A stretch of DNA of 64,000 nt from Amycolatopsis sacchari (GTDB lineage Bacteria; Actinomycetota; Actinomycetes; Mycobacteriales; Pseudonocardiaceae), in the NCBI RefSeq assembly GCF_900114035.1, contig NZ_FORP01000005.1, forward strand, positions 124,001-188,000, written 5' to 3'. Numbering within the stretch: the first letter of the stretch is position 1; the number at the start of each line of letters is the position of its first letter. A model generated the notes under the pieces. The model did not search any database. It was not told the DNA's origin and saw nothing but the letters and a program-made list of their open reading frames with translations. A program made the position numbers and the translations under genes. Below are positions 1 through 64,000 of this stretch, piece after piece.

Positions 1-883
1 CGTGTTCGTTCTGCAGCCAGCGCACGATTTCCGTGTGGTCGGCGGTCGGCGGCAGCTCCTCGGCCGCCTTCGCCCACAGCTCGACGGCCGACTCGCCGAG
101 CGCCGACGGCAGGCCCGTCTCCCGCGCGAGTTCCACCGCGATCCGCATGTCCTTGAGCATCAGCCGCAGCCCGAACCCGGAGTCGAACGTGCCGGGCAGC
201 ACGAACTTCGGCCATTTCGCCTCGGTGGACCCGCTGCGCCCGCTGGAACCGTTGACCACGTCGAGCATCACCTCGGGGTCCAGCCCGAACTCCTGCCCCG
301 CCAGCAGGGCCTCGGAGCTGACCAGCAGGTGCGTGGCGGACATGAGGTTGTTCAGCGCCTTGAGCGCGTGTCCCGCACCGACGTCGCCGACGTGCTGCAC
401 CTTGCCCCCGATGCGTTCCAGCACCGGCCGCACGTGCTCGACGTCCTCGGCCGCGCCTCCGGCCATGACGGTCAGCGTGCCCGCCTCGGCGCCGCCGACC
501 CCGCCGGACACGGGCGCGTCCACCATCGGCACGCCCCGGCTCGCCGCCCACTCCGCGACCGTGCGCGTCGAGTGCGGCCGGGACGAGCCCATGTCGACGA
601 GGACCGTGCCCGGCCGGGCGGCCTCCAGGAGCCCGTCGGAGTACAGCACCCGCTCCACGACATCGGAGTTCGGCAGCATGAGCAGCACCGCGTCCGCACC
701 GGCGGCGACCTTGTCCACTTCGGACACCACGGTCGCGCCGAGCGCCGCCACGCGCTCGCGCGCCTCGGGATCGGTGTCGTAGCCGCGCACCTCGTACCCG
801 GCCTCGACGAGCCTGCGGACCATGGGCGTGCCCATGTTGCCGAGCCCGACGAACCCGAGCGTGGCCCCAGGTTGCAGCGTCAC
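1..883 (-). CDS. NAD(P)-dependent beta-hydroxyacid dehydrogenase (HIBADH-like), 3' end cut by window
   Basis: Reads from a GTG at 883 to the window edge with no stop, about 294 codons, so the family's usual 290-300 residues are nearly all present. The N-terminus has a Rossmann GxGxxG (GLGNMG, residues 13-18), followed by the DAPVSGG substrate-loop motif and a GAGHALKALNN segment holding the family's catalytic Lys. Members reduce or oxidise 3-hydroxyisobutyrate, tartronate semialdehyde or similar beta-hydroxyacids. It is the last visible gene of the minus-strand operon, and its GTG overlaps the stop of the CMD gene (GTGA). A second paralogue lies at 1676-2578, so the pathway may use two such steps. 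The substrate cannot be read from the sequence. Confidence 0.85.
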   Translation of the reverse strand, partial: MTLQPGATLGFVGLGNMGTPMVRRLVEAGYEVRGYDTDPEARERVAALGATVVSEVDKVAAGADAVLLMLPNSDVVERVLYSDGLLEAARPGTVLVDMGSSRPHSTRTVAEWAASRGVPMVDAPVSGGVGGAEAGTLTVMAGGAAEDVEHVRPVLERIGGKVQHVGDVGAGHALKALNNLMSATHLLVSSEALLAGQEFGLDPEVMLDVVNGSSGRSGSTEAKWPKFVLPGTFDSGFGLRLMLKDMRIAVELARETGLPSALGESAVELWAKAAEELPPTADHTEIVRWLQNEH

Positions 884-1275
884 GGGACCTCGACCCCCTC
901 TTCGGCCAGCTCGGTGAGCACCCGCTCGGCGACGCGGAAGGACTCCAGCGCCGCCGGCACCCCGCAGTAGATCGCGGTCTGCAGCAGCGCCTCCTGGATC
1001 TCGCTCTGCGTGCAGCCGTTGCGCACCGCGCCGCGGACGTGCACCGCGAGCTCGTGCATCCGGTTGAGCGCGGTGAGCATCACCAGGTTCAGCAGGCTGC
1101 GCGTGCGGCGTTCCAGCCCGTCCCGCGTCCAGACCTCGCCCCAGCAGTACTCGGTGACCAGCTCCTGCACGGGACGGCTGAAGTCCGTGACCTTCGCCAG
1201 CGACCGCTCGACGTGCCCGGCGCCCAGCACCTCCTTCCGCGTCGCGAGTCCCGCTTCGAACCGTGCCTGATCCAT
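880..1275 (-). CDS. Carboxymuconolactone decarboxylase (CMD) family protein
   Basis: A 131-residue, single-domain CMD-fold protein starting MDQARFEAG, of typical family length. The core reads NRMHELAVHVRGA, then NGCTQSEIQEAL and QTAIYCGVPAAL, the pattern of gamma-carboxymuconolactone decarboxylases (PcaC) and AhpD-like relatives. In-frame codons continue upstream, but the ATG at 1275 follows the cupin gene by 11 bases and matches the domain boundary. Its place between a cupin and a hydroxyacid dehydrogenase suggests ring-derived lactone or keto-acid chemistry. True PcaC activity is not proven, because a pcaB/pcaD/pcaGH context is absent. Confidence 0.85.
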   Translation of the reverse strand: MDQARFEAGLATRKEVLGAGHVERSLAKVTDFSRPVQELVTEYCWGEVWTRDGLERRTRSLLNLVMLTALNRMHELAVHVRGAVRNGCTQSEIQEALLQTAIYCGVPAALESFRVAERVLTELAEEGVEVP

Positions 1276-1286
1276 CGTTTCTCCGT

Positions 1287-1679
1287 TCACTGCTGGTGGG
1301 CGGCGAGGTAGTCGTCCTCGCTGACCGGCGTGTCCCACTGGGTGGTGCCGAGCGAGATCGCCACGTGGGCCATGGCGCAGTCGCTGCTCGCGCCGTGCCA
1401 GTGCCGTTCGCCGGGCGGGACCCACACGACGTCGCCGGGCTGGAGCCGTTGGGGCGCTTCGCCTTCGCTGCACACCCAGCCGCTGCCGGTGGTCACCTGG
1501 AGGATCTGCCCGCGTTCGTGGCGGTGCCAGTGCGTGCGGGCGCCGGGGGTGAAGTAGATCGCGTTGATGGTGACGCCGTCGGTGGTCGGCAGGACGGGGT
1601 CCGCCCACACCGTGCCGTCGAAGGTGGCGCCGCGCTCCTCGGTCTTCGCGCCGTCGGGACGGCCGTGCACGATCTTCAT
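1287..1679 (-). CDS. Small cupin-domain protein
   Basis: A 130-residue single-cupin protein. Metal-binding motif 1 is visible as THWHRHERGQIL (about residues 49-60), and motif 2 as PGDVVWVPPGERHWHG (about 81-96), giving the usual His/His/Glu/His set. Cupins of this size next to CMD-family genes are common in aromatic and sugar-acid catabolic operons, where they act as small dioxygenases, isomerases or ligand sensors. The start overlaps the stop of the upstream dehydrogenase by four bases (ATGA), so translation is coupled. The reaction is unknown. Confidence 0.85.
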   Translation of the reverse strand: MKIVHGRPDGAKTEERGATFDGTVWADPVLPTTDGVTINAIYFTPGARTHWHRHERGQILQVTTGSGWVCSEGEAPQRLQPGDVVWVPPGERHWHGASSDCAMAHVAISLGTTQWDTPVSEDDYLAAHQQ

Positions 1680-2578
1680 GCGTCCTCCTTGTCGTGCAGG
1701 CGGACGCCGCCCGCCGCGTCGCCGATCGCGTCCACCACGCGGTTGCTGATCTGGTCCGCGTACCCCAGTGACTGCGCCAGCGCGAAGCTCGCCATCGGCC
1801 CGGAGGCGTTGAGCGTCGGCACGCCCAGCTCACGCAGCCGGTTCACGTACAGCACGACGTCCTTCATCATCAGCGTGCTGGTCAGCCCGCCTTCGAGGTA
1901 GTCGCCGTCGACGATGTGCGGGAACCGGTTCAGCGTCGCGAAGTTGATGCCGGTGCTGGCGTTGAACACGTCCAGCAGCTGGTGCATGTCGAGCCCGGCC
2001 TTGCGCCCGGCGACGAGCACCTCGGCGGTGGCGGCGAGGCTGACGGCGTTGAGGAAGTTGTTCAGCACCTTCGTGGTGTGCCCGGCTCCGCTGCCGCCCA
2101 TCGCGAACACCTTGGCGCTGAACGGTTCCAGCGTCTTCTCCAGCTGCGCGAGCGCGTCGGCGGACCCGCCGACCATCAGCGTCAGCGTGCCCTTCTCCGC
2201 GGCGGCCGCACCACCGGAGATCCCGGCGTCGACGAACTCGACGCCCCGCTCGGCGAAGGCCGCGTGCAGCTTGACGGTGGAGGCGGGCGCCGCGGTGCTG
2301 AGGTCCACCACGATCTGTCCCTCGTGGCAGTGCGCCAGCACCCCGTCCTCACCCAGCACGACCTTCTCGATGACGTTGCTGTCCGGCAGGGACAGCAGCA
2401 GGTGGTCGGAGTGCTCGGTGACCTCGGCGACGGAGGCCGCGGCCTTCGCGCCCACGGCGTCCGCTCTGCCCGCCACCGTGTCGAACCCGAGCACCGGCTG
2501 TCCACTGTCGACGATCCGGCGCGTGATCCGGCCGCCCATGTTGCCGAGCCCGATCACACCGATCCTGGGCGTACTCAT
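1676..2578 (-). CDS. NAD(P)-dependent oxidoreductase, 3-hydroxyisobutyrate dehydrogenase family
   Basis: A 300-residue protein beginning MSTPRIGVIGLGNMGG. It has the Rossmann GLGNMG at residues 8-13, the DAGISGG substrate motif near 120 and GAGHTTKVLNN with the probable catalytic Lys near 170. Start chosen at 2578 because it overlaps the SDR stop by four bases; an in-frame ATG at 2617 would add residues that do not belong to the fold. Second copy of this family in the operon (compare 1-883), only distantly similar. Typical substrates are 3-hydroxyisobutyrate, 2-hydroxy-3-oxopropionate or related acids. Confidence 0.88.
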   Translation of the reverse strand: MSTPRIGVIGLGNMGGRITRRIVDSGQPVLGFDTVAGRADAVGAKAAASVAEVTEHSDHLLLSLPDSNVIEKVVLGEDGVLAHCHEGQIVVDLSTAAPASTVKLHAAFAERGVEFVDAGISGGAAAAEKGTLTLMVGGSADALAQLEKTLEPFSAKVFAMGGSGAGHTTKVLNNFLNAVSLAATAEVLVAGRKAGLDMHQLLDVFNASTGINFATLNRFPHIVDGDYLEGGLTSTLMMKDVVLYVNRLRELGVPTLNASGPMASFALAQSLGYADQISNRVVDAIGDAAGGVRLHDKEDA

Positions 2579-3396
2579 GCGTTGCCTCCCCTTCGATCCA
2601 CTTCCGTGGTGTCCCACGCTCCGGCGCCACCCGAGGGGCGCACCGTGCTGACGATCGCCGACCCGCCGTCGACCGACACGACCTCGCCGTGCACGTATGC
2701 CGCGTCATCGCTCAGCAGGAACGCCACTACGGCCGCGATCTCGTCCGGAGTTCCGGTGCGGCGCAACGGAACCGTCGTGCCGCGCTGGAGCATGTCGTTG
2801 CCCCCGCCCGATGCGTCCTTGGCCGCCGTGAACAACCCCGTCGGCACCAGGCCCGGCGCGACCGCGTTCACGCGCACGCCCATCGGCCCGCCGTACATCG
2901 CGGCGCCACGCAACAGCCCGAGCACGCCGTGCTTCGAGGTCTGGTAGGCGAGCAGGTCGTGGCTGCCGCGCAGGCTCGCGATCGACGCGGTCAGCACGAT
3001 CGCGCCGCCGGTGCCCCGCTCGCGGTAGTGCCGGAACGCCGCGCGCAGCCCGAGGAACGGGCCACGCAGGTTCACACCCATTACGTGGTCGAACTCGTCG
3101 ACGCCGAGGTCGGGCAGCTCGACGAACGGGCCCGTGATGCCCGCGTTGAGGTGGTGCAGGTCGATCCGGCCGAACTTCTCCAGCGCCGCCTGGATGTAGC
3201 GTTCGACGTCCTCCTCGTGGGAGACGTCCGCGCCCACGGCGAGCGCCGGACCGGGCAGCTCGGCGGCGACCTTCTGCGCGCCTTCGCCGTCGACGTCCAC
3301 GACGACGACGCTCGCGCCCGCGTCGGACAGGCGGCGCGCGGTGGCCGCCCCGATCCCGCTCGCGGCGCCGGTGACCACGGCCACCTTGCCCTTCAT
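2575..3396 (-). CDS. Classical short-chain dehydrogenase/reductase (SDR)
   Basis: A 273-residue classical SDR. It has the cofactor motif TGAASGIG (residues 9-16), an Asp-rich VVVVDVDG segment that favours NAD, and the YxxxK pair in AYQTSKHG. The usual NNAG is altered to HLNAG. Seventeen or so residues after the DGGSA motif extend the C-terminus beyond the normal 250. Coupled by four-base overlaps to the genes on both sides, so it is an integral step of the operon. A secondary-alcohol oxidation is likely; the substrate is unknown. Confidence 0.88.
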   Translation of the reverse strand: MKGKVAVVTGAASGIGAATARRLSDAGASVVVVDVDGEGAQKVAAELPGPALAVGADVSHEEDVERYIQAALEKFGRIDLHHLNAGITGPFVELPDLGVDEFDHVMGVNLRGPFLGLRAAFRHYRERGTGGAIVLTASIASLRGSHDLLAYQTSKHGVLGLLRGAAMYGGPMGVRVNAVAPGLVPTGLFTAAKDASGGGNDMLQRGTTVPLRRTGTPDEIAAVVAFLLSDDAAYVHGEVVSVDGGSAIVSTVRPSGGAGAWDTTEVDRRGGNA

Positions 3397-4199
3397 ACCT
3401 GCTTCCTTTCCGTGCCGGGGCTCACGCGCACCGCGAACCCGTCCTCGACCGGCTCGAACCGGTCGAGCACGAGCGGGTCGTGCCCGGCCAGCAGCGTCGT
3501 GTCCGGGGCGGCGGCGAGCGTGGCCAGCTCGTCGAACCCCCGGTACATCGCGGCGAGGTCGGCGACCACGACGAACGGGCGGTCGCGCTCCAGCTCCTCG
3601 TAGTAGTGCAGGGCGTCCGAGGCGAGCACCACCGTGCCGCTGTCCGTGCGGACGAGGGCGATGAGCTGCCCGGGGGTGTGCCCGCCGACCTCGCGCAGCT
3701 CGATGCCGGGCGCGAGGTCGTACCGCTTGGGCAGGCGCGTCACGCGGCCCTGCTCGTCGGCCTTCACCAGGTCCGCGATGTCCGGGAACTCGGCCGAGTG
3801 TCCGAACTGGACTCGCTCGGCGTACGGGCCGGTCCAGAAGTCCAGTTCCTTCGCCGAGATCAGGATCTCGGCGTGGGGGAACAAGTCGACATTGCCGGTG
3901 TGGTCGTAGTGGGCGTGCGTGATCACCAGCCGGTCGACCGACACCGGGTCGACGCCGATCCGGGAAAGCGCTTCCGGAACCGGGCAAGTGATCGTGCGCC
4001 CGCGCTGCGCGCCGACCTCGGGGGTGAAGCCCGTGTCGACGACGATCGTGCGCTTTTCGTTGCGCAGCACCCAGAAGTAGTAGTCCATCCGCAGTGGACG
4101 GTCGGGTTCGCCGTACACGTGGTAGTTGAGGTAGACCTGGCTGGCGACCGTCTCGCGGGTGGCGAACCGGACCGCCAGCACCTCGTAGGTGTCGTCCAT
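3393..4199 (-). CDS. Metallo-beta-lactamase-fold hydrolase (AHL-lactonase-like)
   Basis: A 268-residue MBL-fold enzyme. The zinc motif HAHYDH is at residues 95-100, with a second His in GHTPGQ and an Asp in VLASDALHY further on, as in N-acyl-homoserine lactonases and other lactone hydrolases of this size. Its ATG overlaps the transporter stop by one base (TGATG), and its own stop overlaps the SDR start. In this operon a lactonase role, opening a lactone made by a dehydrogenase step, is a reasonable inference. Quorum quenching is a possible alternative. Confidence 0.85.
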   Translation of the reverse strand: MDDTYEVLAVRFATRETVASQVYLNYHVYGEPDRPLRMDYYFWVLRNEKRTIVVDTGFTPEVGAQRGRTITCPVPEALSRIGVDPVSVDRLVITHAHYDHTGNVDLFPHAEILISAKELDFWTGPYAERVQFGHSAEFPDIADLVKADEQGRVTRLPKRYDLAPGIELREVGGHTPGQLIALVRTDSGTVVLASDALHYYEELERDRPFVVVADLAAMYRGFDELATLAAAPDTTLLAGHDPLVLDRFEPVEDGFAVRVSPGTERKQV

Positions 4200-5524
4200 C
4201 AGTGCGCCTCCACGCGGGCGGCCGGTGCCTCCGCGCCGATGTCGCGGCCCGCGGTCTCCGGCAGGAACTTCGCCAGGAACACGGTCGCGACGAGGGCCAC
4301 GAGCACCATGTACGACGCGGGCCACACGCTGCTGCCGGTCGCGCTCGCGATCGCGCTGGCCACGAACGGGCCCGGCCCGGCGATGAACGCCAGCGCGATG
4401 TTGAACCCGGTCGCGCTGCCGCTGGAACGCGTCGCGGCGGGGAACAGCTCGACGAGCATGACCACGGTCGTGACGCTGACCAGTGACTGCGGCACGACGA
4501 GCAGCAGCATCCCGAGCAGCACGGGCGCGACACCGCCCTGGCCCATGAGCACGAACGCGGGCAGCCCGAGCACGACGTAGCCGATGCTGCCGGCGAGGTT
4601 GACCCGGCGGCGGCCGTAGCGGTCGGAGATCGCCCCCGCGAGCGGGCACAGTGCCATGTAGACGGTCAGGCCGATCGCGCTGAGCACCAGCGAATTGGTG
4701 CGGGACAGGTGCACGGTCTGGGACAGGTAGTTCACGACGTACGTGGCCAGGTAGTAGAAGCCGAGGCCCTGCACGGCCGCGATGGCGAGCGTCAGCAGCA
4801 CGGGCTTGAGGTTGCGCTTCCCGGCGCTGCGCAGGGGAGTGGCGGACACCTTGCCCAGCGCCTTGAGCTCCTCGAACACGGGCGTCTCATCCAGCTTCAG
4901 CCGGACGTAGAGGCCGATGAGCGCGAGCGGCGCGGCGATCAGGAACGGGATGCGCCAGCCCCAGCTCAGCATGTCCTCCGCGCTGACCAGCGACTGCACG
5001 AGCAGGGCCACGAAGCTGCCCGCGACCGTGGCGAGCGCGGCCGTCGCCGAGATGACGCTGCCGAAGACGCCGCGGCGGGAGCTGGGCGTGATCTCCAGCA
5101 GGAACGCCGCCGAGCCGGTCCACTCGCCGCCCGCGGAGAAGCCCTGGAGGCAGCGCAGCACGACCAGCAGCACGGGGGCGAGCACGCCGACCGCGTGGTA
5201 GCTGGGCAGCGCGGCGATCAGCGTGGTGGTCACGCCCATCATCAGCACCGACAGCGACAGCGTGAACCGGCGCCCGCGGCGGTCGCCCAGCGAGCCCAGC
5301 ACGAACCCGCCGACGGGGCGGAAGAAGAACGCGACGCCGAACACGGCGAGCGACGACAGCAGGCCGACTGTGGCACTGCTGTCCGGGAAGAACACCTTGC
5401 CCATGGTGGGTGCGAAGAAGCCGTAGACGGCGAAGTCGAACCACTCCATGAAGTTGCCGACACCTGCGGCGAGCGCCGCCCGGCGCCGTATCCGGCCTGT
5501 TCCGGCCGACGACAGCGTTGTCAT
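4199..5524 (-). CDS. MFS transporter, metabolite:H+ symporter (MHS) family
   Basis: A 441-residue, 12-segment permease. MHS hallmarks are the opening FMEWFDFAVYGFFAP, the GDRRGRR loop between segments 2 and 3, and RCLQGFSAGGEWTG in segment 4, as in transporters of shikimate, proline/betaine, alpha-ketoglutarate and aromatic acids. The start at 5524 has an AGGAG nine bases upstream; an in-frame ATG at 5560 lacks one. First gene of the operon, so the pathway probably begins with import of a small organic acid. Divergent from the IclR gene across the operator region at 5555-5664. Confidence 0.88.
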   Translation of the reverse strand: MTTLSSAGTGRIRRRAALAAGVGNFMEWFDFAVYGFFAPTMGKVFFPDSSATVGLLSSLAVFGVAFFFRPVGGFVLGSLGDRRGRRFTLSLSVLMMGVTTTLIAALPSYHAVGVLAPVLLVVLRCLQGFSAGGEWTGSAAFLLEITPSSRRGVFGSVISATAALATVAGSFVALLVQSLVSAEDMLSWGWRIPFLIAAPLALIGLYVRLKLDETPVFEELKALGKVSATPLRSAGKRNLKPVLLTLAIAAVQGLGFYYLATYVVNYLSQTVHLSRTNSLVLSAIGLTVYMALCPLAGAISDRYGRRRVNLAGSIGYVVLGLPAFVLMGQGGVAPVLLGMLLLVVPQSLVSVTTVVMLVELFPAATRSSGSATGFNIALAFIAGPGPFVASAIASATGSSVWPASYMVLVALVATVFLAKFLPETAGRDIGAEAPAARVEAH

Positions 5525-5554
5525 CTCACTCGACTCCTGCGATCGGGTGGGGAT

Positions 5555-5664
5555 GTCCACTCAGCGGACAGTTAAATCGTTGAGTGGACGGTTGAGGCTC
5601 AAGCTAGGCGTGGGTTCGGCGAGTTGTCAATGTGTCGGAGGGCTTTTGTTTTGTCCGCTGAGTG
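5555..5664. promoter_or_regulatory. Repeated operator half-sites between transporter operon and IclR gene
   Basis: GTCCACTCA at 5555-5563 and its exact reverse complement TGAGTGGAC at 5581-5589 form an inverted repeat with a 17-base gap. A third related site, GTCCGCTGAGTG at 5653-5664, is the reverse complement of CACTCAGCGGAC at 5558-5569. The first pair covers the transporter promoter region and the third lies at the IclR translation start. This fits an IclR-type protein that controls both the operon and itself. Sites are seen directly; the assignment to this IclR is inference. Confidence 0.65.
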
Positions 5665-5679
5665 ATAACCTCGTCCACC

Positions 5680-6471
5680 ATGCGAGCTGGTTCGGAGCCA
5701 CCGACGGGTACGGTCGCGAGGGTCGTCGCGGTGTTCCGCGCCGTGGTCGAGGCGGGGGAGGACGTCAGTGTCGCCGAGCTGACTGAGACGCTGGGGCTGC
5801 CGCGCCCCACGGTGCACCGGCTGTTGGACCTCCTGGCCAAGGAGGACATGGTCGAGCCGGACCCGGTGACGCGGCGGTGGGGGCCGACGGCGGAGTGCCA
5901 GCGGCTGGGGGCGCTGCTCGCGGCGCGGCAGGACCTGGTGAAGCTGGCGCGGCCGGTGCTGGCGGAGGTGGTGGAGCGCAGTCAGGAGGCGTGCCTGCTG
6001 GGGGTGTACCTGCCGAGGCGGCGCCAGATGATCTACGCCGCGGAGCACTCCTCGCCGAACCCGTTGTCGTACCGGATCGAGCTGAACACGCCGGTGCCGG
6101 TGAACTGGGGGGCGTCGGGCCGGGCGATACTGGCGTTCCTGCCGGAGGACGAGATCGAGGCGATCATCGCGGAGCGCGTGCCGGCGCCGGGTTCGGGGGA
6201 GAAGGCGCCCAGCCCGGCCGTGCTGCGCCGGGAGCTGGAGTGCATCCGGCAGCAGGGGTACGCGTTCTCGCGGGGGCAGAAGATCCCGGGTTCACGGGGC
6301 ATCGGCGCGCCGATACTGGGTGCCGACGGGACGGCGGTCGGCAGCCTGACGCTGACCATCCCGGAGATGCGGTTCCGCGAGGAGGCGAAGGAGCAGCTGG
6401 CGGAGATGGTGATGCAAGGCGCGGCAAAGCTCAGCGCGACGCTCGGGTACCGAGGCGGCGCGGTGGGGTGA
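5680..6471 (+). CDS. IclR-family transcriptional regulator
   Basis: A 263-residue regulator from ATG 5680; GTG 5662 in frame would add six residues. The N-terminal winged helix-turn-helix includes DVSVAELTETLGLPRPTVH (about residues 29-47), followed by the IclR effector domain with NTPVPVNWGASGRAILAFL and SRGIGAPILGADG. Divergently transcribed from the seven-gene catabolic operon, which it probably controls in response to a pathway acid. No Shine-Dalgarno is obvious at either start, so a short-leader or leaderless transcript is possible. Confidence 0.88.
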   Translation: MRAGSEPPTGTVARVVAVFRAVVEAGEDVSVAELTETLGLPRPTVHRLLDLLAKEDMVEPDPVTRRWGPTAECQRLGALLAARQDLVKLARPVLAEVVERSQEACLLGVYLPRRRQMIYAAEHSSPNPLSYRIELNTPVPVNWGASGRAILAFLPEDEIEAIIAERVPAPGSGEKAPSPAVLRRELECIRQQGYAFSRGQKIPGSRGIGAPILGADGTAVGSLTLTIPEMRFREEAKEQLAEMVMQGAAKLSATLGYRGGAVG

Positions 6472-6542
6472 GCCCTTGGTGGGGATGCCGCTCAGTCTCC
6501 TCTGAACACAGGAGATCGGGCGCCCACCACCGACAAAAACCG

Positions 6543-6839
6543 TCAGTCCCGCGACGCCAGCCGGTCGACGGCCGCGACGGCCTCCCGCAGGTCCGCTCCC
6601 GTGCTCTCCCGGTAGGCCTTGATCGCCTCGACCCGCTTGCCCTGCCGCAGGAACTCCTCGACCTCCGGGTGCTCCTCGGTCACGTCGACGCCGAGGTGGT
6701 CCAGCACGGCGTCCAGCTTGCGCTCGACCGCCGCGAGCCGCCGTTCGGTCCGCTGGTGCCTGCGCGCGGCTTCCCACGCCGCCAGCAGCACGACTCCCAG
6801 CACGACGGCAAGCCCCAGCAACACGGTCCCGGTGTCCAC
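6543..6839 (-). CDS. Small membrane-anchored protein with ribosomal L7/L12 C-terminal-like domain
   Basis: A 98-residue protein from GTG 6839 (VDTGTVLLG). One N-terminal membrane segment (about residues 4-23) is followed by a charged helical stretch (RRHQRTERRLAAVERKLD) and a C-terminal segment with EEFLRQGKRVEAIKAYRES and TGADLREAVAAVDRL. That last part resembles the L7/L12 C-terminal domain seen in many actinobacterial proteins of unknown role. It is probably monocistronic and convergent with the IclR gene. An in-frame ATG at 6950 would add 37 residues without coding character. Confidence 0.7.
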   Translation of the reverse strand: MDTGTVLLGLAVVLGVVLLAAWEAARRHQRTERRLAAVERKLDAVLDHLGVDVTEEHPEVEEFLRQGKRVEAIKAYRESTGADLREAVAAVDRLASRD

Positions 6840-7065
6840 GCCCGCGATCCTAGCGACCGCGCCCCGGAAAACCGAACGGGCACAACCCGTGGGATGGAAG
6901 GGAAATCGGCGCACGCGGGATTGCACTGAACGGCCTACGACTTCCGTCACGGTGACAAAAAATGGTCCGGTCAGTCACCCGAACGGTGCTGTCGAGCGAA
7001 TTCTCCCGGTATTTAGCTGTCCTTCAGCCGGTGATCACCGGTTCCTGAAGTCGAAAGGGACGCTC

Positions 7066-9969
7066 GTGCATCGAACCCGTTCCAAGAGACATCCCCGATC
7101 GAGAGCGACGGCCGCGGCCGGTGCGGCGGTCCTGCTCGCCGCGCTCGGCCTCGCCACCCCCGCGACGGCTGCACCGGCGCAGTCTCCGGACGACGTGAGC
7201 GCGACCGCGCTCGCGCAGATCGCCACCCTGCAAGGCATCAAAGCGGGTGCGAGCAAGACTGAATCCAAAGTGGACAGCAAGCTGCTCGTCCGGCAGAAGC
7301 TGCAGTCGGGCAGGCTCACCGCGAACGCGCTGCCCGCGCTGCAGCAGGGAGCCGGGGCCACGACCGTGGTGGACATCCGCGCCACCAAGGTCACCCCGGA
7401 CCTGATCTCGGCGCTGACCAAGGCGGGTGCCGGAGTCCGCGCCGTGTCCGACCACTACGCGAGCGTCCGCGCGGAACTGCCGCTCGCGGCGGTGAGCACC
7501 ATCGCCGCGAGGGCGGACGTCAAGCGGGTCGAGGCGGCCGACGAAGCGATGACCCAGCGCGAGCTCGCCGTTCCGAACGTGCCGCAGGAGAGCAAGCAGC
7601 AGAAGGCCGCCCGCATCCAGGGCGAGCTGCAGAAAGCGCTTTCCGACAAGACGAAGATGCGGGCACAGGCCGGCGCCGTCACCAGTGAAGGCGACCGCGC
7701 GCACAACGCGGACCTGGCCCGTCAGCAGTTCGGCGTCACCGGCGTCGGCGTCAAGGTGTGCGCCTTGTCCGACGGCGTGGACTCCCTCGCCACCTCCCAG
7801 GCGAAGGGTGAGCTGCCGCCGCAGGTGGACGTCATCCCCGGCCAGGAGGGCGCGGGCGACGAGGGCACCGCGATGCTCGAGATCATCCACGACCTCGCGC
7901 CGAACGCGTCGCTCGGTTTCGCGTCCGCCTTCAACTCCGACGCCAGTTTCGCCGACAACATCCGTGCCCTGCGCTTCGACCGGCACTGCGACGTCATCGT
8001 CGACGACGTGATCTACTTCAAGGAATCCCCGTTCCAGGACTGGATCATCGCGCAGGCCGTCAACGACGTGACCGCGAACGGCGCGCTGTACTTCTCCTCC
8101 GCGGGCAACGAGGGCAACGTCGCCGACGGCACCGCAGCGCACTGGGAAGGCGATTTCGTCGACTCCGGCAAGCACGTGGGCAAGTTCGCGGGCACCGCGC
8201 ACAACTTCGCGGGCACCGGTGGGAGCCAGATCTTCGAGCCGATCTCGGACGCCTCCTCCGCCGGCGTCCCGGTGACGCTGCACTGGTCCGACCCACTCGG
8301 CGCGGCCAGCGACGACTACGACCTCTACCTGCTCAACCGCGCGGGACAGGTCGTCGACTTCAGCCAGGACGTGCAGGACGGCACGCAGGACCCGTACGAG
8401 ATCCTCGGCACGCCCGCGTTCGGCGGCAGCGGGCTGCGGCTCGCGATCGTCAAGTACTCGGGCCAGGACCGGTACCTGTCGCTTTCCGCGCTGCGGGGCC
8501 GGTTCTCCGACTCCTCGGACGGGCTGAAGGCCTACAACACGCCCGGCGTGACCGTGGGCCACTCGGCCGCGAAGGACGCCTTCAGCGTGGCGGCGGCGCC
8601 CGCGGCGGCGGCGTTCGGCCGTGCCCTCGAGCCCGGCGACCCGCCCAACCCCGCGGGCCCGTACCCGGGCTCGTTCTCCTCTGCGAGCAAGGCGGAACGG
8701 TTCTCCTCGGACGGCCCGCGCCGCGTGTTCTACCGGGCCGACGGCACCCCGATCACACCGGGCAACGTGTCGTCGACGGGTGGGGAGGTCCGCGCCAAAC
8801 CGGATCTCACCGCCGCTGACGGCGTGACGACGAGCGTGACCGGGTTCAACCCGTTCTTCGGCACCTCGGCCGCCGCTCCGCACGCGGCCGCGATCGCCGC
8901 GCTGGTGCTGTCCGGCAACCCCGGGCTGTCCCCGGCGGACGTGCGGGAGGCGCTGCTCGCGACCGCGGTCGACATCGAGGCCCCCGGCGCCGACAACCTG
9001 ACCGGCAAGGGGATCCTGCTCGCGGACAAGGTGCTGGCCTACACCGGCGCCAGCCCGCAGCCACTGGTGCAGGCGCAGGAACCGTCCGTCGTGCCCACTG
9101 ACGGCGGCACCGCGCTCGACCCCGGTGACACGGCGAAGGTCCGGCTGCCGGTGACCAACACCGGTGACGGCACGGCGGTGTCCACGAGCGTGGTGCTGAC
9201 CAGTCCCACGCCGGGCGTCACGATCACGCCGCGGTCGAAGGCGTACGGCACGATCAGCCCGGGGCAGACCGGGGTGAACGACTTCACCGTCACCGTGCCG
9301 GTGAGCCAGAAACTGGGGCAGCCCGTCGTCCTCGACGCGAAGGTCTCCTTCGCCGGGGCGTACTCGCCGACGACGACGTCGTTCTCGCTCCAGGTCGGCA
9401 CGCCGTCGCCCGTCGTGCACGACTTCGCCTACGCGGGCGCGCCCGTCGCGATCCCGGACAACAGCCCGGTCGGCGCCTCGGTGTCGATCCCGGTGTCCGG
9501 GATCGGGCAGGCGTCGAAGGTGGCGTTGTCGGTCGACGGCACCACGTGCGGCACCGATCCCACGTCGACCGAGGTGGGTGTCAACCACTCCTACATCGGT
9601 GACCTGATCGGGACGCTCACGTCCCCGTCGGGGCAGAAGGCGACGGTGTTCCAGCGCAACGGCGGCAACGGGCACAACCTGTGCCAGGTCGTGTTCACCG
9701 ACAGCGCGGCGACCCCGTTCGCGTCGGTGACCGGGCTGGACGCGCCGTTCACCGGCACGTGGCGGCCGGTCTCGCCGTTCGGCGGGATGGCGGGCACGGC
9801 GGCGGACGGCACGTGGACGTTCACCGTCGTCGACGCCGCGGGTGGCGACGACGGGTTCATCCGCGCGGTTTCGTTGCACGTCAACGGTTACGCGCAGCCG
9901 GCGAGCAGCACCACGCGTCCGGCGAACGTGCACCCGGTGATCAGCTCCGGCCCCGTCCGGCCGGTGTAG
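7066..9969 (+). CDS. Secreted subtilase-fold protease (S8/S53-like) with C-terminal P domain
   Basis: A 967-residue exported protein from GTG 7066, preceded by an AAAGGGA ribosome site. A Sec signal peptide spans about 1-36 (basic start, hydrophobic core, cut near ATAAPA). An inhibitor-like prodomain follows to about 200. The catalytic domain has Asp236 (CALSDGVDSL), Asn348 (FSSAGNEG, oxyanion) and Ser601 (FFGTSAAAP). Where subtilisins have HGTHVAG, this protein reads GDEGTAMLEI, placing Glu266 at the His position as in sedolisin-type (S53-like) enzymes. After about 665 comes an immunoglobulin-like region with CARDB character. A proprotein-convertase P domain (NHSYIGDLIGTLTSPSG to the end) follows. 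Monocistronic, ending at a strong bidirectional terminator. Role: extracellular proteolysis; substrate unknown. Confidence 0.85.
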   Translation: MHRTRSKRHPRSRATAAAGAAVLLAALGLATPATAAPAQSPDDVSATALAQIATLQGIKAGASKTESKVDSKLLVRQKLQSGRLTANALPALQQGAGATTVVDIRATKVTPDLISALTKAGAGVRAVSDHYASVRAELPLAAVSTIAARADVKRVEAADEAMTQRELAVPNVPQESKQQKAARIQGELQKALSDKTKMRAQAGAVTSEGDRAHNADLARQQFGVTGVGVKVCALSDGVDSLATSQAKGELPPQVDVIPGQEGAGDEGTAMLEIIHDLAPNASLGFASAFNSDASFADNIRALRFDRHCDVIVDDVIYFKESPFQDWIIAQAVNDVTANGALYFSSAGNEGNVADGTAAHWEGDFVDSGKHVGKFAGTAHNFAGTGGSQIFEPISDASSAGVPVTLHWSDPLGAASDDYDLYLLNRAGQVVDFSQDVQDGTQDPYEILGTPAFGGSGLRLAIVKYSGQDRYLSLSALRGRFSDSSDGLKAYNTPGVTVGHSAAKDAFSVAAAPAAAAFGRALEPGDPPNPAGPYPGSFSSASKAERFSSDGPRRVFYRADGTPITPGNVSSTGGEVRAKPDLTAADGVTTSVTGFNPFFGTSAAAPHAAAIAALVLSGNPGLSPADVREALLATAVDIEAPGADNLTGKGILLADKVLAYTGASPQPLVQAQEPSVVPTDGGTALDPGDTAKVRLPVTNTGDGTAVSTSVVLTSPTPGVTITPRSKAYGTISPGQTGVNDFTVTVPVSQKLGQPVVLDAKVSFAGAYSPTTTSFSLQVGTPSPVVHDFAYAGAPVAIPDNSPVGASVSIPVSGIGQASKVALSVDGTTCGTDPTSTEVGVNHSYIGDLIGTLTSPSGQKATVFQRNGGNGHNLCQVVFTDSAATPFASVTGLDAPFTGTWRPVSPFGGMAGTAADGTWTFTVVDAAGGDDGFIRAVSLHVNGYAQPASSTTRPANVHPVISSGPVRPV

Positions 9970-9978
9970 CCGAAAAGA

Positions 9979-10015
9979 GGCGGGGCCGCCACGGAACTCC
10001 CGTGGCGGCCCCGCC
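9979..10015. terminator. Bidirectional rho-independent terminator
   Basis: A perfect 16-bp stem (GGCGGGGCCGCCACGG, loop AACTC, then the complement) lies between the convergent protease and GT-C-like genes. It is flanked by GAAAAGA on the left and CTTTC on the right, so it can serve both directions. Confidence 0.85.
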
Positions 10016-10021
10016 CTTTCG

Positions 10022-12151
10022 TCATTGCGTCAGCCAGTACCCGTAGGAGATGTAGTCCGGGTACGGGCTCAGCACCGGCCGCGGCTGCCGGACCTCGATG
10101 TGCAGGGTGTCGCTGTCGACGAGTTCGGCGGGAATCGTGAACGTGTACGTCTCCCAGGTGCTGTCCCTGCCCTCGCGCACCCACTTCCCGGCGGGCTTGC
10201 CGTTCACGAGCAGGTTCGCCTCGGGCACGGTGCCGTGCATGGCGACGCGGGCGGTCAGCGTCGCGGCGCGGCCGGGAACGGCGTTGTGGAGCGTGAACTC
10301 CTCGCCGCCCAGGATGTGCCTGCCGCTGTCGATCACGTCGCCCTCGCGCGCGAGCGAGGTGAACGGCTGCAGGCCGTCCTGAGCAGGCAGGAACGCGTAG
10401 TCGTGCGCCTTTTCGTCGGTGAGGTAGGCGACGTTGAGGTGGTCGCGCACGTCGCCGGGTACCGGGGCCGCGTCGCCGTTGTCCACCAGGCTCCAGTCCG
10501 CCTTCGTCACGGTGAACACGCGGAACGGCACCATGAGGAAGCCGCGCGAGTCCTCCGGCGCGTGCACGTCGAAGCTCGCCAGCGCGGGCTGCTCCAGGAC
10601 GCCGACGTCCCGCATCGGCTTCATCGACGGGCCGGGGCCGGTGTCGTAGGTCGCGAAGTAGTCCGGCCGGCGCTCCGGCGGCAGGTGCCGCACCGCCTCG
10701 TACAGCGACCCGATCTCGTTGTTCGCCGCCTCCGCGAAACCGTTGGTGCCCAGGCCCAGCAGGTCGACGACGTGGTGCCCGCCGAGGTACGCCACCGCGC
10801 CGACGTCCTTGATCGCGATGGTGGCGTCCGGCGGCACGTTGCCCCTGAGGTACGCCGCGTAGGAGACGTCGCTCTCCCGGATCGCCGTCGCGGCGCGGGC
10901 GTAGCGCACCGACCAGACCGGCAACGCCACGACCGAGAACGCCAGCACCACGGCGAGCACCGAGTGCAGCGCGAGCCGTCGCGTGCGCGCACGGGCGATC
11001 AGCTGCGCCGCGCCGGTGCACCCGGCGACGACGAAGACCACGAACAGCGGGAGGAAGGGCTGGAAGTACCGCAGCTCGTGGAGGAGCGCACTGTCCAGAG
11101 TGGACAGCGAGAGCACGGCGCCGCCGAGCCCGGCGAGCGTCGCGAGCACCAGCGGCCGCAGGCGCCGGTTCAGCAGCAGGTACGCCACGCCGCCGAGGCA
11201 CACCAGCAGGCCGCCGGGGAACGTGAACTCCTGGCCGGAGAAACCGAGGAAGATCCCGAACAGGGTGCGCAGGGTCGCGCCGGCCCTGTCGACGAACTGG
11301 CTGACGTAGAACTCGGGCTGGTCGTGCAGCAGGGACTTCGACTGGATGCCGTTGGCGGAGAACGTCCCGGTCGCCAGCTTGTAGAACGTCAGCTGCGCGA
11401 CCCCGGCCACGGCGGGCAGCAGGCTCCACACGGCGCGGCGGACCGTCCTGGCGGGACCGGCGAGCCCGCGGCGCGTCCACAGCGTCCACAGCACGGCGCA
11501 CGTGAGCGCGCACGCGAGGATCAGGCCCTCCGGCCGGACGAGCGCGAGCAGCGCGCCCACGACCGGCGTCCAGCGGAAGCGCGCGGCGTCCTGCTCGGTG
11601 ACGAACGTGAGCAGCAGGCCGGTCACGAGCATCATGGCGAGGCCGACTTCCATGCCGCTCGCGGCACCCCAGGCGAGCGGGCCGGACAGCGCGACGAGCA
11701 GGCCGGCCCAGATCCCGGCCGTCCGGTGCAGCAGGCGGGTCGCCAGCAGGCAGGTCGACGCGGACGCCACGGCGAAGCAGCAGACGTTGAACCCGATCGC
11801 GAACGCGAGCAGCAGCGTGTGGTGGAAGCCGATCGCGTACGCCGCGCCGAGCACGAAGGCGTACAGCATGCTGCTCGCGCCCGCGCTGATGTCGTCACCG
11901 GTGTTGAACCGGAAGAAGTGGCCGGCGCCGAGCTGGCTGCCGTACTGCAGGTGGATGTAGACGTCGTCGAGCGGGCCGAACAGGCGGCCGTCGTTGAACG
12001 CCAGCGACACGAGGACGAAGCCGAGCCCGACGACCAGCGCGAGCGCCCCGGTCCACAGTGCCGGCGCGCGCCGAACCCCCCAGCGCCTGCCGGGGGTGCC
12101 GGTTCTCGGCAGTTCCCCCGCATCCGGTGAAACATCCACCACCTGGACCAC
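10022..12151 (-). CDS. Polytopic membrane protein, GT-C-type glycosyltransferase candidate
   Basis: A 709-residue protein from GTG 12151, preceded by AAAGGA. The first membrane segment is followed by an acidic loop FGPLDDVYIHLQYG with the DD pair typical of GT-C lipid-linked sugar transferases. About ten more hydrophobic segments fill residues 80-400. The C-terminal 250 residues are soluble and exported, ending in a beta-rich domain (ANLLVNGKPAGKW, ETYTFTIPAEL). Mycobacterial and related cell-wall arabinosyl- and mannosyltransferases share this plan. Acceptor and donor are not predictable. It stands alone, with its own upstream region at 12152-12377. Confidence 0.65.
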   Translation of the reverse strand: MVQVVDVSPDAGELPRTGTPGRRWGVRRAPALWTGALALVVGLGFVLVSLAFNDGRLFGPLDDVYIHLQYGSQLGAGHFFRFNTGDDISAGASSMLYAFVLGAAYAIGFHHTLLLAFAIGFNVCCFAVASASTCLLATRLLHRTAGIWAGLLVALSGPLAWGAASGMEVGLAMMLVTGLLLTFVTEQDAARFRWTPVVGALLALVRPEGLILACALTCAVLWTLWTRRGLAGPARTVRRAVWSLLPAVAGVAQLTFYKLATGTFSANGIQSKSLLHDQPEFYVSQFVDRAGATLRTLFGIFLGFSGQEFTFPGGLLVCLGGVAYLLLNRRLRPLVLATLAGLGGAVLSLSTLDSALLHELRYFQPFLPLFVVFVVAGCTGAAQLIARARTRRLALHSVLAVVLAFSVVALPVWSVRYARAATAIRESDVSYAAYLRGNVPPDATIAIKDVGAVAYLGGHHVVDLLGLGTNGFAEAANNEIGSLYEAVRHLPPERRPDYFATYDTGPGPSMKPMRDVGVLEQPALASFDVHAPEDSRGFLMVPFRVFTVTKADWSLVDNGDAAPVPGDVRDHLNVAYLTDEKAHDYAFLPAQDGLQPFTSLAREGDVIDSGRHILGGEEFTLHNAVPGRAATLTARVAMHGTVPEANLLVNGKPAGKWVREGRDSTWETYTFTIPAELVDSDTLHIEVRQPRPVLSPYPDYISYGYWLTQ

Positions 12152-12377
12152 GTTCCCATTCCTTTCCCGGCCGGAAAACGCGCGCGTCCCGGCACCGGGC
12201 CTGCGCGGCGTTTCGGCGGAACCCCCAGTACGTGCCGGACACGGCACAGCGGTGATCACCTTAGCGGGGGCCGTGAACGGCGTTCTGCCCGCATCCCTCT
12301 CGCTCGATAGGGGGAATTTCTCGTCAGTGGTCCCGAAAAAGTCACTTGCCCTTTTCGGTGAAGGGCCGCGCGCGTTT

Positions 12378-13064
12378 TCAGCCCCGCTCGGCGAGCCGCT
12401 CCAGCCAGTGCCGCAGCAGCGCGGTCTCCGGCCCGCCGAGCGGGCTGTCCGCGTCCCGCAGCAGTGCCGAAAGCTGCAGCGCGGTCGTCGCCACCGCCGG
12501 TTCGGCCGCCGGCGCCCGTTCCCCGTCCACCAGGACGGCGGCGAACACCGCGTCGCGCACCCGGGTGGACAGCCCGGGGTCGGTGTAGACGCCGGGCTGG
12601 CTCACGAGGTTGAGCGCGACCCCGATGTTGGCGGACATGATCGCCTGCGCCGCGCTCTCCACGCTCGTCCGCAGCTTCCCGGCCGCGGCACAGCGCTCGA
12701 GCACCTGCCGCAGGAGCCGCATCGCCTCGCGTGCCGCGGCGGGCACCTCCTTGAAGCTGGGGGAGTACATGAGCCGGTACACGGCGGGGTGGTCGAGGGC
12801 GAACGCCGTGTGCGTGTCCCAGCCGTTGTGCAGGTCGGCCACCGGGTCGGGTGAGCCCTCCGCCGCCCGCTTGGCGGCGAGGTACCGCTCGAACCCGTAG
12901 TCGACGACGGCGCTGAGCAGGCCGTTCTTGTCTCCGAAGAGCCGGTAGAGGACGGGTGCGCCGACGCCGACCGCCTCGCACACCGCGCGCGTGGCGATGT
13001 CCCGGTCGGGCGAGGCGTTCAGCAGCTTCTCCGCCGCTTCGAGCATCTGGGTGCGTGTGTCCAT
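12378..13064 (-). CDS. TetR-family transcriptional regulator
   Basis: A 228-residue protein. The N-terminal TetR HTH runs MLEAAEKLLNASPDRDIATR, then VCEAVGVGAPVLYRLFGDK (about residues 8-47), and a mostly helical ligand-binding domain follows. Divergent from the SDR pair and LLM oxidoreductase at 13165-15643, which it probably represses together with itself. The 226 bases before it (12152-12377) hold only the promoter side of the GT-C gene; no further gene is visible there. Confidence 0.85.
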   Translation of the reverse strand: MDTRTQMLEAAEKLLNASPDRDIATRAVCEAVGVGAPVLYRLFGDKNGLLSAVVDYGFERYLAAKRAAEGSPDPVADLHNGWDTHTAFALDHPAVYRLMYSPSFKEVPAAAREAMRLLRQVLERCAAAGKLRTSVESAAQAIMSANIGVALNLVSQPGVYTDPGLSTRVRDAVFAAVLVDGERAPAAEPAVATTALQLSALLRDADSPLGGPETALLRHWLERLAERG

Positions 13065-13078
13065 GGCTCCAGGATAGC

Positions 13079-13153
13079 GGCGTTACGGGTTGGCTGTAGC
13101 GCGAGTACGGGAAGCGTGGTAACGTCGCTAACGTCAGAACGGAACAACGTTAC
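13079..13153. promoter_or_regulatory. Candidate TetR operator region
   Basis: The hexamer CGTTAC occurs at 13081-13086 and 13148-13153, and its complement GTAACG at 13119-13124, within the 100-bp gap between the divergent TetR and SDR genes. TAACG repeats at 13121 and 13129. This is consistent with binding of the adjacent TetR. Exact operator borders are uncertain. Confidence 0.45.
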
Positions 13154-13164
13154 GGAGCAGTGGG

Positions 13165-13896
13165 ATGAGCACGACACGAGTTGCGATCGTCACCGGTGGT
13201 TCGCGCGGCATCGGCCGGGCGGTGGCCGAGCGGCTGGGCCGCGAGGGGTACGCGGTCGTCGTGAACTACGCGAGCAAGAAGGCCGACGCGGACGAGGCCG
13301 TCGAGGCCATCGAGAAGGCGGGGGGACAGGCGTTCGCGGTGGCCGCCGACGTCGCGGACGAGACGGCCATGGCAAGCGTTTTCGACCAGGCGGAGGAGCG
13401 CTTCGGCGGCGTCGACGTCGTGGTGCACGCGGCAGGTGTGATGCCGCTCGCGCCGATCGCCGAACTCGACCTGGCGGTGCTGGACCGCGTGCTGCGCACG
13501 AACGTCCGCGGCACGTTCGTCGTGGACCAGCAGGCGGCGCGGCGGCTGCGCGCCGGCGGGGCGATCGTTAACTTCTCCAGTTCCATCACCAGGTTCCTGA
13601 GGCCGGGTTATGCCGCGTACGGCGCGAGCAAGGGTGCTGTGGAGGCGGCCACGGTGATCCTGGCGCGGGAGTTGCGCGGCCGGGACATCACGGTCAACGC
13701 GGTCGCTCCCGGCCCGACGGCGACGGCACTGTTCCTCGACGGCAAGAGCGAGGAGCTGATCAGCACGCTCGCCAAGGAGCCGCCGCTGGAGCGCCTCGGG
13801 CAGCCGGAGGACATCGCCGAGGTCGTCGCGTTCCTCGCCGGTCCCGCCCGGTGGGTCAACGGCCAGGTGCTCTACGCGAACGGTGGGGCGATCTGA
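13165..13896 (+). CDS. SDR-family oxidoreductase
   Basis: A 243-residue classical SDR. Features are the cofactor motif TGGSRGIG (residues 11-18), HAAGVMPL in place of NNAG, Ser in NFSSSITRF, the catalytic YGASK near 152 and the C-terminal NGQVLYANGGAI. FabG-like in length and motifs. First gene of the group divergent from the TetR at 13064. The next gene starts four bases after its stop, so the two SDRs form an operon. Confidence 0.88.
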   Translation: MSTTRVAIVTGGSRGIGRAVAERLGREGYAVVVNYASKKADADEAVEAIEKAGGQAFAVAADVADETAMASVFDQAEERFGGVDVVVHAAGVMPLAPIAELDLAVLDRVLRTNVRGTFVVDQQAARRLRAGGAIVNFSSSITRFLRPGYAAYGASKGAVEAATVILARELRGRDITVNAVAPGPTATALFLDGKSEELISTLAKEPPLERLGQPEDIAEVVAFLAGPARWVNGQVLYANGGAI

Positions 13897-13899
13897 GCC

Positions 13900-14793
13900 A
13901 TGGGCAAGAGGATCCTGATCAGCGGAGCTTCGAGCGGGTTCGGCGCCCTCGCCGCGCGCGGCCTGGCGGACGCGGGGCACACCGTGTACGCGGGGATGCG
14001 TGACCTGCGGGGGCGCAACGCGAAGCAGGCGGACGAGGCCGCGCGGTACAGCCCGAACCTGCGGGCGGTCGAACTCGACGTCACGTCGGACGCGTCGGTC
14101 GAGGCGGCGGTGCGGACGGTGCTGGACGAGCAGCCGAGGCTCGAGGTCCTGGTGCACAACGCCGGCCACATGGTGACCGGCCCCGCCGAGGCGTTCACGC
14201 CGGAGCAGCTGGCTTCGCTGTACGACACGAACGTCCTGGGCACGCAACGGCTCAACCGCGCGGCGCTGCCGCACCTGCGGCGGGCGCGGGACGGGCTGCT
14301 CGTGTGGGTGGGCAGTTCGAGCACGCGGGGTGGTACGCCGCCGTACCTCGCGCCGTACTTCGCCGCGAAGGCCGGGATGGACGCGCTGGCCGCGAGTTAT
14401 GCGCTGGAGCTGGCGAGGTGGGGGATCGAGAGCACGATCGTCGTGCCCGGTTCGTTCACCTCCGGCACGAACCACTACGCGCACAGCGGCAAGCCGGCGG
14501 ACGAAGCGGTCGCGGCCGAGTACGAGACGTACTACGCGGGCCTGCTCGACGACCTGGCGCGGCGGATGGCGGAGCTGGAGCCGCCGGAGGCCGACGTGCG
14601 GGCGGTCGCGCAGGCCATCGTCCGCGTGGTGGGGATGCCCAAGGGCCGGCGGCCGTTCCGCGTGCACATCGACCCGTCGGACGACGGCGCGGAGGTGGTC
14701 AACGCGGTGGCCGACCGGGTGCGCGCGGAGTTCCTGCGCCGCATCGGCCTGGCGGACCTGCTGCACCCGCACCTGGAGCCACTCCACGTTTAG
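13900..14793 (+). CDS. SDR-family oxidoreductase, extended C-terminus
   Basis: A 297-residue SDR with SGASSGFG (residues 8-15), HNAGHM, Ser in VGSSSTRGG and a catalytic Tyr/Lys in YFAAKAG (the Tyr side reads APYFAAK). The C-terminal 80 residues (VRVVGMPKGRRPFRVHID) resemble SDRs acting on bulky alcohols or ketones. It follows the preceding SDR by four bases and is followed by an LLM oxidoreductase ten bases after its stop. The three genes look co-transcribed. Confidence 0.85.
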   Translation: MGKRILISGASSGFGALAARGLADAGHTVYAGMRDLRGRNAKQADEAARYSPNLRAVELDVTSDASVEAAVRTVLDEQPRLEVLVHNAGHMVTGPAEAFTPEQLASLYDTNVLGTQRLNRAALPHLRRARDGLLVWVGSSSTRGGTPPYLAPYFAAKAGMDALAASYALELARWGIESTIVVPGSFTSGTNHYAHSGKPADEAVAAEYETYYAGLLDDLARRMAELEPPEADVRAVAQAIVRVVGMPKGRRPFRVHIDPSDDGAEVVNAVADRVRAEFLRRIGLADLLHPHLEPLHV

Positions 14794-14803
14794 GCTCGGG
14801 CGC

Positions 14804-15643
14804 ATGCGTTTCGCTTTCAAGACGAGTCCGCAGAACACCCGCTGGGAAGACATGCTGGCGGTGTGGCAGGCGGCCGACGAGATCGAGCTGTTCGAGTCGG
14901 GCTGGACGTTCGACCACTTCTACCCGATCTTCTCGGATCCGACCGGGCCGTGCCTGGAGGGCTGGGTGACGCTCACGGCGCTCGCGCAGGCGACGCGCCG
15001 GCTGCGGCTGGGCACCCTGGTCAGCGGGATCCACTACCGGCACCCGGCGCTGCTGGCGAACATGGCGGCGACGCTGGACATCGTGTCCGGCGGGCGGCTG
15101 GAGATCGGCATCGGGGCGGGCTGGAACGAGGAGGAGTCGGGCGCGTACGGCATGCGGCTCGGGCCGGTCAAGGAGCGCAGCGACCGGTTCGAAGAGGCGT
15201 GCGAGGTGCTCGTCGGCCTGCTCACCCAGGAGACGACGAGTTTCGAGGGGCAGTACTACCAGCTGAAGGACGCGCGCTGCGAGCCGAAGCCGGTGCAGCG
15301 GCCGCATCCGCCGATCTGCATCGGCGGGAGCGGGGAGAAGCGCACCCTGCGGACGACCGCGAGGTTCGCCCAGCACTGGAACTTCGTCGGCGGCACGCCC
15401 GAGGAGTTCGCCCGCAAGCGGGACGTCCTGCACCAGCACTGCGCCGATGTCGGGCGTGATCCGAAGGAGATCGTGCTGTCCAGCCACGTCCGCCTGGGCG
15501 AGGACGGCGACGTCGCGAAGGTGGCGGCGGACGCCGCCGCGCTCGGGGAGCAGGGCCTGGACCTCGCGATCGTCTACCTGCCGCCGCCCCACACCCCCGC
15601 GGTACTCGAGCCGCTCGCCGAAGCGCTCGCCCCGCTGGCGTGA
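14804..15643 (+). CDS. LLM-class (luciferase-like) flavin/F420-dependent oxidoreductase
   Basis: A 279-residue TIM-barrel protein. The family signature is visible in RLGTLVSGIHYRHPALLANM, then GGRLEIGIGAGWNEEE (about residues 95-110), and PHPPICIGGSGEKRTLR in the C-terminal half. The short length and GxGWNxxE motif are typical of actinobacterial F420-dependent members. It ends the TetR-controlled group. A short gap with a GC-rich hairpin-like segment (about 15,680-15,710) separates it from the tRNA. Confidence 0.88.
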   Translation: MRFAFKTSPQNTRWEDMLAVWQAADEIELFESGWTFDHFYPIFSDPTGPCLEGWVTLTALAQATRRLRLGTLVSGIHYRHPALLANMAATLDIVSGGRLEIGIGAGWNEEESGAYGMRLGPVKERSDRFEEACEVLVGLLTQETTSFEGQYYQLKDARCEPKPVQRPHPPICIGGSGEKRTLRTTARFAQHWNFVGGTPEEFARKRDVLHQHCADVGRDPKEIVLSSHVRLGEDGDVAKVAADAAALGEQGLDLAIVYLPPPHTPAVLEPLAEALAPLA

Positions 15644-15719
15644 AGACCCCCGGCTGAAAGGCGGTTGCCGGGACCCCTTAAGCTACGTGTCATCACCCCG
15701 CACGCGGGGCGATGACGGC

Positions 15720-15793
<74 letters not shown>

Positions 15794-15845
15794 CGGTCGG
15801 CAGTCTGTTTACGCAGGTAGACGGGCTGCGATAGCTGAAGAACGA

Positions 15846-15893
15846 AGAACCGCCCCGGCGGCATGCCACATTCATGCCACACGGGGCGGTTCT
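15846..15893 (-). terminator. Terminator after integrase, with tandem 9-bp repeats in its loop
   Basis: A 12-bp perfect stem (AGAACCGCCCCG and complement, 15846-15857 and 15882-15893) is followed in the minus direction by a T-rich run. The loop holds CATGCCACA twice (15862-15870 and 15873-15881), one helical turn apart. Such tandem repeats beside an attachment site could be integrase arm-type sites. Confidence 0.65.
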
Positions 15894-15899
15894 CGTTTG

Positions 15900-17105
15900 T
15901 CACGCCGCGCGCCGATCCAGCAGGGCGGTACGCCGTGCGTCGAGCACGTCGGCGACCTCGTCCAGGCGGTCGGGGAAGAGGTGACCGTAGATGTTGAGGG
16001 TCACCGACGCGTCGGCGTGGCCGAGCAGGAGCTGAAGCACCTTGATGTCGGCTCCGGCCGCGATGGCGAGCGAGGCGGCGCTGTGCCGGAGCTTGTGCGG
16101 GGTCAGCCCCTCCACGTTGAGCTTGGCCGCCTTGACCGCCGCGTTGAACTCGCGCACCCGCCAGTTGTTCGCCCGCAGGGAGTGGCCTCGGGCGGTACGG
16201 AACACGAGCTCGTTGTCCGGCCGGTTGCCGATGACCCGTTCCAGCTCGGGCACCAGCGAGGCCGGGATCGGCACGGTGCGTCGCTTGCCGGTCTTCGGCA
16301 GGCCCTCGTGCTGGACGCCGTTGACCTCGTAGAAGGTGGTGGCGATTCGCAGGCGCCGCTTCTTCAGGTCCACCCGGCCCACTCGCAGAGCAGCAGCCTC
16401 ACCCCAGCGCAGGCCGGTGTAGGCGAGCAGGAGGATCAAGGCGCGGTTGACCGCCGCCGAGGCAGTCGGGACGCCGTACTTGGTCTTCAAGTTCCCGGCG
16501 GCGTCGGCGAGGGCCTCAATCTGCTCGTACGTCAGATAGATGTGCTCCGCGTCGGGCCGGATCGGCAGCTTGATCCCCCGAGCAGGGTTGGTGTGCAAGC
16601 GGCTCGGTACGCACCACTCCAGGATCATCGACAGGACCCGGTAGGCGTGCCGGGTCTGTGACGGACCGAGACCGCTTCCCTCCTGCGCTTTGGGCTTGAG
16701 AAGCGAAGCAACCCAGGCGGCTATGTCTTCCCGGTGAACCGCGCTCAGGGGCATGTCGCCCCACTTCGGGTTCACGTGGTTGTCGATGATCCCCCGATAC
16801 TTCCACCACGTCGAAGGCTTGACGTCGTGGCGCGATTCCAGCCACTTTTCTGCCATCTCGCTGACGGATACCTTGCTGGCAGCCGGATCGACGTACGTTC
16901 CCTGAGTGAGCGCCGACTCCAACTCCGTACGGCGGATCTCCGCCCGGGCCTTGTTGGGCGCCACTTCCGAGCGCAGCTTGCCGGTGCGGTCGTAATACTG
17001 GACGAGCCAACGTGAGGGTGGCTGCCTCCCCTTGCTCTTCGCCCGCTTGACGGCTTCCAGGTAGTCCTTCTTCTTGGTCCGGTCGTAGACCCATGCCCGC
17101 GCCAT
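15900..17105 (-). CDS. int: Site-specific tyrosine recombinase (integrase)
   Basis: A 401-residue integrase. An N-terminal arm-binding region and SAM-like core-binding domain (about 60-160) precede the catalytic domain. Catalytic residues are Arg in AYTGLRWGEAAALR, Lys in GLPKTGKRRTVP, His-x-x-Arg in PHKLRHSAAS, His in LLGHADASVT and the nucleophile Tyr in LNIYGHLF. It sits about 110 bases from the tRNA-Pro 3' end, which fits tRNA-directed integration. Its ATG overlaps the excisionase stop by one base (TGATG), so the two are co-translated. Confidence 0.93.
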   Translation of the reverse strand: MARAWVYDRTKKKDYLEAVKRAKSKGRQPPSRWLVQYYDRTGKLRSEVAPNKARAEIRRTELESALTQGTYVDPAASKVSVSEMAEKWLESRHDVKPSTWWKYRGIIDNHVNPKWGDMPLSAVHREDIAAWVASLLKPKAQEGSGLGPSQTRHAYRVLSMILEWCVPSRLHTNPARGIKLPIRPDAEHIYLTYEQIEALADAAGNLKTKYGVPTASAAVNRALILLLAYTGLRWGEAAALRVGRVDLKKRRLRIATTFYEVNGVQHEGLPKTGKRRTVPIPASLVPELERVIGNRPDNELVFRTARGHSLRANNWRVREFNAAVKAAKLNVEGLTPHKLRHSAASLAIAAGADIKVLQLLLGHADASVTLNIYGHLFPDRLDEVADVLDARRTALLDRRAA

Positions 17106-17281
17106 CAGGCAGCCTCCTGCCCGTCCAGCCAGGCGTCCACGTCGTCAGGTCGGTAGCGGACGTACTTGCCGACGCGGATGCCTGCGGGGCCGTAGCCCTT
17201 GGTGCGCCACTGGTACAGCGTGCCTTTGGGGACGCCGAGGTAGTCGGCGAGGTCGTCGATGGTGAGCAGCTTCTTGGTCAT
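17105..17281 (-). CDS. xis: Excisionase / AlpA-type helix-turn-helix protein
   Basis: A 58-residue MerR-like winged HTH: LLTIDDLADYLGVPKGTLYQ, then KGYGPAGIRVGKYVRYRP and DDVDAWL. This is the standard form of actinomycete element excisionases. Its ATG overlaps the rep stop by four bases and its stop overlaps the integrase start, giving the rep-xis-int coupling seen in pSAM2-like elements. Confidence 0.9.
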   Translation of the reverse strand: MTKKLLTIDDLADYLGVPKGTLYQWRTKGYGPAGIRVGKYVRYRPDDVDAWLDGQEAA

Positions 17282-18618
17282 GACGGGTTCTCCTTGCGGT
17301 ATTTGGCTTTCCGGTCATCGCGGATGCGTTCCGCGATCCCGGCGGCGAGTTCGGTTTCGGCGTCGTCGCGGTATCCGGCACCTTGGAAGGTCCAGTCGTT
17401 GACGACGAGCACGGTGTCGGGTTCGAGCCCGAGCCGGTCGAGGGTTTCGGCGAGCCGGTAGGCGCGGCGGTCGCCTCGGATGACTTTGAAGGTGGTGGAG
17501 TAGCGGCGGGACTTGGTGAGGAAGTGCCCGCGGAAGCCGAGCATGTGCGCCCAGCGGCGCAGGTGCAGCTCCGCGTACGGTTCGAGCCCACCGAGGTCCC
17601 AGCAGGTCTGGATCATGCGGCGGTGGTGCTCGGACACCGTCAGCCGCGCAATGTCCAATTCGGAGCGGATGGGGGTGTCGGCGGCTTCGGTTTTGCCGGT
17701 GCCCTTGGTGGCGTACTTGGCGATGTACGCGGCCAGGCGGGGTTCGCTGATCTGCCCCGCCTCGTCTTCCACCTCGGCAGCGGTGTCGGAGTAGATGCGC
17801 CGCACATCGACTTGGGCTCCCCAGCGGAGTGTCAGGATCTCGCCGCCCGGCCGGAACGTCTCGTACTCGACAGCAGCGGCAGCGGCGTACAGCGCGTCTT
17901 CCAGCAGCTCGGCCGAGGCCCATGCCGGGGGTGGGGTGTGGGGTCCTTCGGGGCCATCGAGCCGGACGATGGCGTGGAAGTGGACCAGGCCGCGCCGTTG
18001 GTATTCGGCCACCTTGCCGTAGGACACCCGCGCGGTGTCGGCGAACTCCCGGTTCGGGATGCCCGCGCGGCGGGCGAGTTCTCGGCGCAGACGCATGACG
18101 AAGCGCTGCCACAGCAGCCCGGCGTGGGCCTGCCACAGCACCGAGCCTTCGTAGTCGTAGGCGTCCGGATCAACCGGGGTCCCGAGACGCGGGTCCGCTT
18201 CGCGGTGGTGCTCTCCGCAGGTGCACGGTCGGACCCGGCCCCGGAGCGTGACCTGCCGGGTGTGGACCGGCCCGAACGACGGGGCGGTGAGGGTGAGGAA
18301 CGCGCGGGGCCGGGTGGTGACGGCCTCGGGGACGCCTTTGGTGCCGCCGAGGAGTCCGGCGCGGATGAGGTGGAAAGCGTCGGCGGCATAGCGGTCGGAA
18401 CAGGTGGGGCACACGGCGGCACGGCGGTTGCCGCACGGCACGAAGATCTCCCCACCAACGTGATACAGCACCCGGCCGGTGGTCTTGTCCTGGAGCTGAT
18501 GGGCGCCCGCCAGCCGGATCGGCTTGGCGCAGCCACCGACGCCCAGGACTTTGGTTCGCCAGTCCGCGTAGTCGGCGGAGCGGAGGCGGTGGGTGATGCG
18601 GTCTTCCAGCGTCAGCAA
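17278..18618 (-). CDS. repSA: RepSA-type replication initiator
   Basis: About 446 residues. No ATG or GTG is available in frame near the domain start; a TTG at 18618 (LLTLEDRIT) follows GGAAAGGAACC and is the best start. An N-terminal Cys cluster (VPCGNRRAAVCPTCSDRYAAD, in part a zinc knuckle) precedes a rolling-circle-type core with RRGLVHFHAIVRLDG (HxH metal motif) and YIAKYATKGT, whose Tyr/Lys fit the nicking motif. Members start replication of the excised element at an origin in or near the gene. Upstream lies a terminator (18647-18690), so rep-xis-int has its own promoter. Confidence 0.85.
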   Translation of the reverse strand: MLTLEDRITHRLRSADYADWRTKVLGVGGCAKPIRLAGAHQLQDKTTGRVLYHVGGEIFVPCGNRRAAVCPTCSDRYAADAFHLIRAGLLGGTKGVPEAVTTRPRAFLTLTAPSFGPVHTRQVTLRGRVRPCTCGEHHREADPRLGTPVDPDAYDYEGSVLWQAHAGLLWQRFVMRLRRELARRAGIPNREFADTARVSYGKVAEYQRRGLVHFHAIVRLDGPEGPHTPPPAWASAELLEDALYAAAAAVEYETFRPGGEILTLRWGAQVDVRRIYSDTAAEVEDEAGQISEPRLAAYIAKYATKGTGKTEAADTPIRSELDIARLTVSEHHRRMIQTCWDLGGLEPYAELHLRRWAHMLGFRGHFLTKSRRYSTTFKVIRGDRRAYRLAETLDRLGLEPDTVLVVNDWTFQGAGYRDDAETELAAGIAERIRDDRKAKYRKENPS

Positions 18619-18646
18619 CGGAGACGGTTCCTTTCCGTGACATGAC

Positions 18647-18690
18647 AAAGGGGCGGGAGCTGCGGTGGTGTGCCGTGCTCCCGCCCCTTT
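18647..18690 (-). terminator. Terminator between DUF2637 gene and rep
   Basis: AAAGGGGCGGGAGC and its complement (18647-18660 and 18677-18690) form a 14-bp stem flanked by A and T runs. It lies just past the stop of the DUF2637 gene in the minus direction. Confidence 0.75.
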
Positions 18691-18703
18691 TCCGGGCAGG
18701 TGG

Positions 18704-19381
18704 TCAGACGGTGGAGTGGCCGTTGACCGTGGCCAGGTCGGCGACGATGCGGGCAGCAAGGTCGTCGGGGACCTTGACCACGGCTTGCACGTCGGCCGGG
18801 GTGAGTTGCCGTCCGGCCTGCCGGGCCTCGTTCGCGGCGGCGTGGATGCGCTCCGCCATCGGGGCCGGGAGCTTGAGGCGGGGCAGCACCTGCGCCGTCG
18901 TATCCGAGGCTGAGGCGGCCGGAGGTGCCGGTGCAGGCTTCACCGATTCCGGCTCGGGTGTCGGTCGTGATTCGGCCGGCGCGGGCTCGCGGTCAGCGGG
19001 TGCGCGGCGGAGGAGGAGTTTGACCACGACGAGGAACCCGAGGGCGGGCATCGCGGCCAGCAGCCACCCGGAGGGGGTGGGTTCGGCGAGGGCGACTTGG
19101 GCGGTCATCTGGATGCCGAACCCGGCAATGAGCACCAGCAGCGGGAACGTGAGTTTGCGGGGGTTGCCGCGCTGGTGGTCACGGCGGACCTCGAACCCGG
19201 CCACGATGGCGATGCCCTCGATGACCACGGCGTCGGCCCAGGCGAGCCACCCGGTCTGTCCGTGGTGGACAGCCCAGTCGTGGGTGTGGGTGAACCCCGC
19301 CGCCCCACCGATCCCACCCAGTACCACGGTGACCAGGACGCGGATGGCGTCGGTCAGCTTCGAGCTGTCCATCTTGGACAT
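18704..19381 (-). CDS. DUF2637 (Spd-like) membrane protein
   Basis: A 225-residue protein with four predicted membrane segments in the first 120 residues (AIRVLVTVVLGGIGGAAG, ADAVVIEGIAIVAGF, LTFPLLVLIAGFGIQMT, WLLAAMPALGFLVVVK). A Pro/Ala/Glu-rich linker and a soluble helical tail follow. DUF2637 proteins are typical of actinomycete conjugative elements, where some are linked to intramycelial plasmid spread. It is followed by its own terminator. Confidence 0.8.
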   Translation of the reverse strand: MSKMDSSKLTDAIRVLVTVVLGGIGGAAGFTHTHDWAVHHGQTGWLAWADAVVIEGIAIVAGFEVRRDHQRGNPRKLTFPLLVLIAGFGIQMTAQVALAEPTPSGWLLAAMPALGFLVVVKLLLRRAPADREPAPAESRPTPEPESVKPAPAPPAASASDTTAQVLPRLKLPAPMAERIHAAANEARQAGRQLTPADVQAVVKVPDDLAARIVADLATVNGHSTV

Positions 19382-19399
19382 GGCGGGGTTCTCCCTTCG

Positions 19400-19804
19400 T
19401 CAGTAGGGTTTGAGGGCGGACCAGCGGTGCAGTAGCGCCCGGCCCTGGCGGGTCAGCCGGAGCGGGGCGACGGGGCGGCGGATGGCGCCGTGCAGACAGG
19501 AGACGGCCTCCCGGGGTGGGCAGCGCTGGACGTAGCCGCCGGTGAGGAGTTCGTGCACGGTGTCCTCATCGGTAGCCAGCCGCACCCGGTCGGTGTCCTC
19601 GAACACCACGATCCGGTCGGAGTCGTCCAGTGCCCCGTAGCGGCCCTCCTGGATTTCGGCGAGCACGTCGTGCGCCACGGTCGGGGTGACCGACGCCGCC
19701 CGGCGCGGTGACCGGGGCGGCGGACAGGCCCGGCCGGGGACGGGCGCGGAAACCGGCTGGGGTCCGAACAGGTCCAGTTGCCCGGGATCGGTGCGGCGGC
19801 CCAT
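19400..19804 (-). CDS. AICE-associated hypothetical protein
   Basis: A 134-residue protein not recognised. The N-terminal third is Pro-rich (DLFGPQPVSAPVPG, CPPPRSPRR); the rest is mixed alpha/beta with DRIVVFEDTDRVRLATDED and a basic end (LRLTRQGRALLHRW) that resembles a small DNA-binding wing. The start overlaps the stop of the next upstream gene (TGATG), inside the translocase operon. Confidence 0.7.
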   Translation of the reverse strand: MGRRTDPGQLDLFGPQPVSAPVPGRACPPPRSPRRAASVTPTVAHDVLAEIQEGRYGALDDSDRIVVFEDTDRVRLATDEDTVHELLTGGYVQRCPPREAVSCLHGAIRRPVAPLRLTRQGRALLHRWSALKPY

Positions 19805-20043
19805 CACAGCCTCCGGTCCGGGCGCGGCGTGACCCACTCGGAGACTTCGTGCCGGTAGCCGGTGCCGTGGGCCCGCCACTCCCGGTACAAGCCCACGGTG
19901 ACCGCGAGCCACACGACGGCGGTGATGGTGGCGGCGAGGGCGAAGCCCCAGAACCCGGTGAGCACCGCGTGCTCGATCACCAACGCCAGCAGGGTGAGGG
20001 TGGTGATTTTGGTCCAGGACCACAGGAAACGCAGCGTGAGCAT
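19804..20043 (-). CDS. Small membrane protein of the AICE transfer operon
   Basis: A 79-residue protein with two adjacent hydrophobic helices (ITTLTLLALVIEHAVLTGF and WGFALAATITAVVWLAVTVG), then a short charged tail. Size and position match the small Spd-type proteins of actinomycete elements. Three bases separate it from the gene upstream. Confidence 0.7.
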   Translation of the reverse strand: MLTLRFLWSWTKITTLTLLALVIEHAVLTGFWGFALAATITAVVWLAVTVGLYREWRAHGTGYRHEVSEWVTPRPDRRL

Positions 20044-20046
20044 AGG

Positions 20047-20418
20047 TTAGTCCTCTCTGTCGGGTCGGTGAGCGGGGCAGTAGACGTGCTGGTCGGTGGC
20101 CAGCCAGCCGGAGTGTTCGGTGATGTCCTCGTGCACCGCCCACCAGTCCGGGTAGGCGACCGGGTGGCCGGTAGGGAACTGGCCGCAGACCACGCAGCGC
20201 GGCAGGTAGACGGGCGTGACGGTGGTGATGCGGAACTGCACACGCCGGGCCAGGCGAGGGTCCAGACGGCGTGCGCCTTCGTCGGCCTCGGCTTCGGCGT
20301 CCGCACGGTTGCGGTGCAGCCGCCCCGAGTTCGGCGCGGTCCGCTTCGGGTTCGGGTACTCCACCAACACGAGGTAGTGCTCCGCGTGCAGCGTGTCCGG
20401 GTAGTTGATCGGGGCCAT
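20047..20418 (-). CDS. AICE-associated protein with possible Cys-based metal site
   Basis: A 123-residue protein from ATG 20418, which overlaps the translocase stop. The second half has PRCVVCGQFP and a later QHVYCPAH, giving a CxxC...CxxH arrangement that could bind zinc. The first half is basic and helical (HRNRADAEAEADEGARR). Function unknown. Coupling to the translocase suggests a transfer accessory. Confidence 0.65.
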   Translation of the reverse strand: MAPINYPDTLHAEHYLVLVEYPNPKRTAPNSGRLHRNRADAEAEADEGARRLDPRLARRVQFRITTVTPVYLPRCVVCGQFPTGHPVAYPDWWAVHEDITEHSGWLATDQHVYCPAHRPDRED

Positions 20419-21785
20419 CACGCCACCACCCGGAGGTCAGCACCGCCGCGCCATCCAGCCCGCACGAACTCGACCGGCTCGTCCAGCTCGCGGTCATCCA
20501 CGTAGGCGGCGCGCACGCGCATCGGGACGCGGGAGCGCTGCCGGATCACGTACCCGATACCGGCAGTGGCCGGGTCGTTCGGGATCTCGTCCGCGAGCGC
20601 ACCCCGGAGGCGGGCGTTCTCCCCGAGCACCATGTCCACGTGCGCCGCGCTGGTGACGCGCAGGCAGATGCGGGTGGTGAACAGGTCCCGCACCGGCACC
20701 GTGTCCTTCGTGGGTTCCTGCACCAGGCCCACCATCGAGTGCCCGGTGGCGCGGCCCTGCGAGCCCACGAGGGCGAGCTGGCGGCGCAGGCCTCGGGCGA
20801 CACTGGCGTCGCCGTAGGCGAGCAGGGCGCCCATCTCGTCGAGCACCAGCAGGTTGAGCGGCGTTACCGGCGAGGGGGTGATTTTGCGCTGTCCCTGTTC
20901 CGCCAGCATCCGTTGGGTGGCCTGCATGTCCTCCACGTACTCGTCGACCAGCTCAGCGGCGGCCTCGTCGGTGTCGGCGTAGCGGTGCGCGATCCCGGCG
21001 AGCGTGGCGAACTCCATCTGCTTGGGGTCGCACAGCCACAACCGCACCGACCCGTCCCGCACCAGCGGAGCCACACCCCGCAGCAGCGAGGCCACCACCG
21101 AGTTCTTCCCGGCCCCGGTCGCGCCAGCGGCGAAGATGTGCTGTCCCAGCAGCGGCAACCGCCACTCGCCGCCGTACTCGGTCTCCCCGACGTAGAGGTC
21201 GGTGAGGTCCACCGCGTCGCCGTCGTAGGGCATTTCCGGGGCCTCGATCACCTCGGTGAACGGCTCCGACCGCTCGACCACCAGCGCGAGCACCCGCGGC
21301 TTGACCCGCTCCAGCGCGATCCGCTCCACCTTCAACGCCTCGGTCAGCTCCGGCAGCTTGGCCTCGAACTGGCGCAGGTGCTGGCCGGGGTGCAGCCGCA
21401 CGTACACCGTGTCCACGCTCGGCGAGTAGGACCGCACCCGCACCACCCGAGGGACCCGCATCTCACCGGTCTTGCGATGGGTGGTGTACAGGTCGCAGGC
21501 GATCAGGGCGTTACGCCAGCGCGGCCCGACGTAGGTGAGCCACCGGCGGCGCCAGGCGCGCATCCGGGGTGCGGCGAACCGGTCGAAGGTGTCCGGGTGC
21601 GCCCGATACCACGCCCCCAACCCGACGGCGGTGCCACCGAGGATGCCGCCCGTGGCAGTCCAGCCCAGCTCCACCCCGGAAGCCGTGACCGCTGCCGGGG
21701 TCAGGACCGCGCCGGGGTGACGTCCCAGCCAGGCGGCGGCCTTCATCTCCGCGCCCTTGGCGCGCTTGGAAAACTCGGTACCCAT
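20418..21785 (-). CDS. FtsK/SpoIIIE-type DNA translocase (TraB-like transfer protein)
   Basis: A 455-residue ATPase. Start at 21785 (MGTEFSKRAKG) after GGAAAGGGG; an in-frame start at 21839 would run into a terminator. Two membrane segments near residues 25-60 are followed by the motor domain with Walker A GATGAGKNS (about 220) and Walker B LLVLDEMGALL (about 315). In AICEs one such protein pumps the element as double-stranded DNA between mycelia, with no relaxase. It heads a four-gene coupled group that extends down to 19400. Confidence 0.9.
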   Translation of the reverse strand: MGTEFSKRAKGAEMKAAAWLGRHPGAVLTPAAVTASGVELGWTATGGILGGTAVGLGAWYRAHPDTFDRFAAPRMRAWRRRWLTYVGPRWRNALIACDLYTTHRKTGEMRVPRVVRVRSYSPSVDTVYVRLHPGQHLRQFEAKLPELTEALKVERIALERVKPRVLALVVERSEPFTEVIEAPEMPYDGDAVDLTDLYVGETEYGGEWRLPLLGQHIFAAGATGAGKNSVVASLLRGVAPLVRDGSVRLWLCDPKQMEFATLAGIAHRYADTDEAAAELVDEYVEDMQATQRMLAEQGQRKITPSPVTPLNLLVLDEMGALLAYGDASVARGLRRQLALVGSQGRATGHSMVGLVQEPTKDTVPVRDLFTTRICLRVTSAAHVDMVLGENARLRGALADEIPNDPATAGIGYVIRQRSRVPMRVRAAYVDDRELDEPVEFVRAGWRGGADLRVVA

Positions 21786-21811
21786 CGTGGTGTTTCCCCT
21801 TTCCAGGCATG

Positions 21812-21860
21812 AAAAAAGGGACCGGCTGCACCACCCCATGTCAGGGCGGGAGCCGATCCC
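21812..21860 (-). terminator. Terminator upstream of the translocase gene
   Basis: AGCCGATCCC (21851-21860) pairs with GGGACCGGCT (21818-21827) with one mismatch; in the minus direction the stem is followed by TTTTTT (21812-21817). It ends the small-protein operon at 21888-22810 and insulates the translocase. Confidence 0.75.
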
Positions 21861-21887
21861 CGTGTCGAGAATCTGTCGTGGTGTTGT

Positions 21888-22070
21888 CTAGTCGCGGATG
21901 GCGGCGCGGGAGTCCGACAGCGTCACCGTCAGCCGGGCAATCGCCTTCGCTGTCCGGTCGTGGTGATCCTTGAAGCCCTCCCGGCGAGCCGGGATACCGC
22001 GCATCGAGCGCTTGAGCTGGCGCATCGCGGCGTCCACCGCCTCAATCGCCCGGTCCACCTGATGTGCCAT
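21888..22070 (-). CDS. AICE-associated small helical protein
   Basis: Sixty residues from ATG 22070, almost all helical and charged (DRAIEAVDAAMRQLKRSM, then KDHHDRTAKAIARL). One base separates it from the stop of the next upstream gene. No family recognised. The length and heptad-like spacing suggest a coiled-coil partner. Confidence 0.6.
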   Translation of the reverse strand: MAHQVDRAIEAVDAAMRQLKRSMRGIPARREGFKDHHDRTAKAIARLTVTLSDSRAAIRD

Positions 22071-22071
22071 G

Positions 22072-22335
22072 TCAGACCCTCCAGTCCCGCGACACCAGCT
22101 CGGTCTCGTACTTCTTCGCCGCTGCCCGCAACCGCTCCAGCGCGTCCAACGCCTGCTGCCGGTAGCCGGTGAGTTCGTCCTGAGTCGCGACCGTCCACCC
22201 CGGACCCTCGTGCCGGTCGTCAACCTTCTCGATCAACGGGGTGAGCCCGTCCATGGCCTCCAGCACCAAATCCATCGACGTCACGAACGCGCTATAGCGC
22301 TCCTTCGCCCGTCGGTTCACCGCCTGAATCTGCAT
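22072..22335 (-). CDS. AICE-associated small helical protein
   Basis: An 87-residue protein, mainly helical (MDLVLEAMDGLTPLIEKVDD, YRQQALDALERLRAAAKKYE). It is not recognised as a named family. Paired with the 60-residue gene downstream, with which it probably shares a transcript ending at the 21812-21860 terminator. Confidence 0.65.
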   Translation of the reverse strand: MQIQAVNRRAKERYSAFVTSMDLVLEAMDGLTPLIEKVDDRHEGPGWTVATQDELTGYRQQALDALERLRAAAKKYETELVSRDWRV

Positions 22336-22360
22336 ACGCGCTCCCTCTGCCTTCTATGAA

Positions 22361-22609
22361 TCAGCCGCGCCAGTCCGCCCGACGGCTTACGTTAATTTCT
22401 TTTTCAAGTTTCGCGGCGGTTAGCCACTCTTCGTCCCACGGCGGTGGGTCCCTCACATAGATTTCGACCAGCAACATCGCGATGATCGCCGAGTCGCGGT
22501 CAAACGAGCGCCCGGGTAGCCAGGAAACTTCCCAGCCTTCCGGGGTCAGTTTGGCTGTGTGTTCGGTCAGAGTGCTCCACGCCAGATCGCCACCGGTGTA
22601 GACAGCCAT
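22361..22609 (-). CDS. AICE-associated hypothetical protein
   Basis: An 82-residue protein from ATG 22609 (MAVYTGGDLAW), chosen over an in-frame start at 22684 because that would overlap two other small genes. It has LTPEGWEVSWLPGRSFDRDS and a hydrophobic helix AIIAMLLVEIYV. Base composition is noticeably more AT-rich near its 3' end than in neighbouring genes. Function unknown. Confidence 0.6.
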   Translation of the reverse strand: MAVYTGGDLAWSTLTEHTAKLTPEGWEVSWLPGRSFDRDSAIIAMLLVEIYVRDPPPWDEEWLTAAKLEKEINVSRRADWRG

Positions 22610-22616
22610 AGCTGTC

Positions 22617-22706
22617 TCACACCTCCCACTGGCACGAGCACACCCGGCACGTCGCGATGCGTGTCGTCGCCAGGTACCAGTCACCGTGACCGTTGGGGCA
22701 GGTCAT
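22617..22706 (-). CDS. Tiny zinc-ribbon-like protein
   Basis: A 29-residue reading frame: CPNGHGDWYLATTRIATCRVC and then CSCQWEV. The CxxxH and CxxC pairs look like a minimal zinc knuckle. Its ATG overlaps the stop of the 34-residue frame upstream (TGATG), which supports real translation. Confidence 0.5.
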   Translation of the reverse strand: MTCPNGHGDWYLATTRIATCRVCSCQWEV

Positions 22707-22810
22707 CACGCACCCCGCTTCGGCCCGTACGGATCGAACGTCGACAACCCACCCGGCGCGCGGGAGTCCTGGTCGTCGTCGATATCGATCCACAATTCCC
22801 TGTTCCGCAT
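22706..22810 (-). CDS. Tiny acidic protein, AICE small-gene operon
   Basis: A 34-residue frame starting MRNRELWIDIDDDQDS, preceded by a good ribosome site (GGGAGGTAGGA) that ends two bases before the ATG. It is coupled to the zinc-knuckle frame downstream. Function unknown. Confidence 0.5.
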   Translation of the reverse strand: MRNRELWIDIDDDQDSRAPGGLSTFDPYGPKRGA

Positions 22811-23059
22811 TCCTACCTCCCCGAGGCGTTGTGGTAGAACCCCAAAACCCCCGGAAAACAGGCCGGGGATCAAGGCGCGCCACCACACATAGGCGCGTGT
22901 TTTTGGCATGGATCGGCCCACTCTGTAATTGACAATCAGCGATAAGCGCACTGGCCCGACTCGAACGGGCCGCCGCCCACACGGGCAACGCTCCAGGGCG
23001 TTGGTTCACCAGGAACGGGGCAGTTCCCAGCGGCCGGTCACCCACCGGCGGGCTACCGG
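22811..23059 (-). other. Non-coding gap with a tRNA-like fold
   Basis: About 250 bases without a convincing gene. On the minus strand, 22946-23027 folds like a tRNA: a perfect T arm (GCCCG-TTCGAGT-CGGGC), a 5-bp anticodon-like stem (CAACG/CGTTG, 8-base loop) and a 4-bp D-like stem (GTTC/GAAC). The acceptor pairs at only 5 of 7 positions, and D-arm spacing and anticodon loop size are not canonical. It is likely a degenerate tRNA or tRNA mimic. The promoter of the downstream small-gene operon should also be here. Confidence 0.4.
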
Positions 23060-23422
23060 CTACGCGGCGGAGGACAGGCCGCGCTCACCGGCAGGCTTGA
23101 GCCCCAGCGCCCGGAACGACAGACCCGAACGGTCACCCATCGCCCACGCCGACACCGTCGCGTCGATCAACTCGACCCGCATGCCCTCCTCGAACTCCTC
23201 CGAGGGCTCCGTCGCCAGCGTCACGCGGATCTCCTCACCCTTGCCCGCGCGCTGCCCCTCCCGCGCAACCGGCTTCGCGAACAAGGCCACGACGTACTGC
23301 TGAACGCCGTTGTGGTCGGTCGCCACCACCAACTCCTTGTTCTCGTTCTCCCGCATCTTCAGCGTCGGCGCCTCCGTGATCGTCAGCTTGAAGCCGCTCA
23401 GGTTCACCGGGATGTTCCGCAT
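23060..23422 (-). CDS. SCO3933-family element regulatory protein
   Basis: A 120-residue protein from ATG 23422 with AGGAGGACGAG upstream. The opening MRNIPVNLSGFKLTITEAP is characteristic of the SCO3933-type proteins carried by pSAM2-like elements, next to the repressor. The body is beta-rich (GVQQYVVALFAKPV, GEEIRVTLATEP). The proposed role is regulation of replication or transfer; its mechanism is not known to me. Divergent from the GntR gene. Confidence 0.75.
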   Translation of the reverse strand: MRNIPVNLSGFKLTITEAPTLKMRENENKELVVATDHNGVQQYVVALFAKPVAREGQRAGKGEEIRVTLATEPSEEFEEGMRVELIDATVSAWAMGDRSGLSFRALGLKPAGERGLSSAA

Positions 23423-23526
23423 GTCTCTCGTCCTCCTGTGGGAACTGTCGTCCTGTGTTCCTGTGTTCCAGTAAACCATAACACCCGTACAGTGCGCTAC
23501 CCTTCACCTGAGGAAAGGTGGACACG
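23423..23526. promoter_or_regulatory. Divergent promoter region, SCO3933-like / GntR
   Basis: A 104-bp gap, more AT-rich than its surroundings. CCTGTGTT occurs twice in tandem (about 23451-23467), followed by CCAGTAAACCATAACACC. Tandem repeats next to a GntR repressor gene are plausible operators for autoregulation, as with KorSA of pSAM2. The exact site is uncertain. Confidence 0.45.
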
Positions 23527-24294
23527 ATGCCGATCAACGACGCCAGCGGCGTCTCCCCGTCGTTCCAAGTCGCCGCTGACCTGCGGAAACGGATCAGCCG
23601 GGGTGAATGGAAGGTGGGGGAGAGGCTGCCGGGAGCGCGAGCCCTGGCCGACGAGTACGGCGTGGCGTTGACGACGATCGTGCGCGCGACGGACGAGTTG
23701 CGCGAGCAGGGGTTGGTCGAGACGCGACGCGGCACCGGCAGCTACGTCGCCCAGGCACCCGCCGTTCTCCAATGGGACAACGACCGCTACGTGCGAAGCG
23801 CCAGCCCCGGCGCTGCCGCGACAGACCCCTTCGATCGCGTTGACGCGTCCATCTGGACTGAGGCCGCGCCGGAACACATCGCCCGACGCCTGAAGATCGA
23901 GTCAGGCGCGAAGGTGAGCGTGGTGCGGTACGTGTGGCACGTGAACGGGCAGCCGGTCCAGGTGAGCACTCAATGGGAGCCGCTTGCCCTCACGGCTGGC
24001 ACGCCGATCGAGACACCGGTGGACGGCACGAAGGGAAATCCTAGTGTCGCAGAACGGTTTCGCTCGATCGGGATCACCGTGACGACAATCGAGGAACGGA
24101 CACGAGCCCGCATGCCCGATGCCGACGAAAGCAGAGCGCTCCACATTGGCGCGGGTATTCCCGTCGTAGATATCGAACGGACGCACCTAGCCGGAGACCT
24201 GCCGGTTGAAACGGCGGACATCATCGTGCGAGCCGACCGAATCGTGCTCACCTCGACCCACACCCTCCAAACCGAAGGCGGAAGCGACCAGTGA
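23527..24294 (+). CDS. GntR-family regulator with UTRA-type effector domain (KorSA-like)
   Basis: A 255-residue protein; ATG 23527 follows AGGAAAGG, while GTG 23518 falls inside that ribosome site. The N-terminal GntR winged HTH (AADLRKRISRGEWKVGERLP, then LADEYGVALTTIVRATDEL) covers about residues 15-75. A UTRA-like domain follows (VVRYVWHVNGQPVQVSTQW and VDIERTHLAGDLPVETAD). In pSAM2 the equivalent KorSA represses the activator needed for replication and transfer. The stop overlaps the next start (GTGA). Confidence 0.85.
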   Translation: MPINDASGVSPSFQVAADLRKRISRGEWKVGERLPGARALADEYGVALTTIVRATDELREQGLVETRRGTGSYVAQAPAVLQWDNDRYVRSASPGAAATDPFDRVDASIWTEAAPEHIARRLKIESGAKVSVVRYVWHVNGQPVQVSTQWEPLALTAGTPIETPVDGTKGNPSVAERFRSIGITVTTIEERTRARMPDADESRALHIGAGIPVVDIERTHLAGDLPVETADIIVRADRIVLTSTHTLQTEGGSDQ

Positions 24295-25037
24295 AGGTCA
24301 TCAGCGTCATCACCCCTGTACACCCGCCAAGCCTCAAGTACCTCATGGAGGCGTACGACTCGCTGCGCGCGCAGGAACTCCCGTCCGGCTGGCAGTGGGA
24401 ATGGCTTGTCCAGGCGGACGGCGAACCCGACTTGCTCACCGGGCAGCTACCCGACGACGCGCGGGTGCGACCAGGCCACAACCGAAAGGGCGGCCCCGGT
24501 GTCACACGATCCGTAGCCGCGGGACGCGCCCGAGGCGAGCTGATCAAGACGCTCGACGCGGACGACATGCTGCTGCCCGGGGCATTGGCGCGCGACATCG
24601 CAGCACTGGAGGGTGAACCGGCGATCGGATGGACGACCTGCAAAGCCCTGGACCTCATGCCGGACGGTGCCCGGGTCGGCTTCGACGACGACCCCGCCGA
24701 AGGCATCATCCAGCGCGGCACGGTGCTCCAGTACTGGAAGACCCACGGCTACCGGTCCTGCGTCCACGGCGCCACGCTCTGCATCCGCAGCAAGCTTCTG
24801 CTCGCACTTGGGGGGTGGTCCCCGCTCCCAGCGTCCGAAGACACCGGTCTCGTCCTTGCGGCCAACGCTGTCTCACGCGGGTACTTCATCGCCACCCCTG
24901 GTCTGCTCTACCGCAAGTGGCCAGGACAGGTCACCCAGGCACCAGCACACTCCGATCCCGAGGAGTACGCGATCCGCATGCGCATGATCGGCGACCGCGC
25001 GGAAGCCCTCATGACCGTGATCGTTCCCGGCGAGTAA
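24291..25037 (+). CDS. GT2-family glycosyltransferase carried by the AICE
   Basis: A 248-residue GT-A fold enzyme from GTG 24291, overlapping the GntR stop. It begins ISVITPVHPPSLKYLMEAYDS and has the metal-binding DADDM (about residue 95) and an acidic catalytic motif SEDTG (about 180). No membrane segment or signal peptide, so it is cytosolic. Coupling to the element's repressor implies expression with that regulator rather than with a polysaccharide operon. The glycosylated target is unknown. Confidence 0.75.
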   Translation: MKVISVITPVHPPSLKYLMEAYDSLRAQELPSGWQWEWLVQADGEPDLLTGQLPDDARVRPGHNRKGGPGVTRSVAAGRARGELIKTLDADDMLLPGALARDIAALEGEPAIGWTTCKALDLMPDGARVGFDDDPAEGIIQRGTVLQYWKTHGYRSCVHGATLCIRSKLLLALGGWSPLPASEDTGLVLAANAVSRGYFIATPGLLYRKWPGQVTQAPAHSDPEEYAIRMRMIGDRAEALMTVIVPGE

Positions 25038-25093
25038 CCAGCTCCCAGTGAACAGCGCACATGCCGTGTTCAAAGTTTCTCTACTTGTTCAAG

Positions 25094-25112
25094 GCGGCCC
25101 CTGCGGGGCCGC
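25094..25112. terminator. GC hairpin after the GT2 gene
   Basis: GCGGCCCC-TGC-GGGGCCGC is a perfect 8-bp stem 56 bases past the GT2 stop. No T run follows, so termination is possible but not certain. Confidence 0.5.
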
Positions 25113-25130
25113 TGATCTGGCCCTCATCCT

Positions 25131-25186
25131 GTCGAACCGCCAGGCGCGGGCGTGCGGCTGGCGCCGGTCCCGCGCGGCGGTTCGAC
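25131..25186. repeat. 11-bp inverted repeat near the right end of the element
   Basis: GTCGAACCGCC (25131-25141) and GGCGGTTCGAC (25176-25186) are exact complements with a GC-rich 34-base loop. The position between the last AICE gene and the MITE-like element suggests a cis site (for example a transfer locus) or a structured transcript end. Role unproven. Confidence 0.5.
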
Positions 25187-25244
25187 GGAGGCCAGGCGGC
25201 CCCACAGCCGCCGCAAAGGGAGAAGAACATGCCCTCGCCGGGCA

Positions 25245-25469
25245 GGCAATACCGCTAAGTTTAGGCGAGTTTCCGCAGCTCAGAGGCGTTTGGAGGCGTC
25301 GCCCACAGAGCGGTCACACCCCGACAGAACAGTTGCCTCAATTGAAGATTCCCCTCAACCGCAACGGCGACTGTCTCAAGTGGAGAACCGCCTAACCGGC
25401 GGGAACGACTGAACAGAGCCTCCGGTAACGCCCTGACCAGGTAAAACGTACTAACTTAGCGGTATTGCC
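25245..25469. mobile_element. 225-bp MITE-like element with 17-bp terminal inverted repeats
   Basis: GGCAATACCGCTAAGTT at 25245-25261 is repeated exactly inverted at 25453-25469, both pointing inward, with looser similarity continuing a few bases further in. The 190 bases between have no gene and are more AT-rich than flanking DNA. The layout is that of a non-autonomous element mobilised by a transposase elsewhere, or a deleted insertion sequence. No clear target duplication is visible. It separates the AICE from a truncated chromosomal gene. Confidence 0.7.
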
Positions 25470-25742
25470 CGGATGGCCGGCCTCCGCGCCGTCGAGAACG
25501 GCTACTCGCTGGTCCGGCAGGACTACGTCGGCTGGTCGGCGGCGTTCGACAGCCACGGTCGTGTGCTGTCCACCCAGAACACCTTGGTGGACCAGGAGTT
25601 GTGGCTCGTCGACGTGCCGGTCCACGGCGTCACCACGCCCTACCGCGTGATGGGGGACGCCGTGGCCTGGCTCTGCGTCGCGGGGGCGGTCGTCCTCATC
25701 GGATTCGGCGTCTTCCGGCGCCGTCCTCCGGTCGCCCGCTAG
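25470..25742 (+). pseudogene. lnt: 3' fragment of apolipoprotein N-acyltransferase (carbon-nitrogen hydrolase family)
   Basis: Ninety codons match the C-terminus of Lnt: GLRAVENGYSLVRQDYVGW, then FDSHGRVLSTQNTLVDQ and VDVPVHGVTTPYRVMGD, ending in the usual last membrane helix (AVAWLCVAGAVVLIGFGVF). The nucleophile domain and the first membrane segments, more than 350 residues, are missing. The coding match starts exactly at the edge of the 225-bp element, and no 5' part exists near the tRNA-Pro. The fragment is a deletion remnant and should be inactive. It could still be read from ATG 25473. Confidence 0.8.
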
Positions 25743-25772
25743 CCGTCCACAGTGGACAACGAAAGGCCGTCG

Positions 25773-27308
25773 ATGTACCTCACCCAGTCGCTGCACCGGG
25801 CCGTGCGGCAATCGCCCGACCACCCGTTCACCGTGTACGGCGAGCGCACGCACACGGCGCGGCAGACCTACGACGTCGTCTCCCGCATCGCGGGCGGGCT
25901 GGCCGCGCTCGGCGTGCGCAAGGACGACCGGGTCGGCCTGCTCTCGCCGAACACGGACCGGTTCTGCCAGGTCGCGCTCGGCGTCGCGTGGGCCGACGCG
26001 GTCGTCGTGCCGCTCAACACCCGTTGGAGCGGCAAGGAAAACGCCTACGCGCTCGACGAGGCCGGCGTGACCGTCCTGTTCGTCGACGACGCCTTCCTGC
26101 CGGTCGTGGCCGAGCTGCGGGAGCGGGTGCCGGGCCTGCGCACGGTAGTCCACTGTGGAGACCGCCCCACGCCCGACGGCGTGGTACCGCTGGCCGGGTT
26201 GCTGGCGGCCGAGCCGGCCGAGGACGCGCACCGGCGGGGTGACCAGCCGGCCGGGATCTTCTACACGGGAGGCACGACCGGCTTCCCGAAGGGCGTCGTG
26301 CTCGGGCACCGGCAGCTCGTCCTCGCGGCCATGGGCACGCTGATGGCGCAGCGCAGGGTGCCGCACGGCGGGGCGTGCGTGCTGGTCGCGCCGGCGTTCC
26401 ACCTCGCGGGGTTCGGGTCCTGGATCGCCGGCATGCTGACGGACGCGACCGTGGTGCCGGTCCCCGTGTTCGACCCGGCCGGGGTGCTGCGGGCGGTCGA
26501 GCGGCACCGGGCGAAGCAGATCATGCTGGTGCCGACGATGATCCAGCTGCTCGTGGACCACCCCGGCGCGGGCGAGTTCGACGTGAGCAGCCTGGAACTG
26601 CTGGCCTACGGCGGTTCCCCGATCTCCGAGGCGCTGCTCGTCCGCGCCCGTGCGGCGTTCCCGTCCGCGCGGTTCGCGCAGGCGTACGGCATGACGGAGT
26701 TGTCGCCGACCACGGCCGTCCTGTGCGACGAGGACCACGACGACCCGGTGCTGCGCAGGTCCGCCGGCCGCCCGGTGCCGTACTCGCGGGTGCGGATCGT
26801 GGACGAGGCGGGCCGAGAGGTGCCGCCGGGCGAGGTCGGCGAGATCGTCGTCGCCGGTGACCACGTGATGCTGGGGTACTGGAAGAAACCGGCGGAAACG
26901 GCGGCGGCGATCCGGAACGGCTGGCTGCACACCGGCGACGGCGGGTACCTGGACGAGCGCGGCTACCTCTTCGTCGTCGACCGCCTCAAGGACATGATCA
27001 TCAGCGGCGGCGAGAACGTGTACTCGACGGAGGTCGAGAACGTGATCGCGCAACACCCCGCGGTGGCCCAGGTCGCGGTGATCGGCCTGCCCGACGACGA
27101 GTGGGGCGAACGCGTGCACGCCGTGGTGGCACTGGTTCCGGGCGCCACCCTCACCGTGGGAGAGCTTCGGGAGTTCTGCGGGCGGGAGATCGCCGGCTAC
27201 AAGTGCCCGCGCAGCCTGGAGATCGTGGAACGGTTCCCGATGTCGGCGGCGGGCAAGATCCTCAAACGGGAACTGCGACGTGCTTCGGGGAACCAGGCAC
27301 CGGGATGA
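25773..27308 (+). CDS. Acyl-CoA synthetase (AMP-forming, ANL superfamily)
   Basis: A 511-residue adenylate-forming ligase. ATG 25773 follows GAAAGG; a GTG at 25752 is possible. Motifs: P-loop FYTGGTTGFPKGVV (about 165), AYGMTELSP (about 305), the hinge and Asp in HTGDGGYLDERGYLFVVDR, and the catalytic Lys in SAAGKILKRELRR near the C-terminus. It activates a carboxylic acid as acyl-AMP and then as CoA thioester. It lies alone after the lnt remnant; the chain-length preference is unknown. Confidence 0.9.
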   Translation: MYLTQSLHRAVRQSPDHPFTVYGERTHTARQTYDVVSRIAGGLAALGVRKDDRVGLLSPNTDRFCQVALGVAWADAVVVPLNTRWSGKENAYALDEAGVTVLFVDDAFLPVVAELRERVPGLRTVVHCGDRPTPDGVVPLAGLLAAEPAEDAHRRGDQPAGIFYTGGTTGFPKGVVLGHRQLVLAAMGTLMAQRRVPHGGACVLVAPAFHLAGFGSWIAGMLTDATVVPVPVFDPAGVLRAVERHRAKQIMLVPTMIQLLVDHPGAGEFDVSSLELLAYGGSPISEALLVRARAAFPSARFAQAYGMTELSPTTAVLCDEDHDDPVLRRSAGRPVPYSRVRIVDEAGREVPPGEVGEIVVAGDHVMLGYWKKPAETAAAIRNGWLHTGDGGYLDERGYLFVVDRLKDMIISGGENVYSTEVENVIAQHPAVAQVAVIGLPDDEWGERVHAVVALVPGATLTVGELREFCGREIAGYKCPRSLEIVERFPMSAAGKILKRELRRASGNQAPG

Positions 27309-27395
27309 TCTCAGGGGAGTCCCCGATGCGCCGGGGCCAGCGGAACCGGTTGAGTGGGCGGCCGTAACGGACCGACGACCGACAGGGCTTCCGCC

Positions 27396-27755
27396 ATGAA
27401 AACGACCGTCGAATGGATCAGCGTCGACGAGCGGCTTCCGCACGACGGCGCCGCGGTGTGCGCCGCGGTGACCGGCCGCTATCCCCCCGACGAATACGAT
27501 CCCGAACCGGGCGAGGGCCTCGAGTTCTGGCTCGTGCTCCCGATGTACTTCCGGACGGTTCATCCGGTCGAGGAGACCGGTGAGATCGTCGAAAACTGTT
27601 TCGTCGACCCGGACTACGTGGTCCGCCTGCCCTTCGGCGGGGAGAGCGACGAGACGGTGACGCATTGGACGGCACTGCCGTGCCTGCCGGGCACGGACGT
27701 GCACCAGATCCTCGGCGAGGGGGTGCGACCGGCGCTGCACGCCGTGCGGTCCTGA
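27396..27755 (+). CDS. DUF551-like protein
   Basis: A 119-residue protein from ATG 27396. It starts VEWISVDERLPHDGAAVC and ends VTHWTALPCLP, the two ends of the DUF551 signature found in phage and bacterial proteins of unknown function. The middle is acidic and Pro/Tyr-rich. A 40-base gap then leads to the convergent SDR gene. No function can be given. Confidence 0.65.
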   Translation: MKTTVEWISVDERLPHDGAAVCAAVTGRYPPDEYDPEPGEGLEFWLVLPMYFRTVHPVEETGEIVENCFVDPDYVVRLPFGGESDETVTHWTALPCLPGTDVHQILGEGVRPALHAVRS

Positions 27756-27783
27756 GGAAGGCCTCGCACCCCCCGGCCCGGGA

Positions 27784-28521
27784 TCAGGCGGTGAACCCCC
27801 CGTCGATGTTGAGGCTGGAGCCGGTGATGTAGGCGGCCTCGGGGCCGGCGAGGTAGGAGACGAAGGCCCCGACCTCGGCCGCGGTGCCGTACCGGTCCGT
27901 CGCCATGACGCCGAGCATCGACGGTGCGAGGGGCCCGTCGGCCGGGTTGGCGTCGGTGTCGATGGGGCCCGGCTGGACGTTGTTGATGGTGATCCCGCGC
28001 GGTGCCAGTTCACGCGCGAGGCCGCGGGTGAGGCTCTGCACCGCGCCCTTGGTCAGCGCGTACACGGATTGCCCGGGGAACGGCGTGCGGTCCGCGTTGA
28101 TGCTGCCGATGTTGATGATCCGCCCGCCCTCGCCGAGGTGTGCCAGCGCGGCGCGGATCGCGATGACCACGGACCGGACGTTGATGGTCAGCATCGCGTC
28201 GATCTCGTCGATCTTCAGGTCGGTGATCGGGCCGAAGCTGCCGACACCGGCGTTGTTGACGAGGATGTCCAGACCACCGAACCGCTCGGCGGTCTGCGCG
28301 ACGGCGGCCTCGACGTCCTGCTCGTGCCTGCTGTCGGCGTGGATCGGGTGCGCGACACCCCCCGTCGCGGCGGCCACGGACTCCGCCTGCTCCCGGGCCT
28401 GGGCGTAGGTGAATGCCACCTTCGCGCCGTCCGCCGCGAGCCGGGCGACGATCCCGGCGCCGACGCCCCTGGATCCGCCCGTCACCAGTGCGGTCTTGCC
28501 CTCGAGCGGTCGCGTTGCCAT
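27784..28521 (-). CDS. SDR-family oxidoreductase (FabG-like)
   Basis: A 245-residue classical SDR: TGGSRGVG (residues 14-21), NNAGVGSFG, Ser in NIGSINADR, catalytic YALTKGAVQ and GSSLNIDGGF at the end. Divergent from a TetR regulator with a paired operator between them (28542-28610), the usual arrangement for a TetR-controlled detoxifying reductase. Confidence 0.9.
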   Translation of the reverse strand: MATRPLEGKTALVTGGSRGVGAGIVARLAADGAKVAFTYAQAREQAESVAAATGGVAHPIHADSRHEQDVEAAVAQTAERFGGLDILVNNAGVGSFGPITDLKIDEIDAMLTINVRSVVIAIRAALAHLGEGGRIINIGSINADRTPFPGQSVYALTKGAVQSLTRGLARELAPRGITINNVQPGPIDTDANPADGPLAPSMLGVMATDRYGTAAEVGAFVSYLAGPEAAYITGSSLNIDGGFTA

Positions 28522-28541
28522 GCGGGTGTCCTCCTCGTGAA

Positions 28542-28610
28542 TTATGGAATGTCCGCTCAAATACACACCGGGACGCGTGCGTTTGTCAAATTTGAGGGAT
28601 CGCTCCATAA
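28542..28610. promoter_or_regulatory. Nested inverted repeats between SDR and TetR genes
   Basis: Two inverted pairs are nested: TTATGGA (28542-28548) with TCCATAA (28604-28610), and CTCAAAT (28556-28562) with ATTTGAG (28590-28596). Together they frame both promoters and look like binding sites for the adjacent TetR. The pairing is seen; the protein is inferred. Confidence 0.55.
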
Positions 28611-28627
28611 CTGGTAGGGTCGGCGCC

Positions 28628-29221
28628 GTGGCGAGGCCGAGGAAGTTCGATGAGCGGGCCGTGCTCACGGCCGTGCGGGACAGGTTCTGGCGCCGTGGTT
28701 ACGCGAGCACGTCGATCCAGGACCTCACGGACGCGACGGGGCTGGGGACGCAGAGCCTCTACGGGGCGTTCGGCAGCAAACGCGCGCTGTTCCTCCGGAT
28801 CCTCGACGAGTACTGCGCGCGCCAGGCCGCGGGGCTCGAGGCCGCCCTCGACGAGGACCCGAGCCCGTGGCACGGCCTCGCCTCGGCCGTGGTGTTCGAG
28901 GACGGCGGCCGCATGGAGCTGCCGCCGCAGGGCTGCCTGATGGCCAACAGCGCCGCGGCGCTGAGCGCGCAGGACGAGGGGGTCCGGGCCCGCGCGTGCC
29001 GGTCCTATTCGGGGACGCTCGAGCTGTTCGCCGGGCGGATCAGGGAGGCGCAGGAGAGCGGCGAGATCGACGACGACCTCGATCCGGAGGCGACCGCGCG
29101 GGCGCTGATCGCCGTCATGCAGGGGATCGAGTTCCTGCACAAGGCGGGTATCGGCGAGGAGGAGTTCCAGCGCGCCAAGACGGCCGCGCTGGAGATGATC
29201 GAGCGCGCCGTGGGCCGCTGA
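28628..29221 (+). CDS. TetR-family transcriptional regulator
   Basis: A 197-residue protein from GTG 28628. HTH: VLTAVRDRFWRRGYASTSIQ, then LTDATGLGTQSLYGAFGSK (about residues 12-50), followed by the TetR C-terminal domain with a PPQGCLMANSAAAL segment common in the AcuR/YjdC-like group. Divergent from the SDR at 27784-28521. The 77 bases after its stop include a short frame from GTG 29223 (GTQIRVLDTSKYLPWRDG) that ends in the convergent MFS gene and may be a remnant. Confidence 0.87.
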   Translation: MARPRKFDERAVLTAVRDRFWRRGYASTSIQDLTDATGLGTQSLYGAFGSKRALFLRILDEYCARQAAGLEAALDEDPSPWHGLASAVVFEDGGRMELPPQGCLMANSAAALSAQDEGVRARACRSYSGTLELFAGRIREAQESGEIDDDLDPEATARALIAVMQGIEFLHKAGIGEEEFQRAKTAALEMIERAVGR

Positions 29222-29298
29222 CGTGACGACGATCGGCACCCAGATCCGCGTGCTGGACACCAGCAAGTACCTGCCCTGGCGTGACGGCGCCATCGCCG

Positions 29299-30480
29299 TC
29301 AACCGCGACGAACTCGCCCCTCACCCGCCACGGCCGAGGCGGACAGGAGCGTCGCGGCGGCGAGGCTGCCCCACAGGGTGACCGGGCCGCGCGCCGCGAG
29401 GGCGGTGATGACGGCGGGGGAGACCGCGAGGCCGAAACCCGTGGAGAGCTGGAAGCGGGCGAGGGCGCGGCCCAGGAGGTGAGCCGGAGCGACCGCGGTG
29501 ACGAGTGCCGTGGCGCTGCCGGCGTAGATGATCTCGCCCAGCGTGCAGACCACGGACACCGCGGCGACGGCCGGGGCGCCCCAGCCCGACGTGACCGCGA
29601 GGAAACCGAGGTAGGACACGGCGAGCACGACGCCGCCGAAGGCGAGCACGGACCGCCGGGAGAAACGGGACAGCAGGACGGTGACCGGCACCTGCAGGGT
29701 GACCACCAGCACCGTGTTGGCCACGAAGACCGCGGCCGACCACGCCGGGGACGCGTGCAACTGCGTCACGAGCACCAGCGGCAGCGCGATTTCCGGAATG
29801 TTGAGGCAGAAGACGTAGACGACGTTGGCCGCCAGCAACGCGGGCATCCGCGGGGCCGGACCGTCCGGGGAACGCCCGGCGCCAGGAGCGGCGCGCAGGT
29901 GGACCGACCACGCCAAGGCGGCCGCGGCCAGGTAGGCGAGCCCGGTGACGACTGCCAGTGCCCGCAACGCGCCGGTGCCGCCCGCCAGGAACGCGGTCGC
30001 CAGGAGACCACCCGCGCCCAGGGCGGCGTTGCGCAGCACGCGCCCCGCGGCGAGCGCGGCGTCGCGTTCGCGGCCGTGCGCGATCGTCGCCACGACAGCC
30101 GCGTGGGCGGCCGGCCACACGGCATTGCCGACGCCGAGGAAGAGCGCCGCCGCCGTGAACAGCCAGACGTGTCCCGCCGGGGTGACCAGCAGCAGTGCCA
30201 CGCCCAGCACCCGCACCAGCATCGACGCCGCCACGACCGTGCTGCGCGCGCCCCGGTCCAGCCACCGGCCCACCGCCGGCATGCACCCCAGTGCCACGAC
30301 GACGCCGGCGGTCATGGCGGTGCCGGCGACCGGCGCGGACAGCCCCAGCACGGTCACGCCGTAGAGCAGCAGGAAAGGCCGCAGCAGCCCGGTGCCGAGC
30401 GCGTCCACGGCCAGGGCGACGGCGTAGCGGGGGCCACCGGAGGCGCGGACGAGGACACGCGGCTGGATCTTCGTTGCCAT
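29299..30480 (-). CDS. MFS transporter (probable efflux)
   Basis: A 393-residue, 12-segment MFS protein from ATG 30480; an in-frame start at 30516 would lie in the operator. The segment 2-3 loop reads GRWLDRGARS, and the central loop carries a charged RAAPGAGRSPDGPAPR. The C-terminus is short. Divergent from an ArsR-type regulator across a perfect 12-bp palindrome, so it is probably a ligand-induced exporter. Confidence 0.85.
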   Translation of the reverse strand: MATKIQPRVLVRASGGPRYAVALAVDALGTGLLRPFLLLYGVTVLGLSAPVAGTAMTAGVVVALGCMPAVGRWLDRGARSTVVAASMLVRVLGVALLLVTPAGHVWLFTAAALFLGVGNAVWPAAHAAVVATIAHGRERDAALAAGRVLRNAALGAGGLLATAFLAGGTGALRALAVVTGLAYLAAAALAWSVHLRAAPGAGRSPDGPAPRMPALLAANVVYVFCLNIPEIALPLVLVTQLHASPAWSAAVFVANTVLVVTLQVPVTVLLSRFSRRSVLAFGGVVLAVSYLGFLAVTSGWGAPAVAAVSVVCTLGEIIYAGSATALVTAVAPAHLLGRALARFQLSTGFGLAVSPAVITALAARGPVTLWGSLAAATLLSASAVAGEGRVRRG

Positions 30481-30515
30481 GGCGCCCACCGTGCGCCCGG
30501 GCACCGGGGAAGCCA

Positions 30516-30544
30516 CGTCGATTGACGACCACCGTCAATCGACG
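30516..30544. promoter_or_regulatory. Perfect 12-bp inverted repeat operator
   Basis: CGTCGATTGACG (30516-30527), a five-base spacer ACCAC, then the exact complement CGTCAATCGACG (30533-30544). It lies midway between the divergent MFS and ArsR-type genes and is almost certainly the operator of that regulator. Confidence 0.75.
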
Positions 30545-30579
30545 CCGACGCGGGCCGTACTGGCGGTGAGAATGAGGGG

Positions 30580-31665
30580 GTGACGTTGAGGATCGACATC
30601 GGCGGCGTGCCCTCCGGTGGGCTGCGGTTCGCCGCCTCGCCGTTGGCCGAGCTGACCGCGATGCTGCACGTGCTGGCCGAACCCGGGCACCACCCGCAGC
30701 TGGCGGGCTGGGCCGCGAACGTCTGGGCGGGGTTGCGGCCGGAGCTCGCCGAGCGGCTCAAGGAGGCGGAGTTCCTCTGGCGTTCCTCGCGAGCCGACTT
30801 CCTGGTGCCCGCCCGCCCCCGGCCGACCCTCGCCGGGGAGCTGGACGAGGTGGACCGGCTCGACGACGAAACCTACGCGACCGCCGCGCTCATCACCACG
30901 TGCGGCAGCAACCGTGTCCACTTCGGACTGCCGTCACCGCTCGCCGACGCGACGGCGCGCGAGCGGGCGCTGGACCTCGCCCAGGCCCGGGGCGCGCTCC
31001 AGGAGGCCTTCGCGGAACGGCTGCTCGCGGATCCGGCGGCCGTGCGGGCGCGCGTGCGCCAGACCCTCGAATGGTGCGGCGAAGCCTTCTTCGACGCCGC
31101 CTGGGCGGACGTCACCCCACGGCTCGCCGCCGATCTGCGCCTGAAGAACGACCTGCTGAAGCGGAAAGGCATCGGCGCGGCGCTCGCGTCGATCTCCGGC
31201 GCCGTCGCGCTGGCGCCGGACGGCAACGGCATCGTCGTCGACAAGCTGCAGGACAACGCGACCACCGCCGGCGACTCCGGGGTCACGTTCCTGCCCAGCG
31301 TCTTCGGCCGCCCGCACATCGTGGCGGTCCACGCGCCCGGGTGGCAGCCGGTGCTGCAGTACCCCGTCACCGAGGCGGATGTCCCGGAACCGGTCTCGCT
31401 GGAAACGGTCACGCTGCGGCTGGAAGCGCTGGCGCACCCCGTGCGGCTGCGGCTGCTGCGCACCCTGGCCCGCGGCGCGCACACCACCGGCGAGCTGGCC
31501 CACGCGTGGGAACTCACTCCGCCGGAGGTGTCCCGGCACCTCGCGGCCCTGCGCCGCGCGGGCCTGCTCACCGCCCGGCGGCAGGGCCGGTACGTCCGGT
31601 ACACGGTGAACGTGCCCGACCTGACGGCACTGGGCGCCGACCTGCTCGCTGCCGTGCTGCGCTGA
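30580..31665 (+). CDS. DUF5937-type protein with C-terminal ArsR winged helix (regulator)
   Basis: A 361-residue protein from GTG 30580. Residues 1-260 form the DUF5937-like domain (RFAASPLAELTAMLHVLAEP at the start, VTFLPSVFGRPHIVAVHAP near the end). Residues 275-361 form an ArsR-like winged HTH: LEALAHPVRLRLLRTLARG, then TTGELAHAWELTPPEVSRH and RQGRYVRYTVN. The effector domain is therefore N-terminal, the reverse of the usual order. It probably senses a small molecule and controls the divergent MFS gene. Confidence 0.82.
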   Translation: MTLRIDIGGVPSGGLRFAASPLAELTAMLHVLAEPGHHPQLAGWAANVWAGLRPELAERLKEAEFLWRSSRADFLVPARPRPTLAGELDEVDRLDDETYATAALITTCGSNRVHFGLPSPLADATARERALDLAQARGALQEAFAERLLADPAAVRARVRQTLEWCGEAFFDAAWADVTPRLAADLRLKNDLLKRKGIGAALASISGAVALAPDGNGIVVDKLQDNATTAGDSGVTFLPSVFGRPHIVAVHAPGWQPVLQYPVTEADVPEPVSLETVTLRLEALAHPVRLRLLRTLARGAHTTGELAHAWELTPPEVSRHLAALRRAGLLTARRQGRYVRYTVNVPDLTALGADLLAAVLR

Positions 31666-31672
31666 GTGCGGC

Positions 31673-31740
31673 GCGCGCGTCAGCGCTGGCCTGTCGTCGG
31701 CCGCCTCCGTGGCCCGCGCGCCTCGCGCGCGTCAGCGCTG
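31673..31740. repeat. Direct repeat across the ATPase 3' end
   Basis: GCGCGCGTCAGCGCTG occurs at 31673-31688 and 31725-31740, a 52-bp period. The right copy contains the stop codon of the minus-strand ATPase gene, so the left copy is a duplicate of that gene's last bases just past its end. Confidence 0.6.
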
Positions 31741-33747
31741 CCCGGGTGCCGCGGGTTGCCGGAGCAGGTGTTCGACCAGGCGTTCCTTGGCCAGGGCGAG
31801 GTGACGCCGGTAGGTGCCGTAGGGCACGCCGAGGCGCCGGGCCGCGGCCTTGTGCGTGCGGGAGGCCGAGATGTACGTGGCGGTGAGCGCTTCGTGCGCC
31901 CTGACCCCGGCGGGGTCGACCAGCAGCGCGTCCAGCGCCTTGGTGATGGCGCCACGCAGGTCCGTGACCGGGTCCGGCGAACCGGGCGGAACGAGGTGCG
32001 AGCGCAGCAGGACGTTCGTGGCGAACTCCCGCGGCGTGTGCCACGTGCGCAGCGCCTCCAGCACGCCGTCCTCGAACGCGGCGCGCGGCAGGTCGCCGTC
32101 ACGCTCGTCGCCGGGCCAGGTCGCGACGGGCGGGGCCGTCGCGCGGGCCCGGTGCCGCACCCACTGTTCCACGGTCTGCCGCCGCCAGTCCCGGCCGAAG
32201 ACGTGCTGTTCCCGCCCGCCGACGTCGACGACCGCGACCTCCCGCAGCCCGGCCGCGGCGAGGTAGCGCCGCCAGCGCTCGCCGTCCTCGAAGACGGTGA
32301 AGGTGACCGCGCGCCCCCTGGTCCTCATCTCCTCCGCGATCGTGCGCCTGCTGATGAGGTCCATCAGCGGCGAGCGGCGCTGGTACCAGCCGGGGTGCAC
32401 CGCGAACCGCCGGATGCCCAGGTGCTCGCCGGGGCCCAGCGGAGCGGCCGCCGCCACCAGGTCCCAGACCACGTCGATCACCGGGTCCGCCGCGCGGTCC
32501 TCGGGCAGCGGCGCGCCCAGCCGCAGGATGGCCATGAACGCCACCGGCGTGGTGGAGCCCGCGTAGCGGTACACGCGGAACGCCTCCGGCTGGCGGCGCA
32601 CCCAGTGCGCGACCGCGGCCGCCGACTCCGGGCCCTCGGCCTCCTCGGCCATGCGCAGCACGCCGGGCACGTCCCCGGCCCGCAGCGGGGCGTCCTCGAC
32701 GTGGGGATGCGCGCGCCAGTCGTAGGGGTCTTCCGGACCGCCCTGGTCCCGGAAGAGGAACATCCACTCCGCGGCGCGCAGCAGCGCGTCGTCCTCGGCG
32801 GCGGCCCGCACCGCCCGCAGGCCCGCGAGCGAGATGCGGACGCGGACGTCGTCGTAGCGCTCGGGATCCCGCCAGCGCAGGTCGGCCTCGAGCGTCGCGC
32901 GCACCGCGTCGTGCGGGTACAGCCCTTCGGGGGTGGCCTCGATGTAGGGCTGCTGGCGCAGCCACGAGAACAGCGCCGTGGTGTCCTCGTCCCCGAGCAC
33001 GGCGCGCAGCAGCGGCTCGCGCGTGACGTAGGCCTGCGCGACGACCTCCAGTGCCCGCTGGTGGACGGTGCTGGGCAGGTCGCCGACCAGCCGCTCGACG
33101 AGGGTGGTGAGCACGTCGCCGGTGGGCTGCCACGGCGCGCCGGGCGCCGCGGGCACGGACGCGGCCAGCGACAGCGCGAGCGGGCTGCCGCCGGCGAAGG
33201 CGACGAAGGCGCCGCGTTGTTCGGCGGGGACACCGCGCGCGGCGAGCAGCGCGTCGGACTGGGCGGCGTCGAGCGGCCGCACCGCCAGTGCGGTGAACAG
33301 CTGCGCCCACCCCGGGTCCAGCGACCACTCCACGTCGGGGGCGACCCTGCTGGCCAGCACCACCACCGCGTTCTCGGCGAGCCGCAGCAGGAAGGTCTCC
33401 CGCAGCCACGCCTCCAGCGGCTGGCACTGCTCGAAGGTGTCGATGAGCAGCACCGCGCCCGGGTCGGTGCACGCCGTGGCCGCGGCCTCCTCCAGCCGGC
33501 GCGGATCGGCGTCGACGAACCGGGCGTCGACGTGCACGACGGTGCGGCCGGCGAGCCCGGCCCGGCGGGCGGCGTAGCGCAGCAGGGAGGACTTGCCGAT
33601 GCCGCCAGGGCCGTGCAGGTACGCCACGAGCGGCGCGTCCGCCGCACCCGAGAGCATCCGGTCGAGCGCCGCCCGCTCCCGTTCCCGGCCCACCAGTGCC
33701 CCGGCCCGTGCCGCGGCCAGGCGGCTCGCGAGTTCCGTCGCGCCCAA
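31732..33747 (-). CDS. AAA/STAND-type ATPase with C-terminal helix-turn-helix
   Basis: About 671 residues. No ATG or GTG fits; TTG 33747 (LGATELASRL) follows GAGAGGAG and is the best start. The N-terminal ATPase has Walker A GPGGIGKSS (about residue 49), Walker B AVLLIDTFEQC (about 100) and a sensor-like ASRVAPD, as in STAND regulators. A long helical middle follows. The end (HEALTATYISASRTHKAAAR, then RLGVPYGTYRRHLALAKERL) looks like an HTH. It is probably a large ATP-dependent transcriptional regulator; target unknown. Confidence 0.75.
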   Translation of the reverse strand: MGATELASRLAAARAGALVGRERERAALDRMLSGAADAPLVAYLHGPGGIGKSSLLRYAARRAGLAGRTVVHVDARFVDADPRRLEEAAATACTDPGAVLLIDTFEQCQPLEAWLRETFLLRLAENAVVVLASRVAPDVEWSLDPGWAQLFTALAVRPLDAAQSDALLAARGVPAEQRGAFVAFAGGSPLALSLAASVPAAPGAPWQPTGDVLTTLVERLVGDLPSTVHQRALEVVAQAYVTREPLLRAVLGDEDTTALFSWLRQQPYIEATPEGLYPHDAVRATLEADLRWRDPERYDDVRVRISLAGLRAVRAAAEDDALLRAAEWMFLFRDQGGPEDPYDWRAHPHVEDAPLRAGDVPGVLRMAEEAEGPESAAAVAHWVRRQPEAFRVYRYAGSTTPVAFMAILRLGAPLPEDRAADPVIDVVWDLVAAAAPLGPGEHLGIRRFAVHPGWYQRRSPLMDLISRRTIAEEMRTRGRAVTFTVFEDGERWRRYLAAAGLREVAVVDVGGREQHVFGRDWRRQTVEQWVRHRARATAPPVATWPGDERDGDLPRAAFEDGVLEALRTWHTPREFATNVLLRSHLVPPGSPDPVTDLRGAITKALDALLVDPAGVRAHEALTATYISASRTHKAAARRLGVPYGTYRRHLALAKERLVEHLLRQPAAPGQR

Positions 33748-33921
33748 TCCGGCTCCTCTCGTCGGGATCCATCTTGCCGCCGGAGATCGGGCCGGTGAAG
33801 CGCGTGGGTGGGCAGTGTTGGGCGTGACTGAGCACCGCGGGACGTGGATATCGGGCAGTGCGGTGACCCAGGGTCGCGGGTAGGAGGACGGCGCCGCCGT
33901 CCACGGACCCCGAGGACCGCC

Positions 33922-34389
33922 ATGAGCATCCCCTACCTCGCGCAGCGGGAGGACCAGCAGCAGCTCGAGTGGATCGGCGGCGGCGTCTTCAGCGTCCTGC
34001 TCGACGCCGAGGCGACCGGCGGGCAGCTGACCGTGGGCCGCTTCGCCGTCAGCGAGGGCGAAGCGCCGCCGTTCCACCTGCACAACAACGAGGACGAGGT
34101 CTTCCTGCTGCTGTCCGGTTCCGCGCTGGTGTGGGCGGGCGAGGAGGAGCACGAGCTGGGGGAGGGCGGGATCGTCTTCCTGCCCCGGCGCATCCCGCAC
34201 AGCTACCGGATCACCTCGGAGAAGGCGGACCTGCTGCTCATCGCGACCCCGGGCGGGCTGGAGAAGATGTTCCGCCACGCGGGCCGTGACCTGCGTGAGC
34301 CGCGGCCGGAGGGCTTCGAGATCACGCCGCAGATGCTCGCCGAGGCCGCCGAGCTCGCGGGGAACGTCGTCCTCGGCCCGCCCCGCTGA
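33922..34389 (+). CDS. Cupin-domain protein (quercetinase-like size)
   Basis: A 155-residue single-domain cupin. Motif 1 PPFHLHNNEDEVFLLLSG (about residues 49-66) and motif 2 GIVFLPRRIPHSYRI (about 86-100) give two His plus Glu and a third His. The C-terminal helix (EITPQMLAEAAELAGN) is common in actinobacterial cupins that accompany quinone reductases. Transcribed toward the oxidoreductase at 34490, with a 100-bp gap holding two palindromes, so it is probably a separate unit. Divergent from the ATPase regulator (174-bp gap, nothing else seen). Confidence 0.8.
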   Translation: MSIPYLAQREDQQQLEWIGGGVFSVLLDAEATGGQLTVGRFAVSEGEAPPFHLHNNEDEVFLLLSGSALVWAGEEEHELGEGGIVFLPRRIPHSYRITSEKADLLLIATPGGLEKMFRHAGRDLREPRPEGFEITPQMLAEAAELAGNVVLGPPR

Positions 34390-34409
34390 CGGGCGTGCCC
34401 CACATCACT

Positions 34410-34466
34410 TTGCTTCGAATTCAAAGCAAGGTTAGTGTTCTTGCCAGGTGCTTCGAACTCGAAGCA
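34410..34466. promoter_or_regulatory. Two tandem TGCTTCGA-type palindromes
   Basis: TTGCTTCGAATTCAAAGCAA at 34410-34429 is nearly palindromic, and TGCTTCGAACTCGAAGCA at 34449-34466 is perfect. Their centres are 38 bp apart, immediately upstream of the oxidoreductase/hydrolase operon. Such pairs bind dimeric MarR- or HxlR-type repressors. No gene for one is next to it, so the regulator is unlinked or is the ATPase protein. Confidence 0.6.
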
Positions 34467-34489
34467 ACAACCAGGAGAGTGAGAGTCCG

Positions 34490-35440
34490 ATGAAGGCGAT
34501 GCGTTTCTCCGAGTACGGCGACCCGGGTGTCCTGCGGTACGAGGACGTCGAGCTGCCCGTCCCCGCCGCCGGGCAGGTCCGGGTCCGCGTCACGGCGACG
34601 TCGTTCAACGGCGTCGACGGCAACATCCGCGGCGGGTTCATGCAGGGGCCGATCCCGGTGGAGCTGCCGCACACCCCCGGCATCGACGTGGCGGGCACGG
34701 TCGACGCGCTGGGCGAGGGGGTGGACGGGCTCGCGGTCGGGGACCGGGTGATCGGTTTCCTGCCGATGGACAAGCCCGGCGCCGCCGCCGAGTACGTCCT
34801 GGCCCCGGCCGAGGTCCTGGTGCCGGCGCCCACGAGCATCCCGCTGGCCGACGCCGCCGCGCTGCCGGTGGTGGGGCTGACCGCGTACCAGGCGCTGTTC
34901 GACCACGGCAAGCTGACGGCCGGGCAGCGGGTGCTGATCAACGGCGCGGGTGGCGCGGTCGGGGGCTACGCGGTGCAGCTGGCCAAGCGGGCGGACGCGC
35001 ACGTGATCGCCACGGCCAGCCCTCGCACCGGCGAGGCGGTCAAGTCCGCGGGTGCCGACGAGGTCATCGACCACACCACGACGGACGTGCTGTCCGCGGT
35101 GAGCGAGCCGGTGGACGTCGTGCTCAACCTCGCCCCGGTCGCCCCGGAGCAGCTGGCCGCGCTGGTCGGCCTGATCCGCCGGGGCGGGGTCCTCGTCAAC
35201 ACCACGGTGTGGATGCCCGCGCCGTCGGACGACGAACGCGGGGTGCGCGGGATCGACCTGTTCGTGCGCAGCGACACCGGTCAGCTGTCGCAGCTGGTGG
35301 AGCTGATCGACCGCGGCGAGCTGCGGGTCGACGTCGCGCGGCGGGTGCCGCTGGCCGAACTGCCCTCGGTGCACGCCCAGGCCGCCGCCGGTGAGCTGGC
35401 GGGCAAGGTCGTCATCACCGTGGCTCCGGAAGGCCGCTGA
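34490..35440 (+). CDS. Medium-chain NADP-dependent oxidoreductase (quinone reductase family)
   Basis: A 316-residue MDR protein without the structural zinc lobe. It has FNGVDGNIRGG and PHTPGIDVAGTV in the GroES-like domain and the nucleotide motif INGAGGAVGGYAVQLAK (about residues 150-166). It resembles quinone/enone reductases. It is followed after two bases by an alpha/beta hydrolase gene, and the pair is preceded by two palindromes at 34410-34466. Likely a stress- or substrate-inducible reductase plus esterase unit. Confidence 0.88.
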   Translation: MKAMRFSEYGDPGVLRYEDVELPVPAAGQVRVRVTATSFNGVDGNIRGGFMQGPIPVELPHTPGIDVAGTVDALGEGVDGLAVGDRVIGFLPMDKPGAAAEYVLAPAEVLVPAPTSIPLADAAALPVVGLTAYQALFDHGKLTAGQRVLINGAGGAVGGYAVQLAKRADAHVIATASPRTGEAVKSAGADEVIDHTTTDVLSAVSEPVDVVLNLAPVAPEQLAALVGLIRRGGVLVNTTVWMPAPSDDERGVRGIDLFVRSDTGQLSQLVELIDRGELRVDVARRVPLAELPSVHAQAAAGELAGKVVITVAPEGR

Positions 35441-35442
35441 CC

Positions 35443-36372
35443 ATGGCGCTGAGCCTGGACCCGGAGATCGCGGAGGCGCTGGCCCCGATGGCCGGCGCCA
35501 CCGCGCCCGCGGTGGGCGACGTCGCCGCGCGCCGCGCGCTGTGGGAGCCGATCATCGGCGCCGCCTCGGCGGCGCAGCCGATCCCGGACGACGTCAAGAC
35601 CACCGACTACCACGCCACCGCCGGGGACGGTGCGCGGATCACGATGCGCTGGTACACAAAGGACGGTGCGACGCCGGGTCCGGCGGTGCTGTTCTTCCAC
35701 GGCGGCGGGTACATCTTCGGCCACATCGACCTGTTCGACGGGCCCGTCTCCCGGTACGTGTCCGCCAGCGGCGTACCGATGCTGTCGGTCGAATACCGCC
35801 GTGCGCCCGAAAACCCGTTCCCGATCCCGCTGGAGGACGCCTACACGGCGTTGACCTGGCTGCACGAGCACGCCGCGGAACTGGGCGTCGACCCCGGTCG
35901 GATCGCGGTGATGGGCGACAGCGCGGGCGGGGGCATGGCCGCGGGGCTGACCATCCTCGCCCGCGAGCGCGGTGGCCCGGGGATCGCCCGGCAGATCCTG
36001 ATCATGCCGATGCTCGACGACCGCACCCCTCCGCCGGACCCGCACGTGGCGCCGTACCTGCTGTGGTCCCACGAAGACAGCCGCACCGCGTGGCCCGCCC
36101 TCCTCGGCGGCTCGGCGGACGTGCCCGCCACGGCGGCACCGGCGCGGCTGGCGGACGCGGCGGGCCTCCCACCCGCCTACATCGAGGTCGGCCAGCTCGA
36201 CCTCTTCCGCGACGAGGACACCGCCTACGCCACGAAACTCAGCCGGGCCGGGGTGCCGGTGGAGTTCCACCTCCACCCCGGTGCGCCCCACGAATTCGAC
36301 TCGATCGCCTTCACCGCTGACGTCTCCCGGCGCGCCGTCGCCGACCGCGTCCGGGTGCTCAAGTCGATCTGA
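35443..36372 (+). CDS. Alpha/beta hydrolase, hormone-sensitive-lipase (HSL) family
   Basis: A 309-residue esterase. The oxyanion motif is HGGGYIFGH (about residues 86-94), the nucleophile elbow GDSAGGGM (Ser about 164). The Asp is in QLDLFRDED and the His in PGAPHEFDS near the end. This places it with bacterial HSL-type carboxylesterases. It shares the promoter of the oxidoreductase two bases upstream. Confidence 0.88.
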   Translation: MALSLDPEIAEALAPMAGATAPAVGDVAARRALWEPIIGAASAAQPIPDDVKTTDYHATAGDGARITMRWYTKDGATPGPAVLFFHGGGYIFGHIDLFDGPVSRYVSASGVPMLSVEYRRAPENPFPIPLEDAYTALTWLHEHAAELGVDPGRIAVMGDSAGGGMAAGLTILARERGGPGIARQILIMPMLDDRTPPPDPHVAPYLLWSHEDSRTAWPALLGGSADVPATAAPARLADAAGLPPAYIEVGQLDLFRDEDTAYATKLSRAGVPVEFHLHPGAPHEFDSIAFTADVSRRAVADRVRVLKSI

Positions 36373-36410
36373 GCGGGGCGGGCCGCCGGTTGACTCGCCG
36401 CCCCGATCGC

Positions 36411-36432
36411 GTTACGTTTCGGGAAAAGTAAC
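36411..36432. promoter_or_regulatory. GTTAC-N12-GTAAC operator upstream of acyl-CoA synthetase
   Basis: GTTAC at 36411-36415 and GTAAC at 36428-36432, 20 bases before the start codon. The same half-sites at the same 12-base spacing occur twice at 39906-39976. Confidence 0.65.
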
Positions 36433-36452
36433 ACGGCAAGCGGGAGGGCGGC

Positions 36453-37964
36453 ATGGCGAACCTGGCCACCGTGCTGGACGTCTCCGCCGGGCGCTTCGGC
36501 GCGCGGGAGTTCCTCGTCGCGGGGACGCGTCGCCTGACGTTCGCGGAGGTGTCACGACGGGCGGCGGCGCTGGCGCGGCGGCTGGTGGATTCCGGGGTCG
36601 CACCCGGGGACAAGGTGGCGCTGTCGTGCCCCAACGTGCCGGAGTTCACCATCGCGTACTGGGCGGTGCTGCGGGCGGGCGGTGTGGTGGTGCCGCTCAA
36701 CATCCTGTTGCGCGCCAGGGAAATCGCCTACCACCTGGAAGACTCGGACGCGGTCGCGCACCTCGTGCACGACGACCCGCGCCTCGTGGGAACCGCGCGC
36801 GAAGCCGGCGGCCGGGTCTGGACCATCGGTGCGGACGAGGCGGGGGAGACGACCTGGTGCGGCGAGCCGCTGACCGGTCCCGCCTCGTTCGCCACCGTGC
36901 CGCGCGAGGACGGCGACACCGCCGTCATCCTCTACACCTCCGGCACCACGGGACGGCCCAAGGGCGCCGAACTCACCCACCGCAACCTGCGGCTCAACGC
37001 GCGCGCGGCGGAGTCGGTGTACGAACTGGACCCCGCCCGGCCGGACACCCACCTGCTGGTCGCGCCCCTGTTCCACTCGCTGGGGCAGACGTGCGTGCAG
37101 AACGCGTCCACCGCCTGCGGCTCCAGGATCGTGATGCTGCCCAGGTTCGACGCCGCCGAGGCGCTGCGGCTCATGCTCGACGAGCACGTCACGATCTTCG
37201 CCGGGGTGCCGACGATGTTCTGGGGGTTGCTGCGGGCGCTCGACGACCTGCCGGAGGGAAAGCGCTTGCACGGGCGGCTCCGCGTGGCCGCCTCAGGTGG
37301 GTCGGCCCTGCCGGTCGAGCTCCACAGGGAGTTCGAGGCCCGGTTCGGCGTGTCCATTTTGGAGGGTTACGGGCTGTCCGAGACCTCGCCGATGGCCAGC
37401 CACACCAGGCTGGGTGAGCCGGTCCGCGCCGGGTCCATCGGCCGTCCCGTCGACGGCGTCGAGATGAAGCTGATCGCGGACGACTGGTCCGACCTCCCGG
37501 GCGAACCGGGGACCGTCGGTGAGATCGCGATCCGCGGGCACAACGTGATGAAGGGCTACTACAAACGGCCCGAGGCGACGGCCGAGGCCATCCGCGGCGG
37601 CTGGTTCCGCACCGGGGACCTGGCCCGCAAGGACGCCGACGGCTGCTACTACATCGTCGGCCGGTCCAAGGACCTCATCATCCGCGGTGGCTACAACGTC
37701 TACCCGCGGGAGGTCGAGGAGGTGCTCATGGAGCACCCGGCGGTGTCGCTGGTCGCGGTGATCGGGGTCCCGCACCCCTCGCACGGGCAGGAGGTCAAGG
37801 CCGTCGTCGTCCCCGCCGAGGGCCACGAGGGCGTTCGGCCCGAGGACCTGGTGGACTGGAGCCGGAAGCAGCTGGCGGCCTACAAGTACCCGCGGATCGT
37901 CGAGTTCCGCGAGCACCTGCCGATGACGTCCACCGGCAAGATCCTCAAGCGGGAGATCTCCTGA
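36453..37964 (+). CDS. Long-chain-type acyl-CoA synthetase (AMP-forming)
   Basis: A 503-residue ANL ligase. Motifs: ILYTSGTTGRPKGAEL (about residue 153), EGYGLSETSPMAS (about 300), FRTGDLARKDADGCYYIVGR (about 385), and the catalytic Lys in STGKILKREIS at the very end. It activates a fatty or aryl-alkanoic acid to its CoA ester. The operator at 36411-36432 links it to the convergent and divergent genes up to 40764. Confidence 0.9.
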   Translation: MANLATVLDVSAGRFGAREFLVAGTRRLTFAEVSRRAAALARRLVDSGVAPGDKVALSCPNVPEFTIAYWAVLRAGGVVVPLNILLRAREIAYHLEDSDAVAHLVHDDPRLVGTAREAGGRVWTIGADEAGETTWCGEPLTGPASFATVPREDGDTAVILYTSGTTGRPKGAELTHRNLRLNARAAESVYELDPARPDTHLLVAPLFHSLGQTCVQNASTACGSRIVMLPRFDAAEALRLMLDEHVTIFAGVPTMFWGLLRALDDLPEGKRLHGRLRVAASGGSALPVELHREFEARFGVSILEGYGLSETSPMASHTRLGEPVRAGSIGRPVDGVEMKLIADDWSDLPGEPGTVGEIAIRGHNVMKGYYKRPEATAEAIRGGWFRTGDLARKDADGCYYIVGRSKDLIIRGGYNVYPREVEEVLMEHPAVSLVAVIGVPHPSHGQEVKAVVVPAEGHEGVRPEDLVDWSRKQLAAYKYPRIVEFREHLPMTSTGKILKREIS

Positions 37965-37976
37965 GCCGTCTCCGCG

Positions 37977-38876
37977 TCAGCGGGCGCGGCGCAGGTGCGC
38001 CAGGAGCGCTTCGTTCACCGTGTCCGGGGCCTGCTGGTGCACCCAGTGCCCGGCACCTTCCACGACGACGGTGCGCAGGTCCTCGAACGCCCGCGCGCCC
38101 GGTTCGGACCGCATGAACGTGGTCACCGGGTCCTCGCTGCCCGTGACGAACAGCGAAGGCTGCCGGAAGACCCGCTCCGGCGCCGCCTTGGTGTGGCGCC
38201 AGTTGTCGTCGATGTTGCGGTAGTAGTTGAGCCCGCCCGCGAAACCCGTGCGGCGGAACTGCGCGGCGATCCTGCCGAACATCTCCGGCGGCAGCCAACC
38301 GGGCGGGCACACGGGCGTGCCGGTGTCGAGGAGGTCGTAGCGGTCGCTGAAGATCGCGGCCAGTGCACGCTCGACGTCGCGCATCAGCAGTGCCTCGGCG
38401 GGACCGGCTTCCTGGAACCGGATCTGGTAGAACTGCTCGCCCCAGCGGGCGCGGAGGATCCGGGTCGGCGGGGCGGGCGCGGGCGCGGTGTACGGCACGC
38501 TGAAACCGGCGAGCGAGCGGACGGCGGCCGGGTGGTCGAGGCCGAGCTGCCACACGCACGCGGCGCCCCAGTCGTGGCCGACGAAGTGGGCCGCGTCGGC
38601 ACCTTCGTGCTCGAGCAGGCCGATCAGGTCCAGCCCGACCGTGCGCAGCGCGTAGGCCGATCGTTCGCGGGGGCGCGAACTCCCGCCGTAGCCGCGCATG
38701 TCGGGAGCCAGCACGCGAAAACCCGCCTCGACGAGCACGGGGATCTGCAGCCGCCAGGTCAGTGCGAGGTCGGGGAACCCGTGCGCGAGCACGACGAGCG
38801 GGCCTTCACCCGCCGCGGTCACCGCGAGCTCCACCCCGTTCACCCGCCACAGCTCGGGCTCGATCGCGACCGTCAT
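37977..38876 (-). CDS. Epoxide-hydrolase-type alpha/beta hydrolase
   Basis: A 299-residue enzyme. HGFPDLALTWR carries the oxyanion HGFP of epoxide hydrolases, GHDWGAACVW the Asp nucleophile (about residue 109), and GAGHWVHQQAP the catalytic His. Its Tyr-rich cap (GFAGGLNYYRNIDDNW) fits soluble epoxide hydrolases and close dehalogenases. Coupled to the upstream MDR gene by a four-base overlap. Twelve bases separate it from the convergent ligase gene. Confidence 0.87.
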   Translation of the reverse strand: MTVAIEPELWRVNGVELAVTAAGEGPLVVLAHGFPDLALTWRLQIPVLVEAGFRVLAPDMRGYGGSSRPRERSAYALRTVGLDLIGLLEHEGADAAHFVGHDWGAACVWQLGLDHPAAVRSLAGFSVPYTAPAPAPPTRILRARWGEQFYQIRFQEAGPAEALLMRDVERALAAIFSDRYDLLDTGTPVCPPGWLPPEMFGRIAAQFRRTGFAGGLNYYRNIDDNWRHTKAAPERVFRQPSLFVTGSEDPVTTFMRSEPGARAFEDLRTVVVEGAGHWVHQQAPDTVNEALLAHLRRAR

Positions 38877-39892
38877 CGTGCCGCCTGGTTGAGCCGCACC
38901 AGCATCTTGCCGACGTTGGCGCCGGACAGCAGGCCGAGCAACGCTCCGACGGCGTTTTCGAGGCCGTCCACCACCGTCGTGGGCGGGTCGAACGAGCCGT
39001 CCTGGAGCCAGCCGCGGGCGAGCGCGATCCAGCCCGGCCAGCGGTCCAGGTGGTCCAGCACGATGAAACCCCGCAGGGACAAGCGTTTTCTCGTGATCAG
39101 CGCGAGGTTGGCAGGGCCGGGCACGGGTTCCTCGGCGTTCGCCTGGGACACCGAGCCGCACACCGCCACCCGGCCGCCCGTCCGCAGCGCGTCGAGAGCG
39201 GCCTCCAGCTGGTCCCCGCCCACGTTGTCCAGGTACACGTCGATCCCGTCGGGCGCCGCGGCGCGCAGGGCGGGCCCGACCGGTCCCGCCTTGTAGTCGA
39301 TCGCCCGGTCGTACCCGAGTCGCTCCACCAGCCTCCGGGCCTTCTCCGGCCCGCCGGCCGACCCGATCACCGTGGCGGCGCCGAGGTGCCGGGCGACCCG
39401 GGCGGCCACCACGCCGACGGCACCGGCGGCGGCCGACACGAAGACGACGTCGCCGGGGCGCACGGGTGCGAACTCGCTCAGCGCCAGGTACGCGGTGAGG
39501 CCGGGCATCCCGAGCACGCCGAGGTAGTCCGAGCCGCGGACGCCCGCCGTGTCCACGCGATGGGTGTCTTCCGCCCGGACGACGGCGAAATCCCGCCAGC
39601 CGCTGTGGTGCCACACGACGTCCCCCGCACGCAGCCCCGGGCTCCGCGACTCCACGACCGTGCCGATGGCGGCGCCGTCGAGCGGAGCGCCGAGGGCGAA
39701 CGGCGGGAGGTAGGACGGCACGTCCCGCATGCGGGCGCGCATCGAGGGGTCGACGGACATCCAGTCGTTGCGCACCACCACTTCTCCCGGCTCCGGGGCG
39801 GGCACGGCGCGCTCCACGATGGTGAAGTCGGCCGGGGACGGCACTCCCACCGGACGCGACACCAGGTGGACTTCTCGGCTGGTCGTGGTCAT
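38873..39892 (-). CDS. MDR-family NADP-dependent enone/alkenal reductase (CurA-like)
   Basis: A 339-residue zinc-free MDR protein from ATG 39892 after GGAGGAACCG. It has WMSVDPSMRARMRD near the N-terminus, as in leukotriene B4 12-hydroxydehydrogenase and CurA types, and VSAAAGAVGVVAARVAR (about residue 150) for NADPH. It probably reduces a conjugated C=C bond. First gene of a two-gene operon with the epoxide-hydrolase-like gene. Its promoter overlaps the operator at 39906-39927. Confidence 0.87.
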   Translation of the reverse strand: MTTTSREVHLVSRPVGVPSPADFTIVERAVPAPEPGEVVVRNDWMSVDPSMRARMRDVPSYLPPFALGAPLDGAAIGTVVESRSPGLRAGDVVWHHSGWRDFAVVRAEDTHRVDTAGVRGSDYLGVLGMPGLTAYLALSEFAPVRPGDVVFVSAAAGAVGVVAARVARHLGAATVIGSAGGPEKARRLVERLGYDRAIDYKAGPVGPALRAAAPDGIDVYLDNVGGDQLEAALDALRTGGRVAVCGSVSQANAEEPVPGPANLALITRKRLSLRGFIVLDHLDRWPGWIALARGWLQDGSFDPPTTVVDGLENAVGALLGLLSGANVGKMLVRLNQAAR

Positions 39893-39905
39893 CGGTTCCT
39901 CCACT

Positions 39906-39976
39906 GTTACATCTTCTTGAACGTAACACACCTTGCGGCCGGGCGTTGTGAGCTGTTACACATGTCCACACGTAAC
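39906..39976. promoter_or_regulatory. Two GTTAC-N12-GTAAC operators in a divergent promoter
   Basis: Site 1 is 39906-39927 and site 2 is 39955-39976, both GTTAC, 12 bases, GTAAC, each flanked by T and A (TGTTAC...GTAACA). Centre-to-centre distance is 49 bp. Site 1 faces the MDR operon and site 2 the hydrolase at 39997. The pattern matches 36411-36432, so one regulator, probably the TetR at 40768, controls all three units. Confidence 0.7.
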
Positions 39977-39996
39977 ACAGGGAGGGAGGGGCAACG

Positions 39997-40764
39997 ATGC
40001 CCACCACTGCCAACGGAATCCACTACGAGGTCCGCGGCGACGGGCCGCGGACGATCGTCCTGCTGCCGGGCTTCGGGTGTTCGATCGAGTGCTGGGCCGG
40101 GGTGGCCCCGCTGCTCGACGGGTACCGGACCGTCCTGGTGGACCTCCCCGGGCACGCGGGCTCGTCCGGCGCGCGGGCCGACGGGAACCTCGCCCGTCTC
40201 GCGGACACCGTTTTCGAGGCCTGCCGGGAAATCGGGCTCACCGGTTTCGCCGTGGCCGGGCTGTCGCTGGGCGGTGCGATCAGCGTGCGGATCGCGCTGG
40301 ACCACCCCGCCGAGGTGGAGGCGGTCGTGGGGGTCATGCCGTGGAACGCGGGCGGGACTTCGCCGGGTGACCCCGTCATCGAAGCCTTCTACGCCGCCTT
40401 CGGCGACCTGGACACGATCACGGCGGGCGTCGCGGGCATCTCGCACGACCCCGCGAAGACGACCGACCTGGTGCGGACCATGCCCACGGTCACCGAGCAG
40501 ATGTGGCGTGGCTGGCTCGGCGGCGGCGTGTACACGAGCATGGCCGACGAGCTGCCCGGGTTGCGGGTGCCGCTGCTGTACCTGGTCGGCGGCAAGGACG
40601 TCGTGGTCAACCTGGAGAAGCAGATCTCGGACGTGCGGCAGGTGCCCGGCGGCAGGCTGGTGCTGCTGGCCGACGCCGGGCACCTCGCGTGTTACGAGAC
40701 GCCCGAAGTGGTCGCCGCGGAAATGCGGCAGTTCCTCGGGGCGCCAGCGGTCGCGGCCGTGTGA
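39997..40764 (+). CDS. Alpha/beta-fold hydrolase
   Basis: A 255-residue alpha/beta hydrolase, ATG preceded by GGGAGGGAGGGG. LLPGFGCSIECW replaces the usual HG oxyanion segment, the nucleophile elbow is GLSLGGAIS (Ser about 90), Asp lies in VGGKDVVVN and His in DAGHLACYE. It ends four bases before the convergent TetR gene and is preceded by the operator at 39955-39976. Confidence 0.87.
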   Translation: MPTTANGIHYEVRGDGPRTIVLLPGFGCSIECWAGVAPLLDGYRTVLVDLPGHAGSSGARADGNLARLADTVFEACREIGLTGFAVAGLSLGGAISVRIALDHPAEVEAVVGVMPWNAGGTSPGDPVIEAFYAAFGDLDTITAGVAGISHDPAKTTDLVRTMPTVTEQMWRGWLGGGVYTSMADELPGLRVPLLYLVGGKDVVVNLEKQISDVRQVPGGRLVLLADAGHLACYETPEVVAAEMRQFLGAPAVAAV

Positions 40765-40767
40765 CGC

Positions 40768-41355
40768 TCAGGAGAGCAGCCGCCGGATGGCCGTCCCGAC
40801 CTTGGTGGCGTCCGGTTCACCGCCGGTGATGAGGTCCACGTAGCAGAACGACTCGGCGATGCGGACCACGAGGTAGGCGAGGTCCTCGAGCGGGAGCCCG
40901 CCGGGCGGGTCGGGCAGCTCGTCGCGCAGCAGGCCGGTCACGTACGCGATGAAGTTGTGCTGGAGCTCGCTGCTGCGGGTCGTCAGGATCCGCAGCGCGA
41001 TCTCGCCCTCCTGCTGCAGGAACGTGCGCATGTACGGCGCGTCGAGCACCGCGGCGATGAACCCCTCCAGCGTGTCGGCCACCGCGTCGACCCCGGTGGC
41101 CGCGGTGCGTTTCCGGCAGCGGTCGAGGGTCGGTCTCGCCAGCGACCAGTTGACCTCGCCCAGCAACCGGTCGCGGCTGCCGACCCAGCGGTTGAGCGTC
41201 ATCCGGCTGACGCCGAGCTCGGTGGCGAGCGCCTGCATCTCGATGCGGGTCCCGCTGCGGAACTGCCGCCGCGCCAGCTGGACCGCGGCGTCCCGCCCCT
41301 GGGGCGCGGGCGCCGCGTCGCGCTTCGAGGCGGCGTGACGGGGCGCGGCAGGCAT
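40768..41355 (-). CDS. TetR-family regulator (QsdR-like)
   Basis: A 195-residue protein. A long basic N-terminal tail precedes the HTH: IEMQALATELGVSRMTLNRW, then VGSRDRLLGEVNWSLA, resembling the QsdR group of TetR proteins. The C-terminal domain contains DLAYLVVRIAESFCYVDLIT. It is the closest regulator gene to the GTTAC-N12-GTAAC operators, which makes it the best candidate to bind them. It has no copy of that site in its own upstream region. Confidence 0.85.
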   Translation of the reverse strand: MPAAPRHAASKRDAAPAPQGRDAAVQLARRQFRSGTRIEMQALATELGVSRMTLNRWVGSRDRLLGEVNWSLARPTLDRCRKRTAATGVDAVADTLEGFIAAVLDAPYMRTFLQQEGEIALRILTTRSSELQHNFIAYVTGLLRDELPDPPGGLPLEDLAYLVVRIAESFCYVDLITGGEPDATKVGTAIRRLLS

Positions 41356-41418
41356 GCACCGCAGCCTAGTGGGTGCGCCGTCCGGTGGGGCTCGGCACGC
41401 CCGGGAGACGCGAACGCG

Positions 41419-41450
41419 GGCACCCGGGCACTGGCCGGCGTCCGGGTGCC
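41419..41450. repeat. GC-rich hairpin in the TetR/SDR intergenic region
   Basis: GGCACCCGG (41419-41427) and CCGGGTGCC (41442-41450) form a perfect 9-bp stem in the 206-bp divergent gap 41356-41561. No T run follows, so it may be structural or an operator. A more AT-rich segment with the SDR promoter follows. No gene is seen in the gap. Confidence 0.45.
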
Positions 41451-41561
41451 AGGGGGAATAGGCGTTCCCTATGGACCCTGCTGCGATTTCGTCTTTGCTT
41501 CGCGTTCTTTTCCGGACTTAGCCTGGGGAAACCGGAGAACGCAAGGGAAAGGAAATCGTGC

Positions 41562-42332
41562 ATGACCACGACCGAAAACGGTTCCGCAACCCGGGAACTC
41601 GCCGGAAAGCGGGCCGTGGTCACCGGTGGTTCCCGTGGAATCGGGGCGGCGATCGTGCGCCAGTTGCTGGACGCGGGCGCCGAGGTGCTCACGACGGCCA
41701 GGTCCGAGACGAGCACCGTGCCGGAGGGCGCGTCGTTCGTGGCGGTCGACGTGCGTACGCGCGCCGGGATCGAGGAACTCGCCGCCGCGGTGGAGGAGCG
41801 GCTGGGCGGAGCGGACATCGTGGTCCACAACGCCGGGGGCGCGGGGCCGCACCCGGGTGCGCTGGCCATCCCCGACGAGGAGTGGCTGAACGCGCTGAAC
41901 CTGAACTTCCTGGCGTCCGTGCGGCTGGACTCGTTGCTCGCGCCGGGGATGCGGGAGCGCGGTTCGGGGGCGATCGTGCACGTCGCCTCGGCGGCCACGC
42001 CCACCGTGGCCCCGCCGTGGCTGCACTACACGACGGCGAAGGCGGCGCTGGAGAACTACAGCCGCGGCCTGGCGCTGGAGCTGGCCGGGTACGGGGTGCG
42101 GGTCAACATCGTGTCGCCGGGCCGCACGGAGACTCCCGGTGGGGTGGCGAGGCGGAAGGAGTGGTCGTTGATGACGGAGGGACCCGGGCAGGACGTGACT
42201 TCGCCCCCGCTGGGCCGGGACGGCCGCCCGGACGACATCGCCAACGCCGTTTTCTTCCTCGTTTCCGAGCGGGCGAGCTGGGTCACCGGAAGCACGCTCG
42301 TCGTCGACGGCGGCGAATACCCCAAACACTGA
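41562..42332 (+). CDS. SDR-family oxidoreductase (first of three tandem SDRs)
   Basis: A 256-residue classical SDR: TGGSRGIG (residues 21-28), HNAGGAGPH, Ser in HVASAATPT, catalytic YTTAKAALE and GSTLVVDGGEY. ATG 41562 follows AAGGGAAAGG. First gene of a co-directional set of three SDRs with gaps of 11 and -4 bases. Confidence 0.88.
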   Translation: MTTTENGSATRELAGKRAVVTGGSRGIGAAIVRQLLDAGAEVLTTARSETSTVPEGASFVAVDVRTRAGIEELAAAVEERLGGADIVVHNAGGAGPHPGALAIPDEEWLNALNLNFLASVRLDSLLAPGMRERGSGAIVHVASAATPTVAPPWLHYTTAKAALENYSRGLALELAGYGVRVNIVSPGRTETPGGVARRKEWSLMTEGPGQDVTSPPLGRDGRPDDIANAVFFLVSERASWVTGSTLVVDGGEYPKH

Positions 42333-42343
42333 AAGGCGCGCAC

Positions 42344-43081
42344 GTGTACCGCGGCAAAAATGTGGTGATCACCGGCGGAAGCAGTGGAATCGGCTTCGGG
42401 GTGGCGAAATTCTTCGTGGCGGGTGGCGCTCGGGTGGCGATCACCGGGCGTTCGCAGGCCACCCTCGACGCGGCGCGGCAACAGCTCGGCGAGAACGTGG
42501 TGACGGTGCGGGGTGACGTGGCGTCGCCGGCGGACCTGGACGAGATGGCCGACCGGGTGAAGCGCGAGCTCGGTTCGGTCGAGGCCTTGTTCGTCAACGC
42601 CGGGATCACGAGGTCGTCGCCGTTCGAGTCGATGACCGAGGAGGTGTACGACGAGCTGTTCGCGATCAACGTCAAGGGCGCCTACTTCACCGTGCAGAAG
42701 CTCGCTCCGCTGCTGAGCACGGGCGCCGGCGTCGTCCTCACCACCTCGGCCGCGAACGTGCAGGGCATCGAGGGGGCGAGTGCCTACGCGGCGGGCAAGG
42801 CGGCGGTGCGCTCGATGGCCCGCAGCCTCGCCCGCGAGCTCCTGCCGCGGGGGATACGGGTCAACGCCGTCAGCCCCGGCCCCATCGACACCGAGATCCT
42901 GGAGAAGGAGATGAGCGCGGAGGACGCCGCGGCGTTCAAGGCGCAGGTGGTCGCGAACAACCCGATGCAGCGCTTCGGCGGCCCGGACGAGATCGCGCGG
43001 GCGGTCGCCTTCCTCGCCTTCGACGCGACCTACACCACCGGCGCCGAACTCGCCGTGGACGGCGGTGCGACGCAGCTGTGA
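42344..43081 (+). CDS. SDR-family oxidoreductase (second of three tandem SDRs)
   Basis: A 245-residue SDR from GTG 42344, 11 bases after the previous stop. Features are TGGSSGIG (residues 9-16), VNAGITRSS, Ser in TTSAANVQG, catalytic YAAGKAAVR and GAELAVDGGA. About half identical by eye to the third SDR, so the pair looks like a duplication. Substrate unknown. Confidence 0.87.
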   Translation: MYRGKNVVITGGSSGIGFGVAKFFVAGGARVAITGRSQATLDAARQQLGENVVTVRGDVASPADLDEMADRVKRELGSVEALFVNAGITRSSPFESMTEEVYDELFAINVKGAYFTVQKLAPLLSTGAGVVLTTSAANVQGIEGASAYAAGKAAVRSMARSLARELLPRGIRVNAVSPGPIDTEILEKEMSAEDAAAFKAQVVANNPMQRFGGPDEIARAVAFLAFDATYTTGAELAVDGGATQL

Positions 43082-43821
43082 CCAGGGAAACGGTGCTCAT
43101 CACCGGCGGGACCAGCGGGATCGGTCTCGCCACCGCGCGGCTGCTGCACGAGCGCGGTGCGGAGGTGCTGGTGACCGGCCGGAACCCCGAGACGATCCGG
43201 GCGGCCCGGGCTGAACTCCCCGGCGAGGTCGAGATCGTCGAGGCCGACATCGCCTCGCTCGCCGACACCGACCGCGTCATCGCCGCGGCGCGTGACCGCT
43301 TCGGTTCGCTCACGGGAGTGTTCCTGAACGCGGGGGTCAACAAGGCGGTGCCGCTGGGAGAAGTGGACGAGGACACCTACGACGAGGTGTTCGCCGTCAA
43401 CGCGAAGGGGCAGTTCTTCTTGCTGCAGAAGGCCTTGCCCCTCCTGGCGGACAACGCGTCGGTGGTGTTCACGGTCGGCATCGCGGCCACCCGCGGCCTG
43501 CCGGGCGCGAGCCTCGGTGCGGGCAGCAAGGGGGCGTTGCTGGCGATGGTGCCGTCGCTGGCGGTGGAGCTGGCGCCGCGCGGGATCCGGGTCAACGCCG
43601 TGAGCCCCGGCCCGATCGCGACGCCGATCTGGGCCAAGTCCGGGATGCCGGCCGAGCAGGTGAGCGCGGCCAGGGAGGCCGTCGCGGCGGGGGTTCCGCT
43701 GGGACGGCTCGGCGAGGCGCGGGAAGTCGCTGCGGCCGTGGCCTTCCTGCTCTCCCCGGACGCGGGCTACATCACCGGCGAGAACCTCGTCGTCGGCGGC
43801 GGCACCGGCCTGCGGGTCTGA
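43078..43821 (+). CDS. SDR-family oxidoreductase with altered active site (third of three)
   Basis: A 247-residue SDR from GTG 43078, overlapping the previous stop by four bases. It has TGGTSGIG and LNAGVNKAV, but the catalytic region reads GASLGAGSKGALLAM. The usual Tyr of YxxxK is replaced by Gly (Gly-Ala-Gly-Ser-Lys), although Lys is kept, and the catalytic Ser segment reads VGIAATRG. Classical dehydrogenase activity is therefore doubtful. Confidence 0.85.
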   Translation: MTRETVLITGGTSGIGLATARLLHERGAEVLVTGRNPETIRAARAELPGEVEIVEADIASLADTDRVIAAARDRFGSLTGVFLNAGVNKAVPLGEVDEDTYDEVFAVNAKGQFFLLQKALPLLADNASVVFTVGIAATRGLPGASLGAGSKGALLAMVPSLAVELAPRGIRVNAVSPGPIATPIWAKSGMPAEQVSAAREAVAAGVPLGRLGEAREVAAAVAFLLSPDAGYITGENLVVGGGTGLRV

Positions 43822-43835
43822 CCGCGGCGGGGCCT

Positions 43836-44753
43836 TCACGGGGCGGGCGCCAGCGCCCGCCCCGCTTCTGCGAAGACCTCGCGGATCCAGCGGTGCTCCG
43901 GGTCGTCGTCGTGCATCGGGTGCCACCACAGGGCTTCCACGAGCGGCACGGGCTCGAAGGGGCACGGCAGGATCCGCACTCCGTCCACACCGGACAGCAG
44001 CCGCGCCACGTGCCCTTGGAGCAGCCCGATCCGGTCCGTGCCCGCGACGAGGTGGGGGACCGCGAGGAAGCTCTCCACCACGGCGGTCACCCTCGGCTCG
44101 ATCCCGAGCGCCTGCAGCTGCCGGGCGACCGTGGTGAACGCGGTCGCCGACAGGTAGGTGAACACCCACGGCAGCTTCCGCAGGTCGTCCATCGTCAGCG
44201 CGTCGCCGACCTGGTCGTTGCTCTCACCGACCACGCACACCCAGGAGTCCGCGAACAGGTCGGCGTGCGGGACGCCGCGGAGGTACCCGTGCGGCAGCAT
44301 CATCCCGTCGACGTGCCGCAGGCTTTCCGGCGCGTTGTCCACAATGGACGCCGTGCTGGGCTCGAACCGCAGGCGCACCCCGGGTGCGCGTTCGTCGAGG
44401 ATCCGGCCGACCGCGGCGCCCAGCACGGCCACCACGTAGTCCGAGGCGGCGACCCGGAACTCGCGGCCCGAGGTGGTCGGGTCGAACCCGGGGTGCGCGC
44501 TGAACGCCTGCCGGACCCCGATGAGCGCCGCCTCGGCGCGGGGGCGCAGCTGCGCGGCCAGCGGGGTCAGCTCGTAGGCGTTGCCCTTGCGGACCAGCAG
44601 CTGGTCGCCGAAGTGCCGCCGCAGCCGGGCCAGTGACGAGCTGAGCGCCGGCTGGCTGAGCCCGAGCCGGGCGGCGGCCCTGGTGACGCTCTTCTCCCGC
44701 AGGAGCATGTCCAGGGGGACAAGGAGGTTCAGGTCCAGGTTCGTGAGGTTCAC
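43836..44753 (-). CDS. LysR-family transcriptional regulator
   Basis: A 305-residue LTTR from GTG 44753 with GGAGAGGG upstream. The N-terminal HTH includes LDMLLREKSVTRAAARLGLS and QPALSSSLARLRRHFGD (about residues 14-50). The effector domain starts near 90 (REFRVAASDYVVAVLG), in the NodD/PcpR-like group that often answers aromatic ligands. Divergent from the LLM monooxygenase that opens the glycoside island. The motif at 44806-44834 between them recurs at four more promoters, so this LysR may control the whole island. Confidence 0.87.
   Translation of the reverse strand: MNLTNLDLNLLVPLDMLLREKSVTRAAARLGLSQPALSSSLARLRRHFGDQLLVRKGNAYELTPLAAQLRPRAEAALIGVRQAFSAHPGFDPTTSGREFRVAASDYVVAVLGAAVGRILDERAPGVRLRFEPSTASIVDNAPESLRHVDGMMLPHGYLRGVPHADLFADSWVCVVGESNDQVGDALTMDDLRKLPWVFTYLSATAFTTVARQLQALGIEPRVTAVVESFLAVPHLVAGTDRIGLLQGHVARLLSGVDGVRILPCPFEPVPLVEALWWHPMHDDDPEHRWIREVFAEAGRALAPAP
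43840..43863. terminator. Strong hairpin overlapping the LysR C-terminal codons
   Basis: GGGGCGGGCGC-CA-GCGCCCGCCCC is a perfect 11-bp stem between the convergent SDR operon and LysR gene. It probably ends the SDR transcript, although it codes for the last LysR residues. The plus side is followed by GCTTCTG, a weak T tract. Confidence 0.55.
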
Positions 44754-44805
44754 GGTCGCCCTCTCCTTCGCCGTTGACGCGCGGACGCGGAGGAGTCTAC
44801 GCTAA

Positions 44806-44834
44806 AACCAGAATCAACATTCTAAATCTTGTTT
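44806..44834. promoter_or_regulatory. Island motif, site A (LysR / LLM divergent promoter)
   Basis: Read on the minus strand, the 29-base site contains AGATTTAGAATGTTGATTCT, with the inner palindrome GAAT-GTTG-ATTC. By eye it agrees with site D (56903-56931) at about 23 of 29 positions. It lies 22 bases before the LLM start. Confidence 0.65.
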
Positions 44835-44855
44835 CTACGGCCACTGGAGGTCGCT

Positions 44856-45959
44856 GTGCACTTCTCCGCGTTCCTGACCACCCGGTCCTCCGGTCCCGCC
44901 GACGACCGGCCCGTCATCGAGGCGATGGTCGACCACGCGGTGGAGGCCGAACGGCTCGGGTTCGACGCCGTCTTCCTGCCTGATCACCACTTCACCGGCT
45001 ACGCGCCGCCGGCCAGCGACCCGATGATGTTCGCGGCCTACCTCGCCGCGAAACTGCCCCGGCTGCACTTCGGGTTCTCCGTGCAGACCATCCCGCTGCA
45101 CCACCCGGTCCGCTTCGCCGAGCGGCTCAACCTCATCGACCAGCTCACCGACGGCAAGGTCCTCGTCGGCACCGGCAGCGGGACCACGCCGGAGGAGATG
45201 ATCGGGCTAGGTATCAATTACAAGGACACCGCGCAGCTGTCGGTGTCCAATCTGGAGCTCGTGGAACGCTTGTGGGCCAAGGAGATCTCCGACCCGCCGA
45301 TCGAGTTCGACAACGGGCACTACCGCGGCTCGGTCGTCTCGCGGATCGTGCCCGCGCCCTACTCGGCCGGCGGCCCGCAGCTGATGTCGGTCGCCGCGCG
45401 GCCGTCGAGCACGCAGCGGGCGGCGAGCAAGGCCCAGCCCGCGTTCATCCTCGCCTTCACGCCGCCGACGATCGACGACGGGCGGCCGCTGGAGCACCTG
45501 CGCCGCTACTTCCAGGCCTACCGCGAAGCGCTGGAGGCGGCCGGGCACGACGAAGCCCGCGTCGCCCACGCGCTGGAGTGGACCACGCACACCTACCAGC
45601 ACGTGCACCTCGCCGAGACCGACGAGCAGGCCGAGGAGGAGCTGCAGCTGCTCATGGAGCAGTACCAGGAGGCGATCGAGCGCGAGCACGTCGCGAACCT
45701 CGCCGCCGAGCGGATCACGGGCGTGACGCTGCCCCCGCCGCCGGACGCCCGCAAACCCGGCTACCAGCGCACCTGGTGCCTGTGGGGCAGCCCGGAAACC
45801 GTCACCGAGCACCTGCGGGAGATCCAGGGCATCGGGATCGGCAACGTGCTCGGCGGGTTCCTCGGCGGGCCGCTGACCCCGGAGCGGGTCGCGCTGGGCC
45901 GTCAGTCGATGGAGCTGTTCGCCACGCGCGTCATGCCGCACTTCCGGGCGGCGGCGTGA
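44856..45959 (+). CDS. LLM-class (luciferase-like) flavin monooxygenase
   Basis: A 367-residue protein from GTG 44856 after GGAGG; an upstream in-frame TTG at 44829 lies in the regulatory motif. Bacterial luciferase-family features are AERLGFDAVFLPDHHF, LPRLHFGFSVQTIPLHHPVR and DGKVLVGTGSGTTPEE (about residues 95-110). At this size FMNH2-dependent monooxygenases are usual, and a flavin reductase gene sits at 55672. It may oxidise an aromatic aglycone. Its stop overlaps the GH3 start. Confidence 0.87.
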   Translation: MHFSAFLTTRSSGPADDRPVIEAMVDHAVEAERLGFDAVFLPDHHFTGYAPPASDPMMFAAYLAAKLPRLHFGFSVQTIPLHHPVRFAERLNLIDQLTDGKVLVGTGSGTTPEEMIGLGINYKDTAQLSVSNLELVERLWAKEISDPPIEFDNGHYRGSVVSRIVPAPYSAGGPQLMSVAARPSSTQRAASKAQPAFILAFTPPTIDDGRPLEHLRRYFQAYREALEAAGHDEARVAHALEWTTHTYQHVHLAETDEQAEEELQLLMEQYQEAIEREHVANLAAERITGVTLPPPPDARKPGYQRTWCLWGSPETVTEHLREIQGIGIGNVLGGFLGGPLTPERVALGRQSMELFATRVMPHFRAAA

Positions 45960-48301
45960 CCGGCGCGCTGGATCCGGCGCGCAAGGCGGCGCTGACGGCC
46001 GGGGAGACCGGGTACCGCACCCCGGCCGAGCCCGCCGTCGGGCTGCGCCCGGTGTACCTCGTGGACGGTCCGCTCGGCCTGGTCAGCCCGACCTTCGACG
46101 AGCGGGACACGTCGCTGCTGCTGCCGAGCGGGATCGCGCTGGGCGCGACCTGGGATCCGGACGTGGTGCGGTCGGTGGCGGCGGCGGAAGGCTCGGAAGC
46201 CCGCAGCCGTGGTTTCGACGCCGTCTACGCGCCCAACCTCAACCTGGCCCGCACCGGGCTTTCCGGCCGGACGTTCGAGATGCTGTCGGAGGACCCGTTG
46301 CTGGCCGGGGTGCTCGGCGCGGCGTTCGTCGAAGGCCTGCAGGGACAGGGCGTCGCCGCCGTGCCGAAACACCTGGTGTGCAACGACACCGAGACCGAGC
46401 GCCAGCGGATGAGCGCCGACGTGGACGACACCGCCCTGCGCGAGGTGTACCTGCGGCCGTTCGAGCACGCCGTCCGCGCGGGAGCGTGGGCGATGATGAC
46501 CGCCTACAACCGGCTCAACGGCACGCCCTGCGCGGCGCACGCCGAGCTGCTGGCGATCGTGAAGGACGAGTGGGGTTTCGACGGAATCGTGATTTCCGAC
46601 TACTTCGCCCTGCACGAGACGCTCGGGCCCGCGCTCGCCGGGCTCGACCTCGAAATGCCCGGTCCCGCCATCCACTTCGGCGCTCGCCTGGCCGAGGCGG
46701 TGGAACGCGGGGACGTGCCGAGGGAGAGGCTCGACGACGCGGTGACGCGGCTGCTCCGCCTGGCGCGCCGGGTGGGTGCGCTCGACGGGAGCAGTCCTCA
46801 GGTCACGGCGCCGGATGTGCCGCCGCACGAGGTGCTGACCGACGCGGCTGTGGCGTCGTTCGTGTTGTGCCGTAACGAGGACGAGCTGCTTCCGCTGGCG
46901 CCCGGGACGCGGCTGGCGGTCATCGGGCCGAACGCCGACCGGCCCTGTTACCAGGGCGCGACGTTCGGCCGCATCCGTCCCGAAGGGGGCGTGACGACGC
47001 CGGTGGAGGCGTTGCGCAAACGCTTTCCCGTGAGCTACGAGCGGGGTGTGGACAGCGTTCCCGCGGTGTCGCTCGGCGCGTTCGATGTGTCCACTCCGGA
47101 CGGTCAGCCTGGGGTGCTGCTGGAGCACTTCCGGGACGGCGAACTCGTGTTGTCGGAGGTGCGGGGGGATAGCGCTTTCATCTGGTTCGGCCACGTGCCG
47201 GGGGTCGGTGCGACCACCGGGCCGGGCGTGCTGCGCCTGACCGCCGTGTGCACGCCGACCGCCGACGGGCGGTGGACGTTCGCGGCGGGCGGGTCCGGGA
47301 CGACGGTGCTGTCGGTCGACGGGACGGTGCTCGCGTCCCGGCCCGCCCCGGCCCCGGGTGACGTGATGGGGCAGGTCGCCCGTGCGGAGACGACGGGTGC
47401 CGAGGTCGAGCTACGGGCGGGACAGCCGGTGACCGTGGTCGCCGAGATGACGTCGGCGGGCAGCCGCGTGCAGGCGTTGACGGTGACCTGTGCCCCGCCG
47501 CCGGTGCCCGGTGCGCTGGCGCGTGCCGTGCGAGCGGCGGCCGAGGCCGACGCGGTCGTCCTCGTGGTCGGGGACGAGCTGGAGACCTCGCGCGAGAGCC
47601 GGGACCTGGAGTCGTCGGCTTTGCCCGCGGCGCAGGTGGAGCTGATCCGGGAGGTGTGCCGCGCCAACCCGCGGACCGTGGTGGTTGTCAACGCCGGGCG
47701 CCCGGTCGACGCGCCGTGGGCCGGTTTTGCGGGTGCGGTGTTGCAGGGCTGGTTCGCCGGCCAGGGGTTCGCGGACGCGCTGGCACGGGTCCTCGCGGGC
47801 GACGACGAACCCGGCGGCCGTATGCCGGTGACCGTCCCACTGCGCGACGAGGACCGTTCCACGCACGGCGAGACGCTGGACGCGGACCTGCGCCGGAACT
47901 ACACCGCCGCGGAGCCGACCGGCTACCGGCACCTCGCGCGCACGGGCACGCGGGCGCGGTTCGCGTTCGGCTCGGGGTCGGGCTACACGACGTTCCACTT
48001 CGGACCGTCGCGCTGGGACGGACGGCGCGTCCGGCTCGACGTGACCAACACCGGTGCGCGGCGAGGTCGTGAAGTGGTGCAGGTGTACGTCCGCGCCCCG
48101 GGCGAGGCGGACGCGCGGCTGGCGGGGTTCGCCGGGGTGCGGTTGGCGCCGGGGGAGACCGCGGAGGTGGAGGTCGTGCTGGAGGGGCGGGTGTGGCAGC
48201 GGTGGCGTGAGGGCCGGTGGCAGGTGCCGCCGGGCAGGCACGAGGTGCTGGTGGGGCGCTCGGCGGAGGAGGTCGTGGAGGTGCTGGAGCACGAGGTGTG
48301 A
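45956..48301 (+). CDS. Glycoside hydrolase family 3 beta-glucosidase with PA14-like insert
   Basis: A 781-residue GH3 enzyme from GTG 45956. The TIM-barrel domain has VPKHLVCND (Lys138-His139) and the nucleophile Asp215 in GIVISDYFAL. The second alpha/beta domain carries VVVVNAGRPVDAPWA, and between its halves is a PA14-like region (GVLLEHFRDGELVLSE, DGRWTFAAGGSGTTVLSVDG). A fibronectin-III-like domain closes the protein. No signal peptide, so it acts on imported glycosides. Its 3' end is partly duplicated downstream. Operon with the LLM gene (GTGA overlap). Confidence 0.9.
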   Translation: MTGALDPARKAALTAGETGYRTPAEPAVGLRPVYLVDGPLGLVSPTFDERDTSLLLPSGIALGATWDPDVVRSVAAAEGSEARSRGFDAVYAPNLNLARTGLSGRTFEMLSEDPLLAGVLGAAFVEGLQGQGVAAVPKHLVCNDTETERQRMSADVDDTALREVYLRPFEHAVRAGAWAMMTAYNRLNGTPCAAHAELLAIVKDEWGFDGIVISDYFALHETLGPALAGLDLEMPGPAIHFGARLAEAVERGDVPRERLDDAVTRLLRLARRVGALDGSSPQVTAPDVPPHEVLTDAAVASFVLCRNEDELLPLAPGTRLAVIGPNADRPCYQGATFGRIRPEGGVTTPVEALRKRFPVSYERGVDSVPAVSLGAFDVSTPDGQPGVLLEHFRDGELVLSEVRGDSAFIWFGHVPGVGATTGPGVLRLTAVCTPTADGRWTFAAGGSGTTVLSVDGTVLASRPAPAPGDVMGQVARAETTGAEVELRAGQPVTVVAEMTSAGSRVQALTVTCAPPPVPGALARAVRAAAEADAVVLVVGDELETSRESRDLESSALPAAQVELIREVCRANPRTVVVVNAGRPVDAPWAGFAGAVLQGWFAGQGFADALARVLAGDDEPGGRMPVTVPLRDEDRSTHGETLDADLRRNYTAAEPTGYRHLARTGTRARFAFGSGSGYTTFHFGPSRWDGRRVRLDVTNTGARRGREVVQVYVRAPGEADARLAGFAGVRLAPGETAEVEVVLEGRVWQRWREGRWQVPPGRHEVLVGRSAEEVVEVLEHEV

Positions 48302-48565
48302 TGGTGGGTGGCGCCGGGGAGGCCGCGGCAGGTGTGGAGCGTGATCGCGGAGGTGTGACTGGCGCGGGGTTCGCGGGGGCGGAGGTCGTGCTGGCGGAGC
48401 GGGTGTGGCAGCGGTGGCGTGCGGGCCGGTGGCAGGTGCCGCCGGGCAGGCACGAGGTGCTGGTGGGGCGCCCGGCGGGGGAGGCCGCGGAGGTGGAGGT
48501 GGTGTGATCGGGCGGGAGCCGGGGCGGTGGTGGCGTGAGGGGCGGTGGCAGGCGCCGCCGGAAAG
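48188..48565 (+). repeat. Three tandem degenerate copies of the GH3 3' end
   Basis: The segment coding VWQRWREGRWQVPPGRHEVL in the GH3 tail (about 48188-48265) recurs nearly intact at about 48402-48480 (VWQRWRAGRWQVPPGRHEVL). It recurs again, shortened, near 48519-48560 (WWREGRWQAPPE). Copy two lies in a 68-codon frame starting at ATG 48301, which overlaps the GH3 stop. That frame is probably a by-product of the duplication rather than a functional gene. Confidence 0.7.
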
Positions 48566-48647
48566 CGCTTCACCGCCGCGTCCCCCCGTCACCGCGCCGT
48601 CGTTTTCCCGCCAGCTTCGCCTCCGCGGCGCTTCTACCGTCGTCGCC

Positions 48648-49829
48648 GTGGATATTGATCTCTCGCCGGCCCGGCCGGTGCTCCGCGCGCCGGTGGTGGG
48701 GTTCCTGACGCTGGCCGCCGCGGTGGGCACCGCGACCCTGTACCCGTTGCAACCCTCGATCGCGGAGGTCGCCGGGTCGCTGGACATCCCGGCGGCCGTC
48801 GTCGGCTCGGTGCTCGCCTGCGGGCCGGCCGGGTACCTGGCCGGGCTCGCGGTGCTGGTCCCGCTGGTGGACCGGTTCCCGCCGAGAACGGTGGTGGCCG
48901 CGCAGTTCGCCGCGCTCGCCGCCGCCTTGGCGCTGGCCACTGCCGCCGGGTCAGCCGTGCTGCTCGGGCTCGTGCTCGCCGTGATCGGGGCCGGCTCCGC
49001 GGTGGGGGCCCAGCTGAGTTCGGTCGCGGGACGCTTCGCCGAGCCGCACCGCCGGGCGACCGTGCTCGGCGTGGTGACGTCCGGGATCTCCGCGGGCATC
49101 CTCGCCGGGCGGATCGGTGGTGGCTGGCTGACCGGGATGATCGGCTGGCGCGGCATGCTGCTGGTGTTCGCGCTCGCGTGCGCGATCCTCGCGCTCGCCG
49201 CCCGGTGGGCGCTGCCCGCCACGCCCGGCCGCACCGGTTACCTGGCTACGTTGCGCGGGGTGCCGGGGCTGTACCTGAGGTTCCCGGCGTTGCGGCTGGC
49301 CGCCGGGCGCGGCGTCCTGTGGTTCTTCGCGTTCTGCGCGGTGTGGGCGGGCATCGCGGTCGCGCTGTCGCAGCCGCCGTTCTCGTACTCGCCGGAACGG
49401 ATCGGCGCGTACGCGGCAGCCGGGCTGCTCGGCATCGTCGGCACCCGGATCGCCGGGGTGTGGACCGACCGCATCGGCGTGCGGCGGGTCATCCTCATCG
49501 GACTGGCGCTCGCCGCCGCGGCTGCGTTGACACTCGGCCTCTGCCTGCCGAACACGCCCCTCACGCTGGTCTGCCTCGGCATGTTCGACGCCGGGCTGTT
49601 CGCCGCGCAGGTGGCCAACCAGAGCACCGTGCTCGCACTCGACCCGGCGGCCCCTGCGCGGTTCAACAGCGCCTACATGGTCGTCTACTTCGTCGGCGGC
49701 ACCCTCGGCACCGCGGCAGGCGCGGCCGCGGTGGGCCGGTTCGGCTGGATGGCAACCGCGGTGGTGAGTGCCGCGGCGATCGTGGCTGCCGCGGGGATCA
49801 CCGCAGCCAGCCGGGCCGGGGCCGGGTGA
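48648..49829 (+). CDS. MFS transporter
   Basis: A 393-residue, 12-segment MFS protein from GTG 48648 (VDIDLSPARP). No good ribosome site is visible, and an earlier in-frame start would reach into the repeats. Segment 4 reads AGSAVGAQLSSVAGRFAEPH, and RIAGVWTDRIGVRR marks the second-half loop. Resembles small-molecule exporters of the NepI/YgaY type. It is in the island but not preceded by the island motif. A copy of its 3' end lies just past the stop. Confidence 0.82.
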   Translation: MDIDLSPARPVLRAPVVGFLTLAAAVGTATLYPLQPSIAEVAGSLDIPAAVVGSVLACGPAGYLAGLAVLVPLVDRFPPRTVVAAQFAALAAALALATAAGSAVLLGLVLAVIGAGSAVGAQLSSVAGRFAEPHRRATVLGVVTSGISAGILAGRIGGGWLTGMIGWRGMLLVFALACAILALAARWALPATPGRTGYLATLRGVPGLYLRFPALRLAAGRGVLWFFAFCAVWAGIAVALSQPPFSYSPERIGAYAAAGLLGIVGTRIAGVWTDRIGVRRVILIGLALAAAAALTLGLCLPNTPLTLVCLGMFDAGLFAAQVANQSTVLALDPAAPARFNSAYMVVYFVGGTLGTAAGAAAVGRFGWMATAVVSAAAIVAAAGITAASRAGAG

Positions 49830-49865
49830 CGCCCCCGGCGCGGCCGCGGTGGGCCGGTTCGGCTG
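49719..49865 (+). repeat. Tandem copy of the MFS gene 3' end
   Basis: A 29-base segment containing GCGGCCGCGGTGGGCCGGTT is identical at 49719-49747 (inside the MFS gene) and 49837-49865 (just past its stop), a 118-bp period. About 30 further bases are similar. The 99-bp gap to the convergent isomerase gene is largely this copy. Confidence 0.65.
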
Positions 49866-49928
49866 CACCGCGGCCGCGGTGGCGAGTGCAGTGGGTCACC
49901 GGCCGGAGCCCGGTGACAACCCCGGACC

Positions 49929-50717
49929 CTACAACCCCGCCGCGATCTCCGTGATCGCCCGCAGGGACGCCAGCGACTCCGTCGTCGGGAGGTACTCCAG
50001 GCCGAACGGGCCCGCGTAGCCCAGCTCGCGCAGTTCCCGCAGCCGGGCCGCCCAGTCGACCGTTCCCGTGCCCGGTTCCGTGCGGTCCGGCAGGTCTGCG
50101 ATCTGCACGTGCGACACCACGTCCATCGCACCGGCCAGTTCCCGCGCGGGCTCCTCGCCCATCTGCAGCGAGTGGTACGCGTCGTAGAGCAACGCGAGCC
50201 CGGGAGAGCCGACCGCGCGCACCGCGGCAATGCACTCAGCCGTGGTGTCGAACAGGGTGCCGGGGTGGTCGACACGCGTGTTCAGGTTCTCCAGCACGAT
50301 CGTCACGCCGTGCTCCGCCGCGATGTCCGCGCCCGCCTTCAGCGCTTCGACCACGATGCCGTGCTGCACGGCCCGCTTCATGTACGGCAGCCCGACCCCG
50401 GAACCGGTCACGATCCGGGTGCAGCCCAACCGCCGCGCGGCCTCGACGGCGGCGCGGACGTGGCCGGTGAACGCCTCGTGCGTACCGGCGTCGGCGAGGG
50501 TGAGGCGTCCTTCGACGAGCATCGTGTGCAGCGTCGAGCCGGTGTCGGAAAGCGCTTTCTCAATGCTGTCGAGGTCCTTGTCGCTGTGCGACCAGATCTC
50601 CACGACGCCGTAGCCGTGGTCGGCCGCCGCGCGGATGCGGTCGCCGAGGTCGTCACCGGCCTCGCGGAACAGCAGTTCGACGTTGACGGACAGGGGTAGT
50701 GACACGGAATCTCCCAT
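49929..50717 (-). CDS. TIM-barrel sugar isomerase/epimerase (hydroxypyruvate-isomerase-like)
   Basis: A 262-residue xylose-isomerase-like TIM barrel (AP endonuclease 2 family). GYGVVEIWSHSD opens the first strands. The metal ligands are likely Glu in TIVLENLNTR, Asp in LALLYDAYHSLQ and His in VSHVQIADLP, with Glu in GPFGLEYLP. The length and LENLN motif fit hydroxypyruvate isomerase-type enzymes. Third gene of an operon of three such proteins (52600 to 49929). Confidence 0.85.
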   Translation of the reverse strand: MGDSVSLPLSVNVELLFREAGDDLGDRIRAAADHGYGVVEIWSHSDKDLDSIEKALSDTGSTLHTMLVEGRLTLADAGTHEAFTGHVRAAVEAARRLGCTRIVTGSGVGLPYMKRAVQHGIVVEALKAGADIAAEHGVTIVLENLNTRVDHPGTLFDTTAECIAAVRAVGSPGLALLYDAYHSLQMGEEPARELAGAMDVVSHVQIADLPDRTEPGTGTVDWAARLRELRELGYAGPFGLEYLPTTESLASLRAITEIAAGL

Positions 50718-50720
50718 GGC

Positions 50721-51665
50721 TCAGTTGGTGTGGTCGAACAAACGGCGCGCGTACCAGCCGTTCAGCATCGCGCTGCGGGCCGGGTTGGGGGTCTGCTCGC
50801 TTTCGAACACCGCCCAGCCCGACCAGTTCCGCAGCAGTGCGGCGACGGCGGGGAAGTCCACCAGCCCGCCCCGCGTACCGCATTCGTAGAACCAGCGCTC
50901 GATCTCCCGTGTGCCGCCTTCCGACAGCATGCTCGCCTCCGCGTGCGGGGCCAGCCGCTCGCCGGTTTCGTCGACGTAGCGGGTGTCCTTGAGGTGCAGG
51001 TGGTCCACCCGGTCCAGGTGCCCGGACAGCACCCGCACGGGGTCGAGACCGGCGACGGTCAGCTCGGCGGTGTCCACGGTGAGCCCGACGAGCGCGGGAT
51101 CGGTGGCCGCGAGCAGCCCGGCGATCACCTTCTCGTCGGCCGCCGCGGACAGGCAGTCCACGTGCAGCGACACCCGCACACCGGATTCCGCCGCCATCGC
51201 GCCGACCGCGTTCCACCCGTCCGCCGCGTCACCGAGACGTCCGTCGGTCAGCGCGCCGTGCCCCGGCAGGGCCCGCACGACCAGCCGGTCGGCGCCGGCC
51301 TCGGCGAGGAACGCGGCGAACGGCCGCAACGACTCGACGATCGCCGCGTGCTGTGAACTGTCCAGAATGGACCGTCCACGGCTCAGCTCCTCGTCCACCG
51401 GCTCGCCGGGATCGACGTAGTACGAGCACACCCGCAGGCCGATTTCCCTTACGACGTCAAGGAACGCGCTCGTGGAACCATACGTGGCGGCGATGGACGA
51501 CGGACGCCCCAGCGGGTCCCAGCGCCCGGTACCCGCCCGCAGTTCGACACCGGTGAACCCGCACGCGGCGATCACCTTCAGCGCGCGCCGGTGTTGTTCG
51601 GGCCGGGTGAAGTCGTCGAAGTTCGGCTTCCACTGGTTGATGGCGTACCCGAGGCGGACGGTCAT
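50721..51665 (-). CDS. TIM-barrel sugar phosphate isomerase/epimerase
   Basis: A 314-residue member of the same superfamily. It opens RLGYAINQWKPNFDDF. VRVSLHVDCLSA supplies His/Asp instead of the usual strand-5 Glu. GLTVDTAELTVAG and VDHLHLKDTRYVD follow, with Glu in WAVFESEQTPNPA at the end. The KDTR motif is shared with the gene upstream, with which it overlaps by four bases. Many isomerases of keto-sugar catabolism have this form. Confidence 0.82.
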   Translation of the reverse strand: MTVRLGYAINQWKPNFDDFTRPEQHRRALKVIAACGFTGVELRAGTGRWDPLGRPSSIAATYGSTSAFLDVVREIGLRVCSYYVDPGEPVDEELSRGRSILDSSQHAAIVESLRPFAAFLAEAGADRLVVRALPGHGALTDGRLGDAADGWNAVGAMAAESGVRVSLHVDCLSAAADEKVIAGLLAATDPALVGLTVDTAELTVAGLDPVRVLSGHLDRVDHLHLKDTRYVDETGERLAPHAEASMLSEGGTREIERWFYECGTRGGLVDFPAVAALLRNWSGWAVFESEQTPNPARSAMLNGWYARRLFDHTN

Positions 51666-52600
51666 GCGTAGATCTCCGAAAGGACGTTGCGGGCGTACCA
51701 CATGGACAGTGCGGTGGCCTCGGCGTAGTCGCCGCCGATGTTGGCCTTGTCGTGCTCGACGGTGATCCAGCCGGTGTAGCCGGTGTCCCGGATCGCCCGC
51801 ATCAGGCGCGGGAAGTCGACCAGCCCGCCCTCGGTGCCCATTTCGTGGAACCAGCGGTCGGTCTGCGGCGCCATCAGCTCGGCGTCCGGGCTGTGCCGGT
51901 ATGCCTCGGTCGTGTCGACCTGGCGCGTGTCCTTGAAGTGGAACCCGGAGCAGCGCTCGTGCAGGTCGAGGAACAACGCGACCGGGTCGATCCCGGCGAT
52001 GCAGTGCTGCGCGGTGTCGCAGAAGAAGCTCACGTACCGCGGGTCGGACCAGTCGTAGAACTTGCGGATGTCGGCCTCGGTGCGGATCGCGCAGAAGAAC
52101 TCGTGGTGCGCCGTGGTCCGCACGCCGAACTCCGTCAGCGTCATCTCTCCGACGCGGCTCCAGCACTCCGCCGCCGCCTTGATCTTGTCGTCGGTCACCG
52201 GCGCGGCCGCGGTGTACAGGCTCGCCGGCATCACGATGAGGTTCTCGATGTCGAGCGCCTGCCACATCCCGAGCATCCGGCGCGTGCTCTCGACGATCTC
52301 GTCGTGCGTTTCGCGCACGTGCGGGTCGGCCAGGCGCGGGTCGTACATGATGCCGCGGAACAGGTTCACGATCTTGTCGATGCCGTGGTCGCGCAGGTAG
52401 TCCTGGTACTTCGCGACCGAGCCGAACATGCCGCTCAGCGCGAAGACCTGGAAGTCGAACATGTCCAGGCCCTCGAAGCCCACGGCGTTGATCTGCTTGA
52501 CGAAGTCGTCCATGTGGCGGCGGGCGGAGTACTGCGTCACGGGACCGCGCGGGCTGTCCACCCGCCAGTGGTCCATGTAGCTCCAGCGGAGGCTGGTCAT
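51662..52600 (-). CDS. TIM-barrel sugar isomerase/epimerase, first gene of a three-isomerase operon
   Basis: A 312-residue protein. Motifs: FEGLDMFDFQVFALSGMFG, TAHHEFFCAIRTEADI, VSFFCDTAQHCIAG (Asp ligand), FHFKDTRQVDTTE (His) and GWITVEHDKA (Glu), the metal-site order of the AP endonuclease 2 family. Directly downstream of the island motif at 52636-52665. It probably acts on a keto- or inosose-type sugar released by the deglycosylation steps. Confidence 0.85.
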   Translation of the reverse strand: MTSLRWSYMDHWRVDSPRGPVTQYSARRHMDDFVKQINAVGFEGLDMFDFQVFALSGMFGSVAKYQDYLRDHGIDKIVNLFRGIMYDPRLADPHVRETHDEIVESTRRMLGMWQALDIENLIVMPASLYTAAAPVTDDKIKAAAECWSRVGEMTLTEFGVRTTAHHEFFCAIRTEADIRKFYDWSDPRYVSFFCDTAQHCIAGIDPVALFLDLHERCSGFHFKDTRQVDTTEAYRHSPDAELMAPQTDRWFHEMGTEGGLVDFPRLMRAIRDTGYTGWITVEHDKANIGGDYAEATALSMWYARNVLSEIYA

Positions 52601-52635
52601 CGTCGATCAACTCCAGAACGTCGGGTGCCTCATTG

Positions 52636-52665
52636 AAACATAATCAAGATTCTGATTCTAGTCTT
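52636..52665. promoter_or_regulatory. Island motif, site B (isomerase operon)
   Basis: On the minus strand it reads CTAGAATCAGAATCTTGATT and then ATG-TTT, matching the CTAGAAT...AAT.TTGA core of site D. It lies 36 bases before the operon start and overlaps the 3' end of the DHA2 transporter gene. Confidence 0.55.
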
Positions 52666-53999
52666 TCGGCGGGCAGGGCCAGTGCGCACACGAGCCCGAG
52701 GGCGAAACACCCCGCGGTCGCCGTGAACACCGGCGCGTAGGACCCGCCCGCCGCCCGGGCGACCAGCGCGCCCAGCACGGCGGCGCCGACGGTCACCCCC
52801 GTCTCCCGCACGAAGGCCAGCCCCGCCGTGACGGCGCCGGCCACCCGTGCCCCGCCCGCGTCCTGCGCCACCACGACGAGGAGCTGCATGAACGACCCGG
52901 TGCCGAGCCCCAGCAGTGCCAGCAGCGCCGCGACGACCGGCAGCGGTGCCCCGTCCAGCAACGCCAGCGCGGCCGCCGCGCCGCCGGACAACGCACAGCC
53001 CGCGATGGGGAACGGGCGCCAGGAACCCCAGCGGCGCACGGCGAAACCGGACGCGTTGACCCCGGCGACGATCCCCGCGGTGATCGGCAGCAGCAGGAGC
53101 CCGGAGGTCGTCGCCGACGTGTCGTACACCTCCTGCACCCACGTCGGCACGTACGCCAGCACGCCGAACAGGCCCATGCCGCCCAGCAGCGCCAGCAGGC
53201 AGCACAGCAGCACCGTGCGGTCCCGCAACAGCCCCACCGGGAGGACCGGGTTCGCCGCCCTGCGCTCCCAGCCGAGCGCGACGGCGGCGGCCACCACGGT
53301 GAGCGCCGTTCCCGTTGTGGTGGCGGGGTTCCAGCCGGTTTCGGCGACCGCCGTGGTGACCAGGACGAGCCCGGTGGCCGCCGCGGCGAGCAGGACGGCG
53401 CCGGTCGTGTCGAACCGCGTGCGCTCGTCCCGCCCGTGATCGGCCGGGACGGCGGTGAGCACGAGCGCGGCCGCCGCGGCCCCGAGCGGCAGGTTGAGCC
53501 AGAAGATCCAGCGCCAGGACGTGGCGTCGGTGAGCCAGCCGCCGAGGAGCGGGCCGGCGACCGTGGCGACGGCGTACACGGCGCCGAGCGGACCGAGGAA
53601 CGCGGCGCGTTCACGCGCGGGCACGGCACCGGCCACCACGGCCTGCGGCAGCACCAGCAGGCCGGCGCCGCCGAGGCCCTGCACCAGCCGGGCCGCGGCC
53701 AGGAAGCCGACGTCGCCGGCGAACCCGCAGGCGGTGGAGGCGGCGACGAACACGGCGATCGAGCAGACCAGCACGCGGCGGTGGCCGAACCGGTCGCCGA
53801 GCGCCCCGGCGGCGGGCATCGCGGCCGTCAGCGCCAGCGCGTAGGCGGTGACGATCCACGAGACGCGGGACGGCGCGCCCAGTTCGGCGACGATCTCGGG
53901 CAGTGCGGTGGCGACGATCGTCTGGTCGAGCGCGCCGAGCGCGGTGACGAGGACGAGGCACGCGAACAGCGCGCGGCGCCCGGTTGCGGTGGCAGGCAA
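52644..53999 (-). CDS. MFS drug transporter, DHA2-like
   Basis: About 451 residues from TTG 53999, which follows GGGAGAACCCCG; a GTG at 54104 lacks a ribosome site and adds a low-complexity tail. DHA2 signs are LGALDQTIVATALPEIVAEL in segment 1, GALGDRFGHRRVL in the A loop, GPLLGGWLTDATSWRWIFW in segment 5 and up to 14 hydrophobic segments. Likely proton-driven export of toxic aglycones or drugs. Its 3' end carries site B. Confidence 0.83.
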   Translation of the reverse strand: MPATATGRRALFACLVLVTALGALDQTIVATALPEIVAELGAPSRVSWIVTAYALALTAAMPAAGALGDRFGHRRVLVCSIAVFVAASTACGFAGDVGFLAAARLVQGLGGAGLLVLPQAVVAGAVPARERAAFLGPLGAVYAVATVAGPLLGGWLTDATSWRWIFWLNLPLGAAAAALVLTAVPADHGRDERTRFDTTGAVLLAAAATGLVLVTTAVAETGWNPATTTGTALTVVAAAVALGWERRAANPVLPVGLLRDRTVLLCCLLALLGGMGLFGVLAYVPTWVQEVYDTSATTSGLLLLPITAGIVAGVNASGFAVRRWGSWRPFPIAGCALSGGAAAALALLDGAPLPVVAALLALLGLGTGSFMQLLVVVAQDAGGARVAGAVTAGLAFVRETGVTVGAAVLGALVARAAGGSYAPVFTATAGCFALGLVCALALPAERLESES

Positions 54000-54176
54000 C
54001 GGGGTTCTCCCTGGGGCGACGGCGGCGACCGGGCGCGGGGAGGGGTCGGCTCCCCGACGGGCGGCTCGCGGGCGCACCCCGCCGTCGGCGCGATTATGCA
54101 CCACGCCCGAAGCGCCCAGGACCGCTCGACGGCGGGTTCTCGCAGGTCAGGGCGGCGGCATCGCTTTCGTCAATAA

Positions 54177-54200
54177 GCAGAATCCGAACTATGAATTTCC
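54177..54200. promoter_or_regulatory. Island motif-like site C (before the GPH transporter)
   Basis: AGCAGAATCCGAACTATGAA resembles the plus-strand form of site A (CCAGAATCAACATTCTAAAT) and shares GAATCCGAA with site E. It is the weakest of the five. It lies about 80 bases before the transporter start, in the divergent gap 54000-54281, where no other gene is seen. Confidence 0.4.
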
Positions 54201-54281
54201 TTTATCCTGGTGCCGTGCCGCATCGTGGTCGGTGTCTTCCCCGGCGCCACGACGGCGCCGTGTGCGCAAAGGAGCGGCACT

Positions 54282-55670
54282 GTGGACATCACCAGCGACG
54301 TCACCCCGCGGGTGGCGCCCGGACGCGCGGTCCGGCTCGGATGGCGGGAAAAGCTCGGGTACGGAGCCGGCGACCTCGCCTCGAACCTCTCCTGGAACCT
54401 CGTCGGCGGGTTCCTGCTCTACTACTACACCGACGTGGCCGTCGTGCCCGTCGCCGCGCTCGGCACCCTGTTCCTCGTCGCCCGCCTGCTGGACGCGGTG
54501 GTCGACCCGGCGATCGGCGTCCTGGTCGACCGGACGCGCTCCCGCTGGGGCAAGGCGCGGCCCTACCTGATCTTCGCGTCGATCCCGTTCGGCGCGCTCG
54601 GCGTGCTCACCTTCACCGTCCCCGACATCGGCGACACCGGGAAGCTGATCTACGCGTTCCTCACGTACCTGACCCTCGGCCTGCTGTTCTCGATGGTCAA
54701 CGTGCCCTACAGCTCGCTGCTGCCGATGATGACGCGCGATTCGCAGGAACGCATGCAGATGGGCGGGCTGCGGGCGATCGGCAGCTCGGTCGGCTCGATC
54801 ATCGTCACCGCGGGCACCACGCCGTTCGTGGCCCTGCTCGGCGGCGGGAACGAGCAGCGCGGCTGGACGATCGCGACGCTGATCTTCAGCGTGCTGTCCG
54901 TCGGGTTCTTCGTGTTCACCTTCCTGGTGTGCAAGGAGCGGTACGCACTGCCGCCGGAGAGCGACTCGCTGCGGCCGCGCGACGCGTTCCGCACCCTGTG
55001 GGGCAACCGGGTCTGGAAGCTCACCTTCGTCTACGGCGTGCTGAACTTCGTGCGGCTGGGCATGGTGCTCGCGGTGACCGTCTACTTCGCACTCGCGGTG
55101 CTGCACGCGCCGTGGGCGATCTCGGTGCTGCTGCCGCTGGTGTCCGGCGCGATGATCGTCGGCGGGTTCGTCGCCCCGGCCTACTACCGCCGCTTCGGCA
55201 AGCGGCGCGGCAACATCCAGGCGCTCGGTGTCGGCTTCGTGTTCTGGGCCGCGATGATCCCGCTCGAGAGCACCTTCCCGGCGTTCCTGACCTGCTACAT
55301 CCTCGGCACGCTGGCGATCAACCTATCGATGGTCTCGATGTTCACGATGGTCGCGGACACCGTCGAGTACCAGCAGTGGCGGTTCGGCACGCGCAACGAG
55401 GGGCTGCTGTCCTCGGGCATCAGCTTCGCCACCAAGGTCGGGTCGGCGATCGGGTCCGCCGCGGTCGCCTACGGCCTCGGCCTGGCCGGGTACACGCCCG
55501 GCGAGGCCTCCGGCTCGGCGCTGACCGCGATCCGGGTCATGTTCTACGGCGCCCCGCTGCTGCTGATCGCGTTGCAGGCCCTGACGATGGCGTTCTGGGA
55601 CCTCGACGGCAAGCACGAGCGGATGGCGGAGGAGATCGACCGCGCGACCCGCGCGAAGGAGGAAGGCTGA
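54282..55670 (+). CDS. GPH-family sugar/glycoside:cation symporter
   Basis: A 462-residue, 12-segment protein from GTG 54282 after AAAGGAG. GPH hallmarks are EKLGYGAGDLASNLSWNLVG at the start, DAVVDPAIGVLVDRTRSRWG in the segment 2-3 loop and VADTVEYQQWRFGTRNEG in the central region. The family imports melibiose, glucuronides, xylosides and other glycosides with sodium or protons. It is the obvious entry route for the island's substrates. One base separates it from the flavin reductase gene. Confidence 0.9.
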   Translation: MDITSDVTPRVAPGRAVRLGWREKLGYGAGDLASNLSWNLVGGFLLYYYTDVAVVPVAALGTLFLVARLLDAVVDPAIGVLVDRTRSRWGKARPYLIFASIPFGALGVLTFTVPDIGDTGKLIYAFLTYLTLGLLFSMVNVPYSSLLPMMTRDSQERMQMGGLRAIGSSVGSIIVTAGTTPFVALLGGGNEQRGWTIATLIFSVLSVGFFVFTFLVCKERYALPPESDSLRPRDAFRTLWGNRVWKLTFVYGVLNFVRLGMVLAVTVYFALAVLHAPWAISVLLPLVSGAMIVGGFVAPAYYRRFGKRRGNIQALGVGFVFWAAMIPLESTFPAFLTCYILGTLAINLSMVSMFTMVADTVEYQQWRFGTRNEGLLSSGISFATKVGSAIGSAAVAYGLGLAGYTPGEASGSALTAIRVMFYGAPLLLIALQALTMAFWDLDGKHERMAEEIDRATRAKEEG

Positions 55671-55671
55671 C

Positions 55672-56151
55672 GTGAACCCGTTCGACGGCACCGAGTTCCG
55701 GCGCGCGCTGAGCCACTACCCGACCGGCGTCTGCGTCATCACCGCGGGCACCGGGGCCGCGATGGTGGTCGGCACGTTCACCTCGGTGTCGCTGGACCCG
55801 CCGCTGGTGGGGTTCCTGCCCGACCGGTCCAGCACGTCGTGGCCCCGGATCCGCGAAACCGGCCGTTTCTGCGCCAACGTGCTCGCGGCCGGGAACGAGC
55901 GGCTGTGCCGGGACTTCGTCGAGAAGGTGCCGGACCGCTTCGCCGTGCACGGCCTGCCCGGTCCGGCGCCGTACGGGCCCCGGCTGGCCGGCACGGTCCT
56001 GCGGGTCGGCTGCGACATCGAGGCGGTGCGGCCCGCGGGCGACCACGAGCTGGTGCTGGGCCGGGTGCGGGCGCTGGAGGTCGAGCCGGACGCGGGGGAG
56101 CCGATGGTGTTCCTGCGCGGCCGGTACGCCGCGGCAGCGGTGCCGGCGTGA
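55672..56151 (+). CDS. Flavin reductase-like protein (FMN-binding split barrel)
   Basis: A 159-residue protein from GTG 55672. The domain is visible as FRRALSHYPTGVCVITAG, GTFTSVSLDPPLVGFLPDR and RFCANVLAAGNERL. Such proteins supply FMNH2 to two-component monooxygenases. The likely partner in this island is the LLM monooxygenase at 44856. Co-transcribed with the GPH symporter and the TetR gene. Confidence 0.87.
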   Translation: MNPFDGTEFRRALSHYPTGVCVITAGTGAAMVVGTFTSVSLDPPLVGFLPDRSSTSWPRIRETGRFCANVLAAGNERLCRDFVEKVPDRFAVHGLPGPAPYGPRLAGTVLRVGCDIEAVRPAGDHELVLGRVRALEVEPDAGEPMVFLRGRYAAAAVPA

Positions 56152-56861
56152 TCCCGGTGTCGCCCGGAGCGGCCGCCGTGCCGTACGGTCGGCCCGTGGA
56201 GAGCGTCAACGCCCGGGTCAGGGAGCCCAAGCAGGAGCGCAGCAGGCTGTCGTTCGACAAGGCGCTGGACGCGGTCGTCGCGCTGCTGGTGGAGCGCCGC
56301 TCGGATGCCTTCACCCTGGCCGACGTCGCGCAGCGCGCCGGGGTGTCCACCGGCTCGATCTACGGCCGGGTGAGCAGCAAGGACGACCTGATCCGCGCCG
56401 CGCACGTCCGTGAGATGGCGCGGATCGGCGAGGAGCAGCGCGCGGCGTTCGCCGGACCGGCCCCGGAGGGGGAGACGTTCGGCGAGGCGGTCGAGCGGGT
56501 CCTCGGCACGGCGGCGGAGCTGTTGCGCCGCAACGCGCCGGTGCTCGGCCCGTTCATGCTGCTGGCCAACACCGACGCGCAGATCGCCGAGCTGGGCGGC
56601 GCGGCGCACGCCGAGCTGCGGGACGCGTTCGTCGCAGCGCTCGCCGAGCGGGAGGACGAGATCCGCCACCCCGACCCGCACCGGGCGCTGGAGTGGAGCT
56701 TCACCGTCGTCTACAGCGTGCTCGCCCGCTGGCTCGCGCTGGGCAGCACCCAGCAGGCGTCCGGCGAGGGGGAGTGGTCGGAGATCCTGGTCGACCTCGC
56801 GCGGATGGTCCTGGCGTTCCTGACCCAGCCCGAGCCGCCGCGGAAACGCCGTCGGCGCTGA
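56148..56861 (+). CDS. TetR-family transcriptional regulator
   Basis: Up to 237 residues from GTG 56148, which overlaps the reductase stop; GTG 56196 (VESVNARVRE) is an alternative that gives a more usual N-terminus. HTH: ALDAVVALLVERRSDAFTLA, then DVAQRAGVSTGSIYGRVSSK. The C-terminal domain is helical. Co-expressed with uptake and flavin reductase genes, it is a second candidate regulator for the island beside the LysR. Confidence 0.83.
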   Translation: MIPVSPGAAAVPYGRPVESVNARVREPKQERSRLSFDKALDAVVALLVERRSDAFTLADVAQRAGVSTGSIYGRVSSKDDLIRAAHVREMARIGEEQRAAFAGPAPEGETFGEAVERVLGTAAELLRRNAPVLGPFMLLANTDAQIAELGGAAHAELRDAFVAALAEREDEIRHPDPHRALEWSFTVVYSVLARWLALGSTQQASGEGEWSEILVDLARMVLAFLTQPEPPRKRRRR

Positions 56862-56877
56862 GGGTTTCCGCCCGGGG

Positions 56878-56937
56878 AGCCCTGGCTTTTCTGCGCCGGG
56901 AAAACTAGAATTATAATGTTGAATCTGAAGTGAGGGT
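56878..56937 (+). promoter_or_regulatory. Island motif, site D, in a promoter block duplicated at 59080
   Basis: The block runs from GAGCCCTGGCTTTTC to the ribosome site of the P450 gene. It closely matches 59080-59140, including GAGCCCTGGCTTTTC, GCGCC, AAAC and ATGTTGAATC-GAAGTG. The core 56903-56931 contains CTAGAATTATAATGTTGAAT. The P450 start follows ten bases later. Confidence 0.7.
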
Positions 56938-56940
56938 GGT

Positions 56941-59076
56941 ATGAGCTGTCCCTTCACCGATCCCCGCGCGTTGTTCGGCGACCTGGCGGCGGCTCGTGCG
57001 CGGCCCGGCCTGACCTGGAGCGAGTCGCTGGGGCGGTACGTCGTGTCGCGCTACGAAGACATCGTCGAGGCCCTGCAGCGGCCGGAGGTGTTCTCCTCCA
57101 GGCCGGTCGTGCCCGAACTGCCTTCGCCGTGGCGGGACCGGTTCGCCGGACGGGTGCCGGACCGGGGCACGTTGCTGGGGCACGACAACCCCGACCACGA
57201 CCGGTTGCGGAGCGCGGTCAACACGTTCTTCATGCCGAGGCGCCTGGCCCGGTTCGAACCCTGGATCGAGCGGACCGCACACTCGCTGATCGACGAGTTC
57301 ACCGACCGCGGCGAGATCGACCTCAAACGCCACTTCGCCCTGCCGCTGCCGCTGCGGACCATCGCGCACGTCGTCGGTCTCGACACCGCCAAGGCCGGCT
57401 GGATCGGCTTCGCACTGGCCTTCTTCCTCGGCCCGAAGGACACCCACTACCAGGCCTCACCCGAGGAGAAGGCGGAGGCGCTGCTGGAGCTGCACGACCA
57501 CCTCCGCGAGGTGATGGCCGACCGCCGGCGCGACCGCCGCGACGACCTGATCAGCCACATCTGGAACGTGCGCGACAGCGGCGAGGTCGAGATGACCGAC
57601 TTCGAGATGCTGTCGATGTTCCCCGGCCTGATGCTGGCCGGGCACGAGACCTCGTCGAACCTGCTGTGCATGGGGCTGGCCCACCTCCTTTCGCGCGACG
57701 GTGCGTACGAGGCCGCCCAGTACGACCACGCCAGCCGGGCCAGGGCACTGGAGGAGCTGCTGCGGTACGAGTCGGCGATCACGGGCATGCCGCGCCTGGT
57801 CACCCGCGACACGGAGCTGGGTGGCACCCGGCTGCGGGCGGGTGAGGAGGTGTTCCTGGCCTACGCCTCGGGGAGCCGGGACGCCGCCGTGTTCGACGAC
57901 CCGGACGGGATCGTGCTCGACCGCGGGTTCGAGCGACCGCACCTGGGGTTCGGCCAGGGCGTCCACGCCTGCCTCGGTGCGCCGCTGGCGAGGCTGCTGC
58001 TCAGGACCGAGTTGCGCGTGATCCACGAGCGGCTTCCCGGGCTCCGCCTCGCGAAGCCGTACGCCGAGCGGGAGTACGGTCCCGTCGGCGAAGCACGGGG
58101 AGTACCGGAGCTGCTGGTGCGGTGGGATCCCGGCCGGCGGCGGCCACCGGTGCGCGCGCGGCAGGACATCCCCGCCGTGGTGGCCGCGAAGTCCGTGGTC
58201 GCCGAGGGCGTGGTCGAGGTGGAGTTCACCCCGCTGGACGGTCGTTTCCCGGCGTGGGCGCCCGGAGCGCACATCGACGTCCGCTTCGCGCCGGGGCTCA
58301 TACGCCAGTATTCGCTGTGCGGTGATCCGGGTGAACACGACCGGTGGCGCGTGGCGATCCGGCGCGAGGTGGACGGCCGGGGTGGCTCCGTCCACGCGCA
58401 CGACCGGCTGGCGGTGGGGGACGAGGTGACACTGGCCGGGCCACGCAACAACTTCGCGCTCGTCCCGGCGCCGGAGTACCTGTTCGTCGCGGGAGGCATC
58501 GGGATCACGCCGCTGCTCCCGATGATGGCGCGGGCCGCGGCGCCCTGGCGGACCGTCTACTTGGGACGGACCGAGCGGAGCATGCCCTACCGCGAGCTCG
58601 TCCGGAGCCTCGGGCACGCGACCATCTGGCCTTCCGATCGCGGCCGCTTCGACCTCGACGCGCTCCTCGCCTCGGCGAAGCCGGGCACGGCGGTGTACTG
58701 CTGCGGGCCGGAGCGGTTGCTGGCCGCGGTGGAGGAGCTGTGCGACCGGCGTGCACTGGCGCTGCACGTCGAGCGGTTCGCGCCGAAGCCGCAGGAGCCC
58801 GGCGACAGTACGGAGTTCGAGGTCGTCCTCGCGGCGAGCGGGCGCACCGTCCACGTCGGGGCGGAGGAGCCGGTGCTGGACGCGCTGAACCGGGCCGGTG
58901 CCCAGGTGCCGTCCACCTGTCGCGAGGGCACGTGCGGCACGTGTGAAGTGCGGGTGCTCAGTGGCACGCCGGACCACCGGGACTCGGTGCTCACCCCCGC
59001 CGAGCGGGCGGCCGGGAAGTACCTGATGCCGTGCGTGTCGCGCTCCCTGACGCCTTCGCTGGTACTCGACCTGTAG
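56941..59076 (+). CDS. Self-sufficient cytochrome P450 fused to phthalate-dioxygenase-type reductase
   Basis: A 711-residue fusion. The P450 domain (about 1-395) has AGHETS at 233-238, ExxR at 272-275 and the heme loop FGQGVHACLG with Cys344. The reductase follows: FMN motif RQYS at 455-458, NAD motif GGIGITP near 520, then a 2Fe-2S domain with Cys660, Cys665, Cys668 and Cys698. This is the CYP116B/P450RhF plan, somewhat shorter than the usual 770-800 residues. Such enzymes hydroxylate or O-dealkylate aromatics with NAD(P)H alone. In this island demethylation or hydroxylation of the aglycone is likely. Confidence 0.92.
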   Translation: MSCPFTDPRALFGDLAAARARPGLTWSESLGRYVVSRYEDIVEALQRPEVFSSRPVVPELPSPWRDRFAGRVPDRGTLLGHDNPDHDRLRSAVNTFFMPRRLARFEPWIERTAHSLIDEFTDRGEIDLKRHFALPLPLRTIAHVVGLDTAKAGWIGFALAFFLGPKDTHYQASPEEKAEALLELHDHLREVMADRRRDRRDDLISHIWNVRDSGEVEMTDFEMLSMFPGLMLAGHETSSNLLCMGLAHLLSRDGAYEAAQYDHASRARALEELLRYESAITGMPRLVTRDTELGGTRLRAGEEVFLAYASGSRDAAVFDDPDGIVLDRGFERPHLGFGQGVHACLGAPLARLLLRTELRVIHERLPGLRLAKPYAEREYGPVGEARGVPELLVRWDPGRRRPPVRARQDIPAVVAAKSVVAEGVVEVEFTPLDGRFPAWAPGAHIDVRFAPGLIRQYSLCGDPGEHDRWRVAIRREVDGRGGSVHAHDRLAVGDEVTLAGPRNNFALVPAPEYLFVAGGIGITPLLPMMARAAAPWRTVYLGRTERSMPYRELVRSLGHATIWPSDRGRFDLDALLASAKPGTAVYCCGPERLLAAVEELCDRRALALHVERFAPKPQEPGDSTEFEVVLAASGRTVHVGAEEPVLDALNRAGAQVPSTCREGTCGTCEVRVLSGTPDHRDSVLTPAERAAGKYLMPCVSRSLTPSLVLDL

Positions 59077-59079
59077 CGC

Positions 59080-59140
59080 GAGCCCTGGCTTTTCCGCGCC
59101 CGTAAACCTTGAATCATCATGTTGAATCCGAAGTGGAGGA
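59080..59140 (+). promoter_or_regulatory. Island motif, site E, duplicated promoter block
   Basis: Second copy of the block at 56878-56937. The core 59104-59133 contains TTGAATCATCATGTTGAATC. It drives the deglycosidase/oxidase operon that starts at 59145. The first bases lie just past the P450 stop. Confidence 0.7.
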
Positions 59141-59144
59141 TCCC

Positions 59145-60134
59145 GTGAGCGCACTGCCCGACCGCCCGCGCCGCGGCGTGAGCCTGTACTCCTTCCAGGA
59201 GGAGTACTTCCTGCGCACCATGTCCGTCGAGGACTGCGTCGCCGCCTCTGCGGCCATGGGTGCCAAGGGGATCGAGATCATCCCCGAGCAGTCCATCCCT
59301 GGCTACCCGGTGCTCACCGACGAGTTCGTGGCGCGGTGGCACGGCTGGATGGAGACCTACGGGACGACGCCGGTCGCCACCAACGCCTTCCTCGACACGA
59401 AGCTGCACCCCGACCGCTGGCTCACGCTCGAGGAGCAGGTCGCCTCGGTGCGGCGGGACATCGACATCGCCGTCCGGCTCGGCGCCGGCATCGTCAAGGC
59501 CACCATCAACTTCTCACCCGAGGTGATGGCGGCCGCCGGGCCCTACGCCGAGGAGCAGGGTGTGCGGCTGCTGCTGGAGGTGCACGCGCCGTTCCACTTC
59601 CGGCACCCGTGGATCCTCGAACACCTCGAAGTGATGCACCGCTTCGGCCCGCACGTGCTCGGCCTGATGCCGGACATGGGCGTGCACGTGCGGCGGTTCC
59701 CGCGCGTGGTCAGCGAACGCGCCCTGCGTGACGGCGCGAAGCCCGAGCTCGTCGACTACATCGTGCGGACCTACGACGACCACGGTGACACGCGCGCGCT
59801 GATGGACATCGTCAACTACCGCGGCGGCGGGCCCGTCGAGTTCGGCCTGGCGCGCCAGGCCACCCACTACATCTGGACCGAGCCGAAGGACATGGTCGAG
59901 CACCTGCCCTACATCGGGCACGTGCAGGCGAAGTTCTACGAGATGACCGAGGACGGCGAGGAGTACAGCATCCCCTACGACGAGATCGTGCCGGTGCTCG
60001 CCGACGGCGGTTTCACCGGGTACCTGTCCAGCGAGTACGAGGGCAACCGGCACATCCAGGACGCCTTCGCAGTCGACAGCGTCGAGCAGGTGCGCCGCCA
60101 GCAGGACATGCTGGCGCGGCTGCTCGGCGAGTGA
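59145..60134 (+). CDS. C-glycoside deglycosidase alpha-subunit candidate (TIM-barrel isomerase family)
   Basis: A 329-residue protein from GTG 59145 after GGAGG. It is an AP endonuclease 2-type TIM barrel with probable metal ligands Glu145 (LLEVHAPFH), Asp177 (LMPDMG), His259 (YIGHVQAKF) and Glu297 (SSEYEG). In known C-glycoside deglycosidases the alpha subunit is of this family and pairs with a DUF6379 beta subunit, which is the next gene here, 11 bases on. The enzyme breaks the C-C bond of 3-keto-C-glycosides by a Mn-dependent elimination. Assignment rests on that pairing plus the oxidase that follows. A plain keto-sugar isomerase is the alternative. Confidence 0.75.
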   Translation: MSALPDRPRRGVSLYSFQEEYFLRTMSVEDCVAASAAMGAKGIEIIPEQSIPGYPVLTDEFVARWHGWMETYGTTPVATNAFLDTKLHPDRWLTLEEQVASVRRDIDIAVRLGAGIVKATINFSPEVMAAAGPYAEEQGVRLLLEVHAPFHFRHPWILEHLEVMHRFGPHVLGLMPDMGVHVRRFPRVVSERALRDGAKPELVDYIVRTYDDHGDTRALMDIVNYRGGGPVEFGLARQATHYIWTEPKDMVEHLPYIGHVQAKFYEMTEDGEEYSIPYDEIVPVLADGGFTGYLSSEYEGNRHIQDAFAVDSVEQVRRQQDMLARLLGE

Positions 60135-60145
60135 GGAGAACCCCG

Positions 60146-60517
60146 ATGTTCGACCAGTACATCGTGTGCGGGCTGCGGGCCCGCGGCCGGACCGGCGGCG
60201 AGGTGGAGGTGCGGATGCCCTACTACCGCGGGCTTTTCCTGTCCATGGTGGAGGCCGTCGACCTGGTGCTCGACGGCGTCCCCGTGCCGCCGGAGCGCAC
60301 CACGTTCACCGTGCACGGCAACACCTACACCTTCGCCGAGCTGCCCGGGGTCACCGGCGACCGGTGGGAGATGGGGGAGCGGGCCGTGCTGGGCTTCGAC
60401 ACCGGCGAACCGCTCGCCCCCGGGGAGCACGACGTGGCCGTCTCGGTGCGGCTGCGGATCTCCTACATGCCGGTGCCCGGCGGCGGGCGCGACCGCAAGC
60501 GGCTGGTGGCGGCATGA
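60146..60517 (+). CDS. DUF6379 protein, C-glycoside deglycosidase beta-subunit-like
   Basis: A 123-residue all-beta protein with GAGGAG upstream of ATG 60146. It has the family pattern MPYYRGLFLSMVEAVDLVLD, then FTVHGNTYTFAELPG, WEMGE and a closing RLRISYMPVPGG. DUF6379 proteins are the small subunit of bacterial C-glycoside deglycosidases (DgpB/CarC type), where they complete the alpha-subunit active site. The stop overlaps the oxidase start (ATGA). This short gene is the most specific marker of the pathway. Confidence 0.8.
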   Translation: MFDQYIVCGLRARGRTGGEVEVRMPYYRGLFLSMVEAVDLVLDGVPVPPERTTFTVHGNTYTFAELPGVTGDRWEMGERAVLGFDTGEPLAPGEHDVAVSVRLRISYMPVPGGGRDRKRLVAA

Positions 60518-61962
60518 GCCGCACCTTTCCGTCCACTGTGGACGTCGCGGTCGTCGGCAGCGGGCCGTGTGGCGCCGCCTATGCGCGGATCCTGTCCGAG
60601 AAGCGACCGGATCTGCGGCTGTCCACGTTCGAGGCCGGGCCGTTGCTGGCCGACCCGCCGGGCGTGCACGTGAAGAACATCGAGGACCCGGCCGCGCGGG
60701 AACGGGCGCAGCGGCGGTCGGAGGGACCGGGCGGGTCGCCGCGCGGGCGCCCGGGCACGTTCCTCCTGGAGAACGACGCGCTGCCCGCCGCGGCCATGTC
60801 CAGCAACGTCGGCGGGATGGGCGCGCACTGGACGGCGGCCTGCCCGCGCCCCGGCGACAGCGAGCGCATCGGGTTCCTGCCCGGCCTCGACGAACTGCTC
60901 GACGAGGCGGAACGGCTGCTCGGCGTGTCCGCGCACGCCTTCGACGACGCGCCCTTCGCCGCGGAAGTCCGCAAGCGGCTGGCCGCCGAGTTCGACTCCG
61001 GCCGCGCCGAGGACCGCCGGGTGCGGCCGATGCCGCTGGCGGTGCGGTGCGAGCCCGACGGCTCGCTGATCTGGTCCGGAGCCGACGTCGTGTTCGGCGA
61101 GGCCACCCGGCGCAACGAGCGGCACACGCTGTTCCCCGAGGCGCTCGTGACCCGAGTGCTCGTCGAGGACGGGCGCGCGACCGGTGTCCTGGTGCGCGAC
61201 CTGCGGGACGGCGGGGAGCACGAGGTGCGTGCCAGGCGGGTCGTGGTCGCGGCCGACGCGCTGCGCACGCCGCAGCTGCTGTGGGCCTCCGGGGTGCGGC
61301 CGCCCGCGCTCGGTCGTTACCTGAATGATCAACCGCAGGTCGTTTTCGCGGTACGGTTGCGGGACGTCGGGCCCGCGGGGACCGATCCACGCGGGAGGTC
61401 GAAGATCGTGCGGCAGAGCGGGGTGAGCTGGGTGCCGTTCACCGACACCGAGCCCTGCCACGGGCAGGTGATGCAGCTCGACGCGTCCCCCGTGCCCCTG
61501 GCGCCGGACGACGTGCCCGCGCCCGGCTCGATCGTCGGGCTCGGCTGGTTCTGCGCCAAGGACGTGCGGCCCGAGGACCGGGTCACGTTCGACGACGAGG
61601 CCCGCGACGGCTACGGGATGCCCGCGATGCGCATCCACTACCGGCTCACCGCGCGGGACGAAGCCGCGCTGGACGCCGCCCGCGCGGCCGTCCGCCGGGC
61701 CGCCGCCGCGCTCGGCACCCCGCTGGACGACGAGCCGATCACGCTCCCGCCCGGCGCGTCCCTGCACTACCAGGGCACGGTGCGGATGGGCGCCGCCGAC
61801 GACGGAACCTCGGTGTGCGGCCCGGATTCGCGGGTGTGGGGCGTCGAGGGCCTGCACGTGGCGGGCAACGGCGTCATCCCCACCGCGACCGCCTGCAACC
61901 CGACCCTGACCTCGGTGGCGCTGGCCGTCGCCGGGGCCAGGGCGATCGCGGAAGAGGTCTGA
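60514..61962 (+). CDS. GMC oxidoreductase, pyranose-oxidase-like (putative C-glycoside 3-oxidase)
   Basis: A 482-residue flavoenzyme. The FAD motif [11 protein letters not shown] is at residues 14-24 and [17 protein letters not shown] at about 97-113, the form seen in pyranose oxidases. The catalytic pair is His418 ([11 protein letters not shown]) and Asn462 ([10 protein letters not shown]). Bacterial relatives (CarA type) oxidise C3 of the glucosyl group of C-glycosides, making the substrate for the deglycosidase. It overlaps the DUF6379 stop and the VOC start, so all four proteins are made together. No signal peptide; cytosolic. Confidence 0.82.
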
Positions 61963-62297
61963 TGGACGTGGAGAAGATCGCGACGGTCGTGCCCGTCGCC
62001 GACCTGCCCGCCGCGGTGGGCACGTGGTCGCGCCTGCTGGGCGCGGAACCGGCGTTCGTCGACGGCGACCGCTGGGCGCAGTTCGACGTGGCCGGCGCGC
62101 GGGTCGCGCTGGCCGGGACCGACAGCGTCACCCGGCACCCGGCGCTGCTGCTGCGGGTCGCCGATGTGGCGGCGGCCCGCGCGGAAGCCGTGTCGGCGGG
62201 CCTCGAAGCCGGGCCGGTGGAGACCGGGCCGCACGAGCTGCGCTGTCTGGTGTGGACGGACGACGGCACGGAAATCGTGCTGCACAGCCGAGTTTGA
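61962..62297 (+). CDS. VOC (glyoxalase/bleomycin-resistance) family protein
   Basis: A 111-residue protein made of two beta-alpha-beta-beta-beta halves: [20 protein letters not shown], then [14 protein letters not shown], and [19 protein letters not shown] and [15 protein letters not shown]. The metal ligands of glyoxalases are not all evident. ATG 61962 overlaps the oxidase stop by one base. In this operon it could be an isomerase or dioxygenase acting on the released sugar or aglycone. Confidence 0.8.
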
Positions 62298-62314
62298 CGA
62301 TGGGAGAAGCCACC

Positions 62315-63325
62315 GTGACCCGACCGATCACCCTGTTCACCGGCCAGTGGGCGGACCTGCCGCTGGAGGAGGTCGCGCGGCTGGCGTCCTCCTGGGGCTA
62401 CGACGGCCTGGAGATCGCCTGCTGGGGCGACCACCTGGACCCGAACCGGGGTGCGGTCGACGACGCGTACCTCGACGAAAAGCGGGCCCTGCTGGACAAG
62501 TACGGGTTGCGGGTGTTCGCGATCTCCAACCACCTCAAGGGCCAGGCGGTCTGCGACGACCCGATCGACGAGCGCCACCGCGCGATGCTGCCCGCCTCGA
62601 TCTGGGGTGACGGCGAACCCGAAGGCGTCCGGCAGCGGGCCGCCGAGGAGATGAAGAACACCGCGCGCACCGCCGCCCGCCTCGGCGTCGACACGGTGGT
62701 CGGGTTCACCGGCTCGGCGATCTGGAAGTACGTGGCCATGTTCCCGCCGGTGCCGGGGAACCTCATCGACGCGGGGTACGAGGACTTCGCCGCCCGCTGG
62801 AACCCGATCCTCGACGTGTTCGACGAAGTGGGCGTGCGCTTCGCCCACGAGGTGCACCCGTCCGAGATCGCCTACGACTACTGGACGACCAAGCGGGCGC
62901 TGGAGGCGATCGGCCACCGCGAGGCGTTCGGCCTGAACTGGGACCCCAGCCACATGATGTGGCAGGACACCGATCCGGTCGGGTTCATCCTCGACTTCGC
63001 CGACCGCATCTACCACGTGGACTGCAAGGACGTGAAGCTGGCGGTCGGCGACGGCCGCAACGGGCGGCTCGGCTCGCACCTCGGCTGGGGGGATCCGCGC
63101 CGCGGCTGGGATTTCGTGTCCACCGGGCACGGGGACGTGCCGTGGGAGCGGTGTTTCCGCGCGCTCAACGCCATCGGCTACTCGGGGCCGATCTCGATCG
63201 AATGGGAGGACGCCGGCATGGACCGGCTCGTCGGTGCCCCCGACGCGCTCGAATTCGTGCGGTCGCGGCTGTTCGACCCGCCGGCCGCGTCCTTCGACGC
63301 CGCCTTCGGGGAGAAGCAGGTATGA
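62315..63325 (+). CDS. TIM-barrel sugar phosphate isomerase/epimerase
   Basis: A 336-residue protein from GTG 62315, which has GGGAGAAG five bases upstream; ATG 62300 would add five residues. It opens [20 protein letters not shown] and has [15 protein letters not shown], then [13 protein letters not shown] (Glu), [12 protein letters not shown] (Asp, His), HVDCKDVKL and [11 protein letters not shown] (Glu). This full ligand set is typical of actinobacterial sugar isomerases found next to Gfo/Idh/MocA dehydrogenases. Its stop overlaps the next gene. Confidence 0.87.
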
Positions 63326-64000
63326 GCGAAGTGTTGCGGGTCGCCATGATCGGTCACGGCTTCATGGGGGCGGCCCACTCCCAGGCGTGGCGGAACGCGC
63401 CACGGTTCTTCGACCTGCCGCGACCGGTCTCGATGGACGTCGTCGTCGGCCGGGACGCCGAGCGCGCGCGGGAAGCCGCGGCGCGGTACGGCTGGGCGTC
63501 GAGCGCGAGCGACTGGCGGGAGGTCGTCGCCAGGGACGACATCGACCTGGTGGACATCTGCACCCCCGGTTCGTCGCACGCCGAGATCGCGGTCGCGGCG
63601 CTCGCGGCCGGCAAGCACGTGCTGTGTGAAAAGCCCTTGGCGAACACGGTTTCCGAGGCGGTCGCGATGGCGGACGCGGCGGAGGAGGCCGCGCGGCGCG
63701 GGGTCTTCGCGATGACCGGCTTCACCTACCGCCGCGTGCCCGCGATCACCCTCGCGGCCGACCTCGTCCGGCGGGGCGAGATCGGTGAGGTGCGGCAGGC
63801 GCGGGCGCAGTACCTGCAGGACTGGCTCAGCGATGCCGAAGCGCCCCTCACTTGGCGGCTCCAGCGCGACGAGGCGGGTTCGGGCGCGCTCGGCGACATC
63901 GGCGCGCACATCGTGGACGCGGTGCAGTTCGTGACGGGCCAGACGGTCACGACCGTCAGCGGCACGACGCGGACCTTCGTCGCGGAGCGGCCGTTGCCTT
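63322..64000 (+). CDS. Gfo/Idh/MocA-family sugar dehydrogenase, 3' end cut by window
   Basis: The first 226 residues are visible. NAD-binding [13 protein letters not shown] is at about 8-20, with [20 protein letters not shown], the catalytic-type LCEKPLANT motif (EKP) and [16 protein letters not shown], which begins the C-terminal domain with the Asp/His pair. Family length is 350-400, so about 150 residues lie outside. Such enzymes interconvert sugars and 3-keto-sugars with NAD, which fits handling of the 3-keto-glucose expected from the pathway. Confidence 0.88.

Follow-up and report, generated by a model that had tools for sequence, protein, structure and literature searches.

A putative C-glycoside cleavage module and its gene neighbourhood in Amycolatopsis sacchari

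Does a short gene cluster of the actinomycete Amycolatopsis sacchari encode a complete apparatus for cleaving C-glycosides, and does the island around it represent an undescribed version of the pathway? A first-pass annotation of the 64,000-nucleotide stretch analysed here (the window, to which all positions refer) had proposed both. We think it likely that the locus serves the breakdown of plant C-glucosides, in all probability together with the matching O-glucosides, and has an additional putative arm that oxidises the aglycone.

The three-gene module

The proposed span of the module, 59145-61962, is borne out: three overlapping or adjacent genes lie at the given positions. The first encodes the predicted alpha subunit of a C-glycoside deglycosidase (CGD), which combines a TIM barrel and a four-helix lid (59145..60134, +; Pfam, solved relatives and fold), and runs from a GTG start at 59145, preceded by a GGAGG site, to a stop at 60134. 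It is followed after 11 nt by the gene for the beta subunit (60146..60517, +; Pfam and solved relatives), with an ATG start at 60146 and a stop at 60517 that overlaps, as ATGA, the ATG start of the oxidase gene at 60514. The latter ends at 61962 and encodes a GMC-type C-glycoside 3-oxidase with a clade IV signature and a shortened insertion-1 (60514..61962, +; Pfam, solved relatives and motifs). Tight packing continues downstream as far as a Gfo/Idh/MocA gene, the remaining genes being separated by overlaps or a 2-nt gap.

All three proteins match CGD and C-glycoside oxidase families in searches against characterised members. The alpha subunit belongs to Pfam AP_endonuc_2 (3.6e-16), and its best solved relative by sequence is 8qvc_A (8.3e-110; 52.5% identity over 322 positions). 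Its structural model (pLDDT 92.9), in which helices 188-242 form the lid, is nearest in fold to the Deinococcus aerius deglycosidase (TM 0.95); the best 16 fold matches are all CGD chains (E ≤4.7e-21), and the next match follows at 8.2e-12. A lid domain is not universal among these enzymes, as EuCGD lacks it (PMC8563793). The beta subunit falls within DUF6379, as the first-pass annotation had claimed (CGDB, PF19906; E-value 1.1e-27, score 96.5 bits, cut-off 27.6), with 8qvc_B as its best solved relative by sequence (3e-24); the first refutation test set by that annotation thus left its proposal standing. CGDB genes occur three times in the genome, in three loci of different build.

The key residues of the alpha subunit are E146, H148, D178, Q262, K264, E298 and E300 (counted from position 59142). 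All but Q262 align with AgCGD2 residues E147, H149, D179, K271, E305 and E307, respectively, and the catalytic pair His149 and Glu307 of AgCGD2 corresponds to H148 and E300. The "plausible metal set" noted earlier for this subunit holds for four of the five ligands (Glu, Asp, His, Lys and Glu) and fails at the metal-binding His269 of AgCGD2, which is replaced by Gln262, a substitution that we counted against our explanation. Gln occupies this position in all 18 members of the close clade of the alpha subunit, being common to 17 relatives of 69-91% identity, and in 24 of the 37 aligned alpha-like proteins (His in the other 13); such counts should not be drawn from set A3, because a QAKFYEM pattern was used to find its members. 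The solved Microbacterium testaceum deglycosidase 8qrz also carries Gln in this place.

The oxidase matches Pfam GMC_oxred_C (4.5e-20), and its best solved relatives by sequence are 7qf8 (2.1e-201), 7dve (8.4e-192) and 8qve (5.6e-142). The His/Asn pair that had been assigned to a pyranose-oxidase-like flavoenzyme is present as H417 and N461 (counted from 60517) and is invariant in all seven aligned oxidases. In the alignment, the seven positions named for PsG3Ox are kept as well (K, R, T, Q, Q, H and N). The clade IV flavinylation motif, (G/A)AHW followed by Thr, reads GAHWT, and the clade IV substrate loop LDASPVPL(A/G)(D/E)DD is present one letter off consensus. Compared with 7qf8, only 20 of the 34 insertion-1 residues are present and seven further residues downstream are absent; the 14 missing insertion-1 residues were likewise counted against our explanation.

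Both changes lie in parts shown to be important in related enzymes, and deletion of insertion-1 residues 73-93 inactivated PsG3Ox (PMC10646112). They might accordingly mean that the oxidase or the alpha subunit is inactive or changed in substrate. We regard this as very improbable, given that Gln is shared by the 17 relatives and by 8qrz, and that a short insertion-1 recurs with all catalytic residues intact in the oxidases of two related loci, L027 (90%) and L028 (75%, where it is even shorter). The module and its neighbours are conserved in relatives, which argues against a chance resemblance. The three genes most likely encode a CGD alpha-beta pair and a clade IV C-glycoside 3-oxidase and, as judged from sequence, the module is a new member of the CarABC/PurABC kind (PMC8563793, PMC12724307) rather than new chemistry.

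Predicted uptake, sugar recycling and likely substrates

The module is set among uptake and oxidative genes, which supports the first-pass annotation, in which uptake and aglycone genes had been named. The analysis shows what the genes are, that catalytic residues are conserved, and that there is gene coupling, synteny and a duplicated leader; the reactions outlined below, their order, the substrate class and the roles of both monooxygenases are what we infer. A GPH-family sugar symporter (54282..55670, +; TIGR00792 above cut-off) would import the glycoside, and the GMC oxidase would use O2 to oxidise the C3 hydroxyl of its glucose, with the 3-keto-C-glycoside and H2O2 as products. Next, the alpha-beta pair, a metal-dependent deglycosidase, would take the C2 proton, and beta-elimination would split the aryl-sugar C-C bond into the aglycone and 2-hydroxy-3-keto-glucal.

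The downstream coupled genes suggest how the sugar may be recovered. An AP_endonuc_2 protein (62300..63325, +; Pfam and solved relatives) shows sequence similarity to 8ro4, a solved 2-hydroxy-3-keto-glucal hydratase (1.2e-41), as well as to 2zds (3.4e-170), and would convert 2-hydroxy-3-keto-glucal to 3-keto-glucose. The latter may be reduced to glucose by a Gfo/Idh/MocA oxidoreductase, a candidate 3-keto-glucose reductase assigned from Pfam, whose gene (63322..64000, +) runs 464 bases beyond the window (L005:322-1464). As this protein scores 343 of 650 bits against the NCBIfam levoglucosan dehydrogenase model NF052479, below the curated cut-off, we name it only as a Gfo/Idh/MocA protein. Such a scheme of oxidation, elimination, hydration and reduction is already published (PMC10628242). 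In the related Amycolatopsis loci examined (L026, L027 and L056-L058), the module is not followed by hydratase and Gfo genes, which was counted against our explanation. Between oxidase and hydratase lies a gene for a short protein (61962..62297, +) that resembles VOC/glyoxalase proteins by eye only; it has no Pfam match at 0.01 and is kept in the Amycolatopsis loci L056-L058 (82-83%).

Farther upstream, a GH3 glucosidase gene (45956..48301, +) encodes a protein in which, by eye, there is no signal peptide and an SDY motif stands at the usual place of the nucleophile. This enzyme would free the same aglycone from O-glucosides. Alternatively, the module itself might serve mainly for 3-oxidation and elimination of O-glycosides, with C-glycoside cleavage being incidental. 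The 3-keto-O-glycosides would then eliminate spontaneously or through the alpha-beta pair, and the GH3 enzyme would act on the same compounds. Several observations fit: PurA is active on O-glycosides, the oxidised forms of which break down without enzyme (PMC12724307), the extant clade IV enzyme PsPOx oxidised the O-glycoside fraxin (PMC10807413), 24 of the 26 loci with the luciferase-like monooxygenase described below include a GH3 gene within the stretch, and the symporter is from a family for glycosides in general. However, alpha-beta pairs with this type of beta subunit are C-C cleaving enzymes in PMC8563793 and PMC12724307, as are all 16 best fold matches of the alpha subunit, and oxidases of clades III and IV favour C-glycosides over glucose (PMC10807413). 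We consider a mainly O-glycosidic role quite unlikely and favour C-glucosides as substrates of the module.

Further genes of the island encode a TetR-family regulator (56148..56861, +; Pfam), a DHA2-type MFS transporter (52644..53999, -), two AP_endonuc_2/IolE-like proteins (AP2_c, 51662..52600, -; AP2_b, 50721..51665, -) and a hydroxypyruvate-isomerase-like AP_endonuc_2 protein (AP2_a, 49929..50705, -). The scan, which covered most of 44856-64000 as well as seven genes in 34490-42332, recognised no gene for ring cleavage, a further point counted against our explanation.

Monooxygenases and the possible fate of the aglycone

The start of the GH3 gene overlaps the stop of a gene for a luciferase-like FMN monooxygenase (44856..45959, +; PF00296, 152.3 bits against a cut-off of 27.9), a recurrent neighbour of the deglycosidase in our surveys. 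Its model is of moderate quality only (pLDDT 71.6) and matches 1luc best (2.5e-17). Since luciferase, type II Baeyer-Villiger, desulfonating and N-dealkylating enzymes are all among its fold matches, the search confirms the family and selects no reaction. No NCBIfam subfamily reaches its cut-off, all 19 of those listed scoring below theirs. A flavin reductase (55672..56151, +; PF01613, HsaB-like, by Pfam) could feed this enzyme, which would attack the released aglycone.

We surveyed the distribution of the monooxygenase in several genome sets. Within one order (threshold 1e-100), it occurs in eight of 397 genomes, all eight among the 17 that bear the alpha subunit and at 3.5-13.2 kb from it (hypergeometric value 1.7e-12, which ignores the relatedness of the genomes); the other nine alpha genomes lack it at this threshold. 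In the family of Novosphingobium capsulatum, it is present in eight of 199 genomes, with alpha within ~10 kb in seven, while the eighth locus (L147) has a broken copy and alpha elsewhere in the genome. An apparent lack of alpha in four genomes of this family (at 1e-90) was ruled out, as the DNA of loci L141-L144 contains alpha of a more distant subclade, in L143 only as a piece at the edge of the stretch. Among 72,556 plasmids, ten encode the monooxygenase; alpha lies clearly within 15 kb on four and is missing at 1e-25 on another four, whereas on P6W it lies 31 kb away and on PP1Y a clear alpha is 19 kb off, the only nearby candidate being a relative of 28% identity that is doubtful and has no recognised beta beside it. 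In a phylum-wide sample (346 genomes, 1e-80), the monooxygenase was found only in its own genome.

Across the 26 loci, a flavin reductase accompanies the monooxygenase in 21, and its type varies: PF01613 in seven of the eight loci of the order, and a homologue of an FMN_red protein in seven of the eight family loci and on seven of the ten plasmids. None was recognised in the other five loci, and none within 10 kb in L059. The idea that the monooxygenase is an exclusive partner of the deglycosidase was rejected, as the unit also occurs without one. These occurrences without a deglycosidase, the nine alpha genomes without the monooxygenase and the loci without a flavin reductase were all counted against our explanation.

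Between the regulator and the alpha gene lies a gene for a cytochrome P450 fused to a reductase half of the phthalate dioxygenase type with a 2Fe-2S domain (56941..59076, +; Pfam and motifs). Heme, FMN and FeS motifs are present, and their order in one chain (P450, reductase, 2Fe-2S) is the self-sufficient, CYP116B-like layout. The fusion gene is preceded by a copy (56877..56932, +; promoter-like TGGCTT-17-TAGAAT by eye) of the alpha leader (59080..59135, +; TGGCTT-17-TTGAAT, likewise by eye); the two form a 56-nt direct repeat of 86% identity, and a search of 7.6 Mb for its pattern gave no third place. The fusion is therefore probably co-expressed with the deglycosidase module, and in this strain it may mount a further attack on the aglycone. 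It is not an oddity of this strain, as it also occurs in the A. tucumanensis island (86%, placed elsewhere in the operon), at 15 kb from the alpha gene in G340 and G371 (60-62%; two genomes taken as Geodermatophilaceae) and, on two plasmids of Novosphingobium, adjoining the monooxygenase (52-53%). The module of loci L026-L028 lacks it. Two of its eight orthologues, both in genome G356, are accompanied by neither a CGD nor a monooxygenase gene in the surrounding stretch, which was again counted against our explanation.

Alternatively, the monooxygenase and the P450 fusion could act on the sugar or the intact glycoside, for example by hydroxylation before cleavage. The overlap of the monooxygenase and GH3 genes, their position among sugar genes, the varied reactions of the nearest named families (all 19 listed being below cut-off) and the range of fold matches would suit this view. 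We consider it unlikely, since in Pseudomonas CIP-10 and Deinococcus aetherius (where the monooxygenase is 7.5 kb from alpha) it is found with VOC, cyclase and fumarylacetoacetate-hydrolase genes, taken as putative aromatic breakdown genes, and in L146 the monooxygenase set is followed by a relative of extradiol dioxygenases. We read the two oxygenases as a putative aglycone-oxidising arm.

Is this pathway undescribed? The oxidase and alpha-beta pair are published as CarABC and PurABC, so this suggestion of the first-pass annotation applies mostly outside the module: what looks undescribed is the set of monooxygenase, flavin reductase and GH3, along with the P450-reductase fusion and with the hydratase and reductase that are coupled to the module. 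In the open-access literature searched, we found no paper on C-glycoside deglycosylation with a luciferase-like monooxygenase; searches on CYP116B and on self-sufficient P450s, and on luciferase-like monooxygenases with flavonoids or with GH3, brought up nothing further among the matches listed. For Novosphingobium HR1a, an LLM oxidoreductase and a GH3 protein appear in separate tables, unlinked to glycoside cleavage in the passages of PMC10413115. We tentatively propose, at somewhat less than even confidence, that an undescribed glucoside-to-aglycone unit is common to bacteria of three or more phyla. In it, GH3 (for O-glucosides) and 3-oxidation with CGD (for C-glucosides) would feed one two-component luciferase-family FMN monooxygenase; its flavin reductase would have been exchanged for one of an unrelated family, and a copied promoter would have brought in a self-sufficient P450 as another oxygenase for the aglycone. 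The recurrent set of monooxygenase, reductase, glucosidase and P450 provides named genes for probing what follows aerobic C-deglycosylation, and the natural Gln-for-His metal site and short insertion-1 are test cases for claims on both enzymes.

Comparison with known systems

The Deinococcus aerius deglycosidase DaCGD (8qvc, 8umc) is the best solved relative of both subunits but has His at the place of Gln262; 8qve, noted above, is presumably DaCGO1, an oxidase of the same species. The M. testaceum deglycosidase (8qrz, 8un2), a C-glucosyl deglycosidase by title, shares the Gln but is a single chain of 435 residues, 30-31% identical to the alpha subunit in the fold alignment. The best match of the oxidase, PsG3Ox/PsPOx of Pseudarthrobacter siccitolerans (7qf8), has the clade IV motifs in common with it and differs in the insertion-1 and downstream residues missing here. 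The self-sufficient P450s 6kbh and 6laa, which we take to be of the CYP116B family, show the same domain order as the fusion but are distant and have another genomic setting.

The Agrobacterium GlycDH-OGE-HYD-Gfo operon follows the same four-step non-hydrolytic logic, with relatives of the hydratase and Gfo proteins, whereas here an O2-using oxidase would act first and a CGD pair would serve as the lyase (PMC10628242). Of the same kind as the module are CarA/CarBC of Microbacterium (MiCGD; MtCarA, 7dve) and PurA/PurBC of Paenarthrobacter, in which soil actinobacteria likewise combine a GMC/POx-like 3-oxidase with an alpha-beta CGD; PurABC homologues are reported mainly in Actinomycetota (PMC12724307). 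The words "monooxygenase" and "luciferase" are absent from the main texts of PMC8563793, PMC10646112 and PMC12724307. In contrast to CarABC and PurABC, the A. sacchari module has Gln for the metal His and a shorter insertion-1, is coupled to hydratase and Gfo genes, and is surrounded by the monooxygenase, GH3 and P450 fusion genes.

The oxidase–deglycosidase core

Three tightly packed genes in the window (G000:C45:124001-188000; genome 7.59 Mb; G+C 71.4%) encode the alpha and beta subunits of a candidate C-glycoside deglycosidase (CGD) and a GMC oxidase. The alpha gene (59145-60134) starts with GTG behind a GGAGG site, and the beta (60146-60517) and oxidase (60514-61962) genes both start with ATG, so that the coordinates given in the first-pass annotation are correct. 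Three further genes, with starts at 61962, 62300 and 63322, follow the oxidase with overlaps or a 2-base gap. The alpha subunit is 91-93% identical to its counterparts in Amycolatopsis deserti, A. thermalba and A. tucumanensis, the nearest named relatives at this locus, from which the genome is read as that of an Amycolatopsis.

Pfam assigns the alpha subunit to AP_endonuc_2 and the oxidase to the GMC proteins, and the proposed membership of the beta subunit in CGDB/DUF6379 is borne out (PF19906; 96.5 bits, cut-off 27.6). Among solved proteins, alpha and beta are nearest to the solved CGD pair 8qvc (52.5% identity for alpha), and the oxidase is nearest to 7qf8 (PsG3Ox) and 7dve. The predicted alpha structure (pLDDT 92.9, pTM 0.89) shows a TIM barrel plus four helices at residues 188-242, which would correspond to the lid domain described for PuCGD and AgCGD2 (PMC8563793). 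In a fold search of this model against the PDB, the best 16 matches are all CGD chains, headed by the Deinococcus aerius enzyme (TM 0.95, rmsd 1.2), and E-values fall from 4.7e-21 within these 16 to 8.2e-12 for the next match. Alignment of the oxidase confirmed the His/Asn pair noted earlier and revealed both clade IV motifs, GAHW-T and [12 protein letters not shown] (described in PMC10807413). These sequence families, solved relatives, fold matches and motifs identify the core as a C-glycoside 3-oxidase plus CGD. We are confident in the assigned protein families and gene arrangement, and fairly confident that C-glycosides are the substrates of the predicted module.

Conserved surroundings and further CGD loci

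The transporter, flavin reductase, TetR, alpha, beta and oxidase genes recur in the same order, at 72-96% identity, in G294 and G132 (own genus) and G298 (family). Behind the oxidase, the 62300 gene has the solved 2-hydroxy-3-keto-glucal hydratase 8ro4 (1.2e-41) among its relatives, as well as 2zds (3.4e-170), and the 63322 gene belongs to the Gfo/Idh/MocA family. PMC10628242 presents a scheme of oxidation, elimination, hydration and reduction; for AtHYD and a Gfo enzyme its evidence is preliminary. Read against this scheme, the hydratase relative and Gfo gene adjoining the oxidase and CGD seem to place all four steps in one packed gene run. Relatives of both genes lie near the module in loci L061, L070 and L081 (the L070 Gfo relative at only 35%), and both are absent behind the module in L026-L028. 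On the reverse strand at 49929-52600, three adjoining AP_endonuc_2/IolE-like genes are retained with the module in several relatives. Elsewhere in the window, region 15720-25037 comprises a tRNA-Pro (15720-15794), a likely integrase (15900-17105) and, up to about 25 kb, genes of integrated-conjugative-element type, the last two recognised by eye.

The genome carries two additional CGD loci. L006 encodes a 522-aa CarA-like oxidase and, judged by likeness and by eye, a GPH carrier together with a ROK-type regulator; L007 (contig C48) encodes a different, non-POx GMC protein of 556 aa, a Gfo protein and a hydratase relative. Near L007 are two genes that score under their curated cut-offs, one for a DesA/LigM-like O-demethylase and the other for a catechol-2,3-dioxygenase relative, together with a dihydropteroate-synthase-like gene recognised by eye; these neighbours suggest methoxylated aglycones. 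Seven loci of the same order, inferred to be from Geodermatophilaceae (L029, L030, L033, L036, L037, L040 and L041), are arrays in which at least two CGD alpha-like genes accompany two oxidases; a protein of 430-435 aa, probably a beta-alpha fusion resembling 8qrz, is also encoded in four of the seven.

Two oxygenases associated with the module

The luciferase-like monooxygenase gene (44856-45959) overlaps a GH3 gene, at and behind whose end lies a 124-nt direct repeat (48160-48495; 93% identical, 212 nt apart). Surveys for this monooxygenase were run independently of CGD presence. It occurs in 8 of 397 genomes of the order (1e-100), all of which fall among the 17 with a window-type alpha (1e-60), with 3.5 to 13.2 kb between the two genes. 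In the family of Novosphingobium capsulatum it was found in 8 of 199 genomes (1e-90), with an alpha at most about 10 kb away in seven, the L143 case being only a piece at the edge. In L147, the monooxygenase copy is broken and near a contig end; the alpha lies elsewhere, and GH3, FMN reductase, hydratase, Gfo and GMC relatives are present. Ten of 72,556 plasmids carry the monooxygenase (1e-50): an alpha clearly lies within 15 kb on four (Deinococcus aetherius, Sphingobium TomTYG65 and two of Croceicoccus marinus), on PP1Y a clear alpha lies 19 kb away and a doubtful relative (28%) 4 kb away, P6W has an alpha at 31 kb, and four have none at 1e-25. Summed over the three sets, an alpha is near the monooxygenase in 19 of 26 cases (20 counting PP1Y), counts that are inflated by kinship of the genomes.

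GH3 accompanies the monooxygenase in 24 of these 26 stretches and a flavin reductase in 21, and gene order varies among the islands of Amycolatopsis, Modestobacter, Thermocatellispora, Streptomyces RB17 and the Novosphingobium family. The reductase is of the PF01613 kind in the order set (7/8), and a homologue of a protein scanning as FMN_red (PF03358) in the Novosphingobium-family (7/8) and plasmid (7/10) sets. The recruitment of unrelated reductases to one task favours a two-component FMN monooxygenase. In the fold search it matched luciferase as well as FMN monooxygenases of the type II Baeyer-Villiger and other kinds, a spread that singles out no one reaction.

The monooxygenase set also occurs with GH3 but without CGD, and O- and C-glucosides have the aglycone in common; gene neighbourhood thus points, uncertainly, to the aglycone as the possible target. 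In Pseudomonas CIP-10 and D. aetherius, the set lies near VOC, cyclase and fumarylacetoacetate-hydrolase genes, and in L146 an extradiol-dioxygenase relative comes after it. The latter forms, with hydrolase-like and cyclase-like genes (both by eye), a three-gene set adjoining the CGD genes (L146:13228-16064); similar sets were seen by eye in L141, L098 and L081, from sphingomonads and Actinoallomurus.

The second oxygenase gene (56941-59076, forward strand), between the TetR and alpha genes, encodes a P450 fused to a phthalate-dioxygenase-reductase-type half (nearest solved 6kbh and 6laa), with heme, FMN and FeS motifs present. It is absent from this position in G294, G132 and G298. Counting orthologues above 50% identity, six of eight, the window included, lie in or beside CGD/monooxygenase islands: that of A. 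tucumanensis (86%) is directly 3' of a VOC-like gene, those of G371 and G340 (one genus) are 15 kb from an alpha, and two on Novosphingobium plasmids adjoin TetR and monooxygenase genes. Two in G356 have no CGD or monooxygenase within the fetched stretches. Plasmid matches number 125 records (1e-50), and among the best 10 of these only the top two share a record with the monooxygenase.

The P450 gene is preceded by a 56-nt copy (56877-56932) of the alpha leader (59080-59135), 86% identical. A 20-base pattern built from the leader copies and relatives matches only these two sites genome-wide with at most two mismatches. The leader also precedes alpha in the Amycolatopsis relatives L056-L058 and contains, by eye, a promoter-like pair with 17-base spacing. 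From this duplication we read the P450 gene as probably captured under the module's own control. We are unsure of the roles of both oxygenases as read here. Among the matches listed in one open-access library, no printed description of an oxygenase-CGD link was found; the Deinococcus aerius paper of Furlanetto et al. (2024) may contain one.

Comparison with described enzymes

The core departs from characterised enzymes in two respects. AgCGD2 binds its metal through Glu147, Asp179, His269, Lys271 and Glu305 (PMC8563793), whereas the window alpha has E146, D178, Q262, K264 and E298, with Gln262 replacing His269. Across 37 aligned alpha-like proteins, this position is Gln in 24 and His in 13; it is Gln throughout the close clade (18/18, window protein included), and four His and one Gln were found at monooxygenase loci of the Novosphingobium family (n = 5). 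A Gln metal site is not unheard of, since the solved Microbacterium testaceum deglycosidase 8qrz has Gln at the same position (FIQAKF).

The second departure concerns insertion-1 of the oxidase. In PsG3Ox it spans residues 60-93, and deletion of 73-93 yields an inactive, FAD-poor enzyme (PMC10646112); the window oxidase lacks 14 of these 34 residues and seven more farther on. Among aligned oxidases, insertion-1 of L027 resembles that of the window, L028 is even shorter, and L006, L034, L038 and L041 are longer. Either the oxidase is stabilised by other means or its activity is altered. The combination of oxidase and CGD has already been described, as CarABC (PMC8563793) and PurABC (PMC12724307).
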